Below, piece by piece: positions 1 to 45,782 of a stretch of 45,782 nucleotides of DNA. Below the pieces are notes generated by a model. That model did not search any database. It saw nothing but the letters and a program-made list of their open reading frames with translations, and was not told the origin of the DNA. Numbering within the stretch: position 1 is the stretch's first letter; each line of letters begins with the position of its first letter. The position numbers and the translations under genes are program-made. Origin of the DNA: Candidatus Poribacteria bacterium (lineage in GTDB: Bacteria; Poribacteria; WGA-4E; WGA-3G); NCBI GenBank assembly GCA_009841255.1, contig VXMD01000051.1, positions 1 to 45,782 of the forward strand, given 5' to 3'.

Positions 1-48
1 TCCTAAGCAAGCAGTGAATTTACTGAAAAGTAATTTTTAAAACTAAAT

Positions 49-76
49 GACCCTAGATATAGGGTCGTTCGGTTTT
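49..76 (+). terminator. Possible intrinsic terminator at the left edge
   Basis: GACCCTA (49-55) and TAGGGTC (60-66) form a perfect 7-bp stem with a GATA loop, followed by a short T-containing tail (GGTTTT). It could end a rightward gene lying outside the window. The U tract is weak, so the call is tentative. Nothing else is visible in 1-214 except the palindromic repeat at 115-139. Confidence 0.35.
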
Positions 77-114
77 AAGAAATTATCGGATTTTCTGTTC
101 TTTTTTGACGATCT

Positions 115-139
115 GGTGCGGTTGGAAACCGCACCTACC
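115..139. repeat. Stem-variable palindromic repeat (copy 1)
   Basis: GTGCGGTT (116-123) pairs with AACCGCAC (127-134) around a GGA loop and is followed by CTACC. It belongs to the set of short palindromes described in the findings: the stem differs in each copy while the CTAC-containing tail is kept. It lies just downstream of the helicase stop codon. Confidence 0.6.
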
Positions 140-214
140 GGGTCTGCGGGGCATTAGAATTACCGATTTAAATAATTAAACTTCATGAAACTGCATCTAC
201 CGCGGATGGACTAA

Positions 215-3200
215 TTATGTGATAATCAACCACGTCACCAATTTGAAATTACCTGTATCTTTAGGGGCTTTGGAGGCGGGTGTAAGTCTGGCATCGCGAG
301 GACTCCCGCTTTTCAAAATTTGGCTCTGTGTCTTGGTATGCGATCGCGTGATATGCGAAATAACGGCGTCTAAAAGTGTGTTGTAATGTGTCATGTTATC
401 GCCGTATTCCGTTTCTTGGTCAAACCAGAGACACAGATCCTCTATGGCGTTCTCTTTGCCAACGGCAGATGCTTCAAACAGATCCAACACCTGTTTAGCA
501 TTGATACACCCGTAACGGATATCCCCACTGTTTCGGATGTAAACGGCATAGTAAGGATGGATGGGACTGGCAGTTTTCTGCTGTTTATCTGTGCTTGCGT
601 TTGTTTGTTGAAGAAAGAAGATGACGCCGTTTTCTGTGGGATTGTTTTCGTTGTTGGTAACGGCATAAGCACCATCGGGTGTTGCCTCAAGTTTTGCCCT
701 GTTTCTTTCGAGATACTTGAGGAGTTGTGCGAAGAAATAATCCAACGTAAAGTCGCTCATGACTACACCGTCAGAGAGGTCATCTAAATCGAGCACCTCT
801 TCACGGAGTTGCTTCAATTGCTCGTCGCGGAAGTTGAGTTCCATCTGTGCCTGTTCGTAAGCCCATTCGTTCAACGGATCGTCATCGCCGCTTGCGGTGG
901 CATCAGCGAGTGCCATGCGAGACTCAACGCGATTGCGTAAACGGAGATAGACCTCCATGTCTTCTGTGGGCCAATAGTTAATCATCTTGACCGAAATGTT
1001 ATTGCTCCCGATCCTGTCAATCCGCCCGAACCGTTGAATGATGCGGACGGGATTCCAGTGTATATCGTAGTTTAGGACGGTATCGCAATCCTGAAGATTT
1101 TGTCCCTCTGAGATACAGTCTGTCGCAATAATCAGATCTATCGTGTCGCTGACCTCATCAGAACGTCCTCTTGCGCGGGGTGCAAAATTCGTGAGGATAT
1201 CGTTGAATTTATTTTCTCCGCAGGTCGTTCGCGTGCTATCTCCAGAAACCAGTGCTATATTCAGATCTAATTCCGATGTGAGTTCAGATAAGTTATCATA
1301 GAGATATTCTGCCGTATCCTTGAAGGTCGTAAAGATAAGCAACTTGCGATTGGGGTTTTCGTCCTTATCTTTTACAGGGTTTAGTACCTTGTCTCGGATA
1401 TGCTTTTTAATCTCTTTCAGTTTTCCATCTCTTTCCGGTGTAATGGACTTGACTTTATGCCATGCAGCGGTTAAGGTCTGTTTATCCTTGATAATGTCCT
1501 GTTTCCATCGGATGCAATCCAATTCTTTGAGATGGTAGGGATTTCTGGCACGATTGATTAAAAATTCCTCATCGTCTTCATCGTCATCCGGGAGGACATC
1601 TGCGCCTGCGTCCGCTATATTGCTGTTTTTCTGAAAGCGGTCAATCTTGTTGAGCATCTCATCGTGTTTGTCGATGGTGCGTTCAAGTGTTTCAGAGAGG
1701 GAGTAAGCCGAACTTTCCAGCCGTTTGAGGAAGTTGGTCTGCATCATGCCGATGAGGAATTTCTCACGGTCCGCCTGATTGAAACGGAACCGCTCTTTCT
1801 CATCTGCCAACCGCTGCTTGGCTGTTTCTGCTACAACGTAACTTGAAGGTCTATAGATGGACAACTCAAAATCACCTATCTGATCCGCCAACGCTTTATA
1901 TGAAAGTTCACCGGATAGGTCGGTAGGTGGGTGGCAATTGACTGGATCCAGTTGCGTGGGGAATTCACCAATTTTTTCTATTTCTTCGGCATAGTATTTT
2001 ATGATATGCCTTCGGGAACGCGCGATAGAAACGCCACCGAGCAGTTGGAAAAATTCGGAGCCTAACGTATTAAATAATTCTGTCTTATCTCTTGTGCCAT
2101 CTTTAGGTGAATTTTCCTCCCACGTCTTGAAGGCTTTTTGTGCCTGTCGTATTAAAGTGCGGATATTGCTGACCCCCAGACTGTTTCTAAAGACATCCTC
2201 GCGTTTTTCTGTCATGAGATATATCTGATTGCGGAGGTCGGTGAGTGAAGTATTCACGGGTGTGGCGGAGAGCATCAGCACTTTGGTTTTTGTGCCTGCC
2301 TTGATAACTTCTTCTAAGAGGCGGGAATAACGGCTATGGCGGAGGTTGCCATCTTTGTCCTCACGGGGTTTGGTATCGTTTCGGAAGTTATGGGATTCGT
2401 CGATAACAATCAGATCAAAATTCTGCCAATTGAAATTAACAAGATCGATGTCTCCGGATTTACCTGTATGACGGGACAGGTCGGTGTGTGAGAGTAAGGT
2501 GTATCCAAATTTATCATCAAGGAACTCATTAGAGGCTTGTGAATTATAAGCGGGATAGAGTGCCCAATTTTCTCGGAGTTTTTTGGGGCAAAGCACAAGC
2601 ACGCGTTCGTTTCGCAATTCAAAGAACTTTATCACGGCGAGTGCCGTATATGTTTTTCCTAACCCGACGCTATCAGCTAAAATACAACCGTTGTGTCGCA
2701 ACAGCCGAGCAATAACACTTTTCGCGCCCTCTTTTTGAAAGTCGTATAACTTGTCCCAAATTTTTGTGTCGTATAGATGGACATCCTCAAGGGTCTGTTC
2801 GTTCGTTTTTCGGGTCTCAATTTCTTCACGGAAAAGTTCGTAGAGGGTTTTGTAATAGACGAGTTCGGGCGGGTAGTCTTGCCCTATCTGCTTCAGTTTT
2901 GCGAGGACTTTATTTTTCACATCTTCAACGAGTTCATCGTTATTCCAGAGTTCATCAAACCACGCCTTGAGGTCAGTCCGGTCTCGGTCGCTATCGACCT
3001 CAAGATTAAGTTCGATGTTGCTGTTACTTGAACTGAGTCCGAGTCCGCGCACCGTAAAGTTGGAGCTACCGAGAATTGCTTTGTCAACGCCGTTATTGGC
3101 GATGTGGTACATTTTTCCGTGTATCAGATTTGATTCGCGGGTTGTGCGGATTTCTACCTTCTCTTTTATCCATTTGGCACACGCTTTGGCAATCGGTTTC

Positions 3201-3493
3201 TGTCGGAGTTGCTGGTTGAGTGCTAAACCTGTATCCGTTATGTCAAACGCTTTTTGATCTGTATTGTTCGGATCCATACGTTTGACAAAATCGGGGTCTC
3301 CAAAAAGGAAACGGAGTTCCTCTATTTTATCCATGGCGTGTTGCATCTTTTCGTAGGCATAGATGGTGAAGTAGGCGGATACGATGGAGAGTGCGGAACC
3401 GTTCTTAATTTCCTGTTCTAAAAAATCGTGGACTGTTTCACGGAGAAGGTTATCTCGGATACCGGATTTTAGGGATGCGTTTTTGTTTGACAT
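215..3493 (-). CDS. PLD-domain SNF2-type helicase (1092 aa)
   Basis: This is a large nucleic-acid-dependent ATPase with an N-terminal phospholipase-D-like nuclease domain. The PLD part shows H125-x-K127 followed by GSSN at 142-145, the usual HKD-type signature. The SNF2 part shows Walker A GLGKT near 277-281, DESH at 365-368, SATPVN at 409-414 and a C-terminal helicase lobe with a QRFGRIDRIGS motif VI. The start ATG at 3493 is preceded by AAGG, which overlaps the stop codon of the upstream Uma2-type nuclease gene, so the two genes (gap 13 bp) should be one transcript. Helicases with PLD nuclease domains occur in anti-phage and DNA-repair loci (for example the separate SNF2 and PLD proteins of DISARM). 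The role here is inferred; no methyltransferase or other defence partner is visible, and the left neighbour is outside the window. Confidence 0.85.
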   Translation of the reverse strand: MSNKNASLKSGIRDNLLRETVHDFLEQEIKNGSALSIVSAYFTIYAYEKMQHAMDKIEELRFLFGDPDFVKRMDPNNTDQKAFDITDTGLALNQQLRQKPIAKACAKWIKEKVEIRTTRESNLIHGKMYHIANNGVDKAILGSSNFTVRGLGLSSSNSNIELNLEVDSDRDRTDLKAWFDELWNNDELVEDVKNKVLAKLKQIGQDYPPELVYYKTLYELFREEIETRKTNEQTLEDVHLYDTKIWDKLYDFQKEGAKSVIARLLRHNGCILADSVGLGKTYTALAVIKFFELRNERVLVLCPKKLRENWALYPAYNSQASNEFLDDKFGYTLLSHTDLSRHTGKSGDIDLVNFNWQNFDLIVIDESHNFRNDTKPREDKDGNLRHSRYSRLLEEVIKAGTKTKVLMLSATPVNTSLTDLRNQIYLMTEKREDVFRNSLGVSNIRTLIRQAQKAFKTWEENSPKDGTRDKTELFNTLGSEFFQLLGGVSIARSRRHIIKYYAEEIEKIGEFPTQLDPVNCHPPTDLSGELSYKALADQIGDFELSIYRPSSYVVAETAKQRLADEKERFRFNQADREKFLIGMMQTNFLKRLESSAYSLSETLERTIDKHDEMLNKIDRFQKNSNIADAGADVLPDDDEDDEEFLINRARNPYHLKELDCIRWKQDIIKDKQTLTAAWHKVKSITPERDGKLKEIKKHIRDKVLNPVKDKDENPNRKLLIFTTFKDTAEYLYDNLSELTSELDLNIALVSGDSTRTTCGENKFNDILTNFAPRARGRSDEVSDTIDLIIATDCISEGQNLQDCDTVLNYDIHWNPVRIIQRFGRIDRIGSNNISVKMINYWPTEDMEVYLRLRNRVESRMALADATASGDDDPLNEWAYEQAQMELNFRDEQLKQLREEVLDLDDLSDGVVMSDFTLDYFFAQLLKYLERNRAKLEATPDGAYAVTNNENNPTENGVIFFLQQTNASTDKQQKTASPIHPYYAVYIRNSGDIRYGCINAKQVLDLFEASAVGKENAIEDLCLWFDQETEYGDNMTHYNTLLDAVISHITRSHTKTQSQILKSGSPRDARLTPASKAPKDTGNFKLVTWLIIT

Positions 3494-3506
3494 GGATGTC
3501 TCAACC

Positions 3507-4124
3507 TTAATCAGGAAACGTAACGCGTTCGTAGATTTCCTGCAAGGGCAGTTCGCAGTCGATGGAGGTCAGGGACAGATTTTCTGCCAGTTCTTGGAAA
3601 TCGGTGAAGATCCAGTCCGTCCCTGTAACGGGTGGGGTCCCTTGTATTTCTTGGCGACGGTAATGTTCAACAAGAATCTGGTTTTGGGCGACGAGGACGT
3701 ATTCCTGCAATGATGGAAGTTGTCGGTAATGCGCGAATTTCTCGCGTCGATCGTAGACTTCAGTTGAAGGTGAAAGGACTTCTACCAAGATAATGGGGTT
3801 GAGAAGTGTGTCGAAGACATTGTCTGCAAAGCGCGGTTCTTCGCAAACGACAACGACATCAGGATAGAAGTAGGAGGTTGTCGTAGGGGTGCTCACGCGC
3901 ATCTCGTTCGCATAGGTTTCACACCTGCTGCCTCTTAATAAAGTGCGGAGTTCACCAGATATATTCCCTGTAATCAGATTATGGGCGCGACTCGCGCCGG
4001 ACATCGCGATTAACTCGCCGTTGATGTACTCGTGTCTGATTATTTTTGTGTCTGGGAGTGCCTTGCGTTCAAAAGCGATGTATTCCTCGGGGGTAAGGCG
4101 TGTGTGTGCCGCAGGAGTTGTCAT
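3507..4124 (-). CDS. Uma2 family (DUF820) PD-(D/E)XK endonuclease-like protein
   Basis: A 205-aa protein with the Uma2/DUF820 layout: an N-terminal LTPEEYIAFE segment, HEYINGE, then PDVVVVCEE and ILVEVLSPST, which carry the acidic residues of the restriction-endonuclease fold. I chose the ATG at 4124 because GGAGG lies 5 nt upstream. ATG codons further upstream in frame give an unsupported N-terminal extension. The stop codon overlaps the Shine-Dalgarno of the downstream helicase gene. The family is very common in cyanobacteria, Planctomycetes and Poribacteria; its cellular function is not settled. Pairing with a helicase/nuclease is suggestive but not proof of a common job. Confidence 0.8.
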   Translation of the reverse strand: MTTPAAHTRLTPEEYIAFERKALPDTKIIRHEYINGELIAMSGASRAHNLITGNISGELRTLLRGSRCETYANEMRVSTPTTTSYFYPDVVVVCEEPRFADNVFDTLLNPIILVEVLSPSTEVYDRREKFAHYRQLPSLQEYVLVAQNQILVEHYRRQEIQGTPPVTGTDWIFTDFQELAENLSLTSIDCELPLQEIYERVTFPD

Positions 4125-4287
4125 GATGTCCTCCATTGATGTGTTGATGGCTTGCATTATAGCGTAACGCTGAGAGGATGTCAAGGATTTTGCAAACCGA
4201 GAATTGCAGGATGAGAACCCCGTGCTTCAGCTTGTGCTTTTCAATTTCATTGTAAATATCAGGAGGGAATAGGACATGGAAACAAAA

Positions 4288-4318
4288 TGCCGCCGGTGTC
4301 AAAAAGACACTCGCGGCA
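4288..4318 (-). terminator. Hairpin terminator below the small exported gene
   Basis: On the minus strand TGCCGC (rc 4313-4318) and GTGTC pair with GACAC and GCGGCA around a T5 loop, followed by TTTTG. The position, about 100 bp past the stop of the minus-strand gene ending at 4417, fits termination of that gene. The rest of 4125-4416 shows no convincing coding sequence. Confidence 0.45.
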
Positions 4319-4416
4319 CTTTGGTTAGGGAAACTTGGATTCTCTATCTCTAAGAGTTGCTAATTATGCAGGAGGCCCCGCAGGTAGGAGAAAGGAATAG
4401 AATGGCACCCAATTAT

Positions 4417-4811
4417 CTAACGGCACCGCCAGTGGGATCGGTCTAGGTTGATGCGTTCGTAAATCCTTGAACTATTATAAGTGCTGTCAACACTATGCGA
4501 TGTATGCACAGTTCCCCTTTCATAGCGAATTATTTCGGGGATGTAAGATCCCTTAGGAAGACCGTCACGATGAACTTTGTAAACAGGCACGTTTACCTCT
4601 GTATCAGGCGGGTGATCGAAATTATACGTAGTTTCTTGTGTGCCTGATTCAGAATGGGCTAAGATACCTCCGCAGTAGTAATCACGTTGGTAAGGTTGCC
4701 TATGTACTCTGGTAGGATGTGCATCTGTCGTGTTAATGCCAACAAATGAAGGTGCCACGAAAGTAAAACAAAAATGAGGAGTGTTAAGCCTCCATGATAT
4801 TTTTTTAACAT
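4417..4811 (-). pseudogene. Small exported protein with an apparent frameshift
   Basis: An ATG at 4811, with AGGAG 9 nt upstream, opens a frame encoding a signal-peptide-like start (MLKKYHGGLTLLIFVLLS) but runs to a stop after 50 codons. A second frame, open from about 4760 to 4417, continues as FVAPSFVGINTTDAHP and gives a plausible 110-residue secreted body with two adjacent Tyr and a Cys (RDYYCGG). One extra base near 4760-4765 would join them into a normal precursor with a cleavage region. The unbroken alternative is a GTG start at 4758 without signal peptide and without a good ribosome-binding site. I read this as a frameshifted (or mis-sequenced) exported protein of unknown function. 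Confidence 0.5.
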
Positions 4812-4905
4812 TGTTAGGTTCTCCTTATAGAGATGGGAAGGTGAAAGTGAGGTTGCGTCTCATATTGACGGGCAGTTTTAGGATTCACCTCCTAGTTAGA
4901 TACAT

Positions 4906-4931
4906 TGCTGGGCCTAATGTCCGGTCCAGCA
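4906..4931. other. Intergenic hairpin
   Basis: TGCTGGGCC (4906-4914) and GGTCCAGCA (4923-4931) pair over 8 of 9 positions. It lies between the lipoprotein gene ending at 4996 and the start of the next minus-strand gene at 4811. There is no U tract, so it may be an mRNA-stabilising or processing structure rather than a terminator. Confidence 0.4.
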
Positions 4932-4995
4932 TACTTCGTTTATGGATTCCATTATAAAGGATACATAATTCCTCATCAATTTGATCGAAAATGAA

Positions 4996-5946
4996 TTACG
5001 CATTATCATCAATCCGATCCATGAGATGGAATGGAATTCCCTCCGCTTTTGCCTTTCGGAATTGTGTGAGTCTGAGCCGTGTTAATTCATTCACTTTAAT
5101 TTTCAATTGATCTTGTGCTTCAAGAAAAGCGTATTCTTCATCAAGTGGAAATATAAACTCTTGCTTTGCTGCTAAACCTCTCATTTGGCTGTATGCCTGA
5201 AGAAAAGTGTGGCATTCTGCATCGGTTCTCGGTAACCCCAGTTCCAATTTGCGTATAAAATCCGCAACGACCTTAACTTGTGGCGTATCCCCGAGCTCTG
5301 CAATAAGTTGAGCGCGATAGCGTTTAGCCCACGCTTCAGGGTCCTCTTTTCTCAGTTTATCCAGCTCAAGTCCCCCAATTGGTTCTGGCTTCTTGGCATC
5401 TTCAAGGGCACGCCGATTGACTTCGTTCGGGAAGAGAAAATATTGTGCCTCAAAATATGCGATGAATGTCTCACGTGTTACCGTTTTTACGCCTAAGGGA
5501 CTTAGCAGATGGAAATCTGCCCGAATGTGAACCTGCGGTATGTCCCCGAACTGTCTAATGAGTTGGGCACGTTCATATTCGGCATGTAAGATAGGATCCG
5601 TTGTCTCGTGCCAGTTTGGAGGAATATCTATTTTCCCTCTACTGAGCAAGAAGCGGGTGTATGCAGCGCGTAAGACTGGGTCTTTTTCCGTCTCCCAGTT
5701 GAGAGGAATATGCATTTCCCGAGAGGTGAGTTGTTTATAGATGGATTTAACGCGTAATAAGATGGGTTCCGTTTCTTGGAGGCTGTCAACAGGTAAGTTG
5801 GGTGTTACGATTGAATTGAAGGGCTCCGTTGCTTCTGTTTCCTTATCTTCTATATCTCCACAGCCAAGAAAGAGACACAGACCGAGGCTGCATACGAAAT
5901 AAAATCTCAAAATTCTGAGTAGAGGTAAGGTGAAGATATTTTTCAT
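4996..5946 (-). CDS. Lipoprotein with repeated RAQLI-FGD-PQVH modules, unknown function
   Basis: 316 aa with an N-terminal hydrophobic segment and lipobox LFLGC, so a lipid-anchored envelope protein. The body contains at least two copies of a module reading roughly PPNWHxTxDPxxxxxYxRAQLIxxFGDxPQVH, near residues 110-146 and 210-240, each followed by a helical TFxxAYFEAQYxxxP-like stretch. The same module occurs in the upstream protein (5943-6605). The two genes overlap by 4 bp (ATGA), so they are translationally coupled and probably act together at the envelope. I do not recognise the family. Related architecture without catalytic motifs suggests a structural or binding role. Confidence 0.7.
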   Translation of the reverse strand: MKNIFTLPLLRILRFYFVCSLGLCLFLGCGDIEDKETEATEPFNSIVTPNLPVDSLQETEPILLRVKSIYKQLTSREMHIPLNWETEKDPVLRAAYTRFLLSRGKIDIPPNWHETTDPILHAEYERAQLIRQFGDIPQVHIRADFHLLSPLGVKTVTRETFIAYFEAQYFLFPNEVNRRALEDAKKPEPIGGLELDKLRKEDPEAWAKRYRAQLIAELGDTPQVKVVADFIRKLELGLPRTDAECHTFLQAYSQMRGLAAKQEFIFPLDEEYAFLEAQDQLKIKVNELTRLRLTQFRKAKAEGIPFHLMDRIDDNA

Positions 5947-6605
5947 TTTTCACTCCTGAAAATGATTCGTACGCCTTCTGCTTTCTCCTTTCGCAGGGTT
6001 TCCAGTGTCCGTAATGTTGTTTCGCTCGGCCAGAGATGGTATTGTGCTTCAAGGAAGGTAATGTATTCCTCTGCATCTCTTATGGGAATTCCTTGCCTTC
6101 TTTCGCGCTCCCACCCTACGAAAATGTGAACTTGTGGGATGTCTCCGAACTGTTTGATAAGTTGCGCGCGGAGATATTGGATGTATAACTCGGGATCTTC
6201 TGTTTTGTGCCAGTTTGGGGGTGGGTATGTTTCAGTTTCTGTACTCTTGGAAGGTTCCGCTGGTTGTGTATAAGTTTGTTTCCACGGATCTGTCTTAGAA
6301 TCCGAAACACCAAACCCATCCTCCTCTCGCCAGTCATATCCTTCGCTGCTTGGGGTAACCTCCAGAACGTGGGAGTGAGGCATAGTGTCATGGGAATACT
6401 CATGATTGTGTTCAGACTCAGGCTCAAGTGCAGCGTTTTCTACATCTGTCTGTGCCTGTTTCTGTTTTAGTGAAGGCTGCGTTACCTTGTAGATGATTAC
6501 CGGTTCCTGTGGTGAATTGTTGTTTAAAAAGAGGAAAGCACCGGTGCCAAGGATAACCAATCCCAGAATAATAACAGGTTTCCGGTTTTTTTGTAAAAAA
6601 GGCAT
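5943..6605 (-). CDS. Membrane-anchored paralogue of the downstream lipoprotein
   Basis: 220 aa. A short basic N-terminus and one transmembrane helix (about residues 10-27, VIILGLVILGTGAFLFL) are followed by a low-complexity, His/Glu-rich linker and one copy of the PPNWHKTEDP-RAQLIKQFGDIPQVH module near 150-180. It ends in a helical region with TFLEAQYHLWP. The first gene of a two-gene operon, it overlaps the next gene by 4 bp. Function unknown; the shared module argues for a duplicated gene pair with different anchors, helix here and lipid there. Confidence 0.65.
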   Translation of the reverse strand: MPFLQKNRKPVIILGLVILGTGAFLFLNNNSPQEPVIIYKVTQPSLKQKQAQTDVENAALEPESEHNHEYSHDTMPHSHVLEVTPSSEGYDWREEDGFGVSDSKTDPWKQTYTQPAEPSKSTETETYPPPNWHKTEDPELYIQYLRAQLIKQFGDIPQVHIFVGWERERRQGIPIRDAEEYITFLEAQYHLWPSETTLRTLETLRKEKAEGVRIIFRSEK

Positions 6606-6988
6606 AAACTTCTCCTATACTCCTTGTGATCACATATTCGTAGGATTCCAGTCCTTTTTAAATTCTCAGGACGGACGCAAAAAGAGTATCTTCCATGTAT
6701 AATAGCGTTCGCACGTGTAGAAATCCGTATCAAATCGGATGTCTGCGGTGGAGACCTAAACTAAAGTTTATGCTACAGTGCGTAAGTCCTAATCATAATA
6801 TCAAGATGTGACTTTTTTTTGCAAAAAAAAATGACAAATTTATCACAAATCCAGGAATTACCGCCATTTTTGTTTACACGCCACAACTTTGGAGACGAAG
6901 ACGCAAACATTTTCCTATAGACATCTCTTCTACTTATGATATACTATTTGCAGAAATCGAAAGTGTTTTGCTGTTTAAGGAGATTGGC
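6606..6988. other. Long divergent intergenic region
   Basis: 383 bp without a gene, between a minus-strand operon and the plus-strand lactonase gene. It is AT-rich and contains a perfect T8GCA8 palindrome (6813-6830) that could bend DNA or extrude. A possible minus-strand -10 box (TATTAT) lies near 6700. The plus-strand promoter is listed separately. I see no RNA gene or repeat of the families found elsewhere in the window. Confidence 0.4.
6918..6945 (+). promoter_or_regulatory. Sigma-70-like promoter of the SMP-30-like gene
   Basis: TAGACA (6918-6923), 16 bp, TATACT (6940-6945): one mismatch in each box from consensus. Transcription would begin about 6952, giving a leader of some 37 nt before the ATG at 6989, with AAGGAG at 6977-6982 as ribosome-binding site. 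Confidence 0.55.
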
Positions 6989-7957
6989 ATGCGTACAGAA
7001 AGAAAATGGGACGGATCGATTGTCCGCTATCCAGACCCCGCGATTGAGGCGCTGGATCCACGTTTCGGGAAATATACAATCGGGAATTCTGTTGTGGAGC
7101 GGTTGTGGACAGGCTCGCGTTGGGCAGAGGGCCCCGCCTGGTTCGGTGATGGTGGGTATCTGCTCTGGAGCGATATTCCGAACAACCGGATTCTGAAATG
7201 GGAGGAATCCACCGGCGACGTGAGCGTCTATCGCAAACCGTCCAACTATACCAACGGACACACCCGCGATCGGCAGGGCAGGCTCATCAGTTGTGAACAC
7301 GGTGCACGGCGTGTCACACGCACTGAATACGACGGAACGATTACCGTGCTGATGGACCACTACGACGGTAAGCCGCTCAACGCACCGAACGATGTGGCAG
7401 TGCATCCAGATGGGCATATCTGGTTTACGGATCCCGGATACGGGATTATGCTCAACTATGAGGGACACGTCGCCGAATTTGAGTTGCCGACCTGCGTGTA
7501 TCGTCTCAATCCTGATACGGGAGAAGCAACCGTCGCGACGGATGAACTCGAAAAACCGAACGGTATCTGCTTTTCACCCGACTATGAAAAACTCTATCTC
7601 GTGGATACCGGTGTTACGCATAAAGAGGGAACGCCACGCCACCTCTTTGTCTATGATGTGATAGATGGTGAGCGGTTAGGCGAGCAAGAGGTGTTCTGTG
7701 ATACATCGCCCGGTATTGCTGACGGTATTCGGTGTGATGTTGACGGAAATCTATGGGCAAGCGCAGGTTGGGTTGGCGACGGATACGATGGCGTGCATGT
7801 CTTCGCACCAGACGGAACACGTATCGGGCAAATTCACCTCCCAGAAATTTGTGCAAACCTCTGCTTCGGTGGGGTCAAGAGAAACAGATTGTTTATGATG
7901 GGGAGCCAGTCTCTCTACGCAGTTTATGTGGAGGCGCAGGGAGTTCCGTATTTTTAA
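6989..7957 (+). CDS. SMP-30/gluconolactonase/LRE family protein
   Basis: 322 aa, a six-bladed beta-propeller of the SMP-30/gluconolactonase group, predicted to hydrolyse sugar lactones or related esters using one divalent metal. Visible landmarks are AEGPAWFGDGGYLLWSDI, YTNGHTRDRQGRLISCEHG, LNAPNDVAVHPDGHIWFTDP, KPNGICFSPDYEKLYLVDTG and GIADGIRCDVDGNLWAS; the Glu of AEGPAW, the Asn of NAPND and the Asp of ADGI are the expected metal ligands. No signal peptide is seen, so it is likely cytoplasmic. I chose the ATG at 6989 because AAGGAG lies 6 nt upstream; an in-frame TTG at 6968 lacks this. The gene ends just before a short palindromic repeat that separates it from the methyltransferase gene. 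Confidence 0.85.
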   Translation: MRTERKWDGSIVRYPDPAIEALDPRFGKYTIGNSVVERLWTGSRWAEGPAWFGDGGYLLWSDIPNNRILKWEESTGDVSVYRKPSNYTNGHTRDRQGRLISCEHGARRVTRTEYDGTITVLMDHYDGKPLNAPNDVAVHPDGHIWFTDPGYGIMLNYEGHVAEFELPTCVYRLNPDTGEATVATDELEKPNGICFSPDYEKLYLVDTGVTHKEGTPRHLFVYDVIDGERLGEQEVFCDTSPGIADGIRCDVDGNLWASAGWVGDGYDGVHVFAPDGTRIGQIHLPEICANLCFGGVKRNRLFMMGSQSLYAVYVEAQGVPYF

Positions 7958-7959
7958 TC

Positions 7960-7983
7960 GGGATTACAAATCCCTCCTACAGG
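7960..7983. repeat. Stem-variable palindromic repeat (copy 2)
   Basis: GGGATT-ACA-AATCCC (7960-7974) followed by TCCTACAGG. The loop and tail are identical to the copy at 8821-8844 although the stem is unrelated. The ATG of the following gene begins immediately after the tail. Confidence 0.7.
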
Positions 7984-8805
7984 ATGATGGAAGTAGACAA
8001 TCTCGAACATATCAACTGCCCAATTTGTGAACGGGATGAAACGGAAGAACTTTTCAGTAAGGACGCCTTATCGGTGGTCGTTTGCAAACGGTGTTTCTTG
8101 CGTTATGTCAACCCCAGAATCAATCGTGAGACCCTTGAAGACGGGTATATTGAGACCTACTATCCGCCGGATAAAGTAGCACGCATCCATACGGATAGCA
8201 TGGAATGGTTGCAGATGGCGGAGCGTCTCACGGAGTTGGAGAAGCACCGTCGAGATAAAGGAAGGTTATTGGATGTTGGTTGCGGTATTGGCACGTTTCT
8301 CTATCTCGCCCGTGAAGGGGGTTGGGAACCGCACGGTGTTGACCCGTCTAAGAGTGGTATCACTTTCGCACAAGGGGTACATCAATTAGATGTGCAGTGT
8401 GGAGAGGTCTTTGATGCGAATTTCCCGACTGCGCATTTCGACACAATTACACTCTACCATGTATTGGAGCACATCCCGGAATTAAATCCGTTCCTCAGCG
8501 AATTACGTCGCGTTCTCAAGCCACAGACGGGGACGCTTGTCATTGAAGTGCCGAACGGTGAGGGTTTGCAGAGCCGTCTTCAAAAAGCGGAGTGGCCCTA
8601 TGTCCACCCGCGCGATCATCTCTACTATTTTTCTGCGCGCTCCTTACCCAAATTACTTCGGAAGCACGGTTTTCAGGAGATTCGGTTGGGGAAACCGAGG
8701 CGTGTTGGTCCCACAGCAGGGATCGGTTTCGCACTGCGTCAAGCAGCGACTGCCGCCTTAGTTCGGTTCCATTTAGGTACAGTGATTCGGGTATATGCAA
8801 GTTAG
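7984..8805 (+). CDS. Class I SAM methyltransferase with N-terminal zinc ribbon
   Basis: About 273 aa. The N-terminus has CPIC near residue 11 and CKRC some 18 residues later, a zinc-ribbon pair. This is followed by a Rossmann methyltransferase core: LLDVGCGIGTFLYLA (motif I), GVDPS, FDTITLYHVLEHI and LRRVLKPQTGTLVIEVPN. Such zinc-ribbon methyltransferases (Methyltransf_23 type) often act on sugars or cell-surface glycans; the substrate here cannot be told. The frame is open far upstream inside the previous gene, but protein-like sequence begins at the ATGATG at 7984/7987. There is no strong Shine-Dalgarno because a palindromic repeat occupies the leader; translation may rely on the repeat-derived CAGG. 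Confidence 0.75.
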   Translation: MMEVDNLEHINCPICERDETEELFSKDALSVVVCKRCFLRYVNPRINRETLEDGYIETYYPPDKVARIHTDSMEWLQMAERLTELEKHRRDKGRLLDVGCGIGTFLYLAREGGWEPHGVDPSKSGITFAQGVHQLDVQCGEVFDANFPTAHFDTITLYHVLEHIPELNPFLSELRRVLKPQTGTLVIEVPNGEGLQSRLQKAEWPYVHPRDHLYYFSARSLPKLLRKHGFQEIRLGKPRRVGPTAGIGFALRQAATAALVRFHLGTVIRVYAS

Positions 8806-8820
8806 TTTGCTCAGAAGATC

Positions 8821-8844
8821 GCGAGCACAGCTCGCTCCTACAGG
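8821..8844. repeat. Stem-variable palindromic repeat (copy 3)
   Basis: GCGAGC-ACA-GCTCGC (8821-8835) then TCCTACAGG. Same loop and tail as the copy at 7960-7983, wholly different stem with complementary arms. It lies between the convergent methyltransferase and PurS-like genes. Confidence 0.7.
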
Positions 8845-8897
8845 AAGATGTAAGGATTGAGCGTTTACGCTTATCGGAGAGCTAAACGTCCGGAGCG

Positions 8898-9365
8898 TTA
8901 TGGTGATGGTGCTTGATAGGAGAATGTTTGAATGACCTCATTCATGAGTAACCGCTGTGCGATCGTCTCAAGCACTTCCGAATTTAGCGTCCCAGTGAAC
9001 CAATATTTATGTCCTGTGTGAACGGCGGTGACGCCCGCGATCCCTAAGTCGGTAATACCTTTGACAGTACTATCACCGACGGCATCCGTAACACCGGGCT
9101 TGAATTGTACTTCAAGGGTCCAATCTGTCTCGGTATCATTTTCCGTTCCAAAGGCGTAAGCTTGTGTAATGGGATCAGCGAGGAGTTCAGTTCCGATTCG
9201 GTCAATCGTTTCTGCGTCAAGGGATCCTTCGATCCAGTAGACGGTGGCTGTGCGGACAGCATCGATGCCACTGATACCCAGGTCAGTTATATCCTCAAGG
9301 ATACCTTGTCCAACGGTATCGGGAACTTCAGGTTTATAGTAGATTTCGACTTTCCAGTTTTCCAT
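8898..9365 (-). CDS. Tandem double PurS-like protein
   Basis: 155 aa made of two PurS-like repeats, about 1-77 and 80-152. Each starts with a beta strand (KVEIYYKPEVPDTVGQ; TLEVQFKPGVTDAVGD), continues with LGI-x-x-ITAV-like and YWI/FxGxL segments, and ends in a short helix with LLxxPxIxxxx. PurS (about 80 aa) is the small subunit of formylglycinamide ribonucleotide amidotransferase and acts as a dimer bridging PurL and PurQ; large PurL proteins contain a fused double copy. A stand-alone double PurS would be a pseudo-dimer. No purL or purQ is next to it, so either they are elsewhere or this protein has another role. Confidence 0.65.
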   Translation of the reverse strand: MENWKVEIYYKPEVPDTVGQGILEDITDLGISGIDAVRTATVYWIEGSLDAETIDRIGTELLADPITQAYAFGTENDTETDWTLEVQFKPGVTDAVGDSTVKGITDLGIAGVTAVHTGHKYWFTGTLNSEVLETIAQRLLMNEVIQTFSYQAPSP

Positions 9366-9420
9366 TTTGAATTTATGGTTCCTACGTGTTTTTCTCCGTT
9401 TTCAAAAAACGGGGTCGAAT

Positions 9421-9447
9421 TCGGTTTTGAACAACGAACAAAACCGA
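9421..9447 (+). promoter_or_regulatory. Hairpin in the leader of the PIG-L gene
   Basis: TCGGTTTTG (9421-9429) pairs perfectly with CAAAACCGA (9439-9447), ending 19 nt before the ATG at 9467. It would occlude or shape the leader of an otherwise weakly primed start (no clear Shine-Dalgarno). Its role is inferred only. Confidence 0.35.
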
Positions 9448-9466
9448 GCAACCTAATGGTAAAAAA

Positions 9467-10291
9467 ATGTTGAAAGAACAGCTAAGTGTTTTGATTTTCG
9501 GCGCGCATCCCGATGATTGTGATATTAAAGCAGGAGGCGTCGCTGCCTTGTATGTCCAACAGGGACACCGCGTTAAATTTGTCTCTGTGACGAACGGCGA
9601 TGCCGGGCATCACGAAATGGGTGGCGGTCCTTTGGCACAGCGTCGATATAAAGAGGCGCAAGCCGCCGCTGAGGTCGTCGGTATTGAATATGCGTTATTG
9701 GACAATCACGATGGTGAACTTATGCCGACATTAGAAAACCGGTATAAGATTATTCGGGCAATTCGTGAATTCCAGCCGGATTTAATAATGACGCACCGAC
9801 CTAACGACTATCACCCGGATCATCGGTATACGTCAACCTTGGTGCAGGACGCGGCATACATGGTGACTGTGCCGAACATCTGTGCCCTCACCCCGCATTT
9901 GGAGAAAAACCCCGTTATTGCTTATTTGAGCGATGGTTTCATGAAGCCGTATCCATTCACACCGGATGTCGTTGTTGGCATTGATGCCGTTGTTGAACAA
10001 AAGATTGATATGCTTCATTGTCACGTATCGCAGTTTTACGAGTGGCTTCCTTATAACGGTGGCACGTTAGATGCTGTCCCTGCTGGCGCATCGGAACGGC
10101 GTGCGTGGCTTGCTGACCGGTTGTTAAATCGTTTCCACGATGTCGCCGAAAGGCATCGAGATGTGCTAATAGCACTTTATGGTGAAGAAACGGGAGCGCA
10201 GATCAAATATGCCGAGGCATTTGAAGGATGCGAGTACGGTTCACCTCTAACAGCAGAAAATATCCCGACCCTCTTTCCATTTTTCAAGTAA
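9467..10291 (+). CDS. PIG-L/LmbE family N-deacetylase
   Basis: 274 aa, a zinc-dependent deacetylase of the PIG-L/LmbE superfamily, which removes N-acetyl groups from amino-sugar conjugates (GlcNAc-PI, mycothiol and bacillithiol precursors). The metal site is visible as GAHPDDCD near residues 11-18 and MTHRPNDYHPDHR near 107-120. It continues with VVGIDAVVEQKIDMLHCHVSQF, typical of the bacillithiol-type BshB branch. The true substrate is unknown. The gene for a small c-type cytochrome starts 20 bp downstream, so the two are probably co-transcribed. Confidence 0.85.
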   Translation: MLKEQLSVLIFGAHPDDCDIKAGGVAALYVQQGHRVKFVSVTNGDAGHHEMGGGPLAQRRYKEAQAAAEVVGIEYALLDNHDGELMPTLENRYKIIRAIREFQPDLIMTHRPNDYHPDHRYTSTLVQDAAYMVTVPNICALTPHLEKNPVIAYLSDGFMKPYPFTPDVVVGIDAVVEQKIDMLHCHVSQFYEWLPYNGGTLDAVPAGASERRAWLADRLLNRFHDVAERHRDVLIALYGEETGAQIKYAEAFEGCEYGSPLTAENIPTLFPFFK

Positions 10292-10310
10292 GGAGTCCCG
10301 TTTTAACGAT

Positions 10311-10580
10311 ATGCCAACGGAACAAGCCAGTCCCAAAACGCTTTTTGTTATTGTCAGTGTTATCGGTCTTATCTTTGCGATTGTTATGGTTATTCTCTTT
10401 TTCAACGCTGCGCCGGCGCGTTCTAACATTGAGGAGCATCGCGGTTCAGAAGAAGCAATTGAGTGTCTGAAGTGCCATTTAAGGGGCGATGAAAAGTCAC
10501 CAACAATGCCGCATCTGAATGTGGGTAGTTGTAACCTCTGTCACGGACTTTCGAAGGAAGAGCCACAAGATAGTCAGTAG
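10311..10580 (+). CDS. Small two-haem membrane cytochrome c
   Basis: 89 aa. One N-terminal transmembrane helix (about residues 10-31) anchors a periplasmic tail holding two CxxCH haem-binding motifs, CLKCH and CNLCH, with an intervening MPHL that could supply an axial ligand. This is the minimal form of a multihaem cytochrome electron carrier. AAGGAG lies about 15 nt before the ATG at 10311, a long spacing. The stop codon TAG lies inside a palindrome shared with the convergent prmA gene. The electron partner is not visible nearby. Confidence 0.7.
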   Translation: MPTEQASPKTLFVIVSVIGLIFAIVMVILFFNAAPARSNIEEHRGSEEAIECLKCHLRGDEKSPTMPHLNVGSCNLCHGLSKEEPQDSQ

Positions 10581-10603
10581 GGGCGAGGTTACCTCGCCCC
10601 TAC
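10577..10603. terminator. 27-bp palindrome between convergent genes
   Basis: Two 13-bp arms (GTAGGGGCGAGGT and its complement) are separated by one T. The left arm contains the TAG stop of the cytochrome gene (10578-10580) and the right arm contains, on the other strand, the TAG stop of prmA (10600-10602). It is a member of the stem-variable repeat family and may act as a bidirectional transcription barrier, although no U tract follows. Confidence 0.6.
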
Positions 10604-11496
10604 AACATAGCAGCTGGACTCAGAACGGCTTTTATGCCTACCCAAATAACTTTATCTTCTGCTTCGCGCACGACCTCAAGACATTGGAACCGATGTGCTT
10701 CTAAAACTGACTGAACCTGTGCCAGCTCAGTCTCCAAAATCCCCGAGAAAATGACAATTCCTTCAGGATAGAGTCGCTGTGCGCAGGACGGAATCATCGG
10801 GAGAATTGCCTTCGTTAGAATGTTCCCCATGATGAGATGGTATCTGTTTTCTGTTCCTTTGAGTCCATCGCTTTGCGATAAATATACCTGTGATGCCACA
10901 CCGTTTGCCTGAAAATTGGCGGCTGCAACAGGGACTGCTGTCGCATCGATCTCAATCGCGTCAACGTGTTTTGCGCCTAACTTGAGGGCAGCAATTGTTA
11001 AGATACCTGAGCCTGTCCCGATGTCAGCGACGCGTTGGTGCGATTCGACGGTGTGTTCCAATAGTTCGAGGGAGAGTCGTGTGGTCGGGTGATAACCTGT
11101 TCCAAATGCCATGCCCGGATCGAGTTGAATCAAGATTTCCGTTTCGTTGTGGGAAACATCACTCCACGTTGGGGCAATAATGATTCTTCTGCCAACGCGT
11201 TGCGGCGGGAATGCGGATTTCCATGCCTCTTCCCATTTCTCGGATTTGATATGTTTTAAGTCAATCGTTGCGGGATGTGGTTGGATACCCCATGTTGGCA
11301 GTTCTGCAAGGAAGTCGCGAAGTTTCTGCATCCGTGCGCCCACTCTGTCATCTAAAGGATAGTGGGCGATGAGATGGACTGTGGACACCTCAGTGTCCCT
11401 GAATTCAACGCCGGTTGCATTTAACTCAAAGAGAAGATTCGCGACGGCTTCTGATGCCTCTTGAGAGGTCGTTACCGTGATTCTTGCCCAGTCCAT
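10600..11496 (-). CDS. prmA: Ribosomal protein L11 methyltransferase
   Basis: 298 aa. PrmA trimethylates lysines and the N-terminus of ribosomal protein L11 using SAM. It has the small N-terminal L11-recognition domain (MDWARITVTTSQEASEAVAN) and the catalytic domain with LDPGMAFGTGYHPTT, VADIGTGSGILTIAA (SAM site) and MGNILTKAILPMIP, all family hallmarks. The length matches the family (about 293). The leader derives from a dispersed repeat (CCGCAAGG then an AT-rich spacer then ATG), and the last residues and stop are encoded by the palindrome at 10577-10603. It is downstream of dnaJ but separated by 172 bp of repeats. Confidence 0.93.
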   Translation of the reverse strand: MDWARITVTTSQEASEAVANLLFELNATGVEFRDTEVSTVHLIAHYPLDDRVGARMQKLRDFLAELPTWGIQPHPATIDLKHIKSEKWEEAWKSAFPPQRVGRRIIIAPTWSDVSHNETEILIQLDPGMAFGTGYHPTTRLSLELLEHTVESHQRVADIGTGSGILTIAALKLGAKHVDAIEIDATAVPVAAANFQANGVASQVYLSQSDGLKGTENRYHLIMGNILTKAILPMIPSCAQRLYPEGIVIFSGILETELAQVQSVLEAHRFQCLEVVREAEDKVIWVGIKAVLSPAAML

Positions 11497-11499
11497 TTT

Positions 11500-11562
11500 T
11501 AAATTTACCTTGCGGAGAAACGACCTGCGTTTAGACTATCACGTGCTTTTCTTAAACCCGCC
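11500..11562. repeat. CCTTGCGG dispersed repeat (copy 1)
   Basis: The plus strand reads AAATTTACCTTGCGGAG, then an AACG-TGCGTTT segment, ACTATCACGTGC and CTTAAACCCG. Copies at 33945-34010 (inverted) and 34826-34889 share the order and most bases. Here it is inverted relative to prmA and provides the CGCAAGG ribosome-binding site and AT-rich spacer in front of the prmA ATG. Confidence 0.65.
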
Positions 11563-11634
11563 TGGGCCGGTGTTGCAGGCTACCGTTTAATTTTTGCATT
11601 CCCTTTTCCGAATCTGATCTGCATTCGCGCGTCT

Positions 11635-11661
11635 GTAGGAATAAGGTTACCCAGCCCCTAC
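11635..11661. repeat. Degenerate palindromic repeat (copy 4)
   Basis: 27 bp aligned without gaps to the perfect palindrome at 10577-10603: GTAGG, central AGGTTACC and CCCTAC are kept, but the arms no longer pair fully. It looks like a decayed copy. It lies just beyond the dnaJ stop codon. Confidence 0.5.
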
Positions 11662-11668
11662 GGACGCT

Positions 11669-12790
11669 CTATTCAGATTCGTCATCTTCGTGCCTGCCGA
11701 GTAACTTATCCCAGAATCCGCCGTGTTCGTTCTGATGGGATTCGCCGCGCAGTTTCGCAAATTCTGCTAACGTTCTTCGCTCTTCTGCATTGAGATTTTT
11801 GGGTGTCTCAATCTCTATCCTTACAACCAGATCGCCTGAATAGGAGCGTCCGTAATGTGGAACGCCTTTATTCGGGATACGGAGTTGTGCCCCGTACTGT
11901 GTACCCGGTGGAATATCGAGTTCTTCGGTTCCATCAATACTATTAACTTTGATTTTCCCACCGAGGGTGGCTTGGACGAATGAGATTTTGGTTGATGTAA
12001 TAAGGTCGTTTCGGTCGCGTTGGAACCGTTCGTGGGGTTCGACATGGATAAGGACGAACAGATCACCCGGAGGCGCGCCACTTACACCTATTTCGCCTTC
12101 GCCGCGCAGTTGGTACCTGAAACCTGTATCAACGCCTTTGTCAATGTTTAACTTAATGTCGCGCGTATTTCGAACAACACCTCTTCCACTACAGGACTGA
12201 CAGGGTTCCTGAATAATTGTACCCGCCCCACGACATCTCGGACACGTTCGCGACATGGTGAAAAAACCGTGTGATTGGGTGATTTGCCCTCTGCCGTGAC
12301 ATTGCGGACACGGTGCGGGATTCGTTCCCTGTTTGGCACCACTCCCTTCACATGTAGGGCATGCTTCAATCCGTGGTACTTGGATGGTGACCTCTTTGCC
12401 GTGAATAACATCACCCAATGTTACCTCAAGGTTATATTGTAAATCGCGTCCCTGTTTGGGGGACCGCCGCGCACCACCGAATCCTCTAAAGAAATTGCCA
12501 AGGACGTCATCGAAAACTTCGTCAAGGTTCATTCTAAAGTCTCCGAAGTCTATACCCATGCCCTCCAATCCTGCGTGCCCGAGCCTATCATAACGGCTCC
12601 GTTTTTCAGGGTCTCGCAGGACTTCATAAGCCTCTGTGGCTTCCTTGAATTTATCTTCGGCGACTTTATCACCCGGATTTTTATCAGGATGGAATTGTAT
12701 AGCGAGTTTGCGATAAGCCTTCTTTATTTCGTCTTCATCGACCTCACGATTAACGTTCAAAATCTCATAATAGTCGCGTTTTTGCGTCAT
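11669..12790 (-). CDS. dnaJ: Chaperone protein DnaJ
   Basis: 373 aa, the type I Hsp40 co-chaperone that stimulates DnaK ATPase and delivers substrates. The J domain carries HPD at 34-36. This is followed by a Gly/Phe-rich segment and the zinc domain with four CxxCxGxG motifs ([32 protein letters not shown]), then two beta-sandwich C-terminal domains. Length is normal. grpE lies 18 bp upstream on the same strand; dnaK is not in the window. The unit probably starts at the promoter before the GGGP synthase gene. Confidence 0.95.
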
Positions 12791-12808
12791 ATCCTATCCT
12801 TCCTGTGT

Positions 12809-13666
12809 CTATTCGGTAGTATCGGTAGCGTCTGTATCATCCGACACGTTTTCTGATGTTTCTTCTTCGGCAGTTCCCTGTGAGACGACAACTTGAGAGG
12901 CGCGTAGAACCCGGGTATGCAGCATGTAGCCACGCCGAAAGTCCTCAATAACTGTTCCCTCCGGCACGTCATCTGATGCCGTGACAAGGAGTGCCTCGTG
13001 CTGATTTGGATCGAATGTTTCACCAACCGCTTCAATCGGTGTAAGTCCATGGATTTTAAGGGCGTCTAAGAATTGTTTATGGACGAGTTGCACGCCTTCG
13101 TTGAAGGTCGTAAAAGCCGGTGAAGTATCGCTCGTCTCGTGCTGTTCTGCTGCACTTTTAATCGCGGCTTCCAGACTGTCCAAGACCGGGACCATCCCTT
13201 CTAAAATTCCTTCGTTAGCGAATTTGAGTTGCCGCTGATAATCGGCTTGCAAGCGTTTTTTGGTATTTTCAGCTTCTGCTGCTGTGCGTAGGAGACGATC
13301 GCGTTCCGTCTTGTATTCCTCATGCACCTGTTGCACAGCCGTTTCTACCTCTTTTTCGATTTCTGTTTGCAATAATTCTTCGCGTTCTGTTTCGTATTGC
13401 CCACGCACCCTTTGAACGATCGCCTCTACTTCTTTTTTGACTTCCGAGGAGAGGTTAGCAGCCGTTTCTTCAACAGGCGCGATGCGTTCTTCTATCTCCT
13501 TCTTCACTTCCGATTTAACTGTATCAAGCGCCGTCTCCGCGATTTCTCGCATCCGTTCGACAATCGTTTTTTCGTTACTGTCGGTGGAATCGTTATCGTC
13601 AGACGCTTCTGTATCAGTAACCTTTTCTACTTCCGCGTTTATGTGTATCTTTTTAACTTCAGCCAT
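12809..13666 (-). CDS. grpE: Nucleotide exchange factor GrpE with long N-terminal coil
   Basis: 285 aa. The C-terminal half has the GrpE signature: RLQADYQRQLKFANEGI, a coiled-coil hinge, VHKQFLDALKIHGLTPI, FDPNQHEALL and the beta-wing VIEDFRRGYMLHTRVLRAS. The first 150 residues are very acidic, Glu/Thr-rich and predicted coiled coil, about 90 residues longer than in E. coli GrpE (197 aa). It releases ADP from DnaK. AAAGGA precedes the ATG. It sits between the GGGP synthase gene (62 bp upstream) and dnaJ. Confidence 0.93.
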   Translation of the reverse strand: MAEVKKIHINAEVEKVTDTEASDDNDSTDSNEKTIVERMREIAETALDTVKSEVKKEIEERIAPVEETAANLSSEVKKEVEAIVQRVRGQYETEREELLQTEIEKEVETAVQQVHEEYKTERDRLLRTAAEAENTKKRLQADYQRQLKFANEGILEGMVPVLDSLEAAIKSAAEQHETSDTSPAFTTFNEGVQLVHKQFLDALKIHGLTPIEAVGETFDPNQHEALLVTASDDVPEGTVIEDFRRGYMLHTRVLRASQVVVSQGTAEEETSENVSDDTDATDTTE

Positions 13667-13728
13667 GATGGAGTCCTTTTATTTTCTGTAGGTGTGCTTG
13701 GGAAGCACGTTTGTTTGAGTCGTCCATT

Positions 13729-14475
13729 TTAGCCGTGAACGGCGTTAGCGAATGCCCGCATCAGCTCCAGGGATCCGTTTTCTTCGAGAACGTTCCCTGT
13801 GACGATGAAATCTGCACCTGCTTCTACCTTTTGAGCGGCAATTTCTGGTGTGCGGATGCCGCCACCGACGATAAGCGGGATGCTGATTTGATTTTTCACG
13901 GTTGTAATCATTTCCTCTGAGACAGAATGCATAGCTCCGCTCCCTGCCTCCAGATATACCATTTGCATGCCGAGATACTCGGCAGCCAATGCGTGTGGTC
14001 CCGCAATGTCGGGTTTATCGCGTGGAATAGGCGTTGTCCCACTCATAAATTCAACGGCGGTTTTGTTACCGCCTTCAATCAGCATATAGCCGGTTGGGAT
14101 CGGTTTCAGGGCGTAGCGTTGGATCCACGGTGCGGCTTTGACCTGTTCGCCGATGAGATAGTTCGGGTTGCGTCCACTGATGAGGCTGATGTACAGAATG
14201 GCATCCGCGTGGGGGGTGAGGTGCATCGAATCGCCTGGAAATAACACCAGCGGGAGTTCTGTTTCCTGCTTCAGGGCTTTCGCAATAAGGTGCAAATCGT
14301 TCGTTAAGAAACTGCCACCGAGCAAAATTGCGTCTGCACCCGCCTGCTCTATTTCGCGTGCAAGTTTGACGGATTTTTCAATTTCACACTGCTCCGGATC
14401 GATTAGAACGAAATAACCAGCATGGTGCTTTTTCAATACCTCGTGAAAGTAGTTAAGAACCCAATTTGATCTCAA
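13729..14475 (-). CDS. Geranylgeranylglyceryl phosphate synthase (GGGPS-like)
   Basis: 248 aa TIM barrel that joins an isoprenyl diphosphate to sn-glycerol-1-phosphate, the first committed step of archaeal-type ether lipids. Diagnostic stretches are FVLIDPEQ near the N-terminus, DAILLGGSF, PLVLFPGDSMHLTPHADAI, LYISLISGRNPNYLIGEQVKAAP, KPIPTGYMLIEGGNKT, YLEAGSGA and IVGGGIRTPE. The SLISGRNP-YLIGEQ signature fits the bacterial/archaeal group II GGGPS rather than Bacillus PcrB. The start is a TTG at 14475 with AAGGA upstream; no ATG is available. It heads a unit with grpE and dnaJ and has its own promoter. The next enzyme of the pathway is encoded at 15991-16836; glycerol-1-phosphate dehydrogenase is not in the window. 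Confidence 0.85.
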   Translation of the reverse strand: MRSNWVLNYFHEVLKKHHAGYFVLIDPEQCEIEKSVKLAREIEQAGADAILLGGSFLTNDLHLIAKALKQETELPLVLFPGDSMHLTPHADAILYISLISGRNPNYLIGEQVKAAPWIQRYALKPIPTGYMLIEGGNKTAVEFMSGTTPIPRDKPDIAGPHALAAEYLGMQMVYLEAGSGAMHSVSEEMITTVKNQISIPLIVGGGIRTPEIAAQKVEAGADFIVTGNVLEENGSLELMRAFANAVHG

Positions 14476-14538
14476 ATGCGATTTTTCCTTCTTTGCATGT
14501 TCTAAATCTCGGTTTGAATGCTGTGCCCTTATCTGGTA

Positions 14539-14560
14539 TTGAGGACTTATGAATCCTCAA
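14539..14560 (-). promoter_or_regulatory. 5'-leader hairpin of the GGGPS transcript
   Basis: TTGAGGA (14539-14545) and TCCTCAA (14554-14560) form a perfect 7-bp stem with an 8-nt loop. It would lie within the first 30 nt of the transcript from the promoter at 14573-14601, where it could stabilise the mRNA 5' end. Confidence 0.4.
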
Positions 14561-14572
14561 ATTATTTTAAGA

Positions 14573-14601
14573 ATTTTATCATATTTATGTTGATTTGTCA
14601 A
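14573..14601 (-). promoter_or_regulatory. Sigma-70-like promoter for the GGGPS-grpE-dnaJ unit
   Basis: On the minus strand TTGACA (14601-14596), 17 bp, TAAAAT (14578-14573). The -35 box overlaps the stop codon of the upstream methyltransferase gene (14598-14600). The match and spacing are near ideal, so the GGGPS gene need not depend on the long upstream cluster. Confidence 0.7.
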
Positions 14602-15818
14602 ATTCTGTGTTGCCGCGTGAGTTCATAAAGTAGAACACCTGCGGCAACACCTACGTTGAGTGAGGATTGTCCGGATGCCATAGGAATGCGAACTAATTCC
14701 GTGCAGCATTCACGTACATCCGCAGAGAGACCTTGATTCTCGTTCCCTACAACGATAGCCGTGGGAGGTGTAAATTCCGTTTCATACAGTTGGTTTTTGG
14801 CACTTGCGGTTGCCCCCAGCACTTGCCAACCTGAAACTTTGAGTGCATTAATTGCACCACCGATGTCTGGTGCGCAGAATAAGGGTAAACGCCCAATCGC
14901 GCCCCGGGAGGCACGGATGCAGTTTTTATGAAAGGGGCTTGCGCCTTCGCTGCTCAATAGGACCCCGGATACACCTGCGGCGTCGGCGGTCCGTAGCGTC
15001 ATTCCGAGGTTATCGGGATTCCCAATGTTCTCTGCGATGAGTAATATACATCTCGGACTAAAGTGAAAATTGAGACTTCCGGATGCCGAAAGGAACTTGG
15101 GATAACTGAGATGAACTGAGGCGATTATAGATGGAACGGGGCGCGTCGTCGTAATTGAACCCATCACGCCGTCATTTACCTGATAAGAAGATAGGTTTTC
15201 TACCGTTGCACGCGTGAGCAAGGTTTTCCCTTCGAGTGTTGCCACAAATCCGGGCGTATAGAGAAGTGTTTTGATCGGGAGTCCATCTTCTACTGCCCGT
15301 TCTACTATCAGAGGGCCTTCGATGATAAATTGTGAGTGTTCAAATTTTCCTTTCAGAGAGGCTAATTTACGAATATGTGATACGATTGCATCCTTGCGTT
15401 TGGAGACGGTTCGTTGTTCGGCTCGTGTGCTGCTGCCGCGTTTGATGCCCCGATAGAAGGAACCGGCATCGGTTTGAAGGACGTCCCCTTCCAGAACATC
15501 TTGGATTCTGTTTTCTATCCACTTTTCACTGAGCGGAAATAGCGCTGTGTATCGTCTCGGAAAAGCGATGAGTAGTTCTCTCAAGCTTCGTTCGGTCGCC
15601 GTTGTGAGGTGAACGTGGTAGTCACTGTCAAATGTGTCCGCCGGTTCTAACAACATGACGCCATCAAGTTGTTGCCAACCTGTAACAAATATCTGGTATG
15701 CAGGGTGCCATGTGCCCGTTTTGCAGAAGGTGTGATACGCTTGTTTAAAACGGGAAACGGCATCCGTATCCGAACTTTTTTTCTCCAAAAAGGCGATAAT
15801 TTCATCGTAATTTAGCAT
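14598..15818 (-). CDS. TrmH/SpoU family RNA methyltransferase with extra N-terminal domain
   Basis: 406 aa. Residues about 165-406 are a SpoU methylase: a substrate-binding domain, then LLIAENIGNPDNLGMTLRTADAAG (motif 1), AIVVGNENQGL (motif 2) and IPMASGQSSLNVGVAAGVLLYEL (motif 3), the trefoil-knot SAM site that 2'-O-methylates tRNA or rRNA. Residues 1-150 form an additional domain I cannot place (WHPAYQIFVTGWQQLDGVMLLEP, then FPRRYTALFPLSEKWIENRI). I take the ATG at 15818. The longer open frame to 16019 is translated repeat DNA. There is no clear Shine-Dalgarno because a TTAACTGACAAC-type repeat fills the leader. Confidence 0.8.
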   Translation of the reverse strand: MLNYDEIIAFLEKKSSDTDAVSRFKQAYHTFCKTGTWHPAYQIFVTGWQQLDGVMLLEPADTFDSDYHVHLTTATERSLRELLIAFPRRYTALFPLSEKWIENRIQDVLEGDVLQTDAGSFYRGIKRGSSTRAEQRTVSKRKDAIVSHIRKLASLKGKFEHSQFIIEGPLIVERAVEDGLPIKTLLYTPGFVATLEGKTLLTRATVENLSSYQVNDGVMGSITTTRPVPSIIASVHLSYPKFLSASGSLNFHFSPRCILLIAENIGNPDNLGMTLRTADAAGVSGVLLSSEGASPFHKNCIRASRGAIGRLPLFCAPDIGGAINALKVSGWQVLGATASAKNQLYETEFTPPTAIVVGNENQGLSADVRECCTELVRIPMASGQSSLNVGVAAGVLLYELTRQHRI

Positions 15819-15850
15819 GGGTGATGAGTTGTCAGTTAAGAGGCTTTTGT
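15819..15850. repeat. AGTTAAGAGG-family repeat
   Basis: GTTGTCAGTTAAGAGGC followed by a TTGTTAAACC segment. The same units occur at 18590-18633, 33818-33885, 45070-45112 and 45529-45782. It forms the leader of the SpoU methyltransferase gene. Confidence 0.55.
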
Positions 15851-15990
15851 TAAACCGAAGCGCGCAGCCCGTAAGCGTAGCGGAGGTGTTTTTACTTGGG
15901 GTTTTTGCTTGGGTGTTTCTGCGGATTTCCCCTAAATCTACGGAAAGGCACGTCAAACTTGAAACCGACCTGACCGAACCGCAAGAAAAG

Positions 15991-16836
15991 TTAAAAAGAA
16001 CCGAGATAGATTGCGCCAAGTCCGACGAATATGTCCCATTTCATCCAACGTTGGATGGACGCACAACTTTCTCTGGAGGCATCTTGATACAGACGGATTG
16101 CTAAACCTATTAGCACTAAGTCAACACCGATCAGGACGACAATCAAGTAGTGCCATGAATACCAACCGAATACATAAGGGACAGGACTAAACAGAATAAC
16201 AGATACCATGAAACCGAGGGCTATCCGGATGGCGATTTTGGGGTTGAGTGTAGCAAGCGTTTTCGCGTCATTTTTCTCGTCGCCTTCTATATCCTCAAGG
16301 TCTTTAACGATTTCTCGCGCCGTTGTGAATAAAAAAGCAAAGATTGCTGGGATGAGTGTGCCTTGCGCGGAATCTATCGCTACGCCTCCAGCAATGAAGG
16401 TTAAACCCGTTAATCCGCTGACGACTAAATTGCCGGCAAACGGAGTGCGTTTCAGCCAGAAAGCATAACCTACGAGTGCCACGAACACAAGAATGGCAAT
16501 GCCTGTTGCGTTTCTGTTGATGAGAGTTCCCAAATAGATGCCGATTGCCGCGAGGCTTATCGCAAAGATGAGGGCATTGGTACGCCGAATGCGTCCAGAA
16601 GGTAAGGGGCGCCGCGGGCGGTTGATGCGGTCGATGTTATAATCACAGTAATCGTTTATGGCGTTCCCGGCGGAAAGTAGGACGAGCGCGGAGATAGAAA
16701 CCAACAGGAGTCGGATATCGACGAGGTTTTCCATATTCCCTTGATTAGCGAACATCCCACCGAGCCATGCCGAGATGAAGGCGATGATGCCGTTAAGTGG
16801 ACGTGCCAACTCAAGATACGCGATCAGTGTCTTCAT
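15991..16836 (-). CDS. UbiA prenyltransferase, archaeal DGGGP synthase type
   Basis: 281 aa, membrane protein with about eight hydrophobic helices. First Asp-rich motif: AGNAINDYCDYNIDRINRP followed directly by RRPLPSGRI. Second: DLEDIEGDEKNDAKTL. These bind the prenyl diphosphate through Mg2+. The N-terminal LARPLNGIIAFISAWLGG and the NRP-RRPLPSG context match digeranylgeranylglyceryl phosphate synthase, which adds the second isoprenyl chain to GGGP. Menaquinone or chlorophyll UbiA relatives are the alternative. I place the start at the ATG at 16836: the protein begins MKTLIAYLELARP and the 65 residues upstream in frame are out-of-frame lpxD sequence. The gene therefore overlaps the end of lpxD by 26 bp. 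Its stop TAA lies in a CCTTGCGG-type repeat end. Confidence 0.82.
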   Translation of the reverse strand: MKTLIAYLELARPLNGIIAFISAWLGGMFANQGNMENLVDIRLLLVSISALVLLSAGNAINDYCDYNIDRINRPRRPLPSGRIRRTNALIFAISLAAIGIYLGTLINRNATGIAILVFVALVGYAFWLKRTPFAGNLVVSGLTGLTFIAGGVAIDSAQGTLIPAIFAFLFTTAREIVKDLEDIEGDEKNDAKTLATLNPKIAIRIALGFMVSVILFSPVPYVFGWYSWHYLIVVLIGVDLVLIGLAIRLYQDASRESCASIQRWMKWDIFVGLGAIYLGSF

Positions 16837-17878
16837 CCGCCAGCTCTTGAAGTTTCGCTTCCAGTTCCGCAACCCGTTTTTGGAGTTTCGTAAATTCGGG
16901 GAGCAGTTCGGGCAATTTCCGAGTCGCCGCGTGAATTCGTAATTCCTGTTTATGAGGACGTGCGGGAAATCCGGACAGATGACTGCCGGCCGGCATATCC
17001 TTTGTAACTGCGGATTTGGCGTAAACGACACTGTCTTCGCCGAGGGTTAGATGTCCTGCTGCGCCGCCATGGCCCGCGATATTTACGCGATCCCCGAGCG
17101 TCGTACTACCAGCGATCCCGACTTGTGCAGCGAGGCAGCAATCTTCCCCGACGACAACGTTGTGTGCGATTTGGACGAGGTTATCCAGTTTGGTGCCGCG
17201 TTTAATAAGCGTTTCAGAAAGGGTCGCTCTATCAATAGTCGTATTCGCCCCAATTTCAACGTCGTCTTCAATCACCACGGTTCCGATTTGTGGGATCTTG
17301 TGGTGTCGGTTGCTAACGGGTGCGAATCCGAATCCGTCACTACCAATAACTGCTCCGCAGTGGATAATCACCCGGTTCCCGATGGTTACCTCCTCTCGAA
17401 TACTGACATGTGGGTAGATAAGACCTTCGGCACCGATTTTTGTTCCTTCGCCGATGTAGGCAAAGGGTTGAATAACCGTATCATCTCCAATTTCAACGTT
17501 GTCAGCGATATAGGCAAATGCCTGGATCGAGACGCGCTCACCGATTTTAACGTCCTTTCCTAAAATTGCGGTCTCATGAACTCCGGGGAGTGCGCGATGG
17601 TTTTTGTCCCACGCGAACATTTCTATAACTTTGACGAAAGCCCAATAGGGATTCTCAACACAGATCGTCGGCTTACCGTTACCATTGACGCCGCGACCAA
17701 TAATAATTGCGCTGGCTTGTGTTGTCGCTATAGCAGCGAGATACTTGGGATTAGCGACAAAGGTAATTTGACTTGGAAGTGCTTCTTTGATTCCAGAAAC
17801 GCCTGTAATTTCGATATCACCGTCCCCAGAAAGATCGCCATCCAAGCGTTCACAAATTTCCTTGAGTTTCATACGCAT
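16811..17878 (-). CDS. lpxD: UDP-3-O-acylglucosamine N-acyltransferase
   Basis: 355 aa (E. coli 341). LpxD adds the N-linked 3-hydroxyacyl chain in lipid A biosynthesis. An N-terminal uridine-binding domain is followed by a left-handed beta-helix of hexapeptide repeats (IGDDTVIQPFAYIGEGTKIG and on) with GSDGFGFAP and the catalytic His at 239 in LVQIAHNVVVG, plus AGHGGAAGHLTLG. It ends in a C-terminal coiled coil (FTKLQKRVAELEAKLQELADE). AGGAA lies 7 nt before the ATG at 17878. It follows skp and bamA, the usual bamA-skp-lpxD order, and overlaps the prenyltransferase gene downstream. Confidence 0.95.
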   Translation of the reverse strand: MRMKLKEICERLDGDLSGDGDIEITGVSGIKEALPSQITFVANPKYLAAIATTQASAIIIGRGVNGNGKPTICVENPYWAFVKVIEMFAWDKNHRALPGVHETAILGKDVKIGERVSIQAFAYIADNVEIGDDTVIQPFAYIGEGTKIGAEGLIYPHVSIREEVTIGNRVIIHCGAVIGSDGFGFAPVSNRHHKIPQIGTVVIEDDVEIGANTTIDRATLSETLIKRGTKLDNLVQIAHNVVVGEDCCLAAQVGIAGSTTLGDRVNIAGHGGAAGHLTLGEDSVVYAKSAVTKDMPAGSHLSGFPARPHKQELRIHAATRKLPELLPEFTKLQKRVAELEAKLQELADEDTDRVS

Positions 17879-17916
17879 TTAGCCGTTCCTTTCTCCGTAG
17901 ATGTGAATGGTTATTC

Positions 17917-17937
17917 GGGGTTACAAACCCCTCCCAC
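17917..17937. repeat. Stem-variable palindromic repeat (copy 5)
   Basis: GGGGTT-ACA-AACCCC (17917-17931) followed by TCCCAC. The ACA loop is the same as in the copies at 7960 and 8821. It occupies the lpxD leader between skp and lpxD. Confidence 0.65.
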
Positions 17938-17961
17938 AACTGGAGTTTAGGCAGTGTAGCG

Positions 17962-18519
17962 TTATTCAGAGTTTTCGTTCTTTTCGTTCATCAAGCCGAT
18001 TAACTGTTGTGTCAAATCGTATTTTTCTTTCACATAAAGTGTGATGAGCCGTTTTTCGAGGATGATGTCAAAGTTTTCGGATTCACCGACTTTGACAATC
18101 AGTTCCTGCAGTCTGTTGTAAATCGGTTCCATTAACTCTTGCTCTTTTTCAAGCAATGCTTGCTGACCGATCTCGACCTCCCGTTGGTATTCCTGTTGTT
18201 TGAGGCGAATTTCGTTATCCATATCTGCAGTCTGTGCTCTTTCGACGAAGAGTTCAGTTTTCGCTTTCTTTTCTTGTAGAGTTCTGATCTCGTCTCCTAA
18301 CTGCTGCAACTTCGTTTTCAAGCGTTCACTTGCCGCTTGGAGGAGCTCGGTGGCATCTGTTGCTTCTTTGGATCCTTCTAAAACCTCCTGTGTGTTTACG
18401 ACACCGATTTTGAAAGATTCCTGCCCGATACTTCCCGAACTGAAATAGAGAACTGTAAGACCGATAATTAATAAGAGTGTTAGGCGTGCTGGGTAAGCAC
18501 CCAACCGAAATGGTTTCAT
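17962..18519 (-). CDS. skp: Periplasmic chaperone Skp/OmpH family
   Basis: 185 aa with a signal peptide (residues about 1-33, LTLLLIIGLTVLYFSSGSIGQ). The mature part starts with the beta strand IGVVNTQEVLEGSKE and continues as a long charged coiled coil (ERLKTKLQQLGDEIRTLQEKK...), the tentacle architecture of Skp/OmpH. It holds unfolded outer-membrane proteins for BamA. AAGGAA precedes the ATG. bamA lies upstream, separated by a 258-bp repeat-filled gap, and lpxD lies downstream. Confidence 0.9.
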   Translation of the reverse strand: MKPFRLGAYPARLTLLLIIGLTVLYFSSGSIGQESFKIGVVNTQEVLEGSKEATDATELLQAASERLKTKLQQLGDEIRTLQEKKAKTELFVERAQTADMDNEIRLKQQEYQREVEIGQQALLEKEQELMEPIYNRLQELIVKVGESENFDIILEKRLITLYVKEKYDLTQQLIGLMNEKNENSE

Positions 18520-18544
18520 AAAATTATTCCTTCCAATGTTTGAA

Positions 18545-18770
18545 TCAAAAACGCAGCCTGCAACAATACGCAGAACCCCCAGGTTATTGGTTATAAGTTA
18601 TAAGTTATAAGTTAAGAGGCAGACCTCTTAACCAACCACCAACTACCAAAAGTGGAGCGCAGCGGAACGAACCTACAACCCTTTTCACAGAAAAACCGAA
18701 CCTATAGCCTACAACCATGGCAAAAATACGCAGGCGGATTTGAGAGAAAACAGTCAATAAACTGATCGCA
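18545..18770. repeat. Paired-end repeat element, copy A, with nested repeats
   Basis: One end reads AGCCTGCAACAATACGCAGA (18549-18568) and the other GCAAAAATACGCAGGCGGAT (18720-18739). The same ends flank a different interior at 30149-30235. The interior here holds three TTATAAG units (18593-18612) and the inverted pair GTTAAGAGG/CCTCTTAAC (18611-18632). The whole bamA-skp gap is made of repeat sequence; no coding capacity is evident. Confidence 0.55.
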
Positions 18771-18777
18771 CCATCGA

Positions 18778-21240
18778 TTAGAAACCGGGACCAACCGTGA
18801 AATGGAATTTGCCAGCGGGTTCACCGGTGACGCGATCCAAGCCATACCCCCAACCCAACCGAACTAACATGCCGAGCATGGTGAACCGAGCCTCAAGACC
18901 GAGGCCACGTTTCATATTGATTTGGCTGAAGACGTTTGTAACGCTTTCATCCCACACCTGCCCTATATCAAAAAATAGGGCGGCTGTGAGTTGCTGAGAA
19001 ATTGGGACACGATACTCAAAGTTTGCAAAGAATACCTTATCACCACCGTAGGGATTGATAAAACCGTTTTCATCTGGATCCGGATAAATCTCCCAATCTT
19101 CATAGCCACGAATGCTATCTACACCGCCGAGGAAAAAGCGTTCATAGAACAGAAAATAAGCATCGTTGCTTTCACTTCGCATGATACCTGCGCGCCCATG
19201 CACGGCGATAACGTGGTTCCACCATCCACTGTAAAACCAACTCGTGTCCGCATAATATTTTTGGAACTTGTTGTCTGCTCCAAGGATACCCCCGGAGTAT
19301 TCATAAGAGAGTGTGTGAAATGAACCCGCTGTTGGATCAAACAGGGAGGTTCGATAATCGCGGGTGTCCCTTCCGAGTGCGAACAGAATACTTCGTGTAG
19401 AGCGGTTGTAGAGTTGCCGATCCGGGTTGTGTGATTCTACATGTTCATTCCGGAAACGCACGGACAAATCAATGTCATGGGCAATGGGTCTACCGAGGGT
19501 GAGTGATGCCCCGCGTCTCGCCCAAATGTACCGGTCGTATAGACCGTATGGGGAGTTACTTCCCAGACTCCGACGGTTATAGAGGGCACCGATCGTTCCA
19601 TAGTAGCGACGGAATCGTCGATTGTCATAGATTCGAGCGTTAAGCCGAGTGGGTGTTCCCAAAATCCAAGGGGTTCCAAAACTGAGTTCGGCTGTATGGT
19701 GATCTCTTGTACCTAATTCGCCTTTTAAATGCACCCGATATGCTTGTCCGCGAAAGTTGTTTTGTCCGACCTCTGCGACGCCGAAGATACCGCCTTCGCT
19801 GCCATAGCCACCGCCGAGACTTAACATGCCTGTTCGTGGCGTTTCCGCTATATTGACTCTTAACTCTTTTCGGTTATCTTCAGAGGTATCACTTGGGACA
19901 AAATCAACAGCACGAATGAAAGAACCCATCTGGAACAAACGTTGACGCGCTTTGCGCAGGGATTTTACATCTAATAACTCATGGGATTTGATGTTCAAGA
20001 AGTCCAATTCACGTTTAACGACGTGTTCTTTCGTTTTTTCTAATCCGGTAATGATGACCTTGTCAATAATTATGACATCTCCTTCGTTGATTTTCAAGGT
20101 AATGTCAACCACACCCTCGGTCTCATTAAAAGTGGGGATCGGTACGACTTCTGAAAGTAGGTAACCTTTATCGAGATAGGCTTGCTGTAACTTTGCAATT
20201 GATTCGTCGAAAGTGGCGCGGTTAAAAGCCTCACCTTCTGCAGGGTCGAGCATCCCGCGTACCTTTTTATCGGAAAAGAGTTTCTTGGCGCCGGCTTCCA
20301 CTTCGAGTGTATAGCTACCGATAATAAATTCGGGACCTTCGTCAATCGTGATGTCGAGCATTAAACCCGTCTTATCTTCTGTGAACTGTTTCTCGTAACC
20401 GATGACCTTCACCTGTGCAAAGCCTCGGTCCTGATAATAATTTCGAAGGTTCAGGGATAGGTCTTCTTCTTCAAACAACATCTGATCGAAGGGTTTGCCG
20501 ATGCGGGTTTTGAGTTTCTTTCGGAGTGTATTTGCCGAGATTTGTGTATTTCCAATAAAGTTGATCTCCTCAATTCGCACCCGGGGGCCTTCGTTTATCT
20601 CAAACGTGACTTGGACGGTATTTTCCTCTTCATCTTTATCGCCGAGATGGGTTTGGATGCCGGCAAGATAATACCCCTTTTCATGATACAGTTTCTGTAG
20701 GGCTTGCTCGCTTTCCCATCGTCGCTGATCGCTGTAAATTTCTGAGGGGCGGAGTATAATTTCATCCTTAAGTTTACCGGTACCCAGATTTTCGTTTCCA
20801 ATAATGTTAATTCCAGAGATTTTTGGACTTTCGATGACCTTGTAAATGATTTCTAATCCGCCACCTTCAAACGGCTCTACATCTACTGTGAGTTCAGAGA
20901 AGAACCCTGTATCTTTGAAGAGACTTTTCAGATCTTGCGTGAGGAGTTCTTCGGAGACTTCCTGACCGACCTGTGTCTGAATAAGAGTGCGCAACATATC
21001 TTCGGAGCTCGTTTTCACGCCCACAAAAGAGATTTTCTTGACAAGCAGCATTGAATCGCTAGCAGGTTCGGAGGTGTCTGCTGTGTCCTCTTTATCAGGT
21101 GCGGTTTTTGCCTGCTGTTCGGTAAGGGTAGCTGCCTGGGGACCAAATATAGGTGTTTCGGTTTCTTCTGCAAAAGCGATGACCGCTACAAGTCCGATGA
21201 ACAGACTTATCAGAATAAAAACGTTCTTTGGCGCATTCAT
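18778..21240 (-). CDS. bamA: Outer membrane assembly factor BamA
   Basis: 820 aa: signal peptide (residues about 1-24), five POTRA domains (roughly 60-440) and a C-terminal 16-stranded Omp85 barrel. The barrel has the conserved loop-6 type motif GVDSIRGYEDW (IRGY in place of VRGF) and ends in a terminal Phe (FHFTVGPGF). BamA inserts beta-barrel proteins into the outer membrane. I chose the ATG at 21240: AGGAGGAG lies 8 nt upstream and a signal peptide follows at once. The open frame continues 23 codons further but without support. It is followed by skp and lpxD. Confidence 0.95.
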   Translation of the reverse strand: MNAPKNVFILISLFIGLVAVIAFAEETETPIFGPQAATLTEQQAKTAPDKEDTADTSEPASDSMLLVKKISFVGVKTSSEDMLRTLIQTQVGQEVSEELLTQDLKSLFKDTGFFSELTVDVEPFEGGGLEIIYKVIESPKISGINIIGNENLGTGKLKDEIILRPSEIYSDQRRWESEQALQKLYHEKGYYLAGIQTHLGDKDEEENTVQVTFEINEGPRVRIEEINFIGNTQISANTLRKKLKTRIGKPFDQMLFEEEDLSLNLRNYYQDRGFAQVKVIGYEKQFTEDKTGLMLDITIDEGPEFIIGSYTLEVEAGAKKLFSDKKVRGMLDPAEGEAFNRATFDESIAKLQQAYLDKGYLLSEVVPIPTFNETEGVVDITLKINEGDVIIIDKVIITGLEKTKEHVVKRELDFLNIKSHELLDVKSLRKARQRLFQMGSFIRAVDFVPSDTSEDNRKELRVNIAETPRTGMLSLGGGYGSEGGIFGVAEVGQNNFRGQAYRVHLKGELGTRDHHTAELSFGTPWILGTPTRLNARIYDNRRFRRYYGTIGALYNRRSLGSNSPYGLYDRYIWARRGASLTLGRPIAHDIDLSVRFRNEHVESHNPDRQLYNRSTRSILFALGRDTRDYRTSLFDPTAGSFHTLSYEYSGGILGADNKFQKYYADTSWFYSGWWNHVIAVHGRAGIMRSESNDAYFLFYERFFLGGVDSIRGYEDWEIYPDPDENGFINPYGGDKVFFANFEYRVPISQQLTAALFFDIGQVWDESVTNVFSQINMKRGLGLEARFTMLGMLVRLGWGYGLDRVTGEPAGKFHFTVGPGF

Positions 21241-21305
21241 GATCGAATCTCCTCCTGTGTGCTGTAGGCGTTTCCATGCTCGTGTAGGTGTGGTGTGGGA
21301 CCCTG

Positions 21306-22187
21306 TCATGCTTCAGCAGTGTAGATTGGCGTGCCACAACTATGTGCGAACTGCCGGAATGCAGCGATGAGTTTTTCTGTCACCTTTCCAGGCTGCCCAT
21401 CCCCAATGGCGCGTTGATCTATTTTCACAACGGGTATGACCTCGGCGGCTGTGCCGGTTAAAAAACATTCATCTGCGATGTAAAGATCGTGGCGTGTGAA
21501 AACGCGCTCTTCAACTTGCATGCCAGCCTCACGCGCCAGATCGATAACACTATTCCGGGTTACGCCTTCCAAAATACCCATATGAACCGGTGGCGTTACA
21601 AGGACATCGTTCTTTACCCAGAAAATATTATCGCCACTACATTCAACAACGTAACCTTCTGCGTTAAGCATCAATACTTCTTCTGCCCCCGATTGTTTCC
21701 CTTCAATTTTGGCTAAAATATTGTTTAGATAATTCAGGGACTTAATGCGCGGGTTAATGGCTTCTGAATAGTTCCTTCGGACAGAGGCAGTTACGATTTC
21801 CAAACCTTCTTCATAGAATTTTTGTGGGTACAGGGTGATTTTATCTGCAATAATAATGATGCTCGGCTTTGGACATTTATCGGGATCGAGTCCGAGATCG
21901 CCGACGCCGCGCGTTACAACCAATCGAATATAGGCTTCACTGAGACGGTTTAGACGGAGTGTTTCCAGAACCGTTTCCTTCATCGTTTCAATAGGGATAG
22001 GGATCTGCAACATGATTGATTTTGCAGAATCGTAAAGTCGTTCAAGGTGTTCGTCGAGTTTAAAGACTCTACCATTGTAGGAACGGATGCCTTCAAAAAC
22101 GCCGTCGCCGTAGAGTAAACCGTGATCGAACACCGAGACCTTTGCTTCTGCTTTTGGTAAGAATTCTCCGTCGATATAAATCAACAT
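21306..22187 (-). CDS. ilvE: Class IV aminotransferase, IlvE-like
   Basis: 293 aa PLP enzyme, most like branched-chain amino-acid aminotransferase. Landmarks are MLIYIDGEFLPKAEAKVSVFDHGLLYGDGVFEGIR, the PLP lysine in RIKSLNYLNN, EEVLMLNAEGYVVECSGDNIF, GILEGVTRNSVI and FLTGTAAEVIPV. It transfers the final amino group to Val, Leu and Ile keto acids; D-amino-acid transaminase and ADC lyase are relatives, but the GDGVFEG and TGTAAEV contexts favour IlvE. AGGAGG precedes the ATG within a leader shared with lolC. It lies between lolD and bamA, which looks like positional rather than functional linkage. Confidence 0.85.
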   Translation of the reverse strand: MLIYIDGEFLPKAEAKVSVFDHGLLYGDGVFEGIRSYNGRVFKLDEHLERLYDSAKSIMLQIPIPIETMKETVLETLRLNRLSEAYIRLVVTRGVGDLGLDPDKCPKPSIIIIADKITLYPQKFYEEGLEIVTASVRRNYSEAINPRIKSLNYLNNILAKIEGKQSGAEEVLMLNAEGYVVECSGDNIFWVKNDVLVTPPVHMGILEGVTRNSVIDLAREAGMQVEERVFTRHDLYIADECFLTGTAAEVIPVVKIDQRAIGDGQPGKVTEKLIAAFRQFAHSCGTPIYTAEA

Positions 22188-22246
22188 TTTTTAATTATGG
22201 CCTCCTGAACTTTATTAACTATGGGGCTTTTTGGCCACCGCAAAAA

Positions 22247-22924
22247 TTAAAAGACCTTTCCGTCAACGAGTTGGATAACTCGATCTACCTGTTCAGCGAG
22301 TTCTTGATTGTGAGTTACAATAACAAATGTCTGACCAGATTTGGCGTTTAAATCCCAGAGCAGTTCTAAGACTGCTTCGCTACTCCGTCGATCAAGGTTA
22401 CCCGTTGGTTCGTCAGCGAGTACCACCTTCGGGTGATTAATCAATGCGCGTGCGATAGCGACACGCTGTCGTTCACCCCCAGATAACTGGCTTGGATAGT
22501 GTGATAGCCTTTCGGATAGCCCAACATAATCGAGTAATGACGCTGCTTCTTTATAAACCGTTTTATTATTTGATGATGTAATTAAGGCGCCCATAGCGAC
22601 ATTTTCAAGTGCTGTAAATTCCGGTAATAGGTGATGAAATTGAAACACAAATCCAATTTCCTTGTTCCGAAATCGAGCAAGTTCTGTATCGGATAGCGTG
22701 AATACGTCTTGTTCGTCGTATAAAACGCTTCCGGTCGTTGGTCGATCAAGCGTTCCCATAATATGAAGCAATGTGCTTTTTCCTACACCTGATGCGCCGA
22801 CCACTGCGAGTAATTCTGACATGTATATTTCAAGGTTGATGCCTTGAAGTACTGGCAGTTCTGACTCGCCATCATAGTAGGACTTGTGTAAGTCAGCAAC
22901 GCGGATAAGTGTCTCTCTATTCAT
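22247..22924 (-). CDS. lolD: Lipoprotein-releasing ABC ATPase
   Basis: 225 aa ABC ATPase of the LolD/MacB type: Walker A GASGVGKSTLLH, FVFQFHHLLPEFTALENV, signature LSGGERQRVAIARAL, Walker B VVLADEPTGNLD and the switch VTHNQEL. With the permease at 22917-24377 it would extract lipoproteins from the inner membrane for transfer to the outer membrane. I prefer the ATG at 22924, which overlaps the permease stop by 8 bp (ATGAATAG). A TTG five codons upstream is possible. Coupled translation explains the weak ribosome-binding site. Confidence 0.9.
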   Translation of the reverse strand: MNRETLIRVADLHKSYYDGESELPVLQGINLEIYMSELLAVVGASGVGKSTLLHIMGTLDRPTTGSVLYDEQDVFTLSDTELARFRNKEIGFVFQFHHLLPEFTALENVAMGALITSSNNKTVYKEAASLLDYVGLSERLSHYPSQLSGGERQRVAIARALINHPKVVLADEPTGNLDRRSSEAVLELLWDLNAKSGQTFVIVTHNQELAEQVDRVIQLVDGKVF

Positions 22925-24377
22925 GTTGTAAGGCTTCAACCGGTTTTAGGTTTGCTGCTTGCCATGCCGGATATAGCGTCGCAAGCCAACAGATTAAAAA
23001 CGAAAGCACATTGATGAAAATAACAAAGAACCAGTTTACCTGTATCGGCAGTTGATTCATCTGGTAGACTTGACTCAACCCGAGTTCTTCGAGCGAAATT
23101 GGTGTAACGGCACAGTAGAGCGCGAACCCAATCGCAATGAGCCATAAAACACTGATTGCGAACATCCACCCCTTACGGCGGGGTATCATTCGCTTGAGAG
23201 CAATTAGTACTTGTAGGAAAATTGGCACAATGAGTACAATGGCGTACCAATAAGAGGGACGCTCTGAATTATAACTCAGAAGCCAACAGAGCACGAGTCC
23301 CAAAACTGTTCCCAATACCGTTCCAAGCAATCCAATGACACTCCCTTGAATCATAAAAAGTCTCATAACGTTTCCGCGTGAAGCACCGAGTGTTCGCAGT
23401 GCCCCAACATCTTTTGTTTTTTCCATCACAGTCATGATGAGTGTGCTTGCGATATTAAAAGATGCGACCAAAATGATAAGTGCTTCAATGATGACAGTTG
23501 CTATCTTTTCCAATCGAAGTGCTGAGAAAAGGGGCGCCTGCATCTCCATCCACGTTCTGGCGTCCGGCATTCCCTCTAAGACGGAGAACTGAACTTTATC
23601 CTCAATCCGTCTGGCGATCCGAGGTGCTAATTCCGCATCGGTTAATCGAACGAAGATCGTATTTACTTGATCCTCTTTGTTATACATTTTTTGAGCGGCT
23701 TGTAGATGAATGAACCCGAAATTGTTGTCATAAACCGCCAATTCTGACTCATAAAACCCAATCACGACGAAGTTCGCCAAGTCCGGCACGAGCATCGACT
23801 CGTTTACGGGGTGTTTCACAAGATTCACGATGAGTCGCAGCACATCTCCTTTAATAACACCAAGGCGAGCCGCCAAACGTCCCCCGAGAACAATGCCTCC
23901 TGTGATGGTTTCGTCTCTGATGAGTCGCGCCCCTTCAATATATTCGGAGTCTTGAAGCTCAGTGGATCCATCAACAAATTTTGCGAATCCGGTGACTTTG
24001 TTTTCCTGAACGGGATCGATACCCTTGATGTAAATTACGTCCTGAATGGTATTGCTGCGTTCCCGGAAAACAGCACTTTGTGCCCAAACAACGGGTGATG
24101 TGGCGACGACTTCCTCAATTGTCTCAATTTGTGAAATACGTTTTTGGTAATCACCGAAGAAACTGCTATCGTGCAACCGCAAGACAACATGTGCCTCATT
24201 GGCGAGGAACCTATCTTTCAATCCCTGTTCAACGCCATCTAATATAGCGCTTACGAGTACCACTGTTGCTACACCAAGCGCGACACCGCCGATGGAAATA
24301 ATACTGATAATTGAAATAAAGGATTGTTTCCGCCGCGAGCGTAGATAGCGGGAAGCGATGAACCATTCAAATCTCAT
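22917..24377 (-). CDS. lolC: Lipoprotein-releasing ABC permease with two extra helices
   Basis: 486 aa. N-terminal FEWFIASRYLRSRRKQSFISIISIISIGGVALGVA is the LolC/LolE signature. A periplasmic domain (about 50-280) and a FtsX-like core (MEKTKDVGALRTLGASRGNVMRLFMIQGSVIGLLG) follow, ending in NWFFVIFINVLSFLICWLATLYPAWQAANLKPVEALQHE. LolC/E proteins are usually near 400-415 aa with four helices; here about 60 residues with two additional hydrophobic helices (about 377-395 and 404-424) are inserted between helix 3 and the last helix. A single permease gene is present, so the complex is probably a homodimer with LolD. Confidence 0.88.
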   Translation of the reverse strand: MRFEWFIASRYLRSRRKQSFISIISIISIGGVALGVATVVLVSAILDGVEQGLKDRFLANEAHVVLRLHDSSFFGDYQKRISQIETIEEVVATSPVVWAQSAVFRERSNTIQDVIYIKGIDPVQENKVTGFAKFVDGSTELQDSEYIEGARLIRDETITGGIVLGGRLAARLGVIKGDVLRLIVNLVKHPVNESMLVPDLANFVVIGFYESELAVYDNNFGFIHLQAAQKMYNKEDQVNTIFVRLTDAELAPRIARRIEDKVQFSVLEGMPDARTWMEMQAPLFSALRLEKIATVIIEALIILVASFNIASTLIMTVMEKTKDVGALRTLGASRGNVMRLFMIQGSVIGLLGTVLGTVLGLVLCWLLSYNSERPSYWYAIVLIVPIFLQVLIALKRMIPRRKGWMFAISVLWLIAIGFALYCAVTPISLEELGLSQVYQMNQLPIQVNWFFVIFINVLSFLICWLATLYPAWQAANLKPVEALQHE

Positions 24378-24562
24378 ATTTTTAACTATGGGCTCCTGGG
24401 CATCGCTCCACTTCGTTACACGATGGTGTCTGGTTAATTCCTACCCGACTCTGGGTATGTACGGTTTTAAATTGCTTCTCTATGCTCGTTAGACGAGATA
24501 GGCGCTAATGAATCGTAGTCCGTTTTTAGCATCCCGTATCCCATTAAATCCTCAAAGGTATC

Positions 24563-25051
24563 TCATTTTTTGACATGTTGTCGGAAACATCCTTCATAGT
24601 ACATCCCAATTTTTTCCAGCACCCGTCCGGAAGCAGGATTTCGCTTGAAGTACTTCGCGTGAATTCGGTTCAACTTCAGGACTTCAAAACTGTGCCCCAC
24701 GACAGCCTTTGCGGCTTCGGTGCAATACCCGCGGTTCCAGTAAGGTTTCCCAATCCAATAACCGAGTTCGGCATTCTCATTCTCCCGGTCGATCCTAAGA
24801 GCTATCCCGCCAATTAAGTGCTTCTCCGTTCTGAGTGTAATCGCGAAGTTTATCGCTGCGTCTTTTTTAAAGTTTTCATAACAGGAACGAATCCATTTTT
24901 CAGCCATACCCTCTTTGTAGGGGTGCGGCATACGGGTGAGTGTTGCGGCTATATCGCGATCGCCAGCAAGGCGTTGCACATCCTGAGCGTCCTCAAATTT
25001 GAATGAACGGAGTGTCAGCCTCTCTGTATGGAGTGTTGGCGCGGTCTTCAT
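24563..25051 (-). CDS. GNAT acetyltransferase, RimJ/RimL type (copy 1)
   Basis: 162 aa with the RimJ/RimL-type layout: TERLTLRSFKFEDAQDVQRLAGD, an AITLRTEKHLIGGIALRI strand pair, AELGYWIGKPYWNRGYCTEAAKAVV (acetyl-CoA loop) and FKRNPASGRVLEKIGM. Members acetylate protein N-termini, amino acids or small molecules. It is a close paralogue of the gene at 25162-25692; both start with MKTAPTLHTERL. The leader between them contains a truncated third copy. No terminator separates it from lolC, so read-through is likely. Confidence 0.85.
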   Translation of the reverse strand: MKTAPTLHTERLTLRSFKFEDAQDVQRLAGDRDIAATLTRMPHPYKEGMAEKWIRSCYENFKKDAAINFAITLRTEKHLIGGIALRIDRENENAELGYWIGKPYWNRGYCTEAAKAVVGHSFEVLKLNRIHAKYFKRNPASGRVLEKIGMYYEGCFRQHVKK

Positions 25052-25069
25052 TTTTCTGAAATTGACTCT

Positions 25070-25165
25070 TTAGTATGCTGTATCGGATGGTATCTTCAAA
25101 AAAATATCTTTCTGGGTCTGTCGGAGTATCAACCTTTCTGTGCAAAGGGTCGATGAAGTTTTCAT
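25070..25165 (-). pseudogene. Remnant N-terminus of a third GNAT copy
   Basis: The ATG at 25165 overlaps the TGA of the preceding GNAT gene (ATGA). Translation gives MKTSSTLCTERLILR, clearly the start of the same GNAT family, then a diverged tail (QTQKDIFLKIPSDTAY) and a stop after 31 codons. It is best read as a leftover of a tandem gene array in which the body of one copy was deleted. It may still be translated by coupling. Confidence 0.6.
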
Positions 25166-25692
25166 TCCTCTACGAATTCACTTTTTTCGATCTTGTAACG
25201 AATCATATCCTCTTCGGACAAATCATAAGCGTAGTGCATCCCAATTTTTTGCATCACCCGTCCAGAGGCAGGATTTCGTTTGGAGTAATCGGCGTAAATC
25301 AGATCAAGGTCATGCTCACGAAATCCATAGGCGACCATAGCCTTTGCTGCCTCGGTAGCATACCCACAGTTCCAATAAGGTTTTCCAATCCAATAGCCAA
25401 GTGACGCGTCATTATAAGGGAGGTGAATCCGGAATACCAACCCAACTGTACCAATTAACGTTCCATCTGTCCTAAGTGTAATTGCGAAGTTCCCTATTAT
25501 CCCTTTTTCAAATTCTTTGTGACACCATTGAATCCACTCTTCTGCTGTTTCATCTTCACAAGGTCGTTCCATCGCATCGGTTGTTGATGCCACGTCGGGA
25601 TCACTGGTAAGGTGTTTCACATCAGTGGCATCTTCACGTGTAAACGAACGGAGTATTAACCTTTCTGTGTGGAGCGTCGGTGCGGTTTTCAT
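25162..25692 (-). CDS. GNAT acetyltransferase, RimJ/RimL type (copy 2)
   Basis: 176 aa, same architecture as the copy at 24563-25051: TERLILRSFTREDATDVKHL, NFAITLRTDGTLIGTVGLVF, ASLGYWIGKPYWNCGYATEAAKAMV and YSKRNPASGRVMQKIGMHY. The start at 25692 is one base past the lysS stop codon (TAAGATG), so translation is coupled to lysS. The 14 codons further upstream in frame lie inside lysS and are not counted. Confidence 0.85.
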   Translation of the reverse strand: MKTAPTLHTERLILRSFTREDATDVKHLTSDPDVASTTDAMERPCEDETAEEWIQWCHKEFEKGIIGNFAITLRTDGTLIGTVGLVFRIHLPYNDASLGYWIGKPYWNCGYATEAAKAMVAYGFREHDLDLIYADYSKRNPASGRVMQKIGMHYAYDLSEEDMIRYKIEKSEFVEE

Positions 25693-25693
25693 C

Positions 25694-27166
25694 TTAATTT
25701 TCTGGACGCATCTGTGGAAATAGGATAACATCACGGATGGAGTCCTGGTTCGTTAGCAGCATTGTCAATCGGTCGATACCGATACCGAGTCCTCCCGTAG
25801 GGGGCATACCGTACTCCAACGCTCGTAGATAATCTTCGTCGACCATAAAGGCTTCATCGTTGCCGGCTTCTAAACTGCTTGCCTGCTCGAGAAATCGCTG
25901 ACGTTGATCGACCGGATCGTTGAGTTCACTGAAAGCGTTTCCAACCTCCATCCCGCAGATAAAGAATTCAAAACGTTCGACGAACTCCGGATCATCGGGT
26001 TTCTTTTTCGCAAACGGTGAGACTTCAATCGGGTAATCCGTTATAAATGTCGGTTGGATCAATTTTGATTCCGCAAATGTGTCGAAAAGTTCGGCTATAA
26101 TTTCGCCTCTCGTCTCATCACCGGCTAAGTCAACTCCGGCATCAACTGCAGCTTTGTAGAGTTCATGTGCTGATAGTGGTGCTGGATCTATACCGCTGTG
26201 CTCCCGAACTGCATCGACCATACTTAATCTGCGCCATGGCGGTGTGAGATCAAGTTCGTAATCCTGATAGGGGATCTTCGTTGTCCCGTGAATGATCTTT
26301 GCTGTGTCAGCGATTAGAGTCTCAGTGAGTTCCATTATCTGGATATAATCAGCGTAGGCTTGATAGAGTTCAAGCATTGTGAATTCGGGGTTATGATCCC
26401 TATCCATTCCCTCGTTTCGGAAATCCCGCGAGAATTCATAAACACGATCGAACCCTCCTACGATGAGACGCTTGAGATAGAGTTCATTTGCGATACGCAG
26501 ATAGAGTGATTGTTCCAATGTATTGTGATATGTTGTGAAAGGACGCGCGTTTGCACCCCCATAAATCGGTTGCAGGACAGGGGTTTCTACTTCAATAAAG
26601 TTCTGCTCGTTAAGCATGTCCCGAATCGCTTGAACGATTCGTGTCCTTTTAAGAAATACGTCCTTCACCTCAGGGTTCATGATGAGATCTGCGTAACGTT
26701 GTCTATAGCGTGTCTGTTTATCTTGTAGCCCGTGCCATTTTTCAGGGAGGGGTCGAATGGATTTTGATAGGAGGCGTATGGTGTCGATAAGGACGGTGAG
26801 TTCACCTGTGCGCGTCCGAAAGACGGAACCCTCGGCACCGACAATATCACCCGTATCAAAGCGTCGATATGTTTTGTACAGTTCTGCGCCGACATTGTCC
26901 CGTCGGACGTAAATCTGGATTCTGCCTTCACTATCTTGCAGATGTGCAAAGCTGCTCTTTCCGTGGTCGCGTTTCGTCATGATCCGACCGGCGATTCGGA
27001 TTTTCTGGGTTTCATCTGGTGTTTCTTCAACATCAGCAAAGTCTTTCCGGATGGCGGCGGTGGTGTGTGTCGGTTCATATTTATGCGGATAGGGTTCTAC
27101 GCCGAATTCGCGAATTTCATCCAACTTCTCGCGACGTTGCTGAATGATGTCCTTTGTTTCTTCCAC
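25694..27166 (-). CDS. lysS: Lysyl-tRNA synthetase, class II
   Basis: 490 aa. An OB-fold anticodon-binding domain (IRIAGRIMTKRDHGKSSFAHLQDSEGRIQIYVRRD) is followed by a class II catalytic core: motif 1 around the FIEVETPVLQPIYGGA stretch, motif 2 FRNEGMDRDHNPEFTMLELY, motif 3 GLGIGIDRLTMLLTNQDSIRDVILFPQMRPE. Full length for LysRS (E. coli 505). The start is GTG at 27166 with AAGGAGAGG upstream. prfB precedes it by 108 bp; the pairing prfB-lysS is the same as in E. coli. Confidence 0.96.
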   Translation of the reverse strand: MEETKDIIQQRREKLDEIREFGVEPYPHKYEPTHTTAAIRKDFADVEETPDETQKIRIAGRIMTKRDHGKSSFAHLQDSEGRIQIYVRRDNVGAELYKTYRRFDTGDIVGAEGSVFRTRTGELTVLIDTIRLLSKSIRPLPEKWHGLQDKQTRYRQRYADLIMNPEVKDVFLKRTRIVQAIRDMLNEQNFIEVETPVLQPIYGGANARPFTTYHNTLEQSLYLRIANELYLKRLIVGGFDRVYEFSRDFRNEGMDRDHNPEFTMLELYQAYADYIQIMELTETLIADTAKIIHGTTKIPYQDYELDLTPPWRRLSMVDAVREHSGIDPAPLSAHELYKAAVDAGVDLAGDETRGEIIAELFDTFAESKLIQPTFITDYPIEVSPFAKKKPDDPEFVERFEFFICGMEVGNAFSELNDPVDQRQRFLEQASSLEAGNDEAFMVDEDYLRALEYGMPPTGGLGIGIDRLTMLLTNQDSIRDVILFPQMRPEN

Positions 27167-27274
27167 AGTTCCTCTCCTTCTTTTTCTTTTCTTTTATATC
27201 GCAGATCTTTTGCTTTGTTGAGATTTTAATAATTATACTCCAGTTTCGTCCATAAAGCAACCAAAAACGCGGTA

Positions 27275-28379
27275 TTATTTCCGCTGTGCCTTCATTTTCA
27301 GGTAGCTTTCGATGAAGGGGTCTAAAGCACCGTCCAATACGGCGTTAACATTACCTGTTTCGACATTCGTGCGTACATCCTTGACGCGTTGATAGGGGTG
27401 CAGAACATACGATCGAATTTGGCTCCCAAAGTCAATATCTAAGCGTTCGCTTCGCTGTTTTGCAAGTTCTGCCTCCCGATCCGCACGATATTTCTCGTGA
27501 AGTCGGGAACGCAGTAATTTCATAGCGATTTCTCGATTCTTATGCTGCGAACGTTCATTCTGGCATTGCACGATAATTCCGGTGGGTTTGTGTGTAATCC
27601 GAACGGCTGAGTCCGTGACGTTGACGTGCTGTCCACCTGCACCGCTTGCGCGATAGAAATCTATCCGTAGGTCTTCGGATTGGATATCCACTTCCACGGT
27701 ATCGTCGATTTCTGGGGTCACGTCGATAGCAGCGAAGGAAGTATGCCGCCGTTTGTTGAAATCGTAGGGGGATAACCGAACGAGTCTATGCACACCCGCT
27801 TCAGCTTGCAGGTAACCGTAAGCCGATGCGCCTGTAACAAGGATTGTCGTTCCTTTGATGCCGGCTTCGTCTCCTGAGGTGAGGTCCACGATTTCGGTCT
27901 GATAGCCGCGTTGGTCGCACCAACGGAGGTACATACGCATCAACATCCCTGCCCAATCCTGTGCGTCAATCCCACCCGCACCGGAGTGAATACTGAGGAT
28001 TGCGTTGTTCTCATCGAACTCGCCCGTTAGCATTAAGCGGAGTTCCATCTGTTCGAGATGTTGCGTGACGGTGTTTAATCCGTCGACAATCTCGTTTTGT
28101 AAACTCTCATCGTTCTCTTCAGTCGCGAGTTCGAGCAGGGTTTGGATATCTTCAATTTTGAGGGCAAGGTCTTTGTAAGCCGCAACCTCATCTCGGAGGA
28201 TGGCGATACGTTGATTAACCTTTTGAACGCGTTGCGTATTGCTCCAAAAGTCAGGGGCGATTGTTGCCTCTTCAAGTTCTGTTAATTCTTTTCGCTTTTC
28301 AGCCAGGTCAAAGATAACCTCCGAGTTCTTGAAGGCGGGTTTGCATCTCTTCAGCCTGGTTTTTTAAATCTACAAGCAT
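27275..28379 (-). CDS. prfB: Peptide chain release factor 2 with programmed +1 frameshift
   Basis: RF2 terminates at UGA and UAA. Translation starts at the ATG at 28379 (AGGAG upstream), runs 23 codons to an in-frame TGA (28310-28308), and a +1 shift at CTT-TGA-C continues in the main frame to 27275, giving about 367 aa, the normal length. The internal Shine-Dalgarno GGAGG before TATCTTTGAC is the classic autoregulatory signal: low RF2 favours the shift. The GGQ peptidyl-hydrolysis motif is present (GAGGQHVNVTDSAVRITH). The codon-recognition tripeptide, normally SPF, reads SPY here (RLVRLSPYDFNKRRHTSF). Confidence 0.95.
28300..28325 (-). promoter_or_regulatory. RF2 recoding site
   Basis: On the minus strand GGAGG, then TTATCTT and the stop TGA followed by C. 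The spacing between the internal Shine-Dalgarno and the CUU slippery codon matches the E. coli prfB site. The TGA occupies 28308-28310. Confidence 0.93.
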
Positions 28380-28397
28380 AGTACTCCTCGTGAATCA

Positions 28398-30080
28398 CTA
28401 AGACTGTCTACGACGGGCCCATATTGCGGCTTGACTGCCGAGCCATCCAATACACATAAGTGTGCAAAGAATAGGAAACCAATCGCCGTAGCGGGTATAG
28501 AGTGTTTGTTTATGTTCCGTAGAAGAAAGAAGTGGGACGGTTGCGATGAGAATTTCTTGAGCGGTGTCCGGTGTAATCAAGGGTGTCGTTGTCCGACCGA
28601 ACTTATCTACGATGCCCGTAAATCCCCCATTTGCGCATCGGAACACAGCAATACGGTTCTCAATCGCGCGGAAAGGTGCCATTGATAGATGCAGTTCGGG
28701 GAAAGCGGTCCCTTTGAACCAAGCATCGTTGGTGAAGATACCCATCACGCTGGCACCCATTTTTACGGGTCTGCGAAATTCGTCTGGAAACACCGACTCA
28801 AAGCAAATCGAAGCACCGACCTCTATCTTTCGGGTGTTCGTCTTATTTTTAACGTCAAACACCGGTAAAAGGTTTACTGTTTTTCCATGAGCGAAGGGCT
28901 CAAACTGGATAAAATTGGGAATAAAATCTGGGAGCAGGTGCGCCAGAGGCACGTATTCACCAAACGGAACAAGGTGCATCTTCGCATAATCCCCATGTAT
29001 CTTTCCATCGGGTGCTATTGAAAGGACGCGGTTATATATTTTCGCATCTCTTTTTTTATTTCTGCTGGAAAATTGACCTATTGCTCTGTCTGTTTCTCCT
29101 TGGTTCGCTGTACCGAGAAGTATTGGCGTCCCGATATCACGCAGCATCTGCGAGAATCTTCTGTAATATGTGGGCCATTCGCCTGTCAATGCGCGACTTC
29201 GTGTTGCGGTTTCGGGCCACACAATTAACGCAGGGTCTTCTCTGCTGGCTTTATGCGTCAACCCGATATAGCGTTGCAAAATCTTGGGAAACTGACGGAA
29301 GTCCCACTTCTGAAGTTGTGGAATGTTGCCCGGGATGAGCGCAACTTTTAAGGTGTTGGCGTTTGTTTGTCGCGTTGGGTTTGTGTTTTTGTCTAAAGGG
29401 GCGGCACTCTGGAGTTGGAGGATCCCGTAACCGAAACAGAAAAGTGTTAGGATTAGCGACAAAACGACAGTGCGAATTTCCTGCCGCCATTGATGGCGGT
29501 TACAAAGCAAGGTGGCGATGCTGGCATTGAAAAGCACAATGACGAAACTGATGCCGTGGACACCGACAAGCGAGGCTATCTGTATTCCCGGTAGATTGTT
29601 CCATTGCGAATAACCGATACTTCCCCACGGGAATCCTGTGATCAGCCAACTCCGTACCCATTCTAATGCTGTCCAGATACAGGCAGCGGACAAAGAAAAT
29701 AGGACGCTGGAACGCCTCGGCACAAACCGCATCAGCACGGCGAAAACAGCGAAATAGAGTGCCGTATATCCCACCAATAGCAGGTACCCCACCAGGGTCG
29801 CGAAGATATTCGCATACGGGTAGAGGAGGAGGATCGCGGGAAGCAGACCGGCGAAAAACAGGAAACCTGTTAGATAGCCGATCCAAAAAGCGGATTTCCA
29901 GTCGGTTGTGCGCGTCAAGGCGATGAAGAATGGCACCAGCGCGACCCAAGCGCACGGAAAGAGGTTTAAGTTTGGGAAGCTGAGGAACAGCAACAGTGCT
30001 GAAAGCACCGCCAGTATTTTAATTTTCCCTTGCGGATTTTTAATTTTCCCTTGCGGTTCGTTGAGGTGGGTTTGATACAT
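28398..30080 (-). CDS. lnt: Apolipoprotein N-acyltransferase
   Basis: About 560 aa. Lnt adds the third acyl chain to lipoproteins on the periplasmic face of the inner membrane. The first about 230 residues are hydrophobic helices. A nitrilase-type domain follows with Glu (LIVWPETATRSR), Lys (GDYAKMHLVPFGEYVPL) and Cys (VGASICFESVFPDEFRR), the catalytic triad. A last helix closes the protein. I favour the ATG at 30080 (AGAGG 7 nt upstream). The N-terminus then contains a 7-residue tandem repeat (PQGKIKNPQGKIKI) encoded by two copies of a dispersed repeat end. prfB begins 18 bp downstream. Confidence 0.93.
   Translation of the reverse strand: MYQTHLNEPQGKIKNPQGKIKILAVLSALLLFLSFPNLNLFPCAWVALVPFFIALTRTTDWKSAFWIGYLTGFLFFAGLLPAILLLYPYANIFATLVGYLLLVGYTALYFAVFAVLMRFVPRRSSVLFSLSAACIWTALEWVRSWLITGFPWGSIGYSQWNNLPGIQIASLVGVHGISFVIVLFNASIATLLCNRHQWRQEIRTVVLSLILTLFCFGYGILQLQSAAPLDKNTNPTRQTNANTLKVALIPGNIPQLQKWDFRQFPKILQRYIGLTHKASREDPALIVWPETATRSRALTGEWPTYYRRFSQMLRDIGTPILLGTANQGETDRAIGQFSSRNKKRDAKIYNRVLSIAPDGKIHGDYAKMHLVPFGEYVPLAHLLPDFIPNFIQFEPFAHGKTVNLLPVFDVKNKTNTRKIEVGASICFESVFPDEFRRPVKMGASVMGIFTNDAWFKGTAFPELHLSMAPFRAIENRIAVFRCANGGFTGIVDKFGRTTTPLITPDTAQEILIATVPLLSSTEHKQTLYTRYGDWFPILCTLMCIGWLGSQAAIWARRRQS
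30017..30056. repeat. 21-bp tandem duplication of the CCTTGCGG repeat end inside lnt
   Basis: TTTTAATTTTCCCTTGCGG occurs at 30017-30035 and again at 30038-30056, period 21 bp, so the lnt frame is kept. The same motif ends the repeats at 11500, 15976, 33990 and 34826. Confidence 0.75.
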
Positions 30081-30122
30081 AGTGTGCCTCTCCGTAGGGT
30101 CGCCCTCCACTACGTTACGGGC

Positions 30123-30287
30123 TTACTGTTTGGTTTTATTTTTAAGATGGTAGCCTGCAACAATACGCAGAAATACCCCGGGGAATGCCACACGGCATTC
30201 ATACCGTTGATTCGCAAAAACACGCAGGCGGATATAAGCAAAAACCTTCAATGAACAAATAACTTCATTTAACGCCTTGCGAACCAT
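30123..30287 (-). CDS. Small ORF within the repeat element (doubtful)
   Basis: A 54-codon frame opens with ATG at 30287, preceded by CGCAAGG and an AT-rich spacer as in the prmA leader. It reads through the paired-end repeat copy B (SLKVFAYIRLRVFANQ ... GVFLRIVAGYHLKNK). A related stretch (VFSQIRLRIFA) can be read from copy A at 18545-18770 in the same relative frame. It may be fortuitous repeat translation; function unknown. Confidence 0.25.
   Translation of the reverse strand: MVRKALNEVICSLKVFAYIRLRVFANQRYECRVAFPGVFLRIVAGYHLKNKTKQ
30145..30262. repeat. Paired-end repeat element, copy B
   Basis: AGCCTGCAACAATACGCAGA (30153-30172) and, after an unrelated interior with a TGCCACACGGCA-type inverted repeat, GCAAAAACACGCAGGCGGAT. 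The ends match copy A at 18545-18770, including following AG-AAAAC and TCAAT segments. It lies between the DUF5916-like gene and lnt. Confidence 0.55.
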
Positions 30288-30316
30288 TAAAAACACCTTG
30301 CGAAACGTTAAAAAAG
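30266..30316. repeat. Tandem CCTTGCGAA units
   Basis: CCTTGCGAACCATTAAAAA and CCTTGCGAAACGTTAAAAA lie back to back between 30274 and 30316. They resemble the CCTTGCGG ends of the dispersed repeat. The second unit contains the stop codon of the DUF5916-like gene (TTTTTTAAC on the minus strand). Confidence 0.5.
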
Positions 30317-32497
30317 GTCTGTTTTCAGCAAATGTGCGACTTTGATGAACACAATTCGCTCGGTGTCTCCTTCGATATCGCGGTTGTCGTTGTAGACGAT
30401 GAAGAGATTGCTCTCAGGACGATACTCATAGGCGAAGAGCGCGAAGACGCGGCGTTCCTTTTCTAACGTGAATTCTGCGCTGGCTCTCGCATACATACGC
30501 TGGGCAAATTGATAGTTCACAACAAAGCGGCGCGTCCATTCGGAAAGTTCCCACGCTGTTGCATCTTGTGACTTTTCATGGAGTCGTTGCAAGATGAACT
30601 CAAAGCTGAGTTTGGCAGTCGGACGAATTGTGATTTCGGGGCGGATAAAGAAAATGTTTTTGTCATTACGTAGACCGAAATTACCGGTGTTTCGGATTTG
30701 CACATATTTCGGTGGAAACCACCCCATGAAAAAACGAGCGGTTCTATCCTCATATAATTGATTATCGTCATCGTCAATGTGATTGTACCATTCAGGTCCA
30801 ATGAGGAAAAAGAAGTCTTTAACGCCGAGAAGTCCACTAAAACCTGCCCTGTGATTTGTGAGTTCACCTACGTGGTTCGTGAGGCGTTCATATTCGACTT
30901 CACCGCGAAGCCTTTCAAAGGTCCCTTTGTACTGTTTATTATAGCGACTCCTGATAACCACGCCACGTCTATCAACGCGTGGGACGAATCCTGTTTCAGG
31001 GTTAAAGTACTCCCCAATATCGGCGTAGACCGCATCGACTGAGAATACATTTGTCCGCCGGGCGAGTTGAACGAAAATTAGATCATCTTCGGTACTCTCT
31101 GCCATGTCCAGACCGCCTGTTTTCCATTCTCTTGCGTATTCGAGGTTAAGACTTGTAGCGGCGGGGAGTTGAATGCGGGCATCGAGTCCGCCGGCTCGAT
31201 CATACGTGGCACCGCGTTGTTTGTTAACGCCTAAAAATCCCACGGATGATGTTTTACCGACCTCCCGTTGCAGACGGAATACAGAGTAGTTATAGTTCGC
31301 GAGGGGCAATTCACCTGTCTCTATTTCTCTCTCTGGGTTTTCCGGTCCGGCGACGGCTCCCACGAAGGCGAGATTGTACTTACTGAATTTCCCAATGACT
31401 TTTCCACCCCCGAGCAGGGCTTCGACTTTTCGGCTGTAGAACAGGTCGAGGGGCATTTGAAAGAGTTCGTTCCCTTCAAGGAAAAACGGGCGTTTTTCGG
31501 GAAACCGGAGTGGAATGTCGGTGAGATTCACGAGGTCTGGGTCCGCCTCAATTTGTGCAAAATCCGGATTAAGCGTCAGGTCGATGGTAAAGTCGGCAAT
31601 TGGATACCGGAGGTCTAACCCCGCGTCCGGTTTCAGAGCCGTTGAGGTTTCACCCGTAGCCGGTTGCAGGACTTGTGGTCTGAGGGTCGCATACGGTTTG
31701 AACTTCACGGGGCGTTTGGTGACCAATCCTGAAATGGGGAGGTCCGTCAGGTGTCCGAATTTTGAGACGGCATACTGGCGTTCCCCCAGATCCGCCCACA
31801 TCTGTTCTTCAGCGGGAGATTCGTCGTTTCGCCAGAAGTTGATACCCCACGTCGCTGTTTCCATCCGCTTTGAAAATCGGAGTTCGGCGAAGGGAATGGC
31901 AAATTCTGCTGTCCATCTGTCTGTTCCTATTGCGGCTTGACCCTGCCAGTCGCAATCCCAGGAAATGGCAGTGCCGATCATGGACTGTCCTGTCCGTCTG
32001 TTCGCGCCTTCGTTAATCAGGCGTCTATCGGTTTGTGTGCCGAGTGGATTTAAGGCGAACGCGTAACAGTTTCTACCGTCGAGGAAGGTATCGATTAAAA
32101 CTTCGACGTGATCATCAGAGAAGAAAAAGGAATCGCGCCGCGTCAGATTCGCTGCGAGATTGTCCATGTTTGTCTTAAAACATTCAAATGCAACGTAGAG
32201 ATTATTGGCATCGTAGGCGAGGTAGATCGTGGTAGGCTGCGTTGCGGGTTCGCCACGCTGCGGTTCAAATTGGATTAACTCACCGGTTTTGGTGCTATTT
32301 TGCCAGCAGACGTCATCTAATTTTCCGTCAATTTTTGGGGGTGTTTCGGTGCGTACTGCTTTAATCACGCGGTTCGTAAGAATTTCAGGGGACGCCTCAT
32401 TCGTGTCTGCAGGCAATACCTTAAAGCTCCACAAACAGAGGATGAGGTAGACTGATAGTATCAAATACGGGCTAAGCCGTACCCTAATTGTTCGCAT
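30308..32497 (-). CDS. CBM9-like/DUF5916 outer-membrane protein
   Basis: 729 aa. A signal-anchor-like N-terminus (PYLILSVYLILCLWSFKVLPA) is followed by a CBM9-like domain (about 40-240: PPKIDGKLDDVCWQ, IYLAYDANNLYVAFECF, DDHVEVLIDTFLDGRNCYAFALNPLGTQTD, WTAEFAIPFAELRF). The remainder is a DUF5916-type beta-barrel with alternating strands and PLRFPEKRPFFLEGNELF, ending in Phe. Such proteins are predicted carbohydrate-binding outer-membrane proteins; substrate unknown. The nearest GGAGG lies 18 nt before the ATG, an unusually long spacing. A strong promoter lies at 32544-32572. Confidence 0.85.
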   Translation of the reverse strand: MRTIRVRLSPYLILSVYLILCLWSFKVLPADTNEASPEILTNRVIKAVRTETPPKIDGKLDDVCWQNSTKTGELIQFEPQRGEPATQPTTIYLAYDANNLYVAFECFKTNMDNLAANLTRRDSFFFSDDHVEVLIDTFLDGRNCYAFALNPLGTQTDRRLINEGANRRTGQSMIGTAISWDCDWQGQAAIGTDRWTAEFAIPFAELRFSKRMETATWGINFWRNDESPAEEQMWADLGERQYAVSKFGHLTDLPISGLVTKRPVKFKPYATLRPQVLQPATGETSTALKPDAGLDLRYPIADFTIDLTLNPDFAQIEADPDLVNLTDIPLRFPEKRPFFLEGNELFQMPLDLFYSRKVEALLGGGKVIGKFSKYNLAFVGAVAGPENPEREIETGELPLANYNYSVFRLQREVGKTSSVGFLGVNKQRGATYDRAGGLDARIQLPAATSLNLEYAREWKTGGLDMAESTEDDLIFVQLARRTNVFSVDAVYADIGEYFNPETGFVPRVDRRGVVIRSRYNKQYKGTFERLRGEVEYERLTNHVGELTNHRAGFSGLLGVKDFFFLIGPEWYNHIDDDDNQLYEDRTARFFMGWFPPKYVQIRNTGNFGLRNDKNIFFIRPEITIRPTAKLSFEFILQRLHEKSQDATAWELSEWTRRFVVNYQFAQRMYARASAEFTLEKERRVFALFAYEYRPESNLFIVYNDNRDIEGDTERIVFIKVAHLLKTDLF

Positions 32498-32543
32498 TGG
32501 TTTATGTGTTCAGAGCCTCCTTTTGGCGTCAATCTACGTTACG

Positions 32544-32572
32544 ATTTTAGCACGTATTTATTTTTTTGTCAA
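32544..32572 (-). promoter_or_regulatory. Sigma-70-like promoter of the DUF5916-like gene
   Basis: Minus strand TTGACA (32572-32567), 17 bp, TAAAAT (32549-32544). Perfect -35 and one mismatch in the -10. The transcript would begin near 32537, leaving a leader of about 40 nt. Confidence 0.7.
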
Positions 32573-32620
32573 GAAGCAATGTTTTTTCGTCGTAGTGAAT
32601 GTAAACGAAATTAAAGCGAT

Positions 32621-32648
32621 TTGCGTTATTGCTCACGTTGTTATATAA
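32621..32648 (+). promoter_or_regulatory. Sigma-70-like promoter of the PorV/PorQ-like gene
   Basis: TTGCGT (32621-32626), 16 bp, TATAAT (32643-32648). It is back to back with the minus-strand promoter at 32544-32572, so the two envelope genes are divergently transcribed from a 195-bp region. Confidence 0.6.
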
Positions 32649-32692
32649 TATATAAGTAGCATTGTTTTTGAATCAATAAATGGAGGGATTCA

Positions 32693-33817
32693 GTGTACGT
32701 TCTTATTCGCAAAATTTTCAGACTGCTTTTATGTCTTGCGATCTTTTTTCCAGTGGTAGCTCTTGCGGGACCCGGTCGGACAGGTGCGCAAATCTTGAAC
32801 CTCGGGGGTGGCGCACGCGCAAGGGCGCTTGGCGACGCGTTTTCTGCGATGTCTGGGGATGTGACGACCTCACTCTGGAATCCAAGCGGACTCGCCGACA
32901 TGCCCGAAAGTAAACTCCGTTCTGGCAGAAAAGCAACACAAGCCTCAATGTTTTATACAGACTACAGCGCGCCTTTCGGAGAAGCAGGAGAAGGATTATA
33001 CTATACCTTTATCTCCGGCGCGATGCCCCTCGGCGATGTCGGAACTATCGGCGCAACACTCCAGTTGCAGGGACAAGGCACAATCGCCGTGACAACCGAT
33101 TCTCCGGATATTCTCCGTGAGGAAAGTCTCGGCACCAATTTCGCGTTGACGTTCTCCTATGCCGACCGGATTACAGAGGCGTTATCAGCAGGAATTAATG
33201 GTAAAATGATTCGGATGGTTCTCGGACGTGAGAGTGGGAGTTCTTATGCTGTTGATTTGGGAATGCAGTATCTCCTTCCGTTCGATCCTGTCCCCACAAC
33301 GCTTGGGGTTGCGATTCAGAACGTTGGACCCGGTATTTCTTTCATTGATGAAAACCAAGCAGACCCGTTACCCCGGTTCTTGCGGATCGGGACCTCTATG
33401 AGTCTTTACCAAGCGAAGCATCACCACATCCGCCTCGTGAGTGGTGTTACCGCCTATATCGATAAATTGGCGGAAGATGAACACGAATTAGGTGTTGATT
33501 TAGACCGACTTAACACCGAAAGAGAGGAAAAACTGACCCGAGATCAACTGCTTTCCGATCGTGGGGTCGGTATCCGGGCGCTTGAATGGCGACACCTTCA
33601 GAAGAATCTCGGTTTGGAGTATTGGCTCGGTAATCTGCTTGCGATTCGGGTCGGCTATAAAGTTGAGCCCGGTATTAATTTACCGAATTTAACGGATTAT
33701 TTTACCGGTGGGATCGGTGTGAAGGTATACTTGTTTAACCTTGATTTGAGCTACGGTCCGAGTTTTGGTCCAAACAATCAACGACTTATTGAGATGACAG
33801 GTATCATTGTTTTTTAG
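32693..33817 (+). CDS. PorV/PorQ-like outer-membrane protein
   Basis: 374 aa with signal peptide (LLLCLAIFFPVVALA). The mature N-terminus GPGRTGAQILNLGGGARARALGDAFSAMSGDVTTSLWNPSGLA is the hallmark of the PorV/PorQ (UPF0164, FadL-like) barrels of FCB phyla. Repeated strand-turn patterns and LGVAIQNVGPGISF follow, and it ends in GIIVF with terminal Phe. PorV members help type IX secretion in Bacteroidetes, but many relatives are general outer-membrane proteins; no other T9SS gene is present here. The start is GTG at 32693 with GGAGGG 5-7 nt upstream. Confidence 0.8.
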   Translation: MYVLIRKIFRLLLCLAIFFPVVALAGPGRTGAQILNLGGGARARALGDAFSAMSGDVTTSLWNPSGLADMPESKLRSGRKATQASMFYTDYSAPFGEAGEGLYYTFISGAMPLGDVGTIGATLQLQGQGTIAVTTDSPDILREESLGTNFALTFSYADRITEALSAGINGKMIRMVLGRESGSSYAVDLGMQYLLPFDPVPTTLGVAIQNVGPGISFIDENQADPLPRFLRIGTSMSLYQAKHHHIRLVSGVTAYIDKLAEDEHELGVDLDRLNTEREEKLTRDQLLSDRGVGIRALEWRHLQKNLGLEYWLGNLLAIRVGYKVEPGINLPNLTDYFTGGIGVKVYLFNLDLSYGPSFGPNNQRLIEMTGIIVF

Positions 33818-33895
33818 CAGTCAGTTGTCAGTTGTCAGTTCTCGGTTAAGAGGTCTTCGTCTCATAAGGGTTCCCTCTTAAGATAGCATCAAAAC
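33818..33895. repeat. AGTTAAGAGG-family repeat cluster
   Basis: Tandem CAGTTGT units (33822-33840) lead into GGTTAAGAGG (33844-33853) and, about 25 bp on, CCCTCTTAAGA, an inverted partner. The same arrangement appears at 18590-18633 and, inside a gene, at 45070-45112. Confidence 0.55.
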
Positions 33896-33944
33896 CCGTA
33901 GTTCGTATTGTCCCGCAAGCTCACACGCGGCTTGCGCATGGAGA

Positions 33945-34010
33945 GCGGATTTAAGGGACGCATCCGATAGTTCTAACGCCCGTGATTTCTCCGCAAGGTA
34001 AGATTAAAAA
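33945..34010. repeat. CCTTGCGG dispersed repeat (copy 2, inverted)
   Basis: Read on the minus strand it gives ATCTTACCTTGCGGAG, GGGCGTTAG, ACTATCGGATGC and CTTAAATCCG, in the same order as the copies at 11500 and 34826. On the plus strand its end is CCGCAAGG plus an A-rich spacer immediately before the ATG at 34012. Confidence 0.6.
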
Positions 34011-34011
34011 A

Positions 34012-34830
34012 ATGAAATTTAACGCCGAAATTATAATACTTGTGTTAATATTTTCTCTGTTGTCTAACATCTGTCTCGCTGTTGATAACCCTCAGGCGTA
34101 CCCCTTTACAGCTTTCTATCTCGATTCTGCTCTCGGGAGCCGGACGCTTGAGAATCAATCGGGTGTCGTTATGGAGGCGACCCAAGAGTTCCAGACTCGG
34201 AAATCTCCAAATGAGGCGTTCCTTTATTCGCTGGTTATTCCCGGTATGGGACAACTCTACACTGGGGCAAAACGCGGTTATTTCTACGCCGCGGCAGACG
34301 TTGTTTTATTGACAACCTATTTTGTTCTGCGAAACAGTGCTTCAAACACGCGAGAGGATTATCGTGATGTCGTCAGGCAACACGTTACTTTTATCGGTCC
34401 TGGCTCTTTTGAGGATTGGGATCCTATAGAGGATTTTGAACACGCCACACAATACGAAACATGGAATCACGTCTACGATTCGGACGAGACACGGGCGCGC
34501 ACCGGTAAGTGGTATTGGGAAGATCTCGATCCAAACCTAAAAAATGAACCCGATTTAAACATCGACTTCGACTCGCGATACCGCTTGGAAGCTTTTGATT
34601 TACGGCAGAATGCGAACGACACCTTTCAACTCGCTCGCACCATATTGGGCATGGCGATTTTAAACCATGTTGTCAGTGCAGTGGAAGCACGGATTTCGAC
34701 GAAACGTTTCAATACCCGGTTGCAGAGGACACTCACACAGACACGACTCAATGGTCTTGAAATAGATTTACAAACAGACATAGCGGCAGGTGCACCGACA
34801 GGAGTCCTTGTCCTACGGAAAAGATTTTAA
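34012..34830 (+). CDS. DUF5683-like envelope protein
   Basis: 272 aa. Signal peptide MKFNAEIIILVLIFSLLSNICLA, then near residue 65 the motif FLYSLVIPGMGQLYTGAKRGYFYAAADVVLL, the PG-G-QLY-G pattern with adjacent hydrophobic helix seen in DUF5683 and related small membrane proteins. A Trp/Asp-rich soluble region (FEDWDPIEDFEHATQYETWNHVYDSDETR) follows, and a C-terminal segment ends in RKRF. Function unknown; probably envelope-located. A GTG 10 codons upstream is in frame, but those codons are repeat sequence that supplies the CGCAAGG ribosome-binding site, so I use the ATG. Its TAA stop lies in another copy of the repeat. Confidence 0.65.
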   Translation: MKFNAEIIILVLIFSLLSNICLAVDNPQAYPFTAFYLDSALGSRTLENQSGVVMEATQEFQTRKSPNEAFLYSLVIPGMGQLYTGAKRGYFYAAADVVLLTTYFVLRNSASNTREDYRDVVRQHVTFIGPGSFEDWDPIEDFEHATQYETWNHVYDSDETRARTGKWYWEDLDPNLKNEPDLNIDFDSRYRLEAFDLRQNANDTFQLARTILGMAILNHVVSAVEARISTKRFNTRLQRTLTQTRLNGLEIDLQTDIAAGAPTGVLVLRKRF

Positions 34831-34889
34831 TCGTACCTTGCGGAGGCGCAACGTGCGTTTGGACTATCACGTGCGTTTCTCAAATCCGT
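34826..34889. repeat. CCTTGCGG dispersed repeat (copy 3)
   Basis: TTTTAATCGTACCTTGCGGAG, then AACGTGCGTTTGGACTATC, CACGTGCG and CTCAAATCCG. It is in direct orientation relative to the upstream gene, and its first bases include that gene's stop codon (TAA at 34828-34830). Confidence 0.65.
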
Positions 34890-34950
34890 CCTCCATTCCA
34901 TTACGGACTACGGACTTTGAGATTATCTTAACAGAATAAGGGAGAATTCT

Positions 34951-35889
34951 ATGCCATTAGAACTATCAGGTCTTTTGGAGGCACTCAATTCGGTTACTGC
35001 GATTCCTATCGTTCCTTTCGATGGGGACAAGATTGATTATACCGGACACGCCAAAAACATTGACTATTTGATGCGCAATAACTATCTTGACGAAGGACGA
35101 CAGCGTGTCATTGCTATCGCTGGGACAAGTCTGGTCCATCATATCAGTGAAACCGAGCAGCTGCGTCTTATCGATCAAACCGGACAACAGATGGGGGATG
35201 ACGGGATCCTTATGTCCGGGATTGTGCCGAATCCGATCCGTCAAGCCGGTCAACTCATCGAGGCACAATCTGAGCTCCATAAACCGCCAGATGTGTATCT
35301 ACTTATGCCCTTGACAGGAATTTCCAGTCCAGAGGGTATCTACCAACAGTACATGGAATTCGGTGAGAGATATGGGACCGATTGTGGGGCGCGCTTTCTC
35401 TACTATTTTCGTCAGAAACGCGACTTAGAAGCCGTCATTCGTCTCCTAAACGATTCACCCCATTTCGTCGGTGTGAAGGTCGGGACAGGTGAAGAGGATG
35501 TCGTGCCACTCGTCGAAGGGGTTGGAGACAGCGGAATCGTGATGTGGGGCATCGGGGATAGATGTACCCGTCCTGCCCAACTGGGTACGAAGGGGCATAC
35601 CTCTGGTATTGCGGTAGCGTTTGCGCGTGCTTCTGACGAGATTAACAACGTCCAGCGCAGGGGAGACTACGAAACCTCCGCCCGTATTGAAACCGACATT
35701 GCACCGCTTGAGGAGATCCGTTTCATGAACGAGCGCGTCTACAACTATTCTGCTGTTGTTGAAGCGATGATCTTAAGCGGTTTCGACGATATTGTCGCTG
35801 GGACGGGGGGTCCATTTAATCCGCGGGTTCCGTCCGAAATTCAGGAACACCTCCGCGAAGTCGCGCAAAACTTAAAGCGGTATCATTAG
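34951..35889 (+). CDS. DapA-superfamily class I aldolase/synthase
   Basis: 312 aa TIM barrel of the dihydrodipicolinate synthase/N-acetylneuraminate lyase superfamily. The N-terminal NSVTAIPIVPFDGDKIDYTGHAKNIDYLM and IAIAGTSLVHHISETEQLRLI fit the family (GTTGE region replaced by GTSLVHHISETE). The Schiff-base lysine is in HFVGVKVGTG. The usual YNxP tyrosine motif is changed to YYFRQKR, and GHTSGIAVAF replaces the typical G-x-SG-N loop. True DapA activity is therefore doubtful; a pyruvate- or keto-acid-dependent lyase or dehydratase is more likely. GGGAG precedes the ATG. The NFACT gene starts 24 bp downstream. Confidence 0.75.
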   Translation: MPLELSGLLEALNSVTAIPIVPFDGDKIDYTGHAKNIDYLMRNNYLDEGRQRVIAIAGTSLVHHISETEQLRLIDQTGQQMGDDGILMSGIVPNPIRQAGQLIEAQSELHKPPDVYLLMPLTGISSPEGIYQQYMEFGERYGTDCGARFLYYFRQKRDLEAVIRLLNDSPHFVGVKVGTGEEDVVPLVEGVGDSGIVMWGIGDRCTRPAQLGTKGHTSGIAVAFARASDEINNVQRRGDYETSARIETDIAPLEEIRFMNERVYNYSAVVEAMILSGFDDIVAGTGGPFNPRVPSEIQEHLREVAQNLKRYH

Positions 35890-35912
35890 GACCTGAGAGT
35901 GAGATTTTTACT

Positions 35913-37622
35913 ATGTCTTACGATAGTTTAGCACTTCGTCTGGTCGTCCAGGAATTGCGTGAAACCCTTTTAGGCGGCACAATTCGACACATTGAGCAGG
36001 CGAACCCCCACACCTTTTCATTTAGAATCGGTCGCGGTGTCCAGACGCATTGGTTGACTTTATCAGCACATTCATTGCATGCCCGCGCACACCTCATCCA
36101 GAAACCGCCATCTGGACAAAAACAATCCTATCTGGCGGATTTTCTCACAACGCATCTCAGACGCGGTACGATTACTGCGATTGAACAACTCGGTTGGGAT
36201 CGGATACTCAAGATAACTGTTCAACCTGTTTCCGATGAACCGATACAGCCACCTCCTAAAGCGATTATCGCCGAATTTATGGGCAAACATAGCAACATTA
36301 TCCTGATTGACGCAACGGACGACAGGATTTTGGAGAGTCTCAAACGTATTGACGAGACAATGAGTCGGCATCGGGAGATTTTGCCCGGTGAAACTTATAT
36401 GTTGCCACCGCAGCAAGAGAAATTAAATCCGCTGACGCTGGATGAAGCAGCATTCACTGAACTTGTTGGTGGACAAGCAGAGGTGCGTTGGCGATACCTC
36501 TTTAACAAAATTGACGGTTTGAGTCCGACGCTCGCAAAAGAGATCGTCGCACGAGCACCGGAAACAGGACTCTGGGAGGCGTATCAACAGGTTATCGACT
36601 GTTTCGATGTGGCGCAGGCTTCACCGCAACTGCTCATGGATGGAGGTGAACCGATTGCGGCGTCGGCTATGGCCCTTCATCAGTTTCCGCAGGCTTCCTC
36701 TCAAGTGTTTGACACAATGAGTGACGCGCTTACGGCGTATTACGAGGCGGTTACTTTAAAGGAGAATATCGTTTCGGAACGCCGGACCCTCACGCAAGCG
36801 TTGAAGAAACAGGAGAATCTGCTCCAGCGGAAAGCGGATGGGCTGCACGCCGATCTGGGACGTGCAGAGAAGGCGGAGGATTATCGGATTCAGGGTGAGT
36901 TGCTTCTCGCGAACCTACACGCGATGACTCGCGGGCAGAAGCAGGTCGCGTTGCAAAATTATTACAGTCCTGACCTCGAAATGTTGTCGATTCCGCTGAA
37001 TCCGGAGCAAAGTCCGTCCGAGAACGCGCAGGCCTATTTCAAGAAATACACAAAAGCGAAACGCGGACATTCACGTATCCAGCAACTCATTTCGGATATA
37101 GAGGCGGATCAGGAGACACTTCGGCTATACGCCTCCAAATTGGAAGCCGCTGATTCTTTGGAGGCACTGCAACGGCTACGGACGGAGTTCGTCGCGAACG
37201 GGTATCTCAAGTCACCGCAGCGGGGTAAGCAGAAACAGGAGGTGGGCGACGGTCCCTTCCGAAGGTATACCTCTGTCAACGGCTTCCAGATGTATGTTGG
37301 GCGGAACAGTCAATCGAACGACCTGCTCTTGCGTCAAATTGCCAAGCCGCGCGATATGTGGCTGCATGCGAAGCAGATTCACGGTTCACACGTCATTATC
37401 CGCAATCCAGAGAATCGTCAGGATATTCCAATGCCGACGTTGTTACAAGCGGCACAACTCGCGGCTTACTACAGCAAGGCGCATCATGCCAGCAATGTGC
37501 CTGTTGACTATACGTGGGCGCGGTATGTCGTGAAGCGGAAGGGGAACGTCGCAGGATATGTGCATTACACGCGCGAGAAGACGCTGTTTGTGGAGCCAGC
37601 AGTGCCGTCGCGAAAAGAATGA
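35913..37622 (+). CDS. NFACT/RqcH family protein (Rqc2 homologue)
   Basis: 569 aa. NFACT-N (1-about 220) with the conserved Asp-Arg of the GWDRILK segment near 96-97, HhH and central coiled-coil region (about 270-440), then NFACT-R (about 455-560) with FRRYTSVNGFQMYVGRNSQSNDLLL and PRDMWLHAKQIHGSHVIIRNP. Bacterial RqcH binds stalled 50S subunits with peptidyl-tRNA and recruits tRNA-Ala to add C-terminal Ala tails that mark nascent chains for degradation. Older names call it fibronectin-binding protein. All key segments appear intact. Confidence 0.88.
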   Translation: MSYDSLALRLVVQELRETLLGGTIRHIEQANPHTFSFRIGRGVQTHWLTLSAHSLHARAHLIQKPPSGQKQSYLADFLTTHLRRGTITAIEQLGWDRILKITVQPVSDEPIQPPPKAIIAEFMGKHSNIILIDATDDRILESLKRIDETMSRHREILPGETYMLPPQQEKLNPLTLDEAAFTELVGGQAEVRWRYLFNKIDGLSPTLAKEIVARAPETGLWEAYQQVIDCFDVAQASPQLLMDGGEPIAASAMALHQFPQASSQVFDTMSDALTAYYEAVTLKENIVSERRTLTQALKKQENLLQRKADGLHADLGRAEKAEDYRIQGELLLANLHAMTRGQKQVALQNYYSPDLEMLSIPLNPEQSPSENAQAYFKKYTKAKRGHSRIQQLISDIEADQETLRLYASKLEAADSLEALQRLRTEFVANGYLKSPQRGKQKQEVGDGPFRRYTSVNGFQMYVGRNSQSNDLLLRQIAKPRDMWLHAKQIHGSHVIIRNPENRQDIPMPTLLQAAQLAAYYSKAHHASNVPVDYTWARYVVKRKGNVAGYVHYTREKTLFVEPAVPSRKE

Positions 37623-37698
37623 AATTATCCTGAAAATCCTTGAATCCTGATTCAGATAACTGAAAACTGAATCTCTTTGACCATCCCACCAAAATGTA

Positions 37699-37727
37699 TG
37701 GACATTGGTTCATAATCGTGTTATACT
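37699..37727 (+). promoter_or_regulatory. Sigma-70-like promoter of the secreted-protein gene
   Basis: TGGACA (37699-37704), 17 bp, TATACT (37722-37727). One mismatch per box. The predicted transcript starts near 37734, 25 nt before the ATG at 37759. Confidence 0.6.
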
Positions 37728-37758
37728 ATCCCCCAAAATGAACAGAGGAGACATTCTT

Positions 37759-38487
37759 ATGAAGCTGGTTAAGTGGTTCACACTGATCGCACTGCTCTGT
37801 ACTGTCAGTCTTTTTACGACGGGTATCGCTACGGCGTTAGACGAATGGATACATGTGGATATAGAACCGTATTCCAACACGAAGTTGGTTAAACACCAGT
37901 GGTGGACGAAGCAGCCCGGGGATAGCACGCTTTCCCGTTTACCTATCGGTGAGGTGGATGCGTTTGAGGGACCGGACGGGAAAGTAGAGTTTAAAATTAT
38001 AGACGGTGCGATTGTTATCTTCGGCACCAATGCTGTGATATGGCCCAAAGCGGTTGAGGGCATCGTGGTTGGGGGCAAGGCAAAGTTCGTCTATTTCTTA
38101 CACGCGACCGGATGGGAACAGAACGGCGTTCCAAGCTACAAGTTCGTGATGCACTATCGGACCGGAAAGAAGGAAGAGCTTGAAATGATTTCAGGTTTTA
38201 ACTCGGATGATTGGTGCCACGAAGAGGCCCCACTGAAAGATGATAATTCTGTCTGGGGATGGGTAAAGAAGGAGGGCGGCCCTTGTGGACACGCAGGGTT
38301 GGTTACCACAAAGTGGGAAAACCCGCGACCCGATGATTGGATTGAGACGATAGATGCCGTCTCTTTGGAATTGGGTTCAGTGCCTGTCATTCCAGCAATT
38401 ACTTTAGGCGAAGCGACACTCGCAGTGGAGCCTGCGGAGAAATTGGCTGTTACTTGGGGAAGTTTGAAAAATCGGCGCGGACGTTAA
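37759..38487 (+). CDS. Secreted protein of unknown function
   Basis: 242 aa. Signal peptide MKLVKWFTLIALLCTVSLFTTGIATA followed by LDEWIHVDIEPYSNTKLV. The mature protein is rich in beta strand and Trp (KHQWWTKQ, ATGWEQNG, VWGWVKKEGG) and looks like a galactose-binding or jelly-roll sandwich. It has VGGKAKFVYFLHATGWEQ-, KFVMHYRTGKKEELEMISG-, WCHEEAP- segments and two cysteines (DDWCHEE, GGPCGH) that may pair. It ends in VEPAEKLAVTWGSLKNRRG, which could be a processing or sorting tail. GGAG precedes the ATG; an intrinsic terminator follows. Confidence 0.65.
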   Translation: MKLVKWFTLIALLCTVSLFTTGIATALDEWIHVDIEPYSNTKLVKHQWWTKQPGDSTLSRLPIGEVDAFEGPDGKVEFKIIDGAIVIFGTNAVIWPKAVEGIVVGGKAKFVYFLHATGWEQNGVPSYKFVMHYRTGKKEELEMISGFNSDDWCHEEAPLKDDNSVWGWVKKEGGPCGHAGLVTTKWENPRPDDWIETIDAVSLELGSVPVIPAITLGEATLAVEPAEKLAVTWGSLKNRRGR

Positions 38488-38500
38488 AGTCCCTCCACTC

Positions 38501-38535
38501 ATAGGCGAGGTTAAGAAACCTCGCCTATTTTTTTT
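38501..38535 (+). terminator. Intrinsic terminator
   Basis: AGGCGAGGTT (38503-38512) and AACCTCGCCT (38517-38526) form a 10-bp stem with a short loop, followed by a run of nine T (to about 38535). It ends the secreted-protein gene. Confidence 0.9.
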
Positions 38536-38560
38536 CTCTTCGCGTGCTACAATATTAAAA

Positions 38561-38589
38561 TTGACTTTATGCATCCTGTATGCTATAAT
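38561..38589 (+). promoter_or_regulatory. Strong rightward promoter before the tnpB element
   Basis: TTGACT (38561-38566), 17 bp, TATAAT (38584-38589). It directs transcription into the right end and tnpB in antisense, and toward groL 1.5 kb away. It may be the original groL promoter cut off by the insertion, or an antisense promoter. Confidence 0.7.
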
Positions 38590-38650
38590 TATATTAGCGA
38601 TTTGTAGTCGCAAAACTTTCGATTATGCAATATTACAACAGTCAATAGTA

Positions 38651-38760
38651 CCCACACGCTAAAGCGTGGGGAAACTTGTGCTTCCTCGCGGTAAGCGTTC
38701 TTCCCGCAGGTTGAACGTCTAACAACCGCTCCACTTTAGGCAGCCAAGCCTGCCCGTTTG
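38651..38760 (-). ncRNA. Putative TnpB guide RNA (omega/reRNA) region
   Basis: In TnpB systems the guide RNA is made from the 3' end of tnpB and the right end. On the minus strand this region contains CCTGCGG/CCGCGAGG (38710-38684) and CCCCACGCT/AGCGTGTGGG (38671-38651) hairpins, after which the guide would read flanking DNA. RNA production is inferred from family knowledge only. Confidence 0.45.
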
Positions 38761-39848
38761 ATGTTGATAGCAGCGTTTACGTCTCGGTCGTGGTGAGAAC
38801 CACATTCAGGACATGTCCACTGTCTATCCGAAAGAGAGAGTTCTTTGTTAGGGTGTCCACAATCACTGCAAGGCTTCGTCGTTGCAGTCCACTGACTGAT
38901 TTTGACAAGGTTTTTTCCGTGCTTTGTACACTTCTGTTCCAATATCTGCAGAAACTGGTAGAAGGCATGATCAGAAACTGTGCGTCCCCAGAGGCGTTTC
39001 ATGCCGTCAAGGTTCAGCGTTTCAAAGCAAAGCGTATCAAACTCTGTGCAGAGTTCGGTTGCCAGTTTCCATTGCCAATCGAAGCGTTGTCGGGCAATCT
39101 TTCGATGAAGTCTTGCCAAAGCACGACAGGCACGATACCAATTGCCAGAACCTTTGACTTTCCGACTGAGGGTCTTGTTGAGAGATTGCAACGTTTTTAG
39201 AGATTGTTTGAGAAATTGCGGGGATTGAATCTTATCACCTGCGTCGCTGGTGAGGAATGTTTTGTTTCCATAATCAAATCCTGCGCTCTTACCCGTCTTG
39301 GGTTTGGGTTCGGAATCGTCAACATTCTCACACGAAAAGTATATCCAATAGTCACCGCATCTGTCACGTTTGATCGTGATTGTCTTGATGAGACCTTTGA
39401 TGTCGCGGTGTTTGTGGAAAGAGAACCATGTATCTATGCAATTGATTTTGATGCGATTGTCTTCAAGCTGATAGCCGGCTTGTGTGAACGTCATGGAGTT
39501 GTATTTGTGACGCGGCTTGATTTTCGGTCTGCCGACTTTACGGTTCGTGAGTCCTGCTTTGCGGTCTTTCTTGTTCTGAAAAAATGCGTCTTGGGATTTG
39601 CCATACCGCAATACAACATCTTGCACCACTTGACTCGGCAGGTCTTTCCAATGCGGTTTCGTCCGTTTCTTGAGTTTCGCAATATGTTTTTTGAGTTTGT
39701 ATGCCGATACATCTTTTCCGAACATACGACGATACCGACGCGACAACAGCAGGATATGCAAGTGGATGCCCCACATCTCATCAATCATGTTGCCGAGTTT
39801 GATGACGTTCTTTTGAGACTGGAGTTTGAACCCGTATGCTTTTCTCAT
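38736..39848 (-). CDS. tnpB: TnpB RNA-guided nuclease-like protein
   Basis: 370 aa. The N-terminal half is the helical/WED-type region (KLGNMIDEMWGIHLHILLLSRRYRRMFG, GRPKIKPRHKYNSMTF). The RuvC-like nuclease has D192 (SAGFDYGNK), E276 (DTLCFETLNLDGM) and the Asp of HDRDVNAAINI (354/356). The zinc finger has CSDC (327-330) and CPEC (346-349). All catalytic residues are present, so it is potentially active as an omegaRNA-guided dsDNA endonuclease of IS200/IS605 elements. The start ATG at 39848 lies 3 bp beyond an outer stem of the structured leader. Neighbouring housekeeping genes are unrelated. Confidence 0.92.
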   Translation of the reverse strand: MRKAYGFKLQSQKNVIKLGNMIDEMWGIHLHILLLSRRYRRMFGKDVSAYKLKKHIAKLKKRTKPHWKDLPSQVVQDVVLRYGKSQDAFFQNKKDRKAGLTNRKVGRPKIKPRHKYNSMTFTQAGYQLEDNRIKINCIDTWFSFHKHRDIKGLIKTITIKRDRCGDYWIYFSCENVDDSEPKPKTGKSAGFDYGNKTFLTSDAGDKIQSPQFLKQSLKTLQSLNKTLSRKVKGSGNWYRACRALARLHRKIARQRFDWQWKLATELCTEFDTLCFETLNLDGMKRLWGRTVSDHAFYQFLQILEQKCTKHGKNLVKISQWTATTKPCSDCGHPNKELSLSDRQWTCPECGSHHDRDVNAAINIKRAGLAA

Positions 39849-39851
39849 GGT

Positions 39852-39944
39852 ATATCCGTTATCCGTCTTTATCCCCTTCCAAGTGGGAGGAAACCAGCAC
39901 GTTACCGAGAGGTAACGCTTGGAATGCTGGTCTCCAACGGATAT
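39852..39944 (-). promoter_or_regulatory. Structured left end / tnpB leader
   Basis: Nested pairs: ATATCCGTT (39852-39860) with AACGGATAT (39936-39944); ACCAGCA (39893-39899) with TGCTGGT (39925-39931); GTTACC (39901-39906) with GGTAAC (39911-39916). In addition TTCCAAG (39877-39883) is complementary to CTTGGAA (39918-39924), which crosses the ACCAGCA stem and would form a pseudoknot. This is the probable left-end recognition structure and also the tnpB 5' leader. Confidence 0.65.
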
Positions 39945-39948
39945 TCTA

Positions 39949-39977
39949 ATTATACCACAATTTTACACCAAAGTCAA
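39949..39977 (-). promoter_or_regulatory. Sigma-70-like promoter reading into tnpB
   Basis: Minus strand TTGACT (39977-39972), 17 bp, TATAAT (39954-39949). The transcript would start at about 39942, at the base of the structured leader, so the leader RNA begins almost exactly with the outer stem. Confidence 0.7.
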
Positions 39978-40004
39978 ATCTTTTTTTGACACAACTATAG
40001 GCGG

Positions 40005-40042
40005 TGTCTACATCCCTGCTCTAAAGGACGGGGGTTTGACAC
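40005..40042. repeat. Solo IS200/IS605-like right-end hairpin before groL
   Basis: An outer pair GGTGTC/GACACC encloses CATCCCTGCTCTAAAGGACG and following G residues, a hairpin with TAAA loop resembling the right ends of tnpB elements. There is no tnpB attached in either orientation that fits, so it may be a remnant. It occupies the leader/promoter zone of groL. Confidence 0.4.
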
Positions 40043-40063
40043 CGAAGATTTTGCTAAAATTAA

Positions 40064-41716
<1,653 letters not shown>

Positions 41717-41756
41717 GCTTATTCATCGTTAGGCGCTTTCATGAAGATTAAGTAAT

Positions 41757-41783
41757 GTGGGCAGGCACAAGACCTGCCCCTAC
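41757..41783. repeat. Stem-variable palindromic repeat (copy 6)
   Basis: GGGCAGG (41759-41765) and CCTGCCC (41773-41779) surround a 7-nt loop that starts CACA; the tail is CTAC. It follows groL closely and could slow or stop its transcription. The rest of 41717-41876 shows nothing else of note. Confidence 0.6.
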
Positions 41784-41876
41784 AATTGTTTTTCGATCAT
41801 ATTACCGAAATATCTATTTAAACTTCATCAAAGTACCCATCTATACAAATACACAACTTTCTATCCGGCACTGTGT

Positions 41877-42338
41877 CTAATACCGTGCCTCCATCCCGCT
41901 ATCCCAATCACAATCGAGACAAAACATCACCTCTGGTCCTAAATACTGGATGTTTTTGCCGCCACACTCCGGACACATTTTTACCGACTTTTCGGATTCA
42001 TCCTTTTCACCGTGTTGGAGTATGTTCAAATAATAGACCTTTAGCACACCCGGATAGCGGTGCCCCATCGGACAGCGGATTAGATCTGAACTATCATTTT
42101 CAAAACGTTCCATTGTTTCTCGAAGGAACGTCAACCGGCGGTGGCAGATCGGACACGGATTAGGAGTCAATTCCTTCAGGACGATCACGTCAGTATTTTC
42201 GTGTTGGATGGAGACGGGCAAGGCGAGGTGGTGCGCGACTTGCAAATGGGATATGCCTTGACCCCCGAGTTTTTCTGCGAGTTCAGAAACGAGTTTCGCG
42301 TAACTTTGTGGGCTTAGGACGACTTCTGTCGGAATCAT
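41877..42338 (-). CDS. Double zinc-ribbon protein of unknown function
   Basis: 153 aa. The N-terminal half is helical (MIPTEVVLSPQSYAKLVSELAEKLGGQGISHLQVAHHLALP). The first metal site is CPIC-HRRL and CPMGH; the second is CPECGGKNIQYLGPEVMFCLDCDWD, a typical zinc ribbon. I do not recognise the family. It is the downstream partner of another unrecognised small gene (gap 88 bp), which suggests a two-gene operon. Confidence 0.6.
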   Translation of the reverse strand: MIPTEVVLSPQSYAKLVSELAEKLGGQGISHLQVAHHLALPVSIQHENTDVIVLKELTPNPCPICHRRLTFLRETMERFENDSSDLIRCPMGHRYPGVLKVYYLNILQHGEKDESEKSVKMCPECGGKNIQYLGPEVMFCLDCDWDSGMEARY

Positions 42339-42426
42339 CGTTCCGCCCTTTAAGCTGGAGAGAAGCTGATAGATGCGTTCTAAAATGGGCTGCCACCCCC
42401 TATACCTTCTTCATAACAGGAGTGCA

Positions 42427-42807
42427 CTATACTGCCCTGCCTTCGGTTGGCTCAGAAACCGATGTCCGTTCATTACTACGCGCGAGCGGTGAAGATGATA
42501 CGCCTCTTTGGGAGCGGTAAGCGTCCGCTGACTGGTTCCGAATCAGAATAAGGTCGTCCCCGTCACGTTCAATAATATCGTCCTGCATTAATGTGATTTC
42601 AAATTTTCGCATGCTGGTCATGAAGTTGATAGTGACGCGCGCTGCTGCCTCCAACTTAATCTGCCAACCGGTTTCTGTTTTCGTCCGAGTGAACCGATCA
42701 CTAATATCGAGGGACTGCATCTGCGCGGCGTTGACGATTACACCGCTTGTTGCCTGTGTTTGCTTTTGGGGTTCGACAACACTCTCGTTATTATTTTGGT
42801 CCGCCAT
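42427..42807 (-). CDS. Small soluble protein of unknown function
   Basis: 126 aa from the ATG at 42807 (GAGGTG 9 nt upstream). The first 40 residues are Gln/Asn-rich and probably disordered. The centre (RFTRTKTETGWQIKLEAAARVTINFMTSMRKFEITLMQDDIIERDGDDLILIRN) alternates strand and short helix. The C-terminus is Ser/Arg-rich. No signal peptide or catalytic motif is visible. An in-frame ATG 12 codons upstream has weaker support. Confidence 0.5.
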   Translation of the reverse strand: MADQNNNESVVEPQKQTQATSGVIVNAAQMQSLDISDRFTRTKTETGWQIKLEAAARVTINFMTSMRKFEITLMQDDIIERDGDDLILIRNQSADAYRSQRGVSSSPLARSNERTSVSEPTEGRAV

Positions 42808-42897
42808 GTTGCACTTCACCTCTATCAAGTTTGAATTGAGCATATCCTAACATAGAAAATCGTCTGTTGTCAAACCTATTTTTTCTCTGTTTTTCTG

Positions 42898-42913
42898 TAG
42901 GAGCGGCAGCTCC
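42898..42913. repeat. Stem-variable palindromic repeat (copy 7, inverted)
   Basis: GTAGGAGC-GGCA-GCTCC; on the minus strand GGAGC-TGCC-GCTCC followed by TACAG, the same tail as the other copies. It lies in the divergent region between the small protein gene and the VWA gene. Confidence 0.5.
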
Positions 42914-42988
42914 CGAGCAAAACATCCAATTCTGGATGCTGACGCTTTGTAGATTCCCAACAATCTCTTCCTAAATTAAAACATCGGG

Positions 42989-43018
42989 TTGACAGTGATC
43001 CCTTAATTGGGCTATAAT
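42989..43018 (+). promoter_or_regulatory. Consensus promoter of the VWA gene
   Basis: TTGACA (42989-42994), 18 bp, TATAAT (43013-43018): both boxes perfect. The start point near 43025 lies after the upstream in-frame GTG (43024), which supports the ATG at 43045 as the real start. Confidence 0.8.
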
Positions 43019-43044
43019 ATGTTGTGAAAGGAATTAATCCAGAT

Positions 43045-45531
43045 ATGCGATTCACCTATTTTTTGCCGGGGTGGATAGTTCTGCTCGGTATCGGCGTTGT
43101 CATCGGTATAACCGTATTTGTTTATTTGCGGATAGCGCGTCCATTGCCTCCGAGGTACCGATTCTTGCTCATTCTGCTGCGGATCGCTGCAGCGTCGATC
43201 CTGCTCGGTTGTCTCTTAGCCCCCGTTGTCATGGAAAAGAAAGACATCACACCACCGACGCACCTCTCCATCTTGGTGGATACCTCACGAAGTATGCGGC
43301 TCGTTGATGCCCCGATGCGCGAGATACCTGTGTCAAGACTCAATCAGGTGAATCAACTGCTTTTCGATGTCCCAGGTCAATTCCTGCAGACCTTACAAGA
43401 TAAGTTTTATGTTCATCTCTATCCTTTCAATACGCGTCTGCAACAGAGCGTTCTCTTAGCACAAGAAGGGGATTCTCCAACGCCACACTTAGAGACGGAA
43501 GGGGCACTCACTGACATTGGCGGTGCTATACGGGAGGCAGCAGCCGCATGGAAGGGGCAACAAACTGCCGGTATTGTTCTTTTTACAGATGGTGCCCATA
43601 ATTCTGGAGAGTTCCCTTTGGAAGCGATCACTGCATTGGAGGTGCCGATCTACCCGATAGGGATCGGTTCTGTGGAACCCCCGAAAGACATTCAGATTCA
43701 GCGTGTGGATTACACACCAATTGCTTACACAAACCATGAGAGTATCATTCGTGTGAACGTTGTGCAAACAGGTTACACGGGTAAAACGACACAGTTGGCT
43801 TTGCGGGACGTAGAGCGTCAAAACCTCGTAGATACCGCAACGTTAACCTTCACCGCGCCTCAGGGCGCAAACGCTGTGGATACCGGTACAGAACAGGTCG
43901 TTGCGTTAAAGTTGACGCCGCAGTCAGAAGGCAATTTTCAGTACACCGTTACGCTTCCAACGCTTGACGGTGAGCTCACGGAGGCGAACAATCAAAAGAC
44001 GTTTTCTATAAAAGTTGTTAAGGCAAAGCTGAACGTTTTCTATCTGGAGGGCAGACCCAGATGGGACTACACCTTTTTGAAACGGACATTGGAACGCGAC
44101 CCAGATATTGAGGCTACCTGTGCAATCTTAGCACCTAACGCGGGAAAGCAGTTGCCTACAGCGAGTGTGCTCGATCGCTTAGATGGGTATTATCCCCAAG
44201 CGACGCCGACAACGGAAACCCCACGGTTCCCTGAAACGCTCGCCGAACTTTCTAAGTACGATGTACTGATTTTAGGGGATTTGCGAATTGAGCATCTCAC
44301 CATGGCGCAACAACGCGCAATTGTTGATTTTGTTGAGACACAGGGAAAACCGATTATCTTTCTACCCTCTCGGAACATGCTCGGTATGAATGGGATCAGA
44401 AATACAGAGTTAGCACCGCTTTTGCCGATTGACATCCCGCGGAATGGATGTCTTGTAGAGGATACAGAATTTACGATGCAACTCACCCAATCTGGAGCGT
44501 TTCACCCAATGTTGCAACTTTCGGAAACCGCTGTCCCGACCGCTGATAACCTTAACCCTCCACGCGAAGAAACACCCAAGCAAAAACACTCCGATACAAG
44601 ACAGCAACGCACGAGTGGAGGGTTAAAACTGATAACGAATATGCCAGCGTTACCGAGATTCTTCAGTGGATTCCGTCTCAGAGGTGGTGCGACGACGCTG
44701 ATGGAAAATGGGGAAGGCGTCCCGATCCTGATTCTCCAGAGAACAGGTTTAGGCAAAAGCCTACTTATCGCCGCGGAAGGCTTATGGAATTGGGATTTTG
44801 GTGTTAAAACCTTTAAGGATGAACGTTATCACACAATCTATCCGCGCTTTTGGGCGCAGGTGCTGCGTTGGATGGCAACAAACACGGGCGACAAGAACGT
44901 ATATCTTACAACAGATGCCGCCACGTATGCAACCGGGGATACAGTGAAGGTTACAGCGTATTTATACTCTGAAACCTATCAACCGCAAGCGGGAGCAACT
45001 GTTGAGATCGAAGTGGGACCTCCTGATGGTAATCCTTTCCAACTCCAGATTAACGCAAAGAGTAGTCATCAGTTAAGAGATGGGACTGTTGATCCAGAGT
45101 CCTCTTTAACTGATAACCCGACAAATCTCACTGCGATGCAAACTGACAACTCTCTATCCGATATGAGCAACCTCTATACTACCCAATTCGTGCTACGGCA
45201 GAAGGGGAAGTACCGCATTCGCGCGACGGGCAGGAACGGCAATCTGAAATTAGGCGAGGATCAAATCGATATTTATGTCCAACCGCAACTTGCCGAATTG
45301 GAGAGTCCAGAGCTCAATGAAAACTTGCTGAAGCAATTGGCAGAGCAAACCGGTGGTGCTTATTTTGCGATGACTGACGCCGCATCGGTCCCTGAAAACA
45401 TTGCCAATGTCCAAAAGCCGGTGTTCGTTGATGCAGAACGCGAGCTCTGGGCACATCCTTTGATCCTTATCATCGTCATTGGGTTGTTGGGCACTGAATG
45501 GTTTTTACGTAAACGGGTGGGACTTTTATAG
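43045..45531 (+). CDS. Membrane-anchored VWA-domain protein with GATase1-like region
   Basis: 828 aa. Two N-terminal helices (about 8-30 and 38-60) are followed by a von Willebrand A domain (about 73-240) with intact MIDAS D79-x-S81-x-S83, TDIGGAIREA and TDGAHNSG. A CARDB-like beta domain follows. A class-I-amidotransferase-like fold occurs near 330-480 (NVFYLEGRPRWDYTFLKRTLERD; KYDVLILGDL...IVDFVETQGKPIIFLPSRN), then a further beta region and a last helix (about 803-822). The layout matches large BatA-related membrane proteins of Planctomycetes and FCB bacteria that accompany MoxR ATPases; the partner genes are not in the window. AAAGGA lies 12 nt before the ATG at 43045. Residues about 674-710 are encoded by inserted repeat sequence. 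Confidence 0.8.
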   Translation: MRFTYFLPGWIVLLGIGVVIGITVFVYLRIARPLPPRYRFLLILLRIAAASILLGCLLAPVVMEKKDITPPTHLSILVDTSRSMRLVDAPMREIPVSRLNQVNQLLFDVPGQFLQTLQDKFYVHLYPFNTRLQQSVLLAQEGDSPTPHLETEGALTDIGGAIREAAAAWKGQQTAGIVLFTDGAHNSGEFPLEAITALEVPIYPIGIGSVEPPKDIQIQRVDYTPIAYTNHESIIRVNVVQTGYTGKTTQLALRDVERQNLVDTATLTFTAPQGANAVDTGTEQVVALKLTPQSEGNFQYTVTLPTLDGELTEANNQKTFSIKVVKAKLNVFYLEGRPRWDYTFLKRTLERDPDIEATCAILAPNAGKQLPTASVLDRLDGYYPQATPTTETPRFPETLAELSKYDVLILGDLRIEHLTMAQQRAIVDFVETQGKPIIFLPSRNMLGMNGIRNTELAPLLPIDIPRNGCLVEDTEFTMQLTQSGAFHPMLQLSETAVPTADNLNPPREETPKQKHSDTRQQRTSGGLKLITNMPALPRFFSGFRLRGGATTLMENGEGVPILILQRTGLGKSLLIAAEGLWNWDFGVKTFKDERYHTIYPRFWAQVLRWMATNTGDKNVYLTTDAATYATGDTVKVTAYLYSETYQPQAGATVEIEVGPPDGNPFQLQINAKSSHQLRDGTVDPESSLTDNPTNLTAMQTDNSLSDMSNLYTTQFVLRQKGKYRIRATGRNGNLKLGEDQIDIYVQPQLAELESPELNENLLKQLAEQTGGAYFAMTDAASVPENIANVQKPVFVDAERELWAHPLILIIVIGLLGTEWFLRKRVGLL
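45070..45112. repeat. AGTTAAGAGG-family repeat inside the VWA gene
   Basis: CAGTTAAGAG (45070-45079) and CTCTTTAACTG (45102-45112) are inverted partners, followed by ATAACCC; an AACTGACAACTC piece occurs at 45138-45149. The units are those of the intergenic repeats at 18590 and 45529-45782. The reading frame is kept and the encoded stretch is Ser/Thr/Asn-rich. Confidence 0.55.
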
Positions 45532-45570
45532 TTAATAGTTAACAGTTAACAGTTAACAGTGGTCAGTTAA
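45529..45570. repeat. AGTTAAC tandem repeat
   Basis: Three near-perfect 7-bp units (AGTTAAC) follow TAGTTAATAGTTAAC just past the VWA stop codon, then GGTCAGTTAAGGG. It begins a 250-bp stretch made entirely of this repeat family and reaching the end of the window. Confidence 0.7.
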
Positions 45571-45661
45571 GGGTGGTTTTAATAGAATCTGAAAAGTTTG
45601 ACGAGATGCCTCTTTAACTATAAACTGAAAACTGACGGGGCTAAAACTTGAAGTCCTCCAA

Positions 45662-45782
45662 GAAATGATAAATTGTTGCATCAAAACCTCTTTAACTGAT
45701 AACTGTAAACTGAAAACTATTTCTGGAAATGATAAATTGTTGCATCAAAACCTCTTTAACTGATAACTGTAAACTGAAAACT
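45662..45782. repeat. 57-bp direct repeat at the right edge
   Basis: The 57 bp at 45662-45718 recur exactly at 45726-45782, separated by 7 bp. Each contains GATAAATTGTTGCATCAAAA and the family unit CCTCTTTAACTGATAACTG. The second copy runs to the window edge, so the array may continue. Confidence 0.85.

Follow-up and report, generated by a model that had tools for sequence, protein, structure and literature searches.

We analysed a 45,782-nucleotide stretch of contig VXMD01000051.1 (the whole stretch is called the window here) from a genome of Candidatus Poribacteria, a phylum that NCBI files among the candidate phyla of Bacteria incertae sedis. A preliminary description of this DNA had reported a GGGP synthase (GGGPS) and a UbiA enzyme with the character of a DGGGP synthase (DGGGPS) inside a lipid A/outer-membrane cluster. 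We found both genes on the minus strand, and both proteins contain the motifs that had been quoted. The block to which they belong is given below from its upstream to its downstream end, with counts of relatives among 46 named Poribacteria loci.

21306..22187, minus strand: ilvE-like branched-chain aminotransferase (TIGR01122, 344.2 bits against a cut-off of 245.55)
18778..21309, minus strand: bamA, outer-membrane protein assembly factor (TIGR03303, 405.6 bits against a cut-off of 297.15)
17962..18519, minus strand: skp/OmpH-like periplasmic chaperone (PF03938, 1.1e-24)
16811..17878, minus strand: lpxD, lipid A acyltransferase (TIGR01853, 374.2 bits against a cut-off of 242.5)
15991..16836, minus strand: DGGGPS-like UbiA-superfamily protein, 281 aa, ATG at 16836
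14598..15818, minus strand: SpoU-family RNA methyltransferase (PF00588, 4.6e-35), between GGGPS and DGGGPS
13729..14475, minus strand: GGGPS, 248 aa, TTG start, group II-like
12809..13666, minus strand: grpE-like, downstream of GGGPS, named by eye (relative in 45/46 loci)
11669..12790, minus strand: dnaJ-like, named by eye (relative in 44/46 loci)
10600..11496, minus strand: prmA-like methyltransferase, named by eye (relative in 41/46 loci)

The title of the preliminary description called the pair consecutive, which does not hold; its text correctly had one gene in between, the SpoU methyltransferase (14598-15818). The lpxD, skp and bamA neighbours were each confirmed by profile. DGGGPS starts inside lpxD, with an overlap of 26 bases at the 3′ end of the latter. 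As followed here, the block ends upstream at the ilvE-like gene, which holds the same position in relatives, and downstream at the prmA-like gene. Inspection by eye of the ORF list of the window pointed to lolC/E-like, lolD-like and lnt genes and turned up no ebo gene. The neighbourhood was conserved among the 46 named loci, with DGGGPS in 41, SpoU in 42, lpxD in 37 and grpE in 45; at most 6 kb was fetched per side, and a number of the loci with a missing gene are truncated where the contig stops. Because the GGGPS profile match is strong (E 4.9e-49) and the neighbourhood recurs in these loci, the placement of the pair beside outer-membrane genes is not due to chance.

The window GGGPS passed the curated equivalog model TIGR01769 (227.8 bits against a cut-off of 161.55) as well as NF003198 (289.7 bits against 247), whereas the heptaprenyl PcrB model NF003197 gave only 38.3 bits against a cut-off of 260. 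Its closest solved relatives are 4mm1 (4.6e-57) and 4jej (5.7e-51). A Tyr/Tyr/Glu set is strictly conserved in the GGGPS active site (PMC9385802), and alignment to 4mm1 showed that it is kept as Tyr130, Tyr174 and Glu176; these residues were assigned by motif, the numbering of the review differing from the printed chain numbering. The Tyr of GYM and the Tyr and Glu of YLEAGSG were invariant in 46/46 named loci. The phosphate-binding place holds Thr in group II and Asn in group I (PMC9385802). The window GGGPS has Asn there, as do 42 of the 45 loci read at this place (Thr in 3). The earlier label 'group II-type' thus agrees with the best relatives and not with this residue, and we therefore use group II as a likeness for the window GGGPS, not as a filing.

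The best solved relative of the window UbiA protein is the DGGGPS of M. jannaschii (6m31; 2.3e-35, 125.5 bits), and the next one scored only 1.3e-6 and 31.2 bits. Pairwise scores with archaeal DGGGPS were far above those with quinone, haem and chlorophyll enzymes, in line with the DGGGPS-like character described before. The protein stays below the curated DGGGPS-type equivalog cut-offs (PRK12884, 232.8 against 269; PRK12882, 214.8 against 296), as did the DGGGPS of 5/5 other Poribacteria tested; we therefore call it DGGGPS-like. All eight catalytic residues of the set given in PMC9385802 are kept in the window (N62, D66, D70, Y125, K130, D180, D183 and D187) and in 41/41 named loci where the gene was found. 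The catalytic motifs of DGGGPS are largely common to the whole UbiA superfamily. In-frame stops were present in 2 of 73 strong DGGGPS matches (G004, TGA; G009, TAA). A grouping with quinone or chlorophyll prenyltransferases, named beforehand as evidence against the DGGGPS reading, did not appear in the pairwise scores, and a small tree with long branches placed the protein on the DGGGPS side with support of only 58/89. The other UbiA proteins of the window genome match MqnP-type or CyoE models, or score far lower on DGGGPS (54.9, 20.9 and 62.8 bits).

We then examined 84 Poribacteria genomes, scoring presence by hand (E <1e-30 as present, weaker as absent). Both genes were found in 71 genomes, neither in 10, GGGPS only in 1 and DGGGPS only in 2. 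In 59 of the 71 genomes holding both, the pair lies within 10 kb on one strand with DGGGPS upstream. A naive count of the 10 genomes lacking both gave a Fisher p of 2.6e-10, which is too generous; the test also ignores relatedness. Four of the 10 are uninformative: G069, G070 and G032 also lack bamA, so the block is simply unassembled there, and G010 is 61% complete. After their removal, the evidence for joint loss consists of G044 and of genomes G018-G022 of genus g8. In G044 exactly the two genes are gone from a block that still holds ilvE, bamA, skp, lpxD, SpoU, grpE, dnaJ and prmA, and a whole-genome search found neither GGGPS nor DGGGPS elsewhere. The SpoU gene is kept where the pair is lost and is therefore, by this evidence, not part of the pathway. 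Five of the six g8 genomes (G018-G022) lack both genes by whole-genome search and G023 has both, the pair site having been read in G023 only. GGGPS alone is missing from G036 and likewise from G006 (64% complete). We rejected G017 as a true DGGGPS loss, a contig end falling inside its geranylgeranyl reductase (GGR) gene. Within the genus of the window, 36/38 genomes hold both genes without internal stops, and the two exceptions also lack bamA. In these genomes, the presence and absence of GGGPS and of DGGGPS thus go hand in hand.

Outside the family of the window, 12 of 20 genomes examined have the order DGGGPS-ferredoxin-GGR-GGGPS on one strand of one contig, and in 2 more of the 20 the same order is cut by a contig end. 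This gene order is new here. The Poribacteria GGR passed TIGR02032 in 3/3 tested and matched GGR_cat (PF22578) in the one tested; its best NCBIfam model was the Thermoplasmatales DGGGP-lipid reductase, with a score under the cut-off. The ferredoxin-GGR genes were absent at the pair in 43/46 named loci. The GGR search suggested earlier for the window genome returned none over the family cut-off (TIGR02032, best 141.5 bits against 158.8) and none beside the pair. We rejected that best match, C7:29098, as a GGR: it is nearer to CmlS-type halogenases and Trp_halogenase and has no GGR_cat match. This halogenase-like protein is kept in 8/10 genomes without the pair.

In the taxonomic order of the window, the position of the essential Cys of GGR is an in-frame TGA in 8/8 readable genes (families f2-f4), whereas more distant relatives have Cys there in 7/7. 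A tree built from 14 of the 15 genes has the switch as a single change (support 97/96). A covarying SECIS-like hairpin lies just 3′ of the TGA, with 95.8% of cells paired; 0/500 shuffles reached this value, slid copies reached at most 58.3% and the Cys genes 41.3%. Other measures of the hairpin were weaker: 121/500 shuffles had at least as many pairs altered on both sides and 454/500 at least as many pair types, 2/8 TGA genes folded singly no better than shuffles, and the Cys gene of G001 folds strongly in another way. In G023, the one genome examined for selenocysteine machinery, tRNA-Sec (RF01852, 76.6 bits, cut-off 47), SelB (370.7, cut-off 242.25) and SelA (601.1, cut-off 267.9) lie side by side; a pattern search over 800 kb of its sequence gave no SelD. 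On the TGA codon, the hairpin and the machinery of this genome, the TGA is most likely read as selenocysteine, making the GGR of this order a candidate selenocysteine enzyme. The gene itself is not in the window.

The absence of any glycerol-1-phosphate (G1P) source had also been named as evidence against the pathway. It did not appear: the proposed EgsA/AraM search found a divergent G1P dehydrogenase (G1PDH)-like gene in the window genome, far under the curated cut-off (125.7 bits against 413). Strong matches were present in 39/84 genomes and in 0/18 of genus g3, where the majority of genomes retain the GGGPS-DGGGPS pair. In a pattern check of 30 orthologues fetched from the 39, 27 had all three motifs, which we take to be metal ligands, 2 lacked the first and 1 gave no match. 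The neighbours of the gene say nothing on lipids. PF13685 was discarded as a G1PDH test, being matched in 84/84 genomes, because other Fe-ADH and AroB-like proteins match it (those of ~365 aa are AroB-like by eye). The CarS search likewise proposed gave a negative result: by profile the window genome has no CarS proper, and its weak CarS match (28.7 bits) proved to be the bacterial CdsA (PF01148, 4.3e-61), in an rpsB-tsf-frr-cdsA-dxr-rseP-like run named by eye. Bacterial CdsA can stand in for CarS (PMC7852524). No dedicated GGPP synthase was clearly lost with the pair; PF00348 matched two proteins in 16/18 genomes, one in G018 and three in G017, and the pair-less genomes tested keep two polyprenyl synthases, except G018 with one. 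The PF00348 proteins are of two types, distinguished by Ala or Trp five residues ahead of the first Asp-rich motif, and the Trp-type enzyme may form a short-chain product.

These results suggest that GGGPS and DGGGPS very likely form the two ether bonds in a glycerolipid pathway of archaeal type that most of the phylum carries. By homology and kept catalytic residues, GGGPS would link geranylgeranyl diphosphate with glycerol phosphate, after which DGGGPS, a membrane enzyme, would attach the second C20 chain. In the genus of the window the glycerol phosphate is probably sn-glycerol-1-phosphate, with the divergent G1PDH-like enzyme as its putative source. Bacteria with ferredoxin and GGR in the cluster should also saturate the chains, by analogy with archaea using electrons from ferredoxin. 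In the loci read, the family of the window has no ferredoxin-GGR pair at this site, which is most simply explained by loss, so the predicted product is unsaturated digeranylgeranyl glycerol phosphate, which may pass to CdsA and head-group enzymes and then mix with ordinary bacterial lipids. The 'archaeal-like or mixed ether lipids' proposed in the preliminary description thus gain from the joint retention and loss of the pair and from the ferredoxin-GGR of relatives, and are weakened by the lack of a GGR over cut-off and of CarS proper and by the sub-cut-off G1PDH-like gene. On the lipid A side, LpxD was the synthesis gene tested.

Other readings of the pair were weighed against this pathway. 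The UbiA protein is unlikely to prenylate a different acceptor, aromatic or quinoline as for EboC/Ubi-297, with its nearness to GGGPS incidental. UbiA acceptors vary, the DGGGPS-related bacterial Ubi-297 farnesylates quinolines (PMC9235831), and the window protein scores under the DGGGPS cut-offs. However, its score on the EboC model is low (83.2 bits, cut-off 250), it is lost jointly with GGGPS in G044, in relatives it shares a cluster with ferredoxin and GGR as well as GGGPS, and other UbiA genes in this genome already serve the menaquinone-type and haem O roles. We consider it quite improbable that the pair runs in reverse or serves salvage, breaking down or remodelling ether lipids acquired from neighbouring archaea. 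Degradation has been proposed for FCB bacteria without G1PDH (PMC6431249), uptake of G1P by marine bacteria is reported (PMC12718374), and genus g3, which has no G1PDH-like gene, keeps the pair in most genomes; yet the cluster of relatives includes a GGR paired with a dedicated ferredoxin, which fits synthesis and saturation, not breakdown, and the pair is placed among envelope genes.

There is also little probability, in our judgement, that the pair in the family of the window is a decaying remnant, its reductase lost and its membrane lipid no longer made. The missing ferredoxin-GGR genes, the window genome without a GGR over cut-off and the loss of both genes in G044 would agree with decay, but both genes are stop-free in 36/38 genomes of the genus, with the block unassembled in the two exceptions, and the catalytic residues of the pair are invariant in the named loci. 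Contamination by archaeal DNA is extremely improbable even for a draft with 3.3% contamination, as the surrounding bacterial genes are found again across the 46 named loci (grpE in 45, lpxD in 37), including records titled chromosomes. On balance, we lean slightly towards a fuller reading, in which the phylum inherited an operon-like DGGGPS-ferredoxin-GGR-GGGPS pathway tied to a lipid A/outer-membrane block, the GGR of one taxonomic order turned into a selenoenzyme, which would be the first selenoprotein to act in membrane-lipid saturation, and the family of the window then dropped GGR and would now build unsaturated isoprenoid diethers into a mixed membrane.

That membranes of mixed archaeal and bacterial type exist in nature is an idea central to thinking on early cells and eukaryote origins, and it is still unproven. 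The bacterial cases published so far lean mainly on two genes. Poribacteria add an entire phylum: the pair is widespread in it, is lost jointly and, in many lineages, is joined by GGR and ferredoxin. They are sponge symbionts, so their lipids are open to direct search. If true, the selenocysteine GGR would count as a new selenoenzyme and offer a natural experiment on the need of GGR for its essential Cys.

As the preliminary description had stated, such genes are already published for bacteria of the FCB group: archaeal-type GGGPS and DGGGPS are described from Ca. Cloacimonetes and other FCB bacteria (Villanueva et al. 2020, PMC7852524; Coleman et al. 2019, PMC6431249), with the two genes close together, as here. 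Four Cloacimonetes MAGs have no CarS, like the window genome, and G1PDH is absent from them (PMC7852524); among FCB phyla G1PDH occurs only in Fibrobacteres and Cloacimonetes (PMC6431249). Bacterial co-localization was said to seem restricted to Cloacimonetes (PMC7852524), and Poribacteria occur 0 times in the main texts of both papers. Unlike those cases, the Poribacteria cluster adjoins lpxD/bamA and grpE/dnaJ, has SpoU inside and holds ferredoxin and GGR in relatives. PcrB of Bacillus resembles the window GGGPS in superfamily and in being bacterial, but it uses a C35 chain (PMC9385802), and the window protein fails the PcrB model (38.3 against 260) while scoring 227.8 on the GGGPS model. 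EboC/Ubi-297 of Flavobacteria (PMC9235831) is like the window UbiA a DGGGPS-related bacterial enzyme, from which the window protein differs by its 83.2 bits on the EboC model. In the archaeon Methanosarcina acetivorans a 4Fe-4S ferredoxin gene adjoins GGR (PMC10821996), as in the Poribacteria relatives, whereas the Poribacteria cluster is bacterial, holds both ether synthases and, in one order, has TGA for the essential Cys.

The block of interest lies on the minus strand of the window, which is contig C51 in a genome of 5.73 Mb and 87 contigs (96% complete, 3.3% contaminated). Its order is ilvE-bamA-skp-lpxD-DGGGPS-SpoU-GGGPS-grpE-dnaJ-prmA, in which ilvE, bamA, skp, lpxD, SpoU, UbiA and GGGPS were named by profile, and grpE, dnaJ and prmA by eye. 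The genes on which the argument turns are these:

13729-14475, minus strand: GGGPS
14598-15818, minus strand: SpoU gene
15991-16836, minus strand: UbiA-type DGGGPS

Intergenic gaps from bamA through dnaJ are 18-258 bases, and lpxD and DGGGPS overlap by 26 bases. The preliminary description was right to place GGGPS and UbiA genes among lpxD, skp and bamA; the ether lipids that it proposed from them are a reasonable but unproven inference. Elsewhere in the window we noted an RF2-like gene (prfB, named by eye; 27275 to about 28350), in which a CTTTGA frameshift-like site near 28313 connects two frames, an IS605 OrfB/TnpB-like gene (38736-39848; PF01385, PF07282), and a helicase with PLD-like and NgoFVII-type restriction domains (215-3493), perhaps a defence gene. 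In one relative (L275, G027:C128), a tandem partial duplication within the block has left two SpoU genes, a C-terminal fragment of DGGGPS and two GrpE pieces.

Profile searches bore out the GGGPS assignment. The protein passed the equivalog TIGR01769 (227.8 bits, cut-off 161.55) and reached 38.3 bits against the 260 required by the heptaprenyl PcrB equivalog. Its closest solved structures are 4mm1 and 4jej, which we take to be the group II GGGPS enzymes of Methanothermobacter and Flavobacterium. A search of named genomes with the protein gave 46 loci, every record titled Poribacteria and several titled chromosome; the Tyr of GYM and the Tyr and Glu of YLEAGSG are unchanged in all 46. The window protein deviates from the group II rule of a Thr at the phosphate-binding place, as given in PMC9385802: it has Asn there, as do 42 of the 45 loci read at this place, the other three having Thr.

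For the UbiA protein, a search of solved structures returned Methanocaldococcus jannaschii DGGGPS (2.3e-35) and then chlorophyll synthase (1.3e-6), with no third structure at E 0.001. Eight motif or catalytic residues described for MjDGGGPS (PMC9385802) are all identical in the window and in every locus where the gene was found (41 of 46). Because the protein falls below the curated DGGGPS equivalog cut-offs and support for the DGGGPS side of a 14-row UbiA tree is only 58/89, its strict label is DGGGPS-like. The genome encodes three other UbiA proteins, and these behave differently. One, on contig C73, matches the ubiA_other/MqnP models and, among structures, a hydroxybenzoate octaprenyltransferase; another, on C82, exceeds the CyoE cut-off; and the one on C48 (G000:C48:1777-2697, L102) is a distant paralogue whose top structure is also DGGGPS (62.8 bits) and whose best model is PRK12884 (133 bits). 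This paralogue adjoins sulfatase-like and beta-helix protein genes and has relatives in many Poribacteria, including genomes lacking the pair.

Across 84 genomes of the phylum, with only matches of E below 1e-30 scored as present, 72 carried GGGPS and 73 carried DGGGPS; both occurred in 71, neither in 10 and a single one in 3. The two lie less than 10 kb apart on one strand, DGGGPS upstream, in 59 of the 71; they are split over different contigs in 11, including G002, where the break falls inside a geranylgeranyl reductase (GGR) gene, and in G046 a distance of 3.8 Mb separates them on a single chromosome, where each retains its half of the block. In-frame stops in two of the 73 DGGGPS matches, a TGA in G004 (L261, G004:C57:21011-21823) and a TAA in G009 (L266, G009:C9:154780-155613), may reflect error or decay, or selenocysteine (Sec) for the former.

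The absences were then checked. bamA is missing too from G069, G070 and G032, and the block is therefore unassembled there. In G044 the block is complete minus exactly GGGPS and DGGGPS, with the SpoU gene between them kept. In genus g8, genome searches found neither gene in G018-G022 and both in the congener G023; LpxD was found in all five of the former, and ilvE to lpxD is contiguous in the two that were read (G018 and G022). No clean loss of one gene alone was found among the 84 genomes: of the single-gene cases, G017 is at a contig end, G006 is a 64% complete genome, and G036, lacking GGGPS alone, is a possible exception. Joint absence in two lineages, with SpoU spared in one, argues that GGGPS and DGGGPS serve one shared product.

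Between DGGGPS and GGGPS, G023 proved to carry genes for a 2x4Fe-4S ferredoxin (Fd) and a GGR. Among the 20 genomes outside the window's family that bear the pair or part of it (G001-G009, G011-G017, G023-G026), the order DGGGPS-Fd-GGR-GGGPS, on one strand and one contig, was found in 12 (G001, G005, G011-G016, G023-G026). SpoU also lies within the cluster in G013, G014 and G016, and other sequence within it in G005 (about 2 kb) and G014 (about 4 kb). The order is interrupted by a contig end in G002 and G017; DGGGPS-Fd-GGR is seen in G006 and G008, whose GGGPS is either missing or lies in another place; and in G007 DGGGPS-Fd lies against a contig end. Neither Fd nor GGR adjoins the pair in G003, G004 and G009, the DGGGPS of G003 reaching a contig end. 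As pieces without the N-terminus, the three GGRs tested all passed TIGR02032; on the Thermoplasmatales DGGGP-lipid reductase model, where the cut-off is 780, they scored 217-257 bits; the one GGR run against Pfam matched GGR_cat. Of the 46 named loci, Fd-GGR was present in three (L056, L057 and L060, which from matching identities look like G014, G013 and G015) and absent from 43. This pattern is explained most simply by loss of GGR and its ferredoxin in the window's family, which retained both synthases with SpoU between them.

We found that the GGRs of the window's order carry an in-frame TGA at the PVR-x-AE site in all eight readable genes (G013-G016 and G023-G026; six genera, three families), and that the codon is TGT or TGC in seven more distant genomes (G001, G002, G005, G006, G008, G011, G012).

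Genes with an in-frame TGA and a hairpin behind it: L202:6500-7732 (G023); L247, L248, L249, L250, L255, L256, L257

According to PMC10821996, all archaeal GGRs share a conserved Cys, which is essential in Sulfolobus acidocaldarius; by motif and position, the TGA site would correspond to this residue. The frame is otherwise open, the third-position excess of change is equal before and after the TGA, and in a tree of 14 genes, from which the truncated G002 was excluded, the TGA genes cluster together with support of 97/96. The hairpin 3' of the TGA has a consensus of -14 kcal/mol with 95.8% of cells paired, a pairing reached in 0 of 500 shuffles and at most 58.3% in slid controls. In three pairs both partners have changed; 121 of 500 shuffles give at least as many such pairs. 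Single folds were better than most shuffles in six of the eight genes, G025 and G026 being the exceptions. The Cys genes had no shared fold (-0.5 kcal/mol; 41.3%), and that of G001 also folds strongly, in a different way. TGA serves as a normal stop too, in 11 of 60 conserved neighbour genes of these loci. Within the 800 kb read from G023, tRNA-Sec, SelB and SelA lie side by side, each over its cut-off; according to PMC5649159, the majority of bins from sponge symbionts, belonging to various phyla, have SelA and SelB. These sequence patterns make the TGA-bearing GGRs a candidate new selenoprotein family, and the open-access literature searched, judged by titles and the openings of abstracts, yielded no publication on a selenocysteine GGR.

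We also looked in the window genome for the remaining steps. The preliminary description had proposed a search of the genome for a glycerol-1-phosphate source. A divergent glycerol-1-phosphate dehydrogenase (G1PDH)-like gene is present on contig C72 (G000:C72:54817-55869; L100:8821-9870; 350 aa), but it scores 125.7 bits on the archaeal G1PDH model against a cut-off of 413; glycerol dehydrogenase and AroB models gave 74 and 25 bits. Of the 84 genomes, 39 have a strong match to it; the window's genus has one in 32 of its 38 genomes and genus g3 in 0 of 18, and 15 of those 18 have both GGGPS and DGGGPS. An AraM-like protein in G004 scored higher (203.8 bits), and a 2016 table appears to give no EgsA/AraM for Poribacteria (PMC5059525). 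The search for a GGR, likewise proposed, found none over cut-off anywhere in the window genome. A flavoprotein of the halogenase/GG-reductase superfamily (G000:C7:29080-30339; L101:7081-8340) has matches at E 1e-20 in 72 of the 84 genomes of the phylum. Two polyprenyl synthases, one perhaps short-chain, could supply GGPP, and CdsA would serve for lipid activation.

Poribacteria MAGs from the Black Sea have Tes homologues in 10 of 29 and Mss in 14 of 29 (PMC11868695), and further membrane-spanning lipid genes may therefore extend this picture. Three of the new results here are the strongest: loss of the two synthases together, the cluster of four genes found in relatives, and the reductase that is a candidate selenocysteine enzyme. 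We found no report of GGGPS or DGGGPS in Poribacteria in the literature searched, and other papers or supplements may have one; the main texts of PMC7852524 and PMC6431249, as far as accessible, do not mention the phylum. Coleman et al. 2019 (PMC6431249) surveyed 12 FCB phyla and found GGGPS and DGGGPS in every one of them, and Cloacimonetes have the two genes co-localized, with GGGPS activity and PG-archaeol produced in E. coli (Villanueva et al. 2020, PMC7852524). The window pair is therefore a further, new case of a published type, and the Fd-GGR cluster and the TGA-bearing reductase set it apart from the earlier cases.

Follow-up and report, generated by a model that had tools for sequence, protein, structure and literature searches.

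Palindromic repeats within a gene for a VWA/MG2-like protein

The window analysed here, 45,782 nucleotides in length, corresponds to contig C51 of a 5.73 Mb Candidatus Poribacteria genome. It carries a gene for an 835-residue protein whose Pfam matches to VWA_2 and MG2 are weak, VWA_2 being present in 19 of 19 aligned orthologues (Table 1). Orthologues are spread throughout the Poribacteria genus; in named records they were found in Candidatus Poribacteria, together with one distant match in Balneolaceae. The gene contains repeat DNA in two of its loops, B in one and A in the other, and its reading frame is kept through the repeats.

Table 1. Host gene and repeat features, numbered from the first nucleotide of the window.
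Feature	Sequence or translation	Position	Strand	Basis
VWA + MG2-like membrane protein, 835 aa, GTG start		43024..45531	+	ORF
Repeat element A with nested C, in frame	translation ADNLNPPREETPKQKHSDTRQQRTSGGLKLIT	44543..44636	+	nhmmer; covariance model; stem covariation
A left stem	TTAACCCTCCACGCG	44552..44566	+	inverted repeat I3
Nested 21-nt repeat C	AAGAAACACCCAAGCAAAAAC	44567..44587	+	alignment of A copies
A right stem	CGAGTGGAGGGTTAA	44612..44626	+	inverted repeat I3
Repeat element B, in frame	translation SHQLRDGTVDPESSLTDNP	45064..45118	+	nhmmer profile; covariance model
B left arm	CAGTTAAGAG	45070..45079	+	direct reading
B right arm	CTCTTTAACTGATAAC	45102..45117	+	direct reading; inverted repeat I8, 12 nt, 92% complementary
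Repeat D, 1 mismatch to consensus, then heptamer-like CAAC	CTCACTGCGATGCAAACTGA	45127..45146	+	mismatch search
Intergenic copies: heptamer arms and 64-nt tandem unit with B right arm		45529..45782	+	direct reading
Partial intergenic B copy		15827..15861	+	nhmmer, E 2.9e-5
Diverged intergenic B-like copy	GTTATAAGTTAAGAGGCAGACCTCTTAACC	18582..18636 (about)	+	direct reading; under profile threshold
Diverged intergenic B-like copy	CAGTTGTCAGTTCTCGGTTAAGAGGTCTT...CCCTCTTAAG	33818..33882 (about)	+	direct reading; under profile threshold

Element B is a palindromic repeat of about 55 nt (AGTYRTCAGTTAAGAG...CTCTTTAACTGATAACCG) whose arms run on into 7-nt repeats of the CTGATAA type; tandem 7-nt units (TAACTGA and variants) flank B copies, for example TAACTGATAACTGAAAACTG. 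Its consensus structure is weak (-0.97 kcal/mol). Comparison of positions 45040-45180 with the same genome by blastn gave 49 matching places; apart from the segment itself, the best match was 82% over 61 nt. An nhmmer profile built on the in-gene copy was run over 828 kb of the genome, a sample of stretches partly picked around matches, and hit 45 places; a covariance model found at least about 75 in the whole genome. The strict pattern CAGTTAAAGAG..CTCTTTAACTG had zero matches in the genome. Repeat D was found at 15 places in the 828 kb at up to three mismatches.

The original prediction was that an intergenic repeat, shared with the DNA downstream of the gene and with parts of three other places in the window, had entered the coding sequence. 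The match itself was confirmed: both arms are present in the gene, and the 17-mer CCTCTTTAACTGATAAC from B is repeated exactly at 45687 and 45751. Copies proposed near 15819, 18590 and 33818 were likewise recovered, with more distant arms. The segment is repeat-derived, as predicted, but is a composite of B and D rather than one unit. Downstream of the gene, the 64-nt tandem unit that includes the B right arm is present at 45662-45782 in at least three copies and runs past the end of the window, with a further copy at C51:45816.

An ordinary Ser/Thr/Asn linker might have drifted by chance into resemblance with the repeat, and the linker does vary in all orthologues. Chance resemblance is refuted, however, by the blastn matches to unlinked loci of the genome, with E values as low as 2e-10; as one gene also holds two repeat families and two small repeats, this explanation is scarcely credible.

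Element A is a hairpin with covarying stems

The second insertion, absent from the original prediction, belongs to a different family. The consensus of A is a hairpin of about 70 nt, with 14 stem pairs and a loop of more than 20 nt, and its covariance model found 36 places in the genome. Among 17 aligned copies, 6 of the 14 stem pairs had changes on both sides, giving a covariation score of 0.294; shuffles scored 0.071, with 0 of 500 reaching the observed value, and slid controls did not exceed 0.047. In 12 of the 17 cases a B copy lay no more than 30 nt from A, against 0.4 expected. Repeat C was found at the same position in four of the 17 copies and was missing from the other 13; its core 12-mer ranks among the commonest in the 828 kb. 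Another high-copy repeat, TTTCCTTGCGGTTCGGTCA, is present at 15860-15990 of the window and in many places in L060-L099, often near C, and accounts for the commonest 12-mers of the sampled genome. The sequence CTGATAAC stands on both sides of the in-gene A copy, where the heptamer-array flanks make a duplication indistinguishable from the array.

The stems of A, in-gene ones included, remain paired despite changes on both sides, as would be seen if the in-gene hairpins were selected for a role in mRNA or DNA (translation pausing, an RNase site or attenuation) and the peptide were incidental. The covariation was measured over all copies pooled, however, and may reflect subfamilies from a mobile stage. 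Moreover, the host genes share neither a common class nor a common position, and the consensus structure of B is weak. Selection for a hairpin function is very unlikely to explain the in-gene copies.

The B-containing loop is variable and lies within the MG2-like domain

The B copy had been placed between beta domains. An AlphaFold model of the protein, used solely for secondary structure near the loop (mean pLDDT 47), gave no predicted secondary structure for residues 678-716 and flanking strands at 674-677 and 717-724, at low confidence. The MG2 Pfam match breaks at residue 681 in the host protein and spans 1-93/96 in two short-loop orthologues. We conclude that the loop sits within the MG2-like domain, not between domains. 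The identity of the repeats, their reading frame and their position in loops are established.

Thirty aligned proteins were compared, namely the host protein and 29 orthologues of the same genus. Loop 2, which holds B and is 44 residues long here, ranged from 16 to 56 residues in the 29 orthologues (median 26), and loop 1, which holds A, from 16 to 40 across all 30 proteins; the core outside the loops varied with an SD of just 5 residues. As the original prediction anticipated, none of the 29 orthologues had a conserved, alignable segment of equal length at the B loop, the sequences there being unrelated. Loop 2 of other species carries other repeat types, and loop 1 of the close relatives G017, G008 and G024 contains heptamer-like DNA without A. 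Loop length did not correlate with the number of B copies per genome (Spearman 0.08, p 0.68). Since the loop varies in all orthologues, the repeat may have entered or overwritten a pre-existing, older linker in the VWA gene. This gene offers no clean empty site; clean before-and-after cases are provided by der and tlyA.

A and B are found in frame in conserved genes

The search for other open reading frames with the motif was productive, and its results included conserved housekeeping genes. A or B copies were in frame in about ten or more genes, among them those for Der, PdxA, TlyA and RpoB, identified by PDB matches, and for PbpC-like, TamB-like and BamA-like proteins and a second VWA protein, named from reading of the sequence. 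The TamB-like gene (about 2200 residues, L061:8717-15322) has five in-frame copies, three of A and two of B, and the second VWA-type gene (L067:8418-10778) has two B copies and another heptamer-like stretch. A copies directly upstream of or at the start of rpsD-like (L069:4778-4834) and accA-like (L091:3142-3274) genes are possibly leader hairpins rather than coding inserts; they were dropped from the intragenic count, as the true start may be downstream.

The insert in Der, 33 residues long (query 29-61), falls cleanly between residues 26 and 27 of Bacillus subtilis Der. The linker has 44 residues here, 33-60 in the genus and 11 in 23 of 23 Poribacteria genomes of other families or classes. 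The corresponding region of TlyA has 62 residues here as compared with 21 in 15 of 15 other Poribacteria measured, the excess being A plus B. The absence of the Der and TlyA inserts from other families is established, as is the inheritance of the Der B copy in six species, which indicates that this copy is long-lived. Remaining species have other heptamer-like DNA, or no recognisable repeat, at the Der site. PdxA has an insert of 53 residues between chain residues 172 and 174, a site at which G017, G008 and G024 have B-like DNA without a whole A. The RpoB copy is a less clear case: it falls where PDB chains give no coverage, in a lineage-specific insert, and rpoB is probably to be counted among the affected core genes.

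Could linkers already under low constraint have gained short heptamer repeats (CTGATAA, CAGTCAG and CCGAAAG types) in place, by slippage or by copying from intergenic arrays, giving the loop of each species a repeat dialect of its own without transposition? The Der, PdxA and VWA sites do differ by species, with CAGTCAGCGGTCAG types in G010 and G034 and GCCGAAAGCCGAAAG types in G013, G033 and G004, and the loop type of G010 corresponds to its own commonest 10-mers, AGCAGTCAGC. In addition, the B core in der is identical at 48 of 48 positions between G000 and G033, despite only 61% identity at fourfold-degenerate sites elsewhere in the gene; the downstream part of der contained no other identical 48-nt window between the two. 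Against expansion or conversion in place, A is a defined hairpin with covarying stems, mostly found beside B, and slippage yields no such units; whole A or B units are present in the TlyA and Der inserts. Such expansion or conversion is a rather unlikely source of the loops. It is possible, and we raise it tentatively, that throughout the genus fixed loop sites of core proteins are rewritten time and again by the dominant intergenic repeat dialect of each species through insertion combined with gene conversion. If so, coding and non-coding repeats would evolve in concert and protein sequence would be constantly renewed.

Distribution, reading frames and mobility

Genes were called with our own ORF/hexamer model, under which about 87% of the 828-kb sample is coding. 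Gene calls were overlapped by 19 of 45 B copies and 12 of 17 A copies in this sample, which was partly chosen around matches. Among the best-scoring whole-genome copies, 8 of 29 for A and 6 of 27 for B were interior to genes, 15 of 29 and 18 of 27, respectively, were intergenic, and the remainder were at gene ends. With so high a coding density, an intergenic share of about half for A and two thirds for B fits a purging of most in-gene hits.

Interior B copies in the same orientation use the single stop-free frame (QLRDG...SLTDN), and those in the opposite orientation mostly read GYQLKRDLLNENLL. A is read in several frames and in both orientations, a pattern that speaks for insertion as a DNA unit rather than for gene duplication. 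The frames are consistent with units of DNA having inserted, after which open frames were selected. The argument from frame is partly circular, because gene calling itself demanded an open frame; the evidence independent of gene calling is that of the Der, TlyA and PdxA alignments. The same openness bears on removal of the repeat before or after translation, by intron-like excision, ribosome bypassing or protein splicing, which the interruption of conserved proteins at conserved points might suggest. Copies are open and in frame throughout, which removal would make needless (although gene calls favour open frames), and no intein or intron hallmark was seen in them. We regard removal as extremely improbable.

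Within the genus, A was found in 33 of 38 genomes and B in all 38. PF01797 was the transposase family searched for a cognate enzyme: no A or B copy lay closer than about 1.5 kb to any of the six Y1 genes. A target-site duplication could not be defined, the flanks being heptamer arrays and the relatives too distant. Several neighbouring genes on the same strand closely flank an element. A further repeat, like CTTTCCCGTTTGAAGGGAATGGAAAC, is present in G032 (L164-L167) in about 46 copies in 80 kb and resembles a CRISPR array.

Relation to known repeat families

Rickettsia palindromic elements (RPEs; Ogata et al., 2000, 2002; reviewed in PMC10969869, PMC2229807) form families of short palindromic repeats that are both intergenic and in frame within conserved protein genes. 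They are 105-146 bp long, and for gmk with such an insert both translation and activity of the product have been demonstrated (PMC2229807). The Poribacteria repeats are similarly palindromic, comprise several families and combine intergenic copies with several in-frame copies in conserved genes. They differ from RPEs in the short lengths of A and B and in the 14-pair stem and long loop of A. RPEs belong to a CGTC class with CGTC ends, stems of 8-9 bp and loops of 4-5 nt (PMC3733652), whereas CGTC is absent from the foot of the A stem and the end of the B consensus. Heptamer arms, adjacent A-B units and a nested 21-nt repeat are not described for RPEs in the cited reviews. A and B thus act like RPEs yet fall outside that family.

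The B arms consist of the same heptamer, TAACTGA/TCAGTTA and variants, as the TAACTGA repeats of Beggiatoaceae, Cyanobacteria and Bacteroidetes (MacGregor, 2015; PMC4679880), a paper in which Poribacteria are unmentioned. Forward heptamers translate as LITDN there and as SLTDN in Poribacteria. Forward TAACTGA units end ORFs or sit at their edges (PMC4679880), whereas in Poribacteria single forward units lie within proteins as part of a palindromic element. Like the GTAG REPs of RAYT transposases (PMC3733652), the repeats are small hairpins with complementary stem variants, sometimes in genes; unlike them, A and B lack GTAG beside the stem in their consensus sequences, and the RAYT-type Y1 transposase genes of the genome have no adjacent copies. 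Bacterial MITEs with ORFs (ERIC, Correia, YPAL; PMC2229807) are likewise non-autonomous inverted-repeat elements capable of in-frame gene fusion, and MITE-like terminal inverted repeats are present as the A stems and B arms. MITEs usually measure about 100-200 bp, and many of them have TA termini as well as target duplications (PMC2229807); TA termini were not seen in A or B. No relevant paper on repeats of this kind in Poribacteria was found in the open-access literature.

Origin and significance of the in-gene repeats

We consider it probable that A and B are small palindromic elements, once mobile, that are tolerated as translated loops. B would belong to a group of families, A and B with the smaller C and D, that are or were mobile in the genus and remain mostly intergenic. 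A copy that reached a surface loop or a linker between strands, by landing there or by spreading into it, would be kept if its length was divisible by three and its frame free of stops; on translation it would give a polar, probably disordered loop that is roughly neutral in effect. The same process would have operated in Der, TlyA, PdxA, the TamB-like, BamA-like and PbpC-like proteins and further genes.

The original observation is confirmed and is larger than first noted. Its interpretation, that a repeat is making new protein sequence, is supported by the 29 orthologues and by the other genes with in-frame copies; the VWA gene is a less clean example than der and tlyA, as its loop is variable everywhere. 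The making of new protein sequence from repeats is shown for open reading frames only.

Rickettsia, an intracellular parasite with a reduced genome, is the best-known case of in-frame palindromic repeats in conserved genes. The same outcome is now seen in the large genomes (4-7 Mb) of an unrelated phylum, with repeats that differ from those of Rickettsia. Several interacting repeat families are involved, and the in-frame copies in core genes such as der, pdxA and tlyA are apparently translated as extra protein loops. With nearly 40 related genomes, the conversion of repeats to protein and its persistence can be traced site by site.
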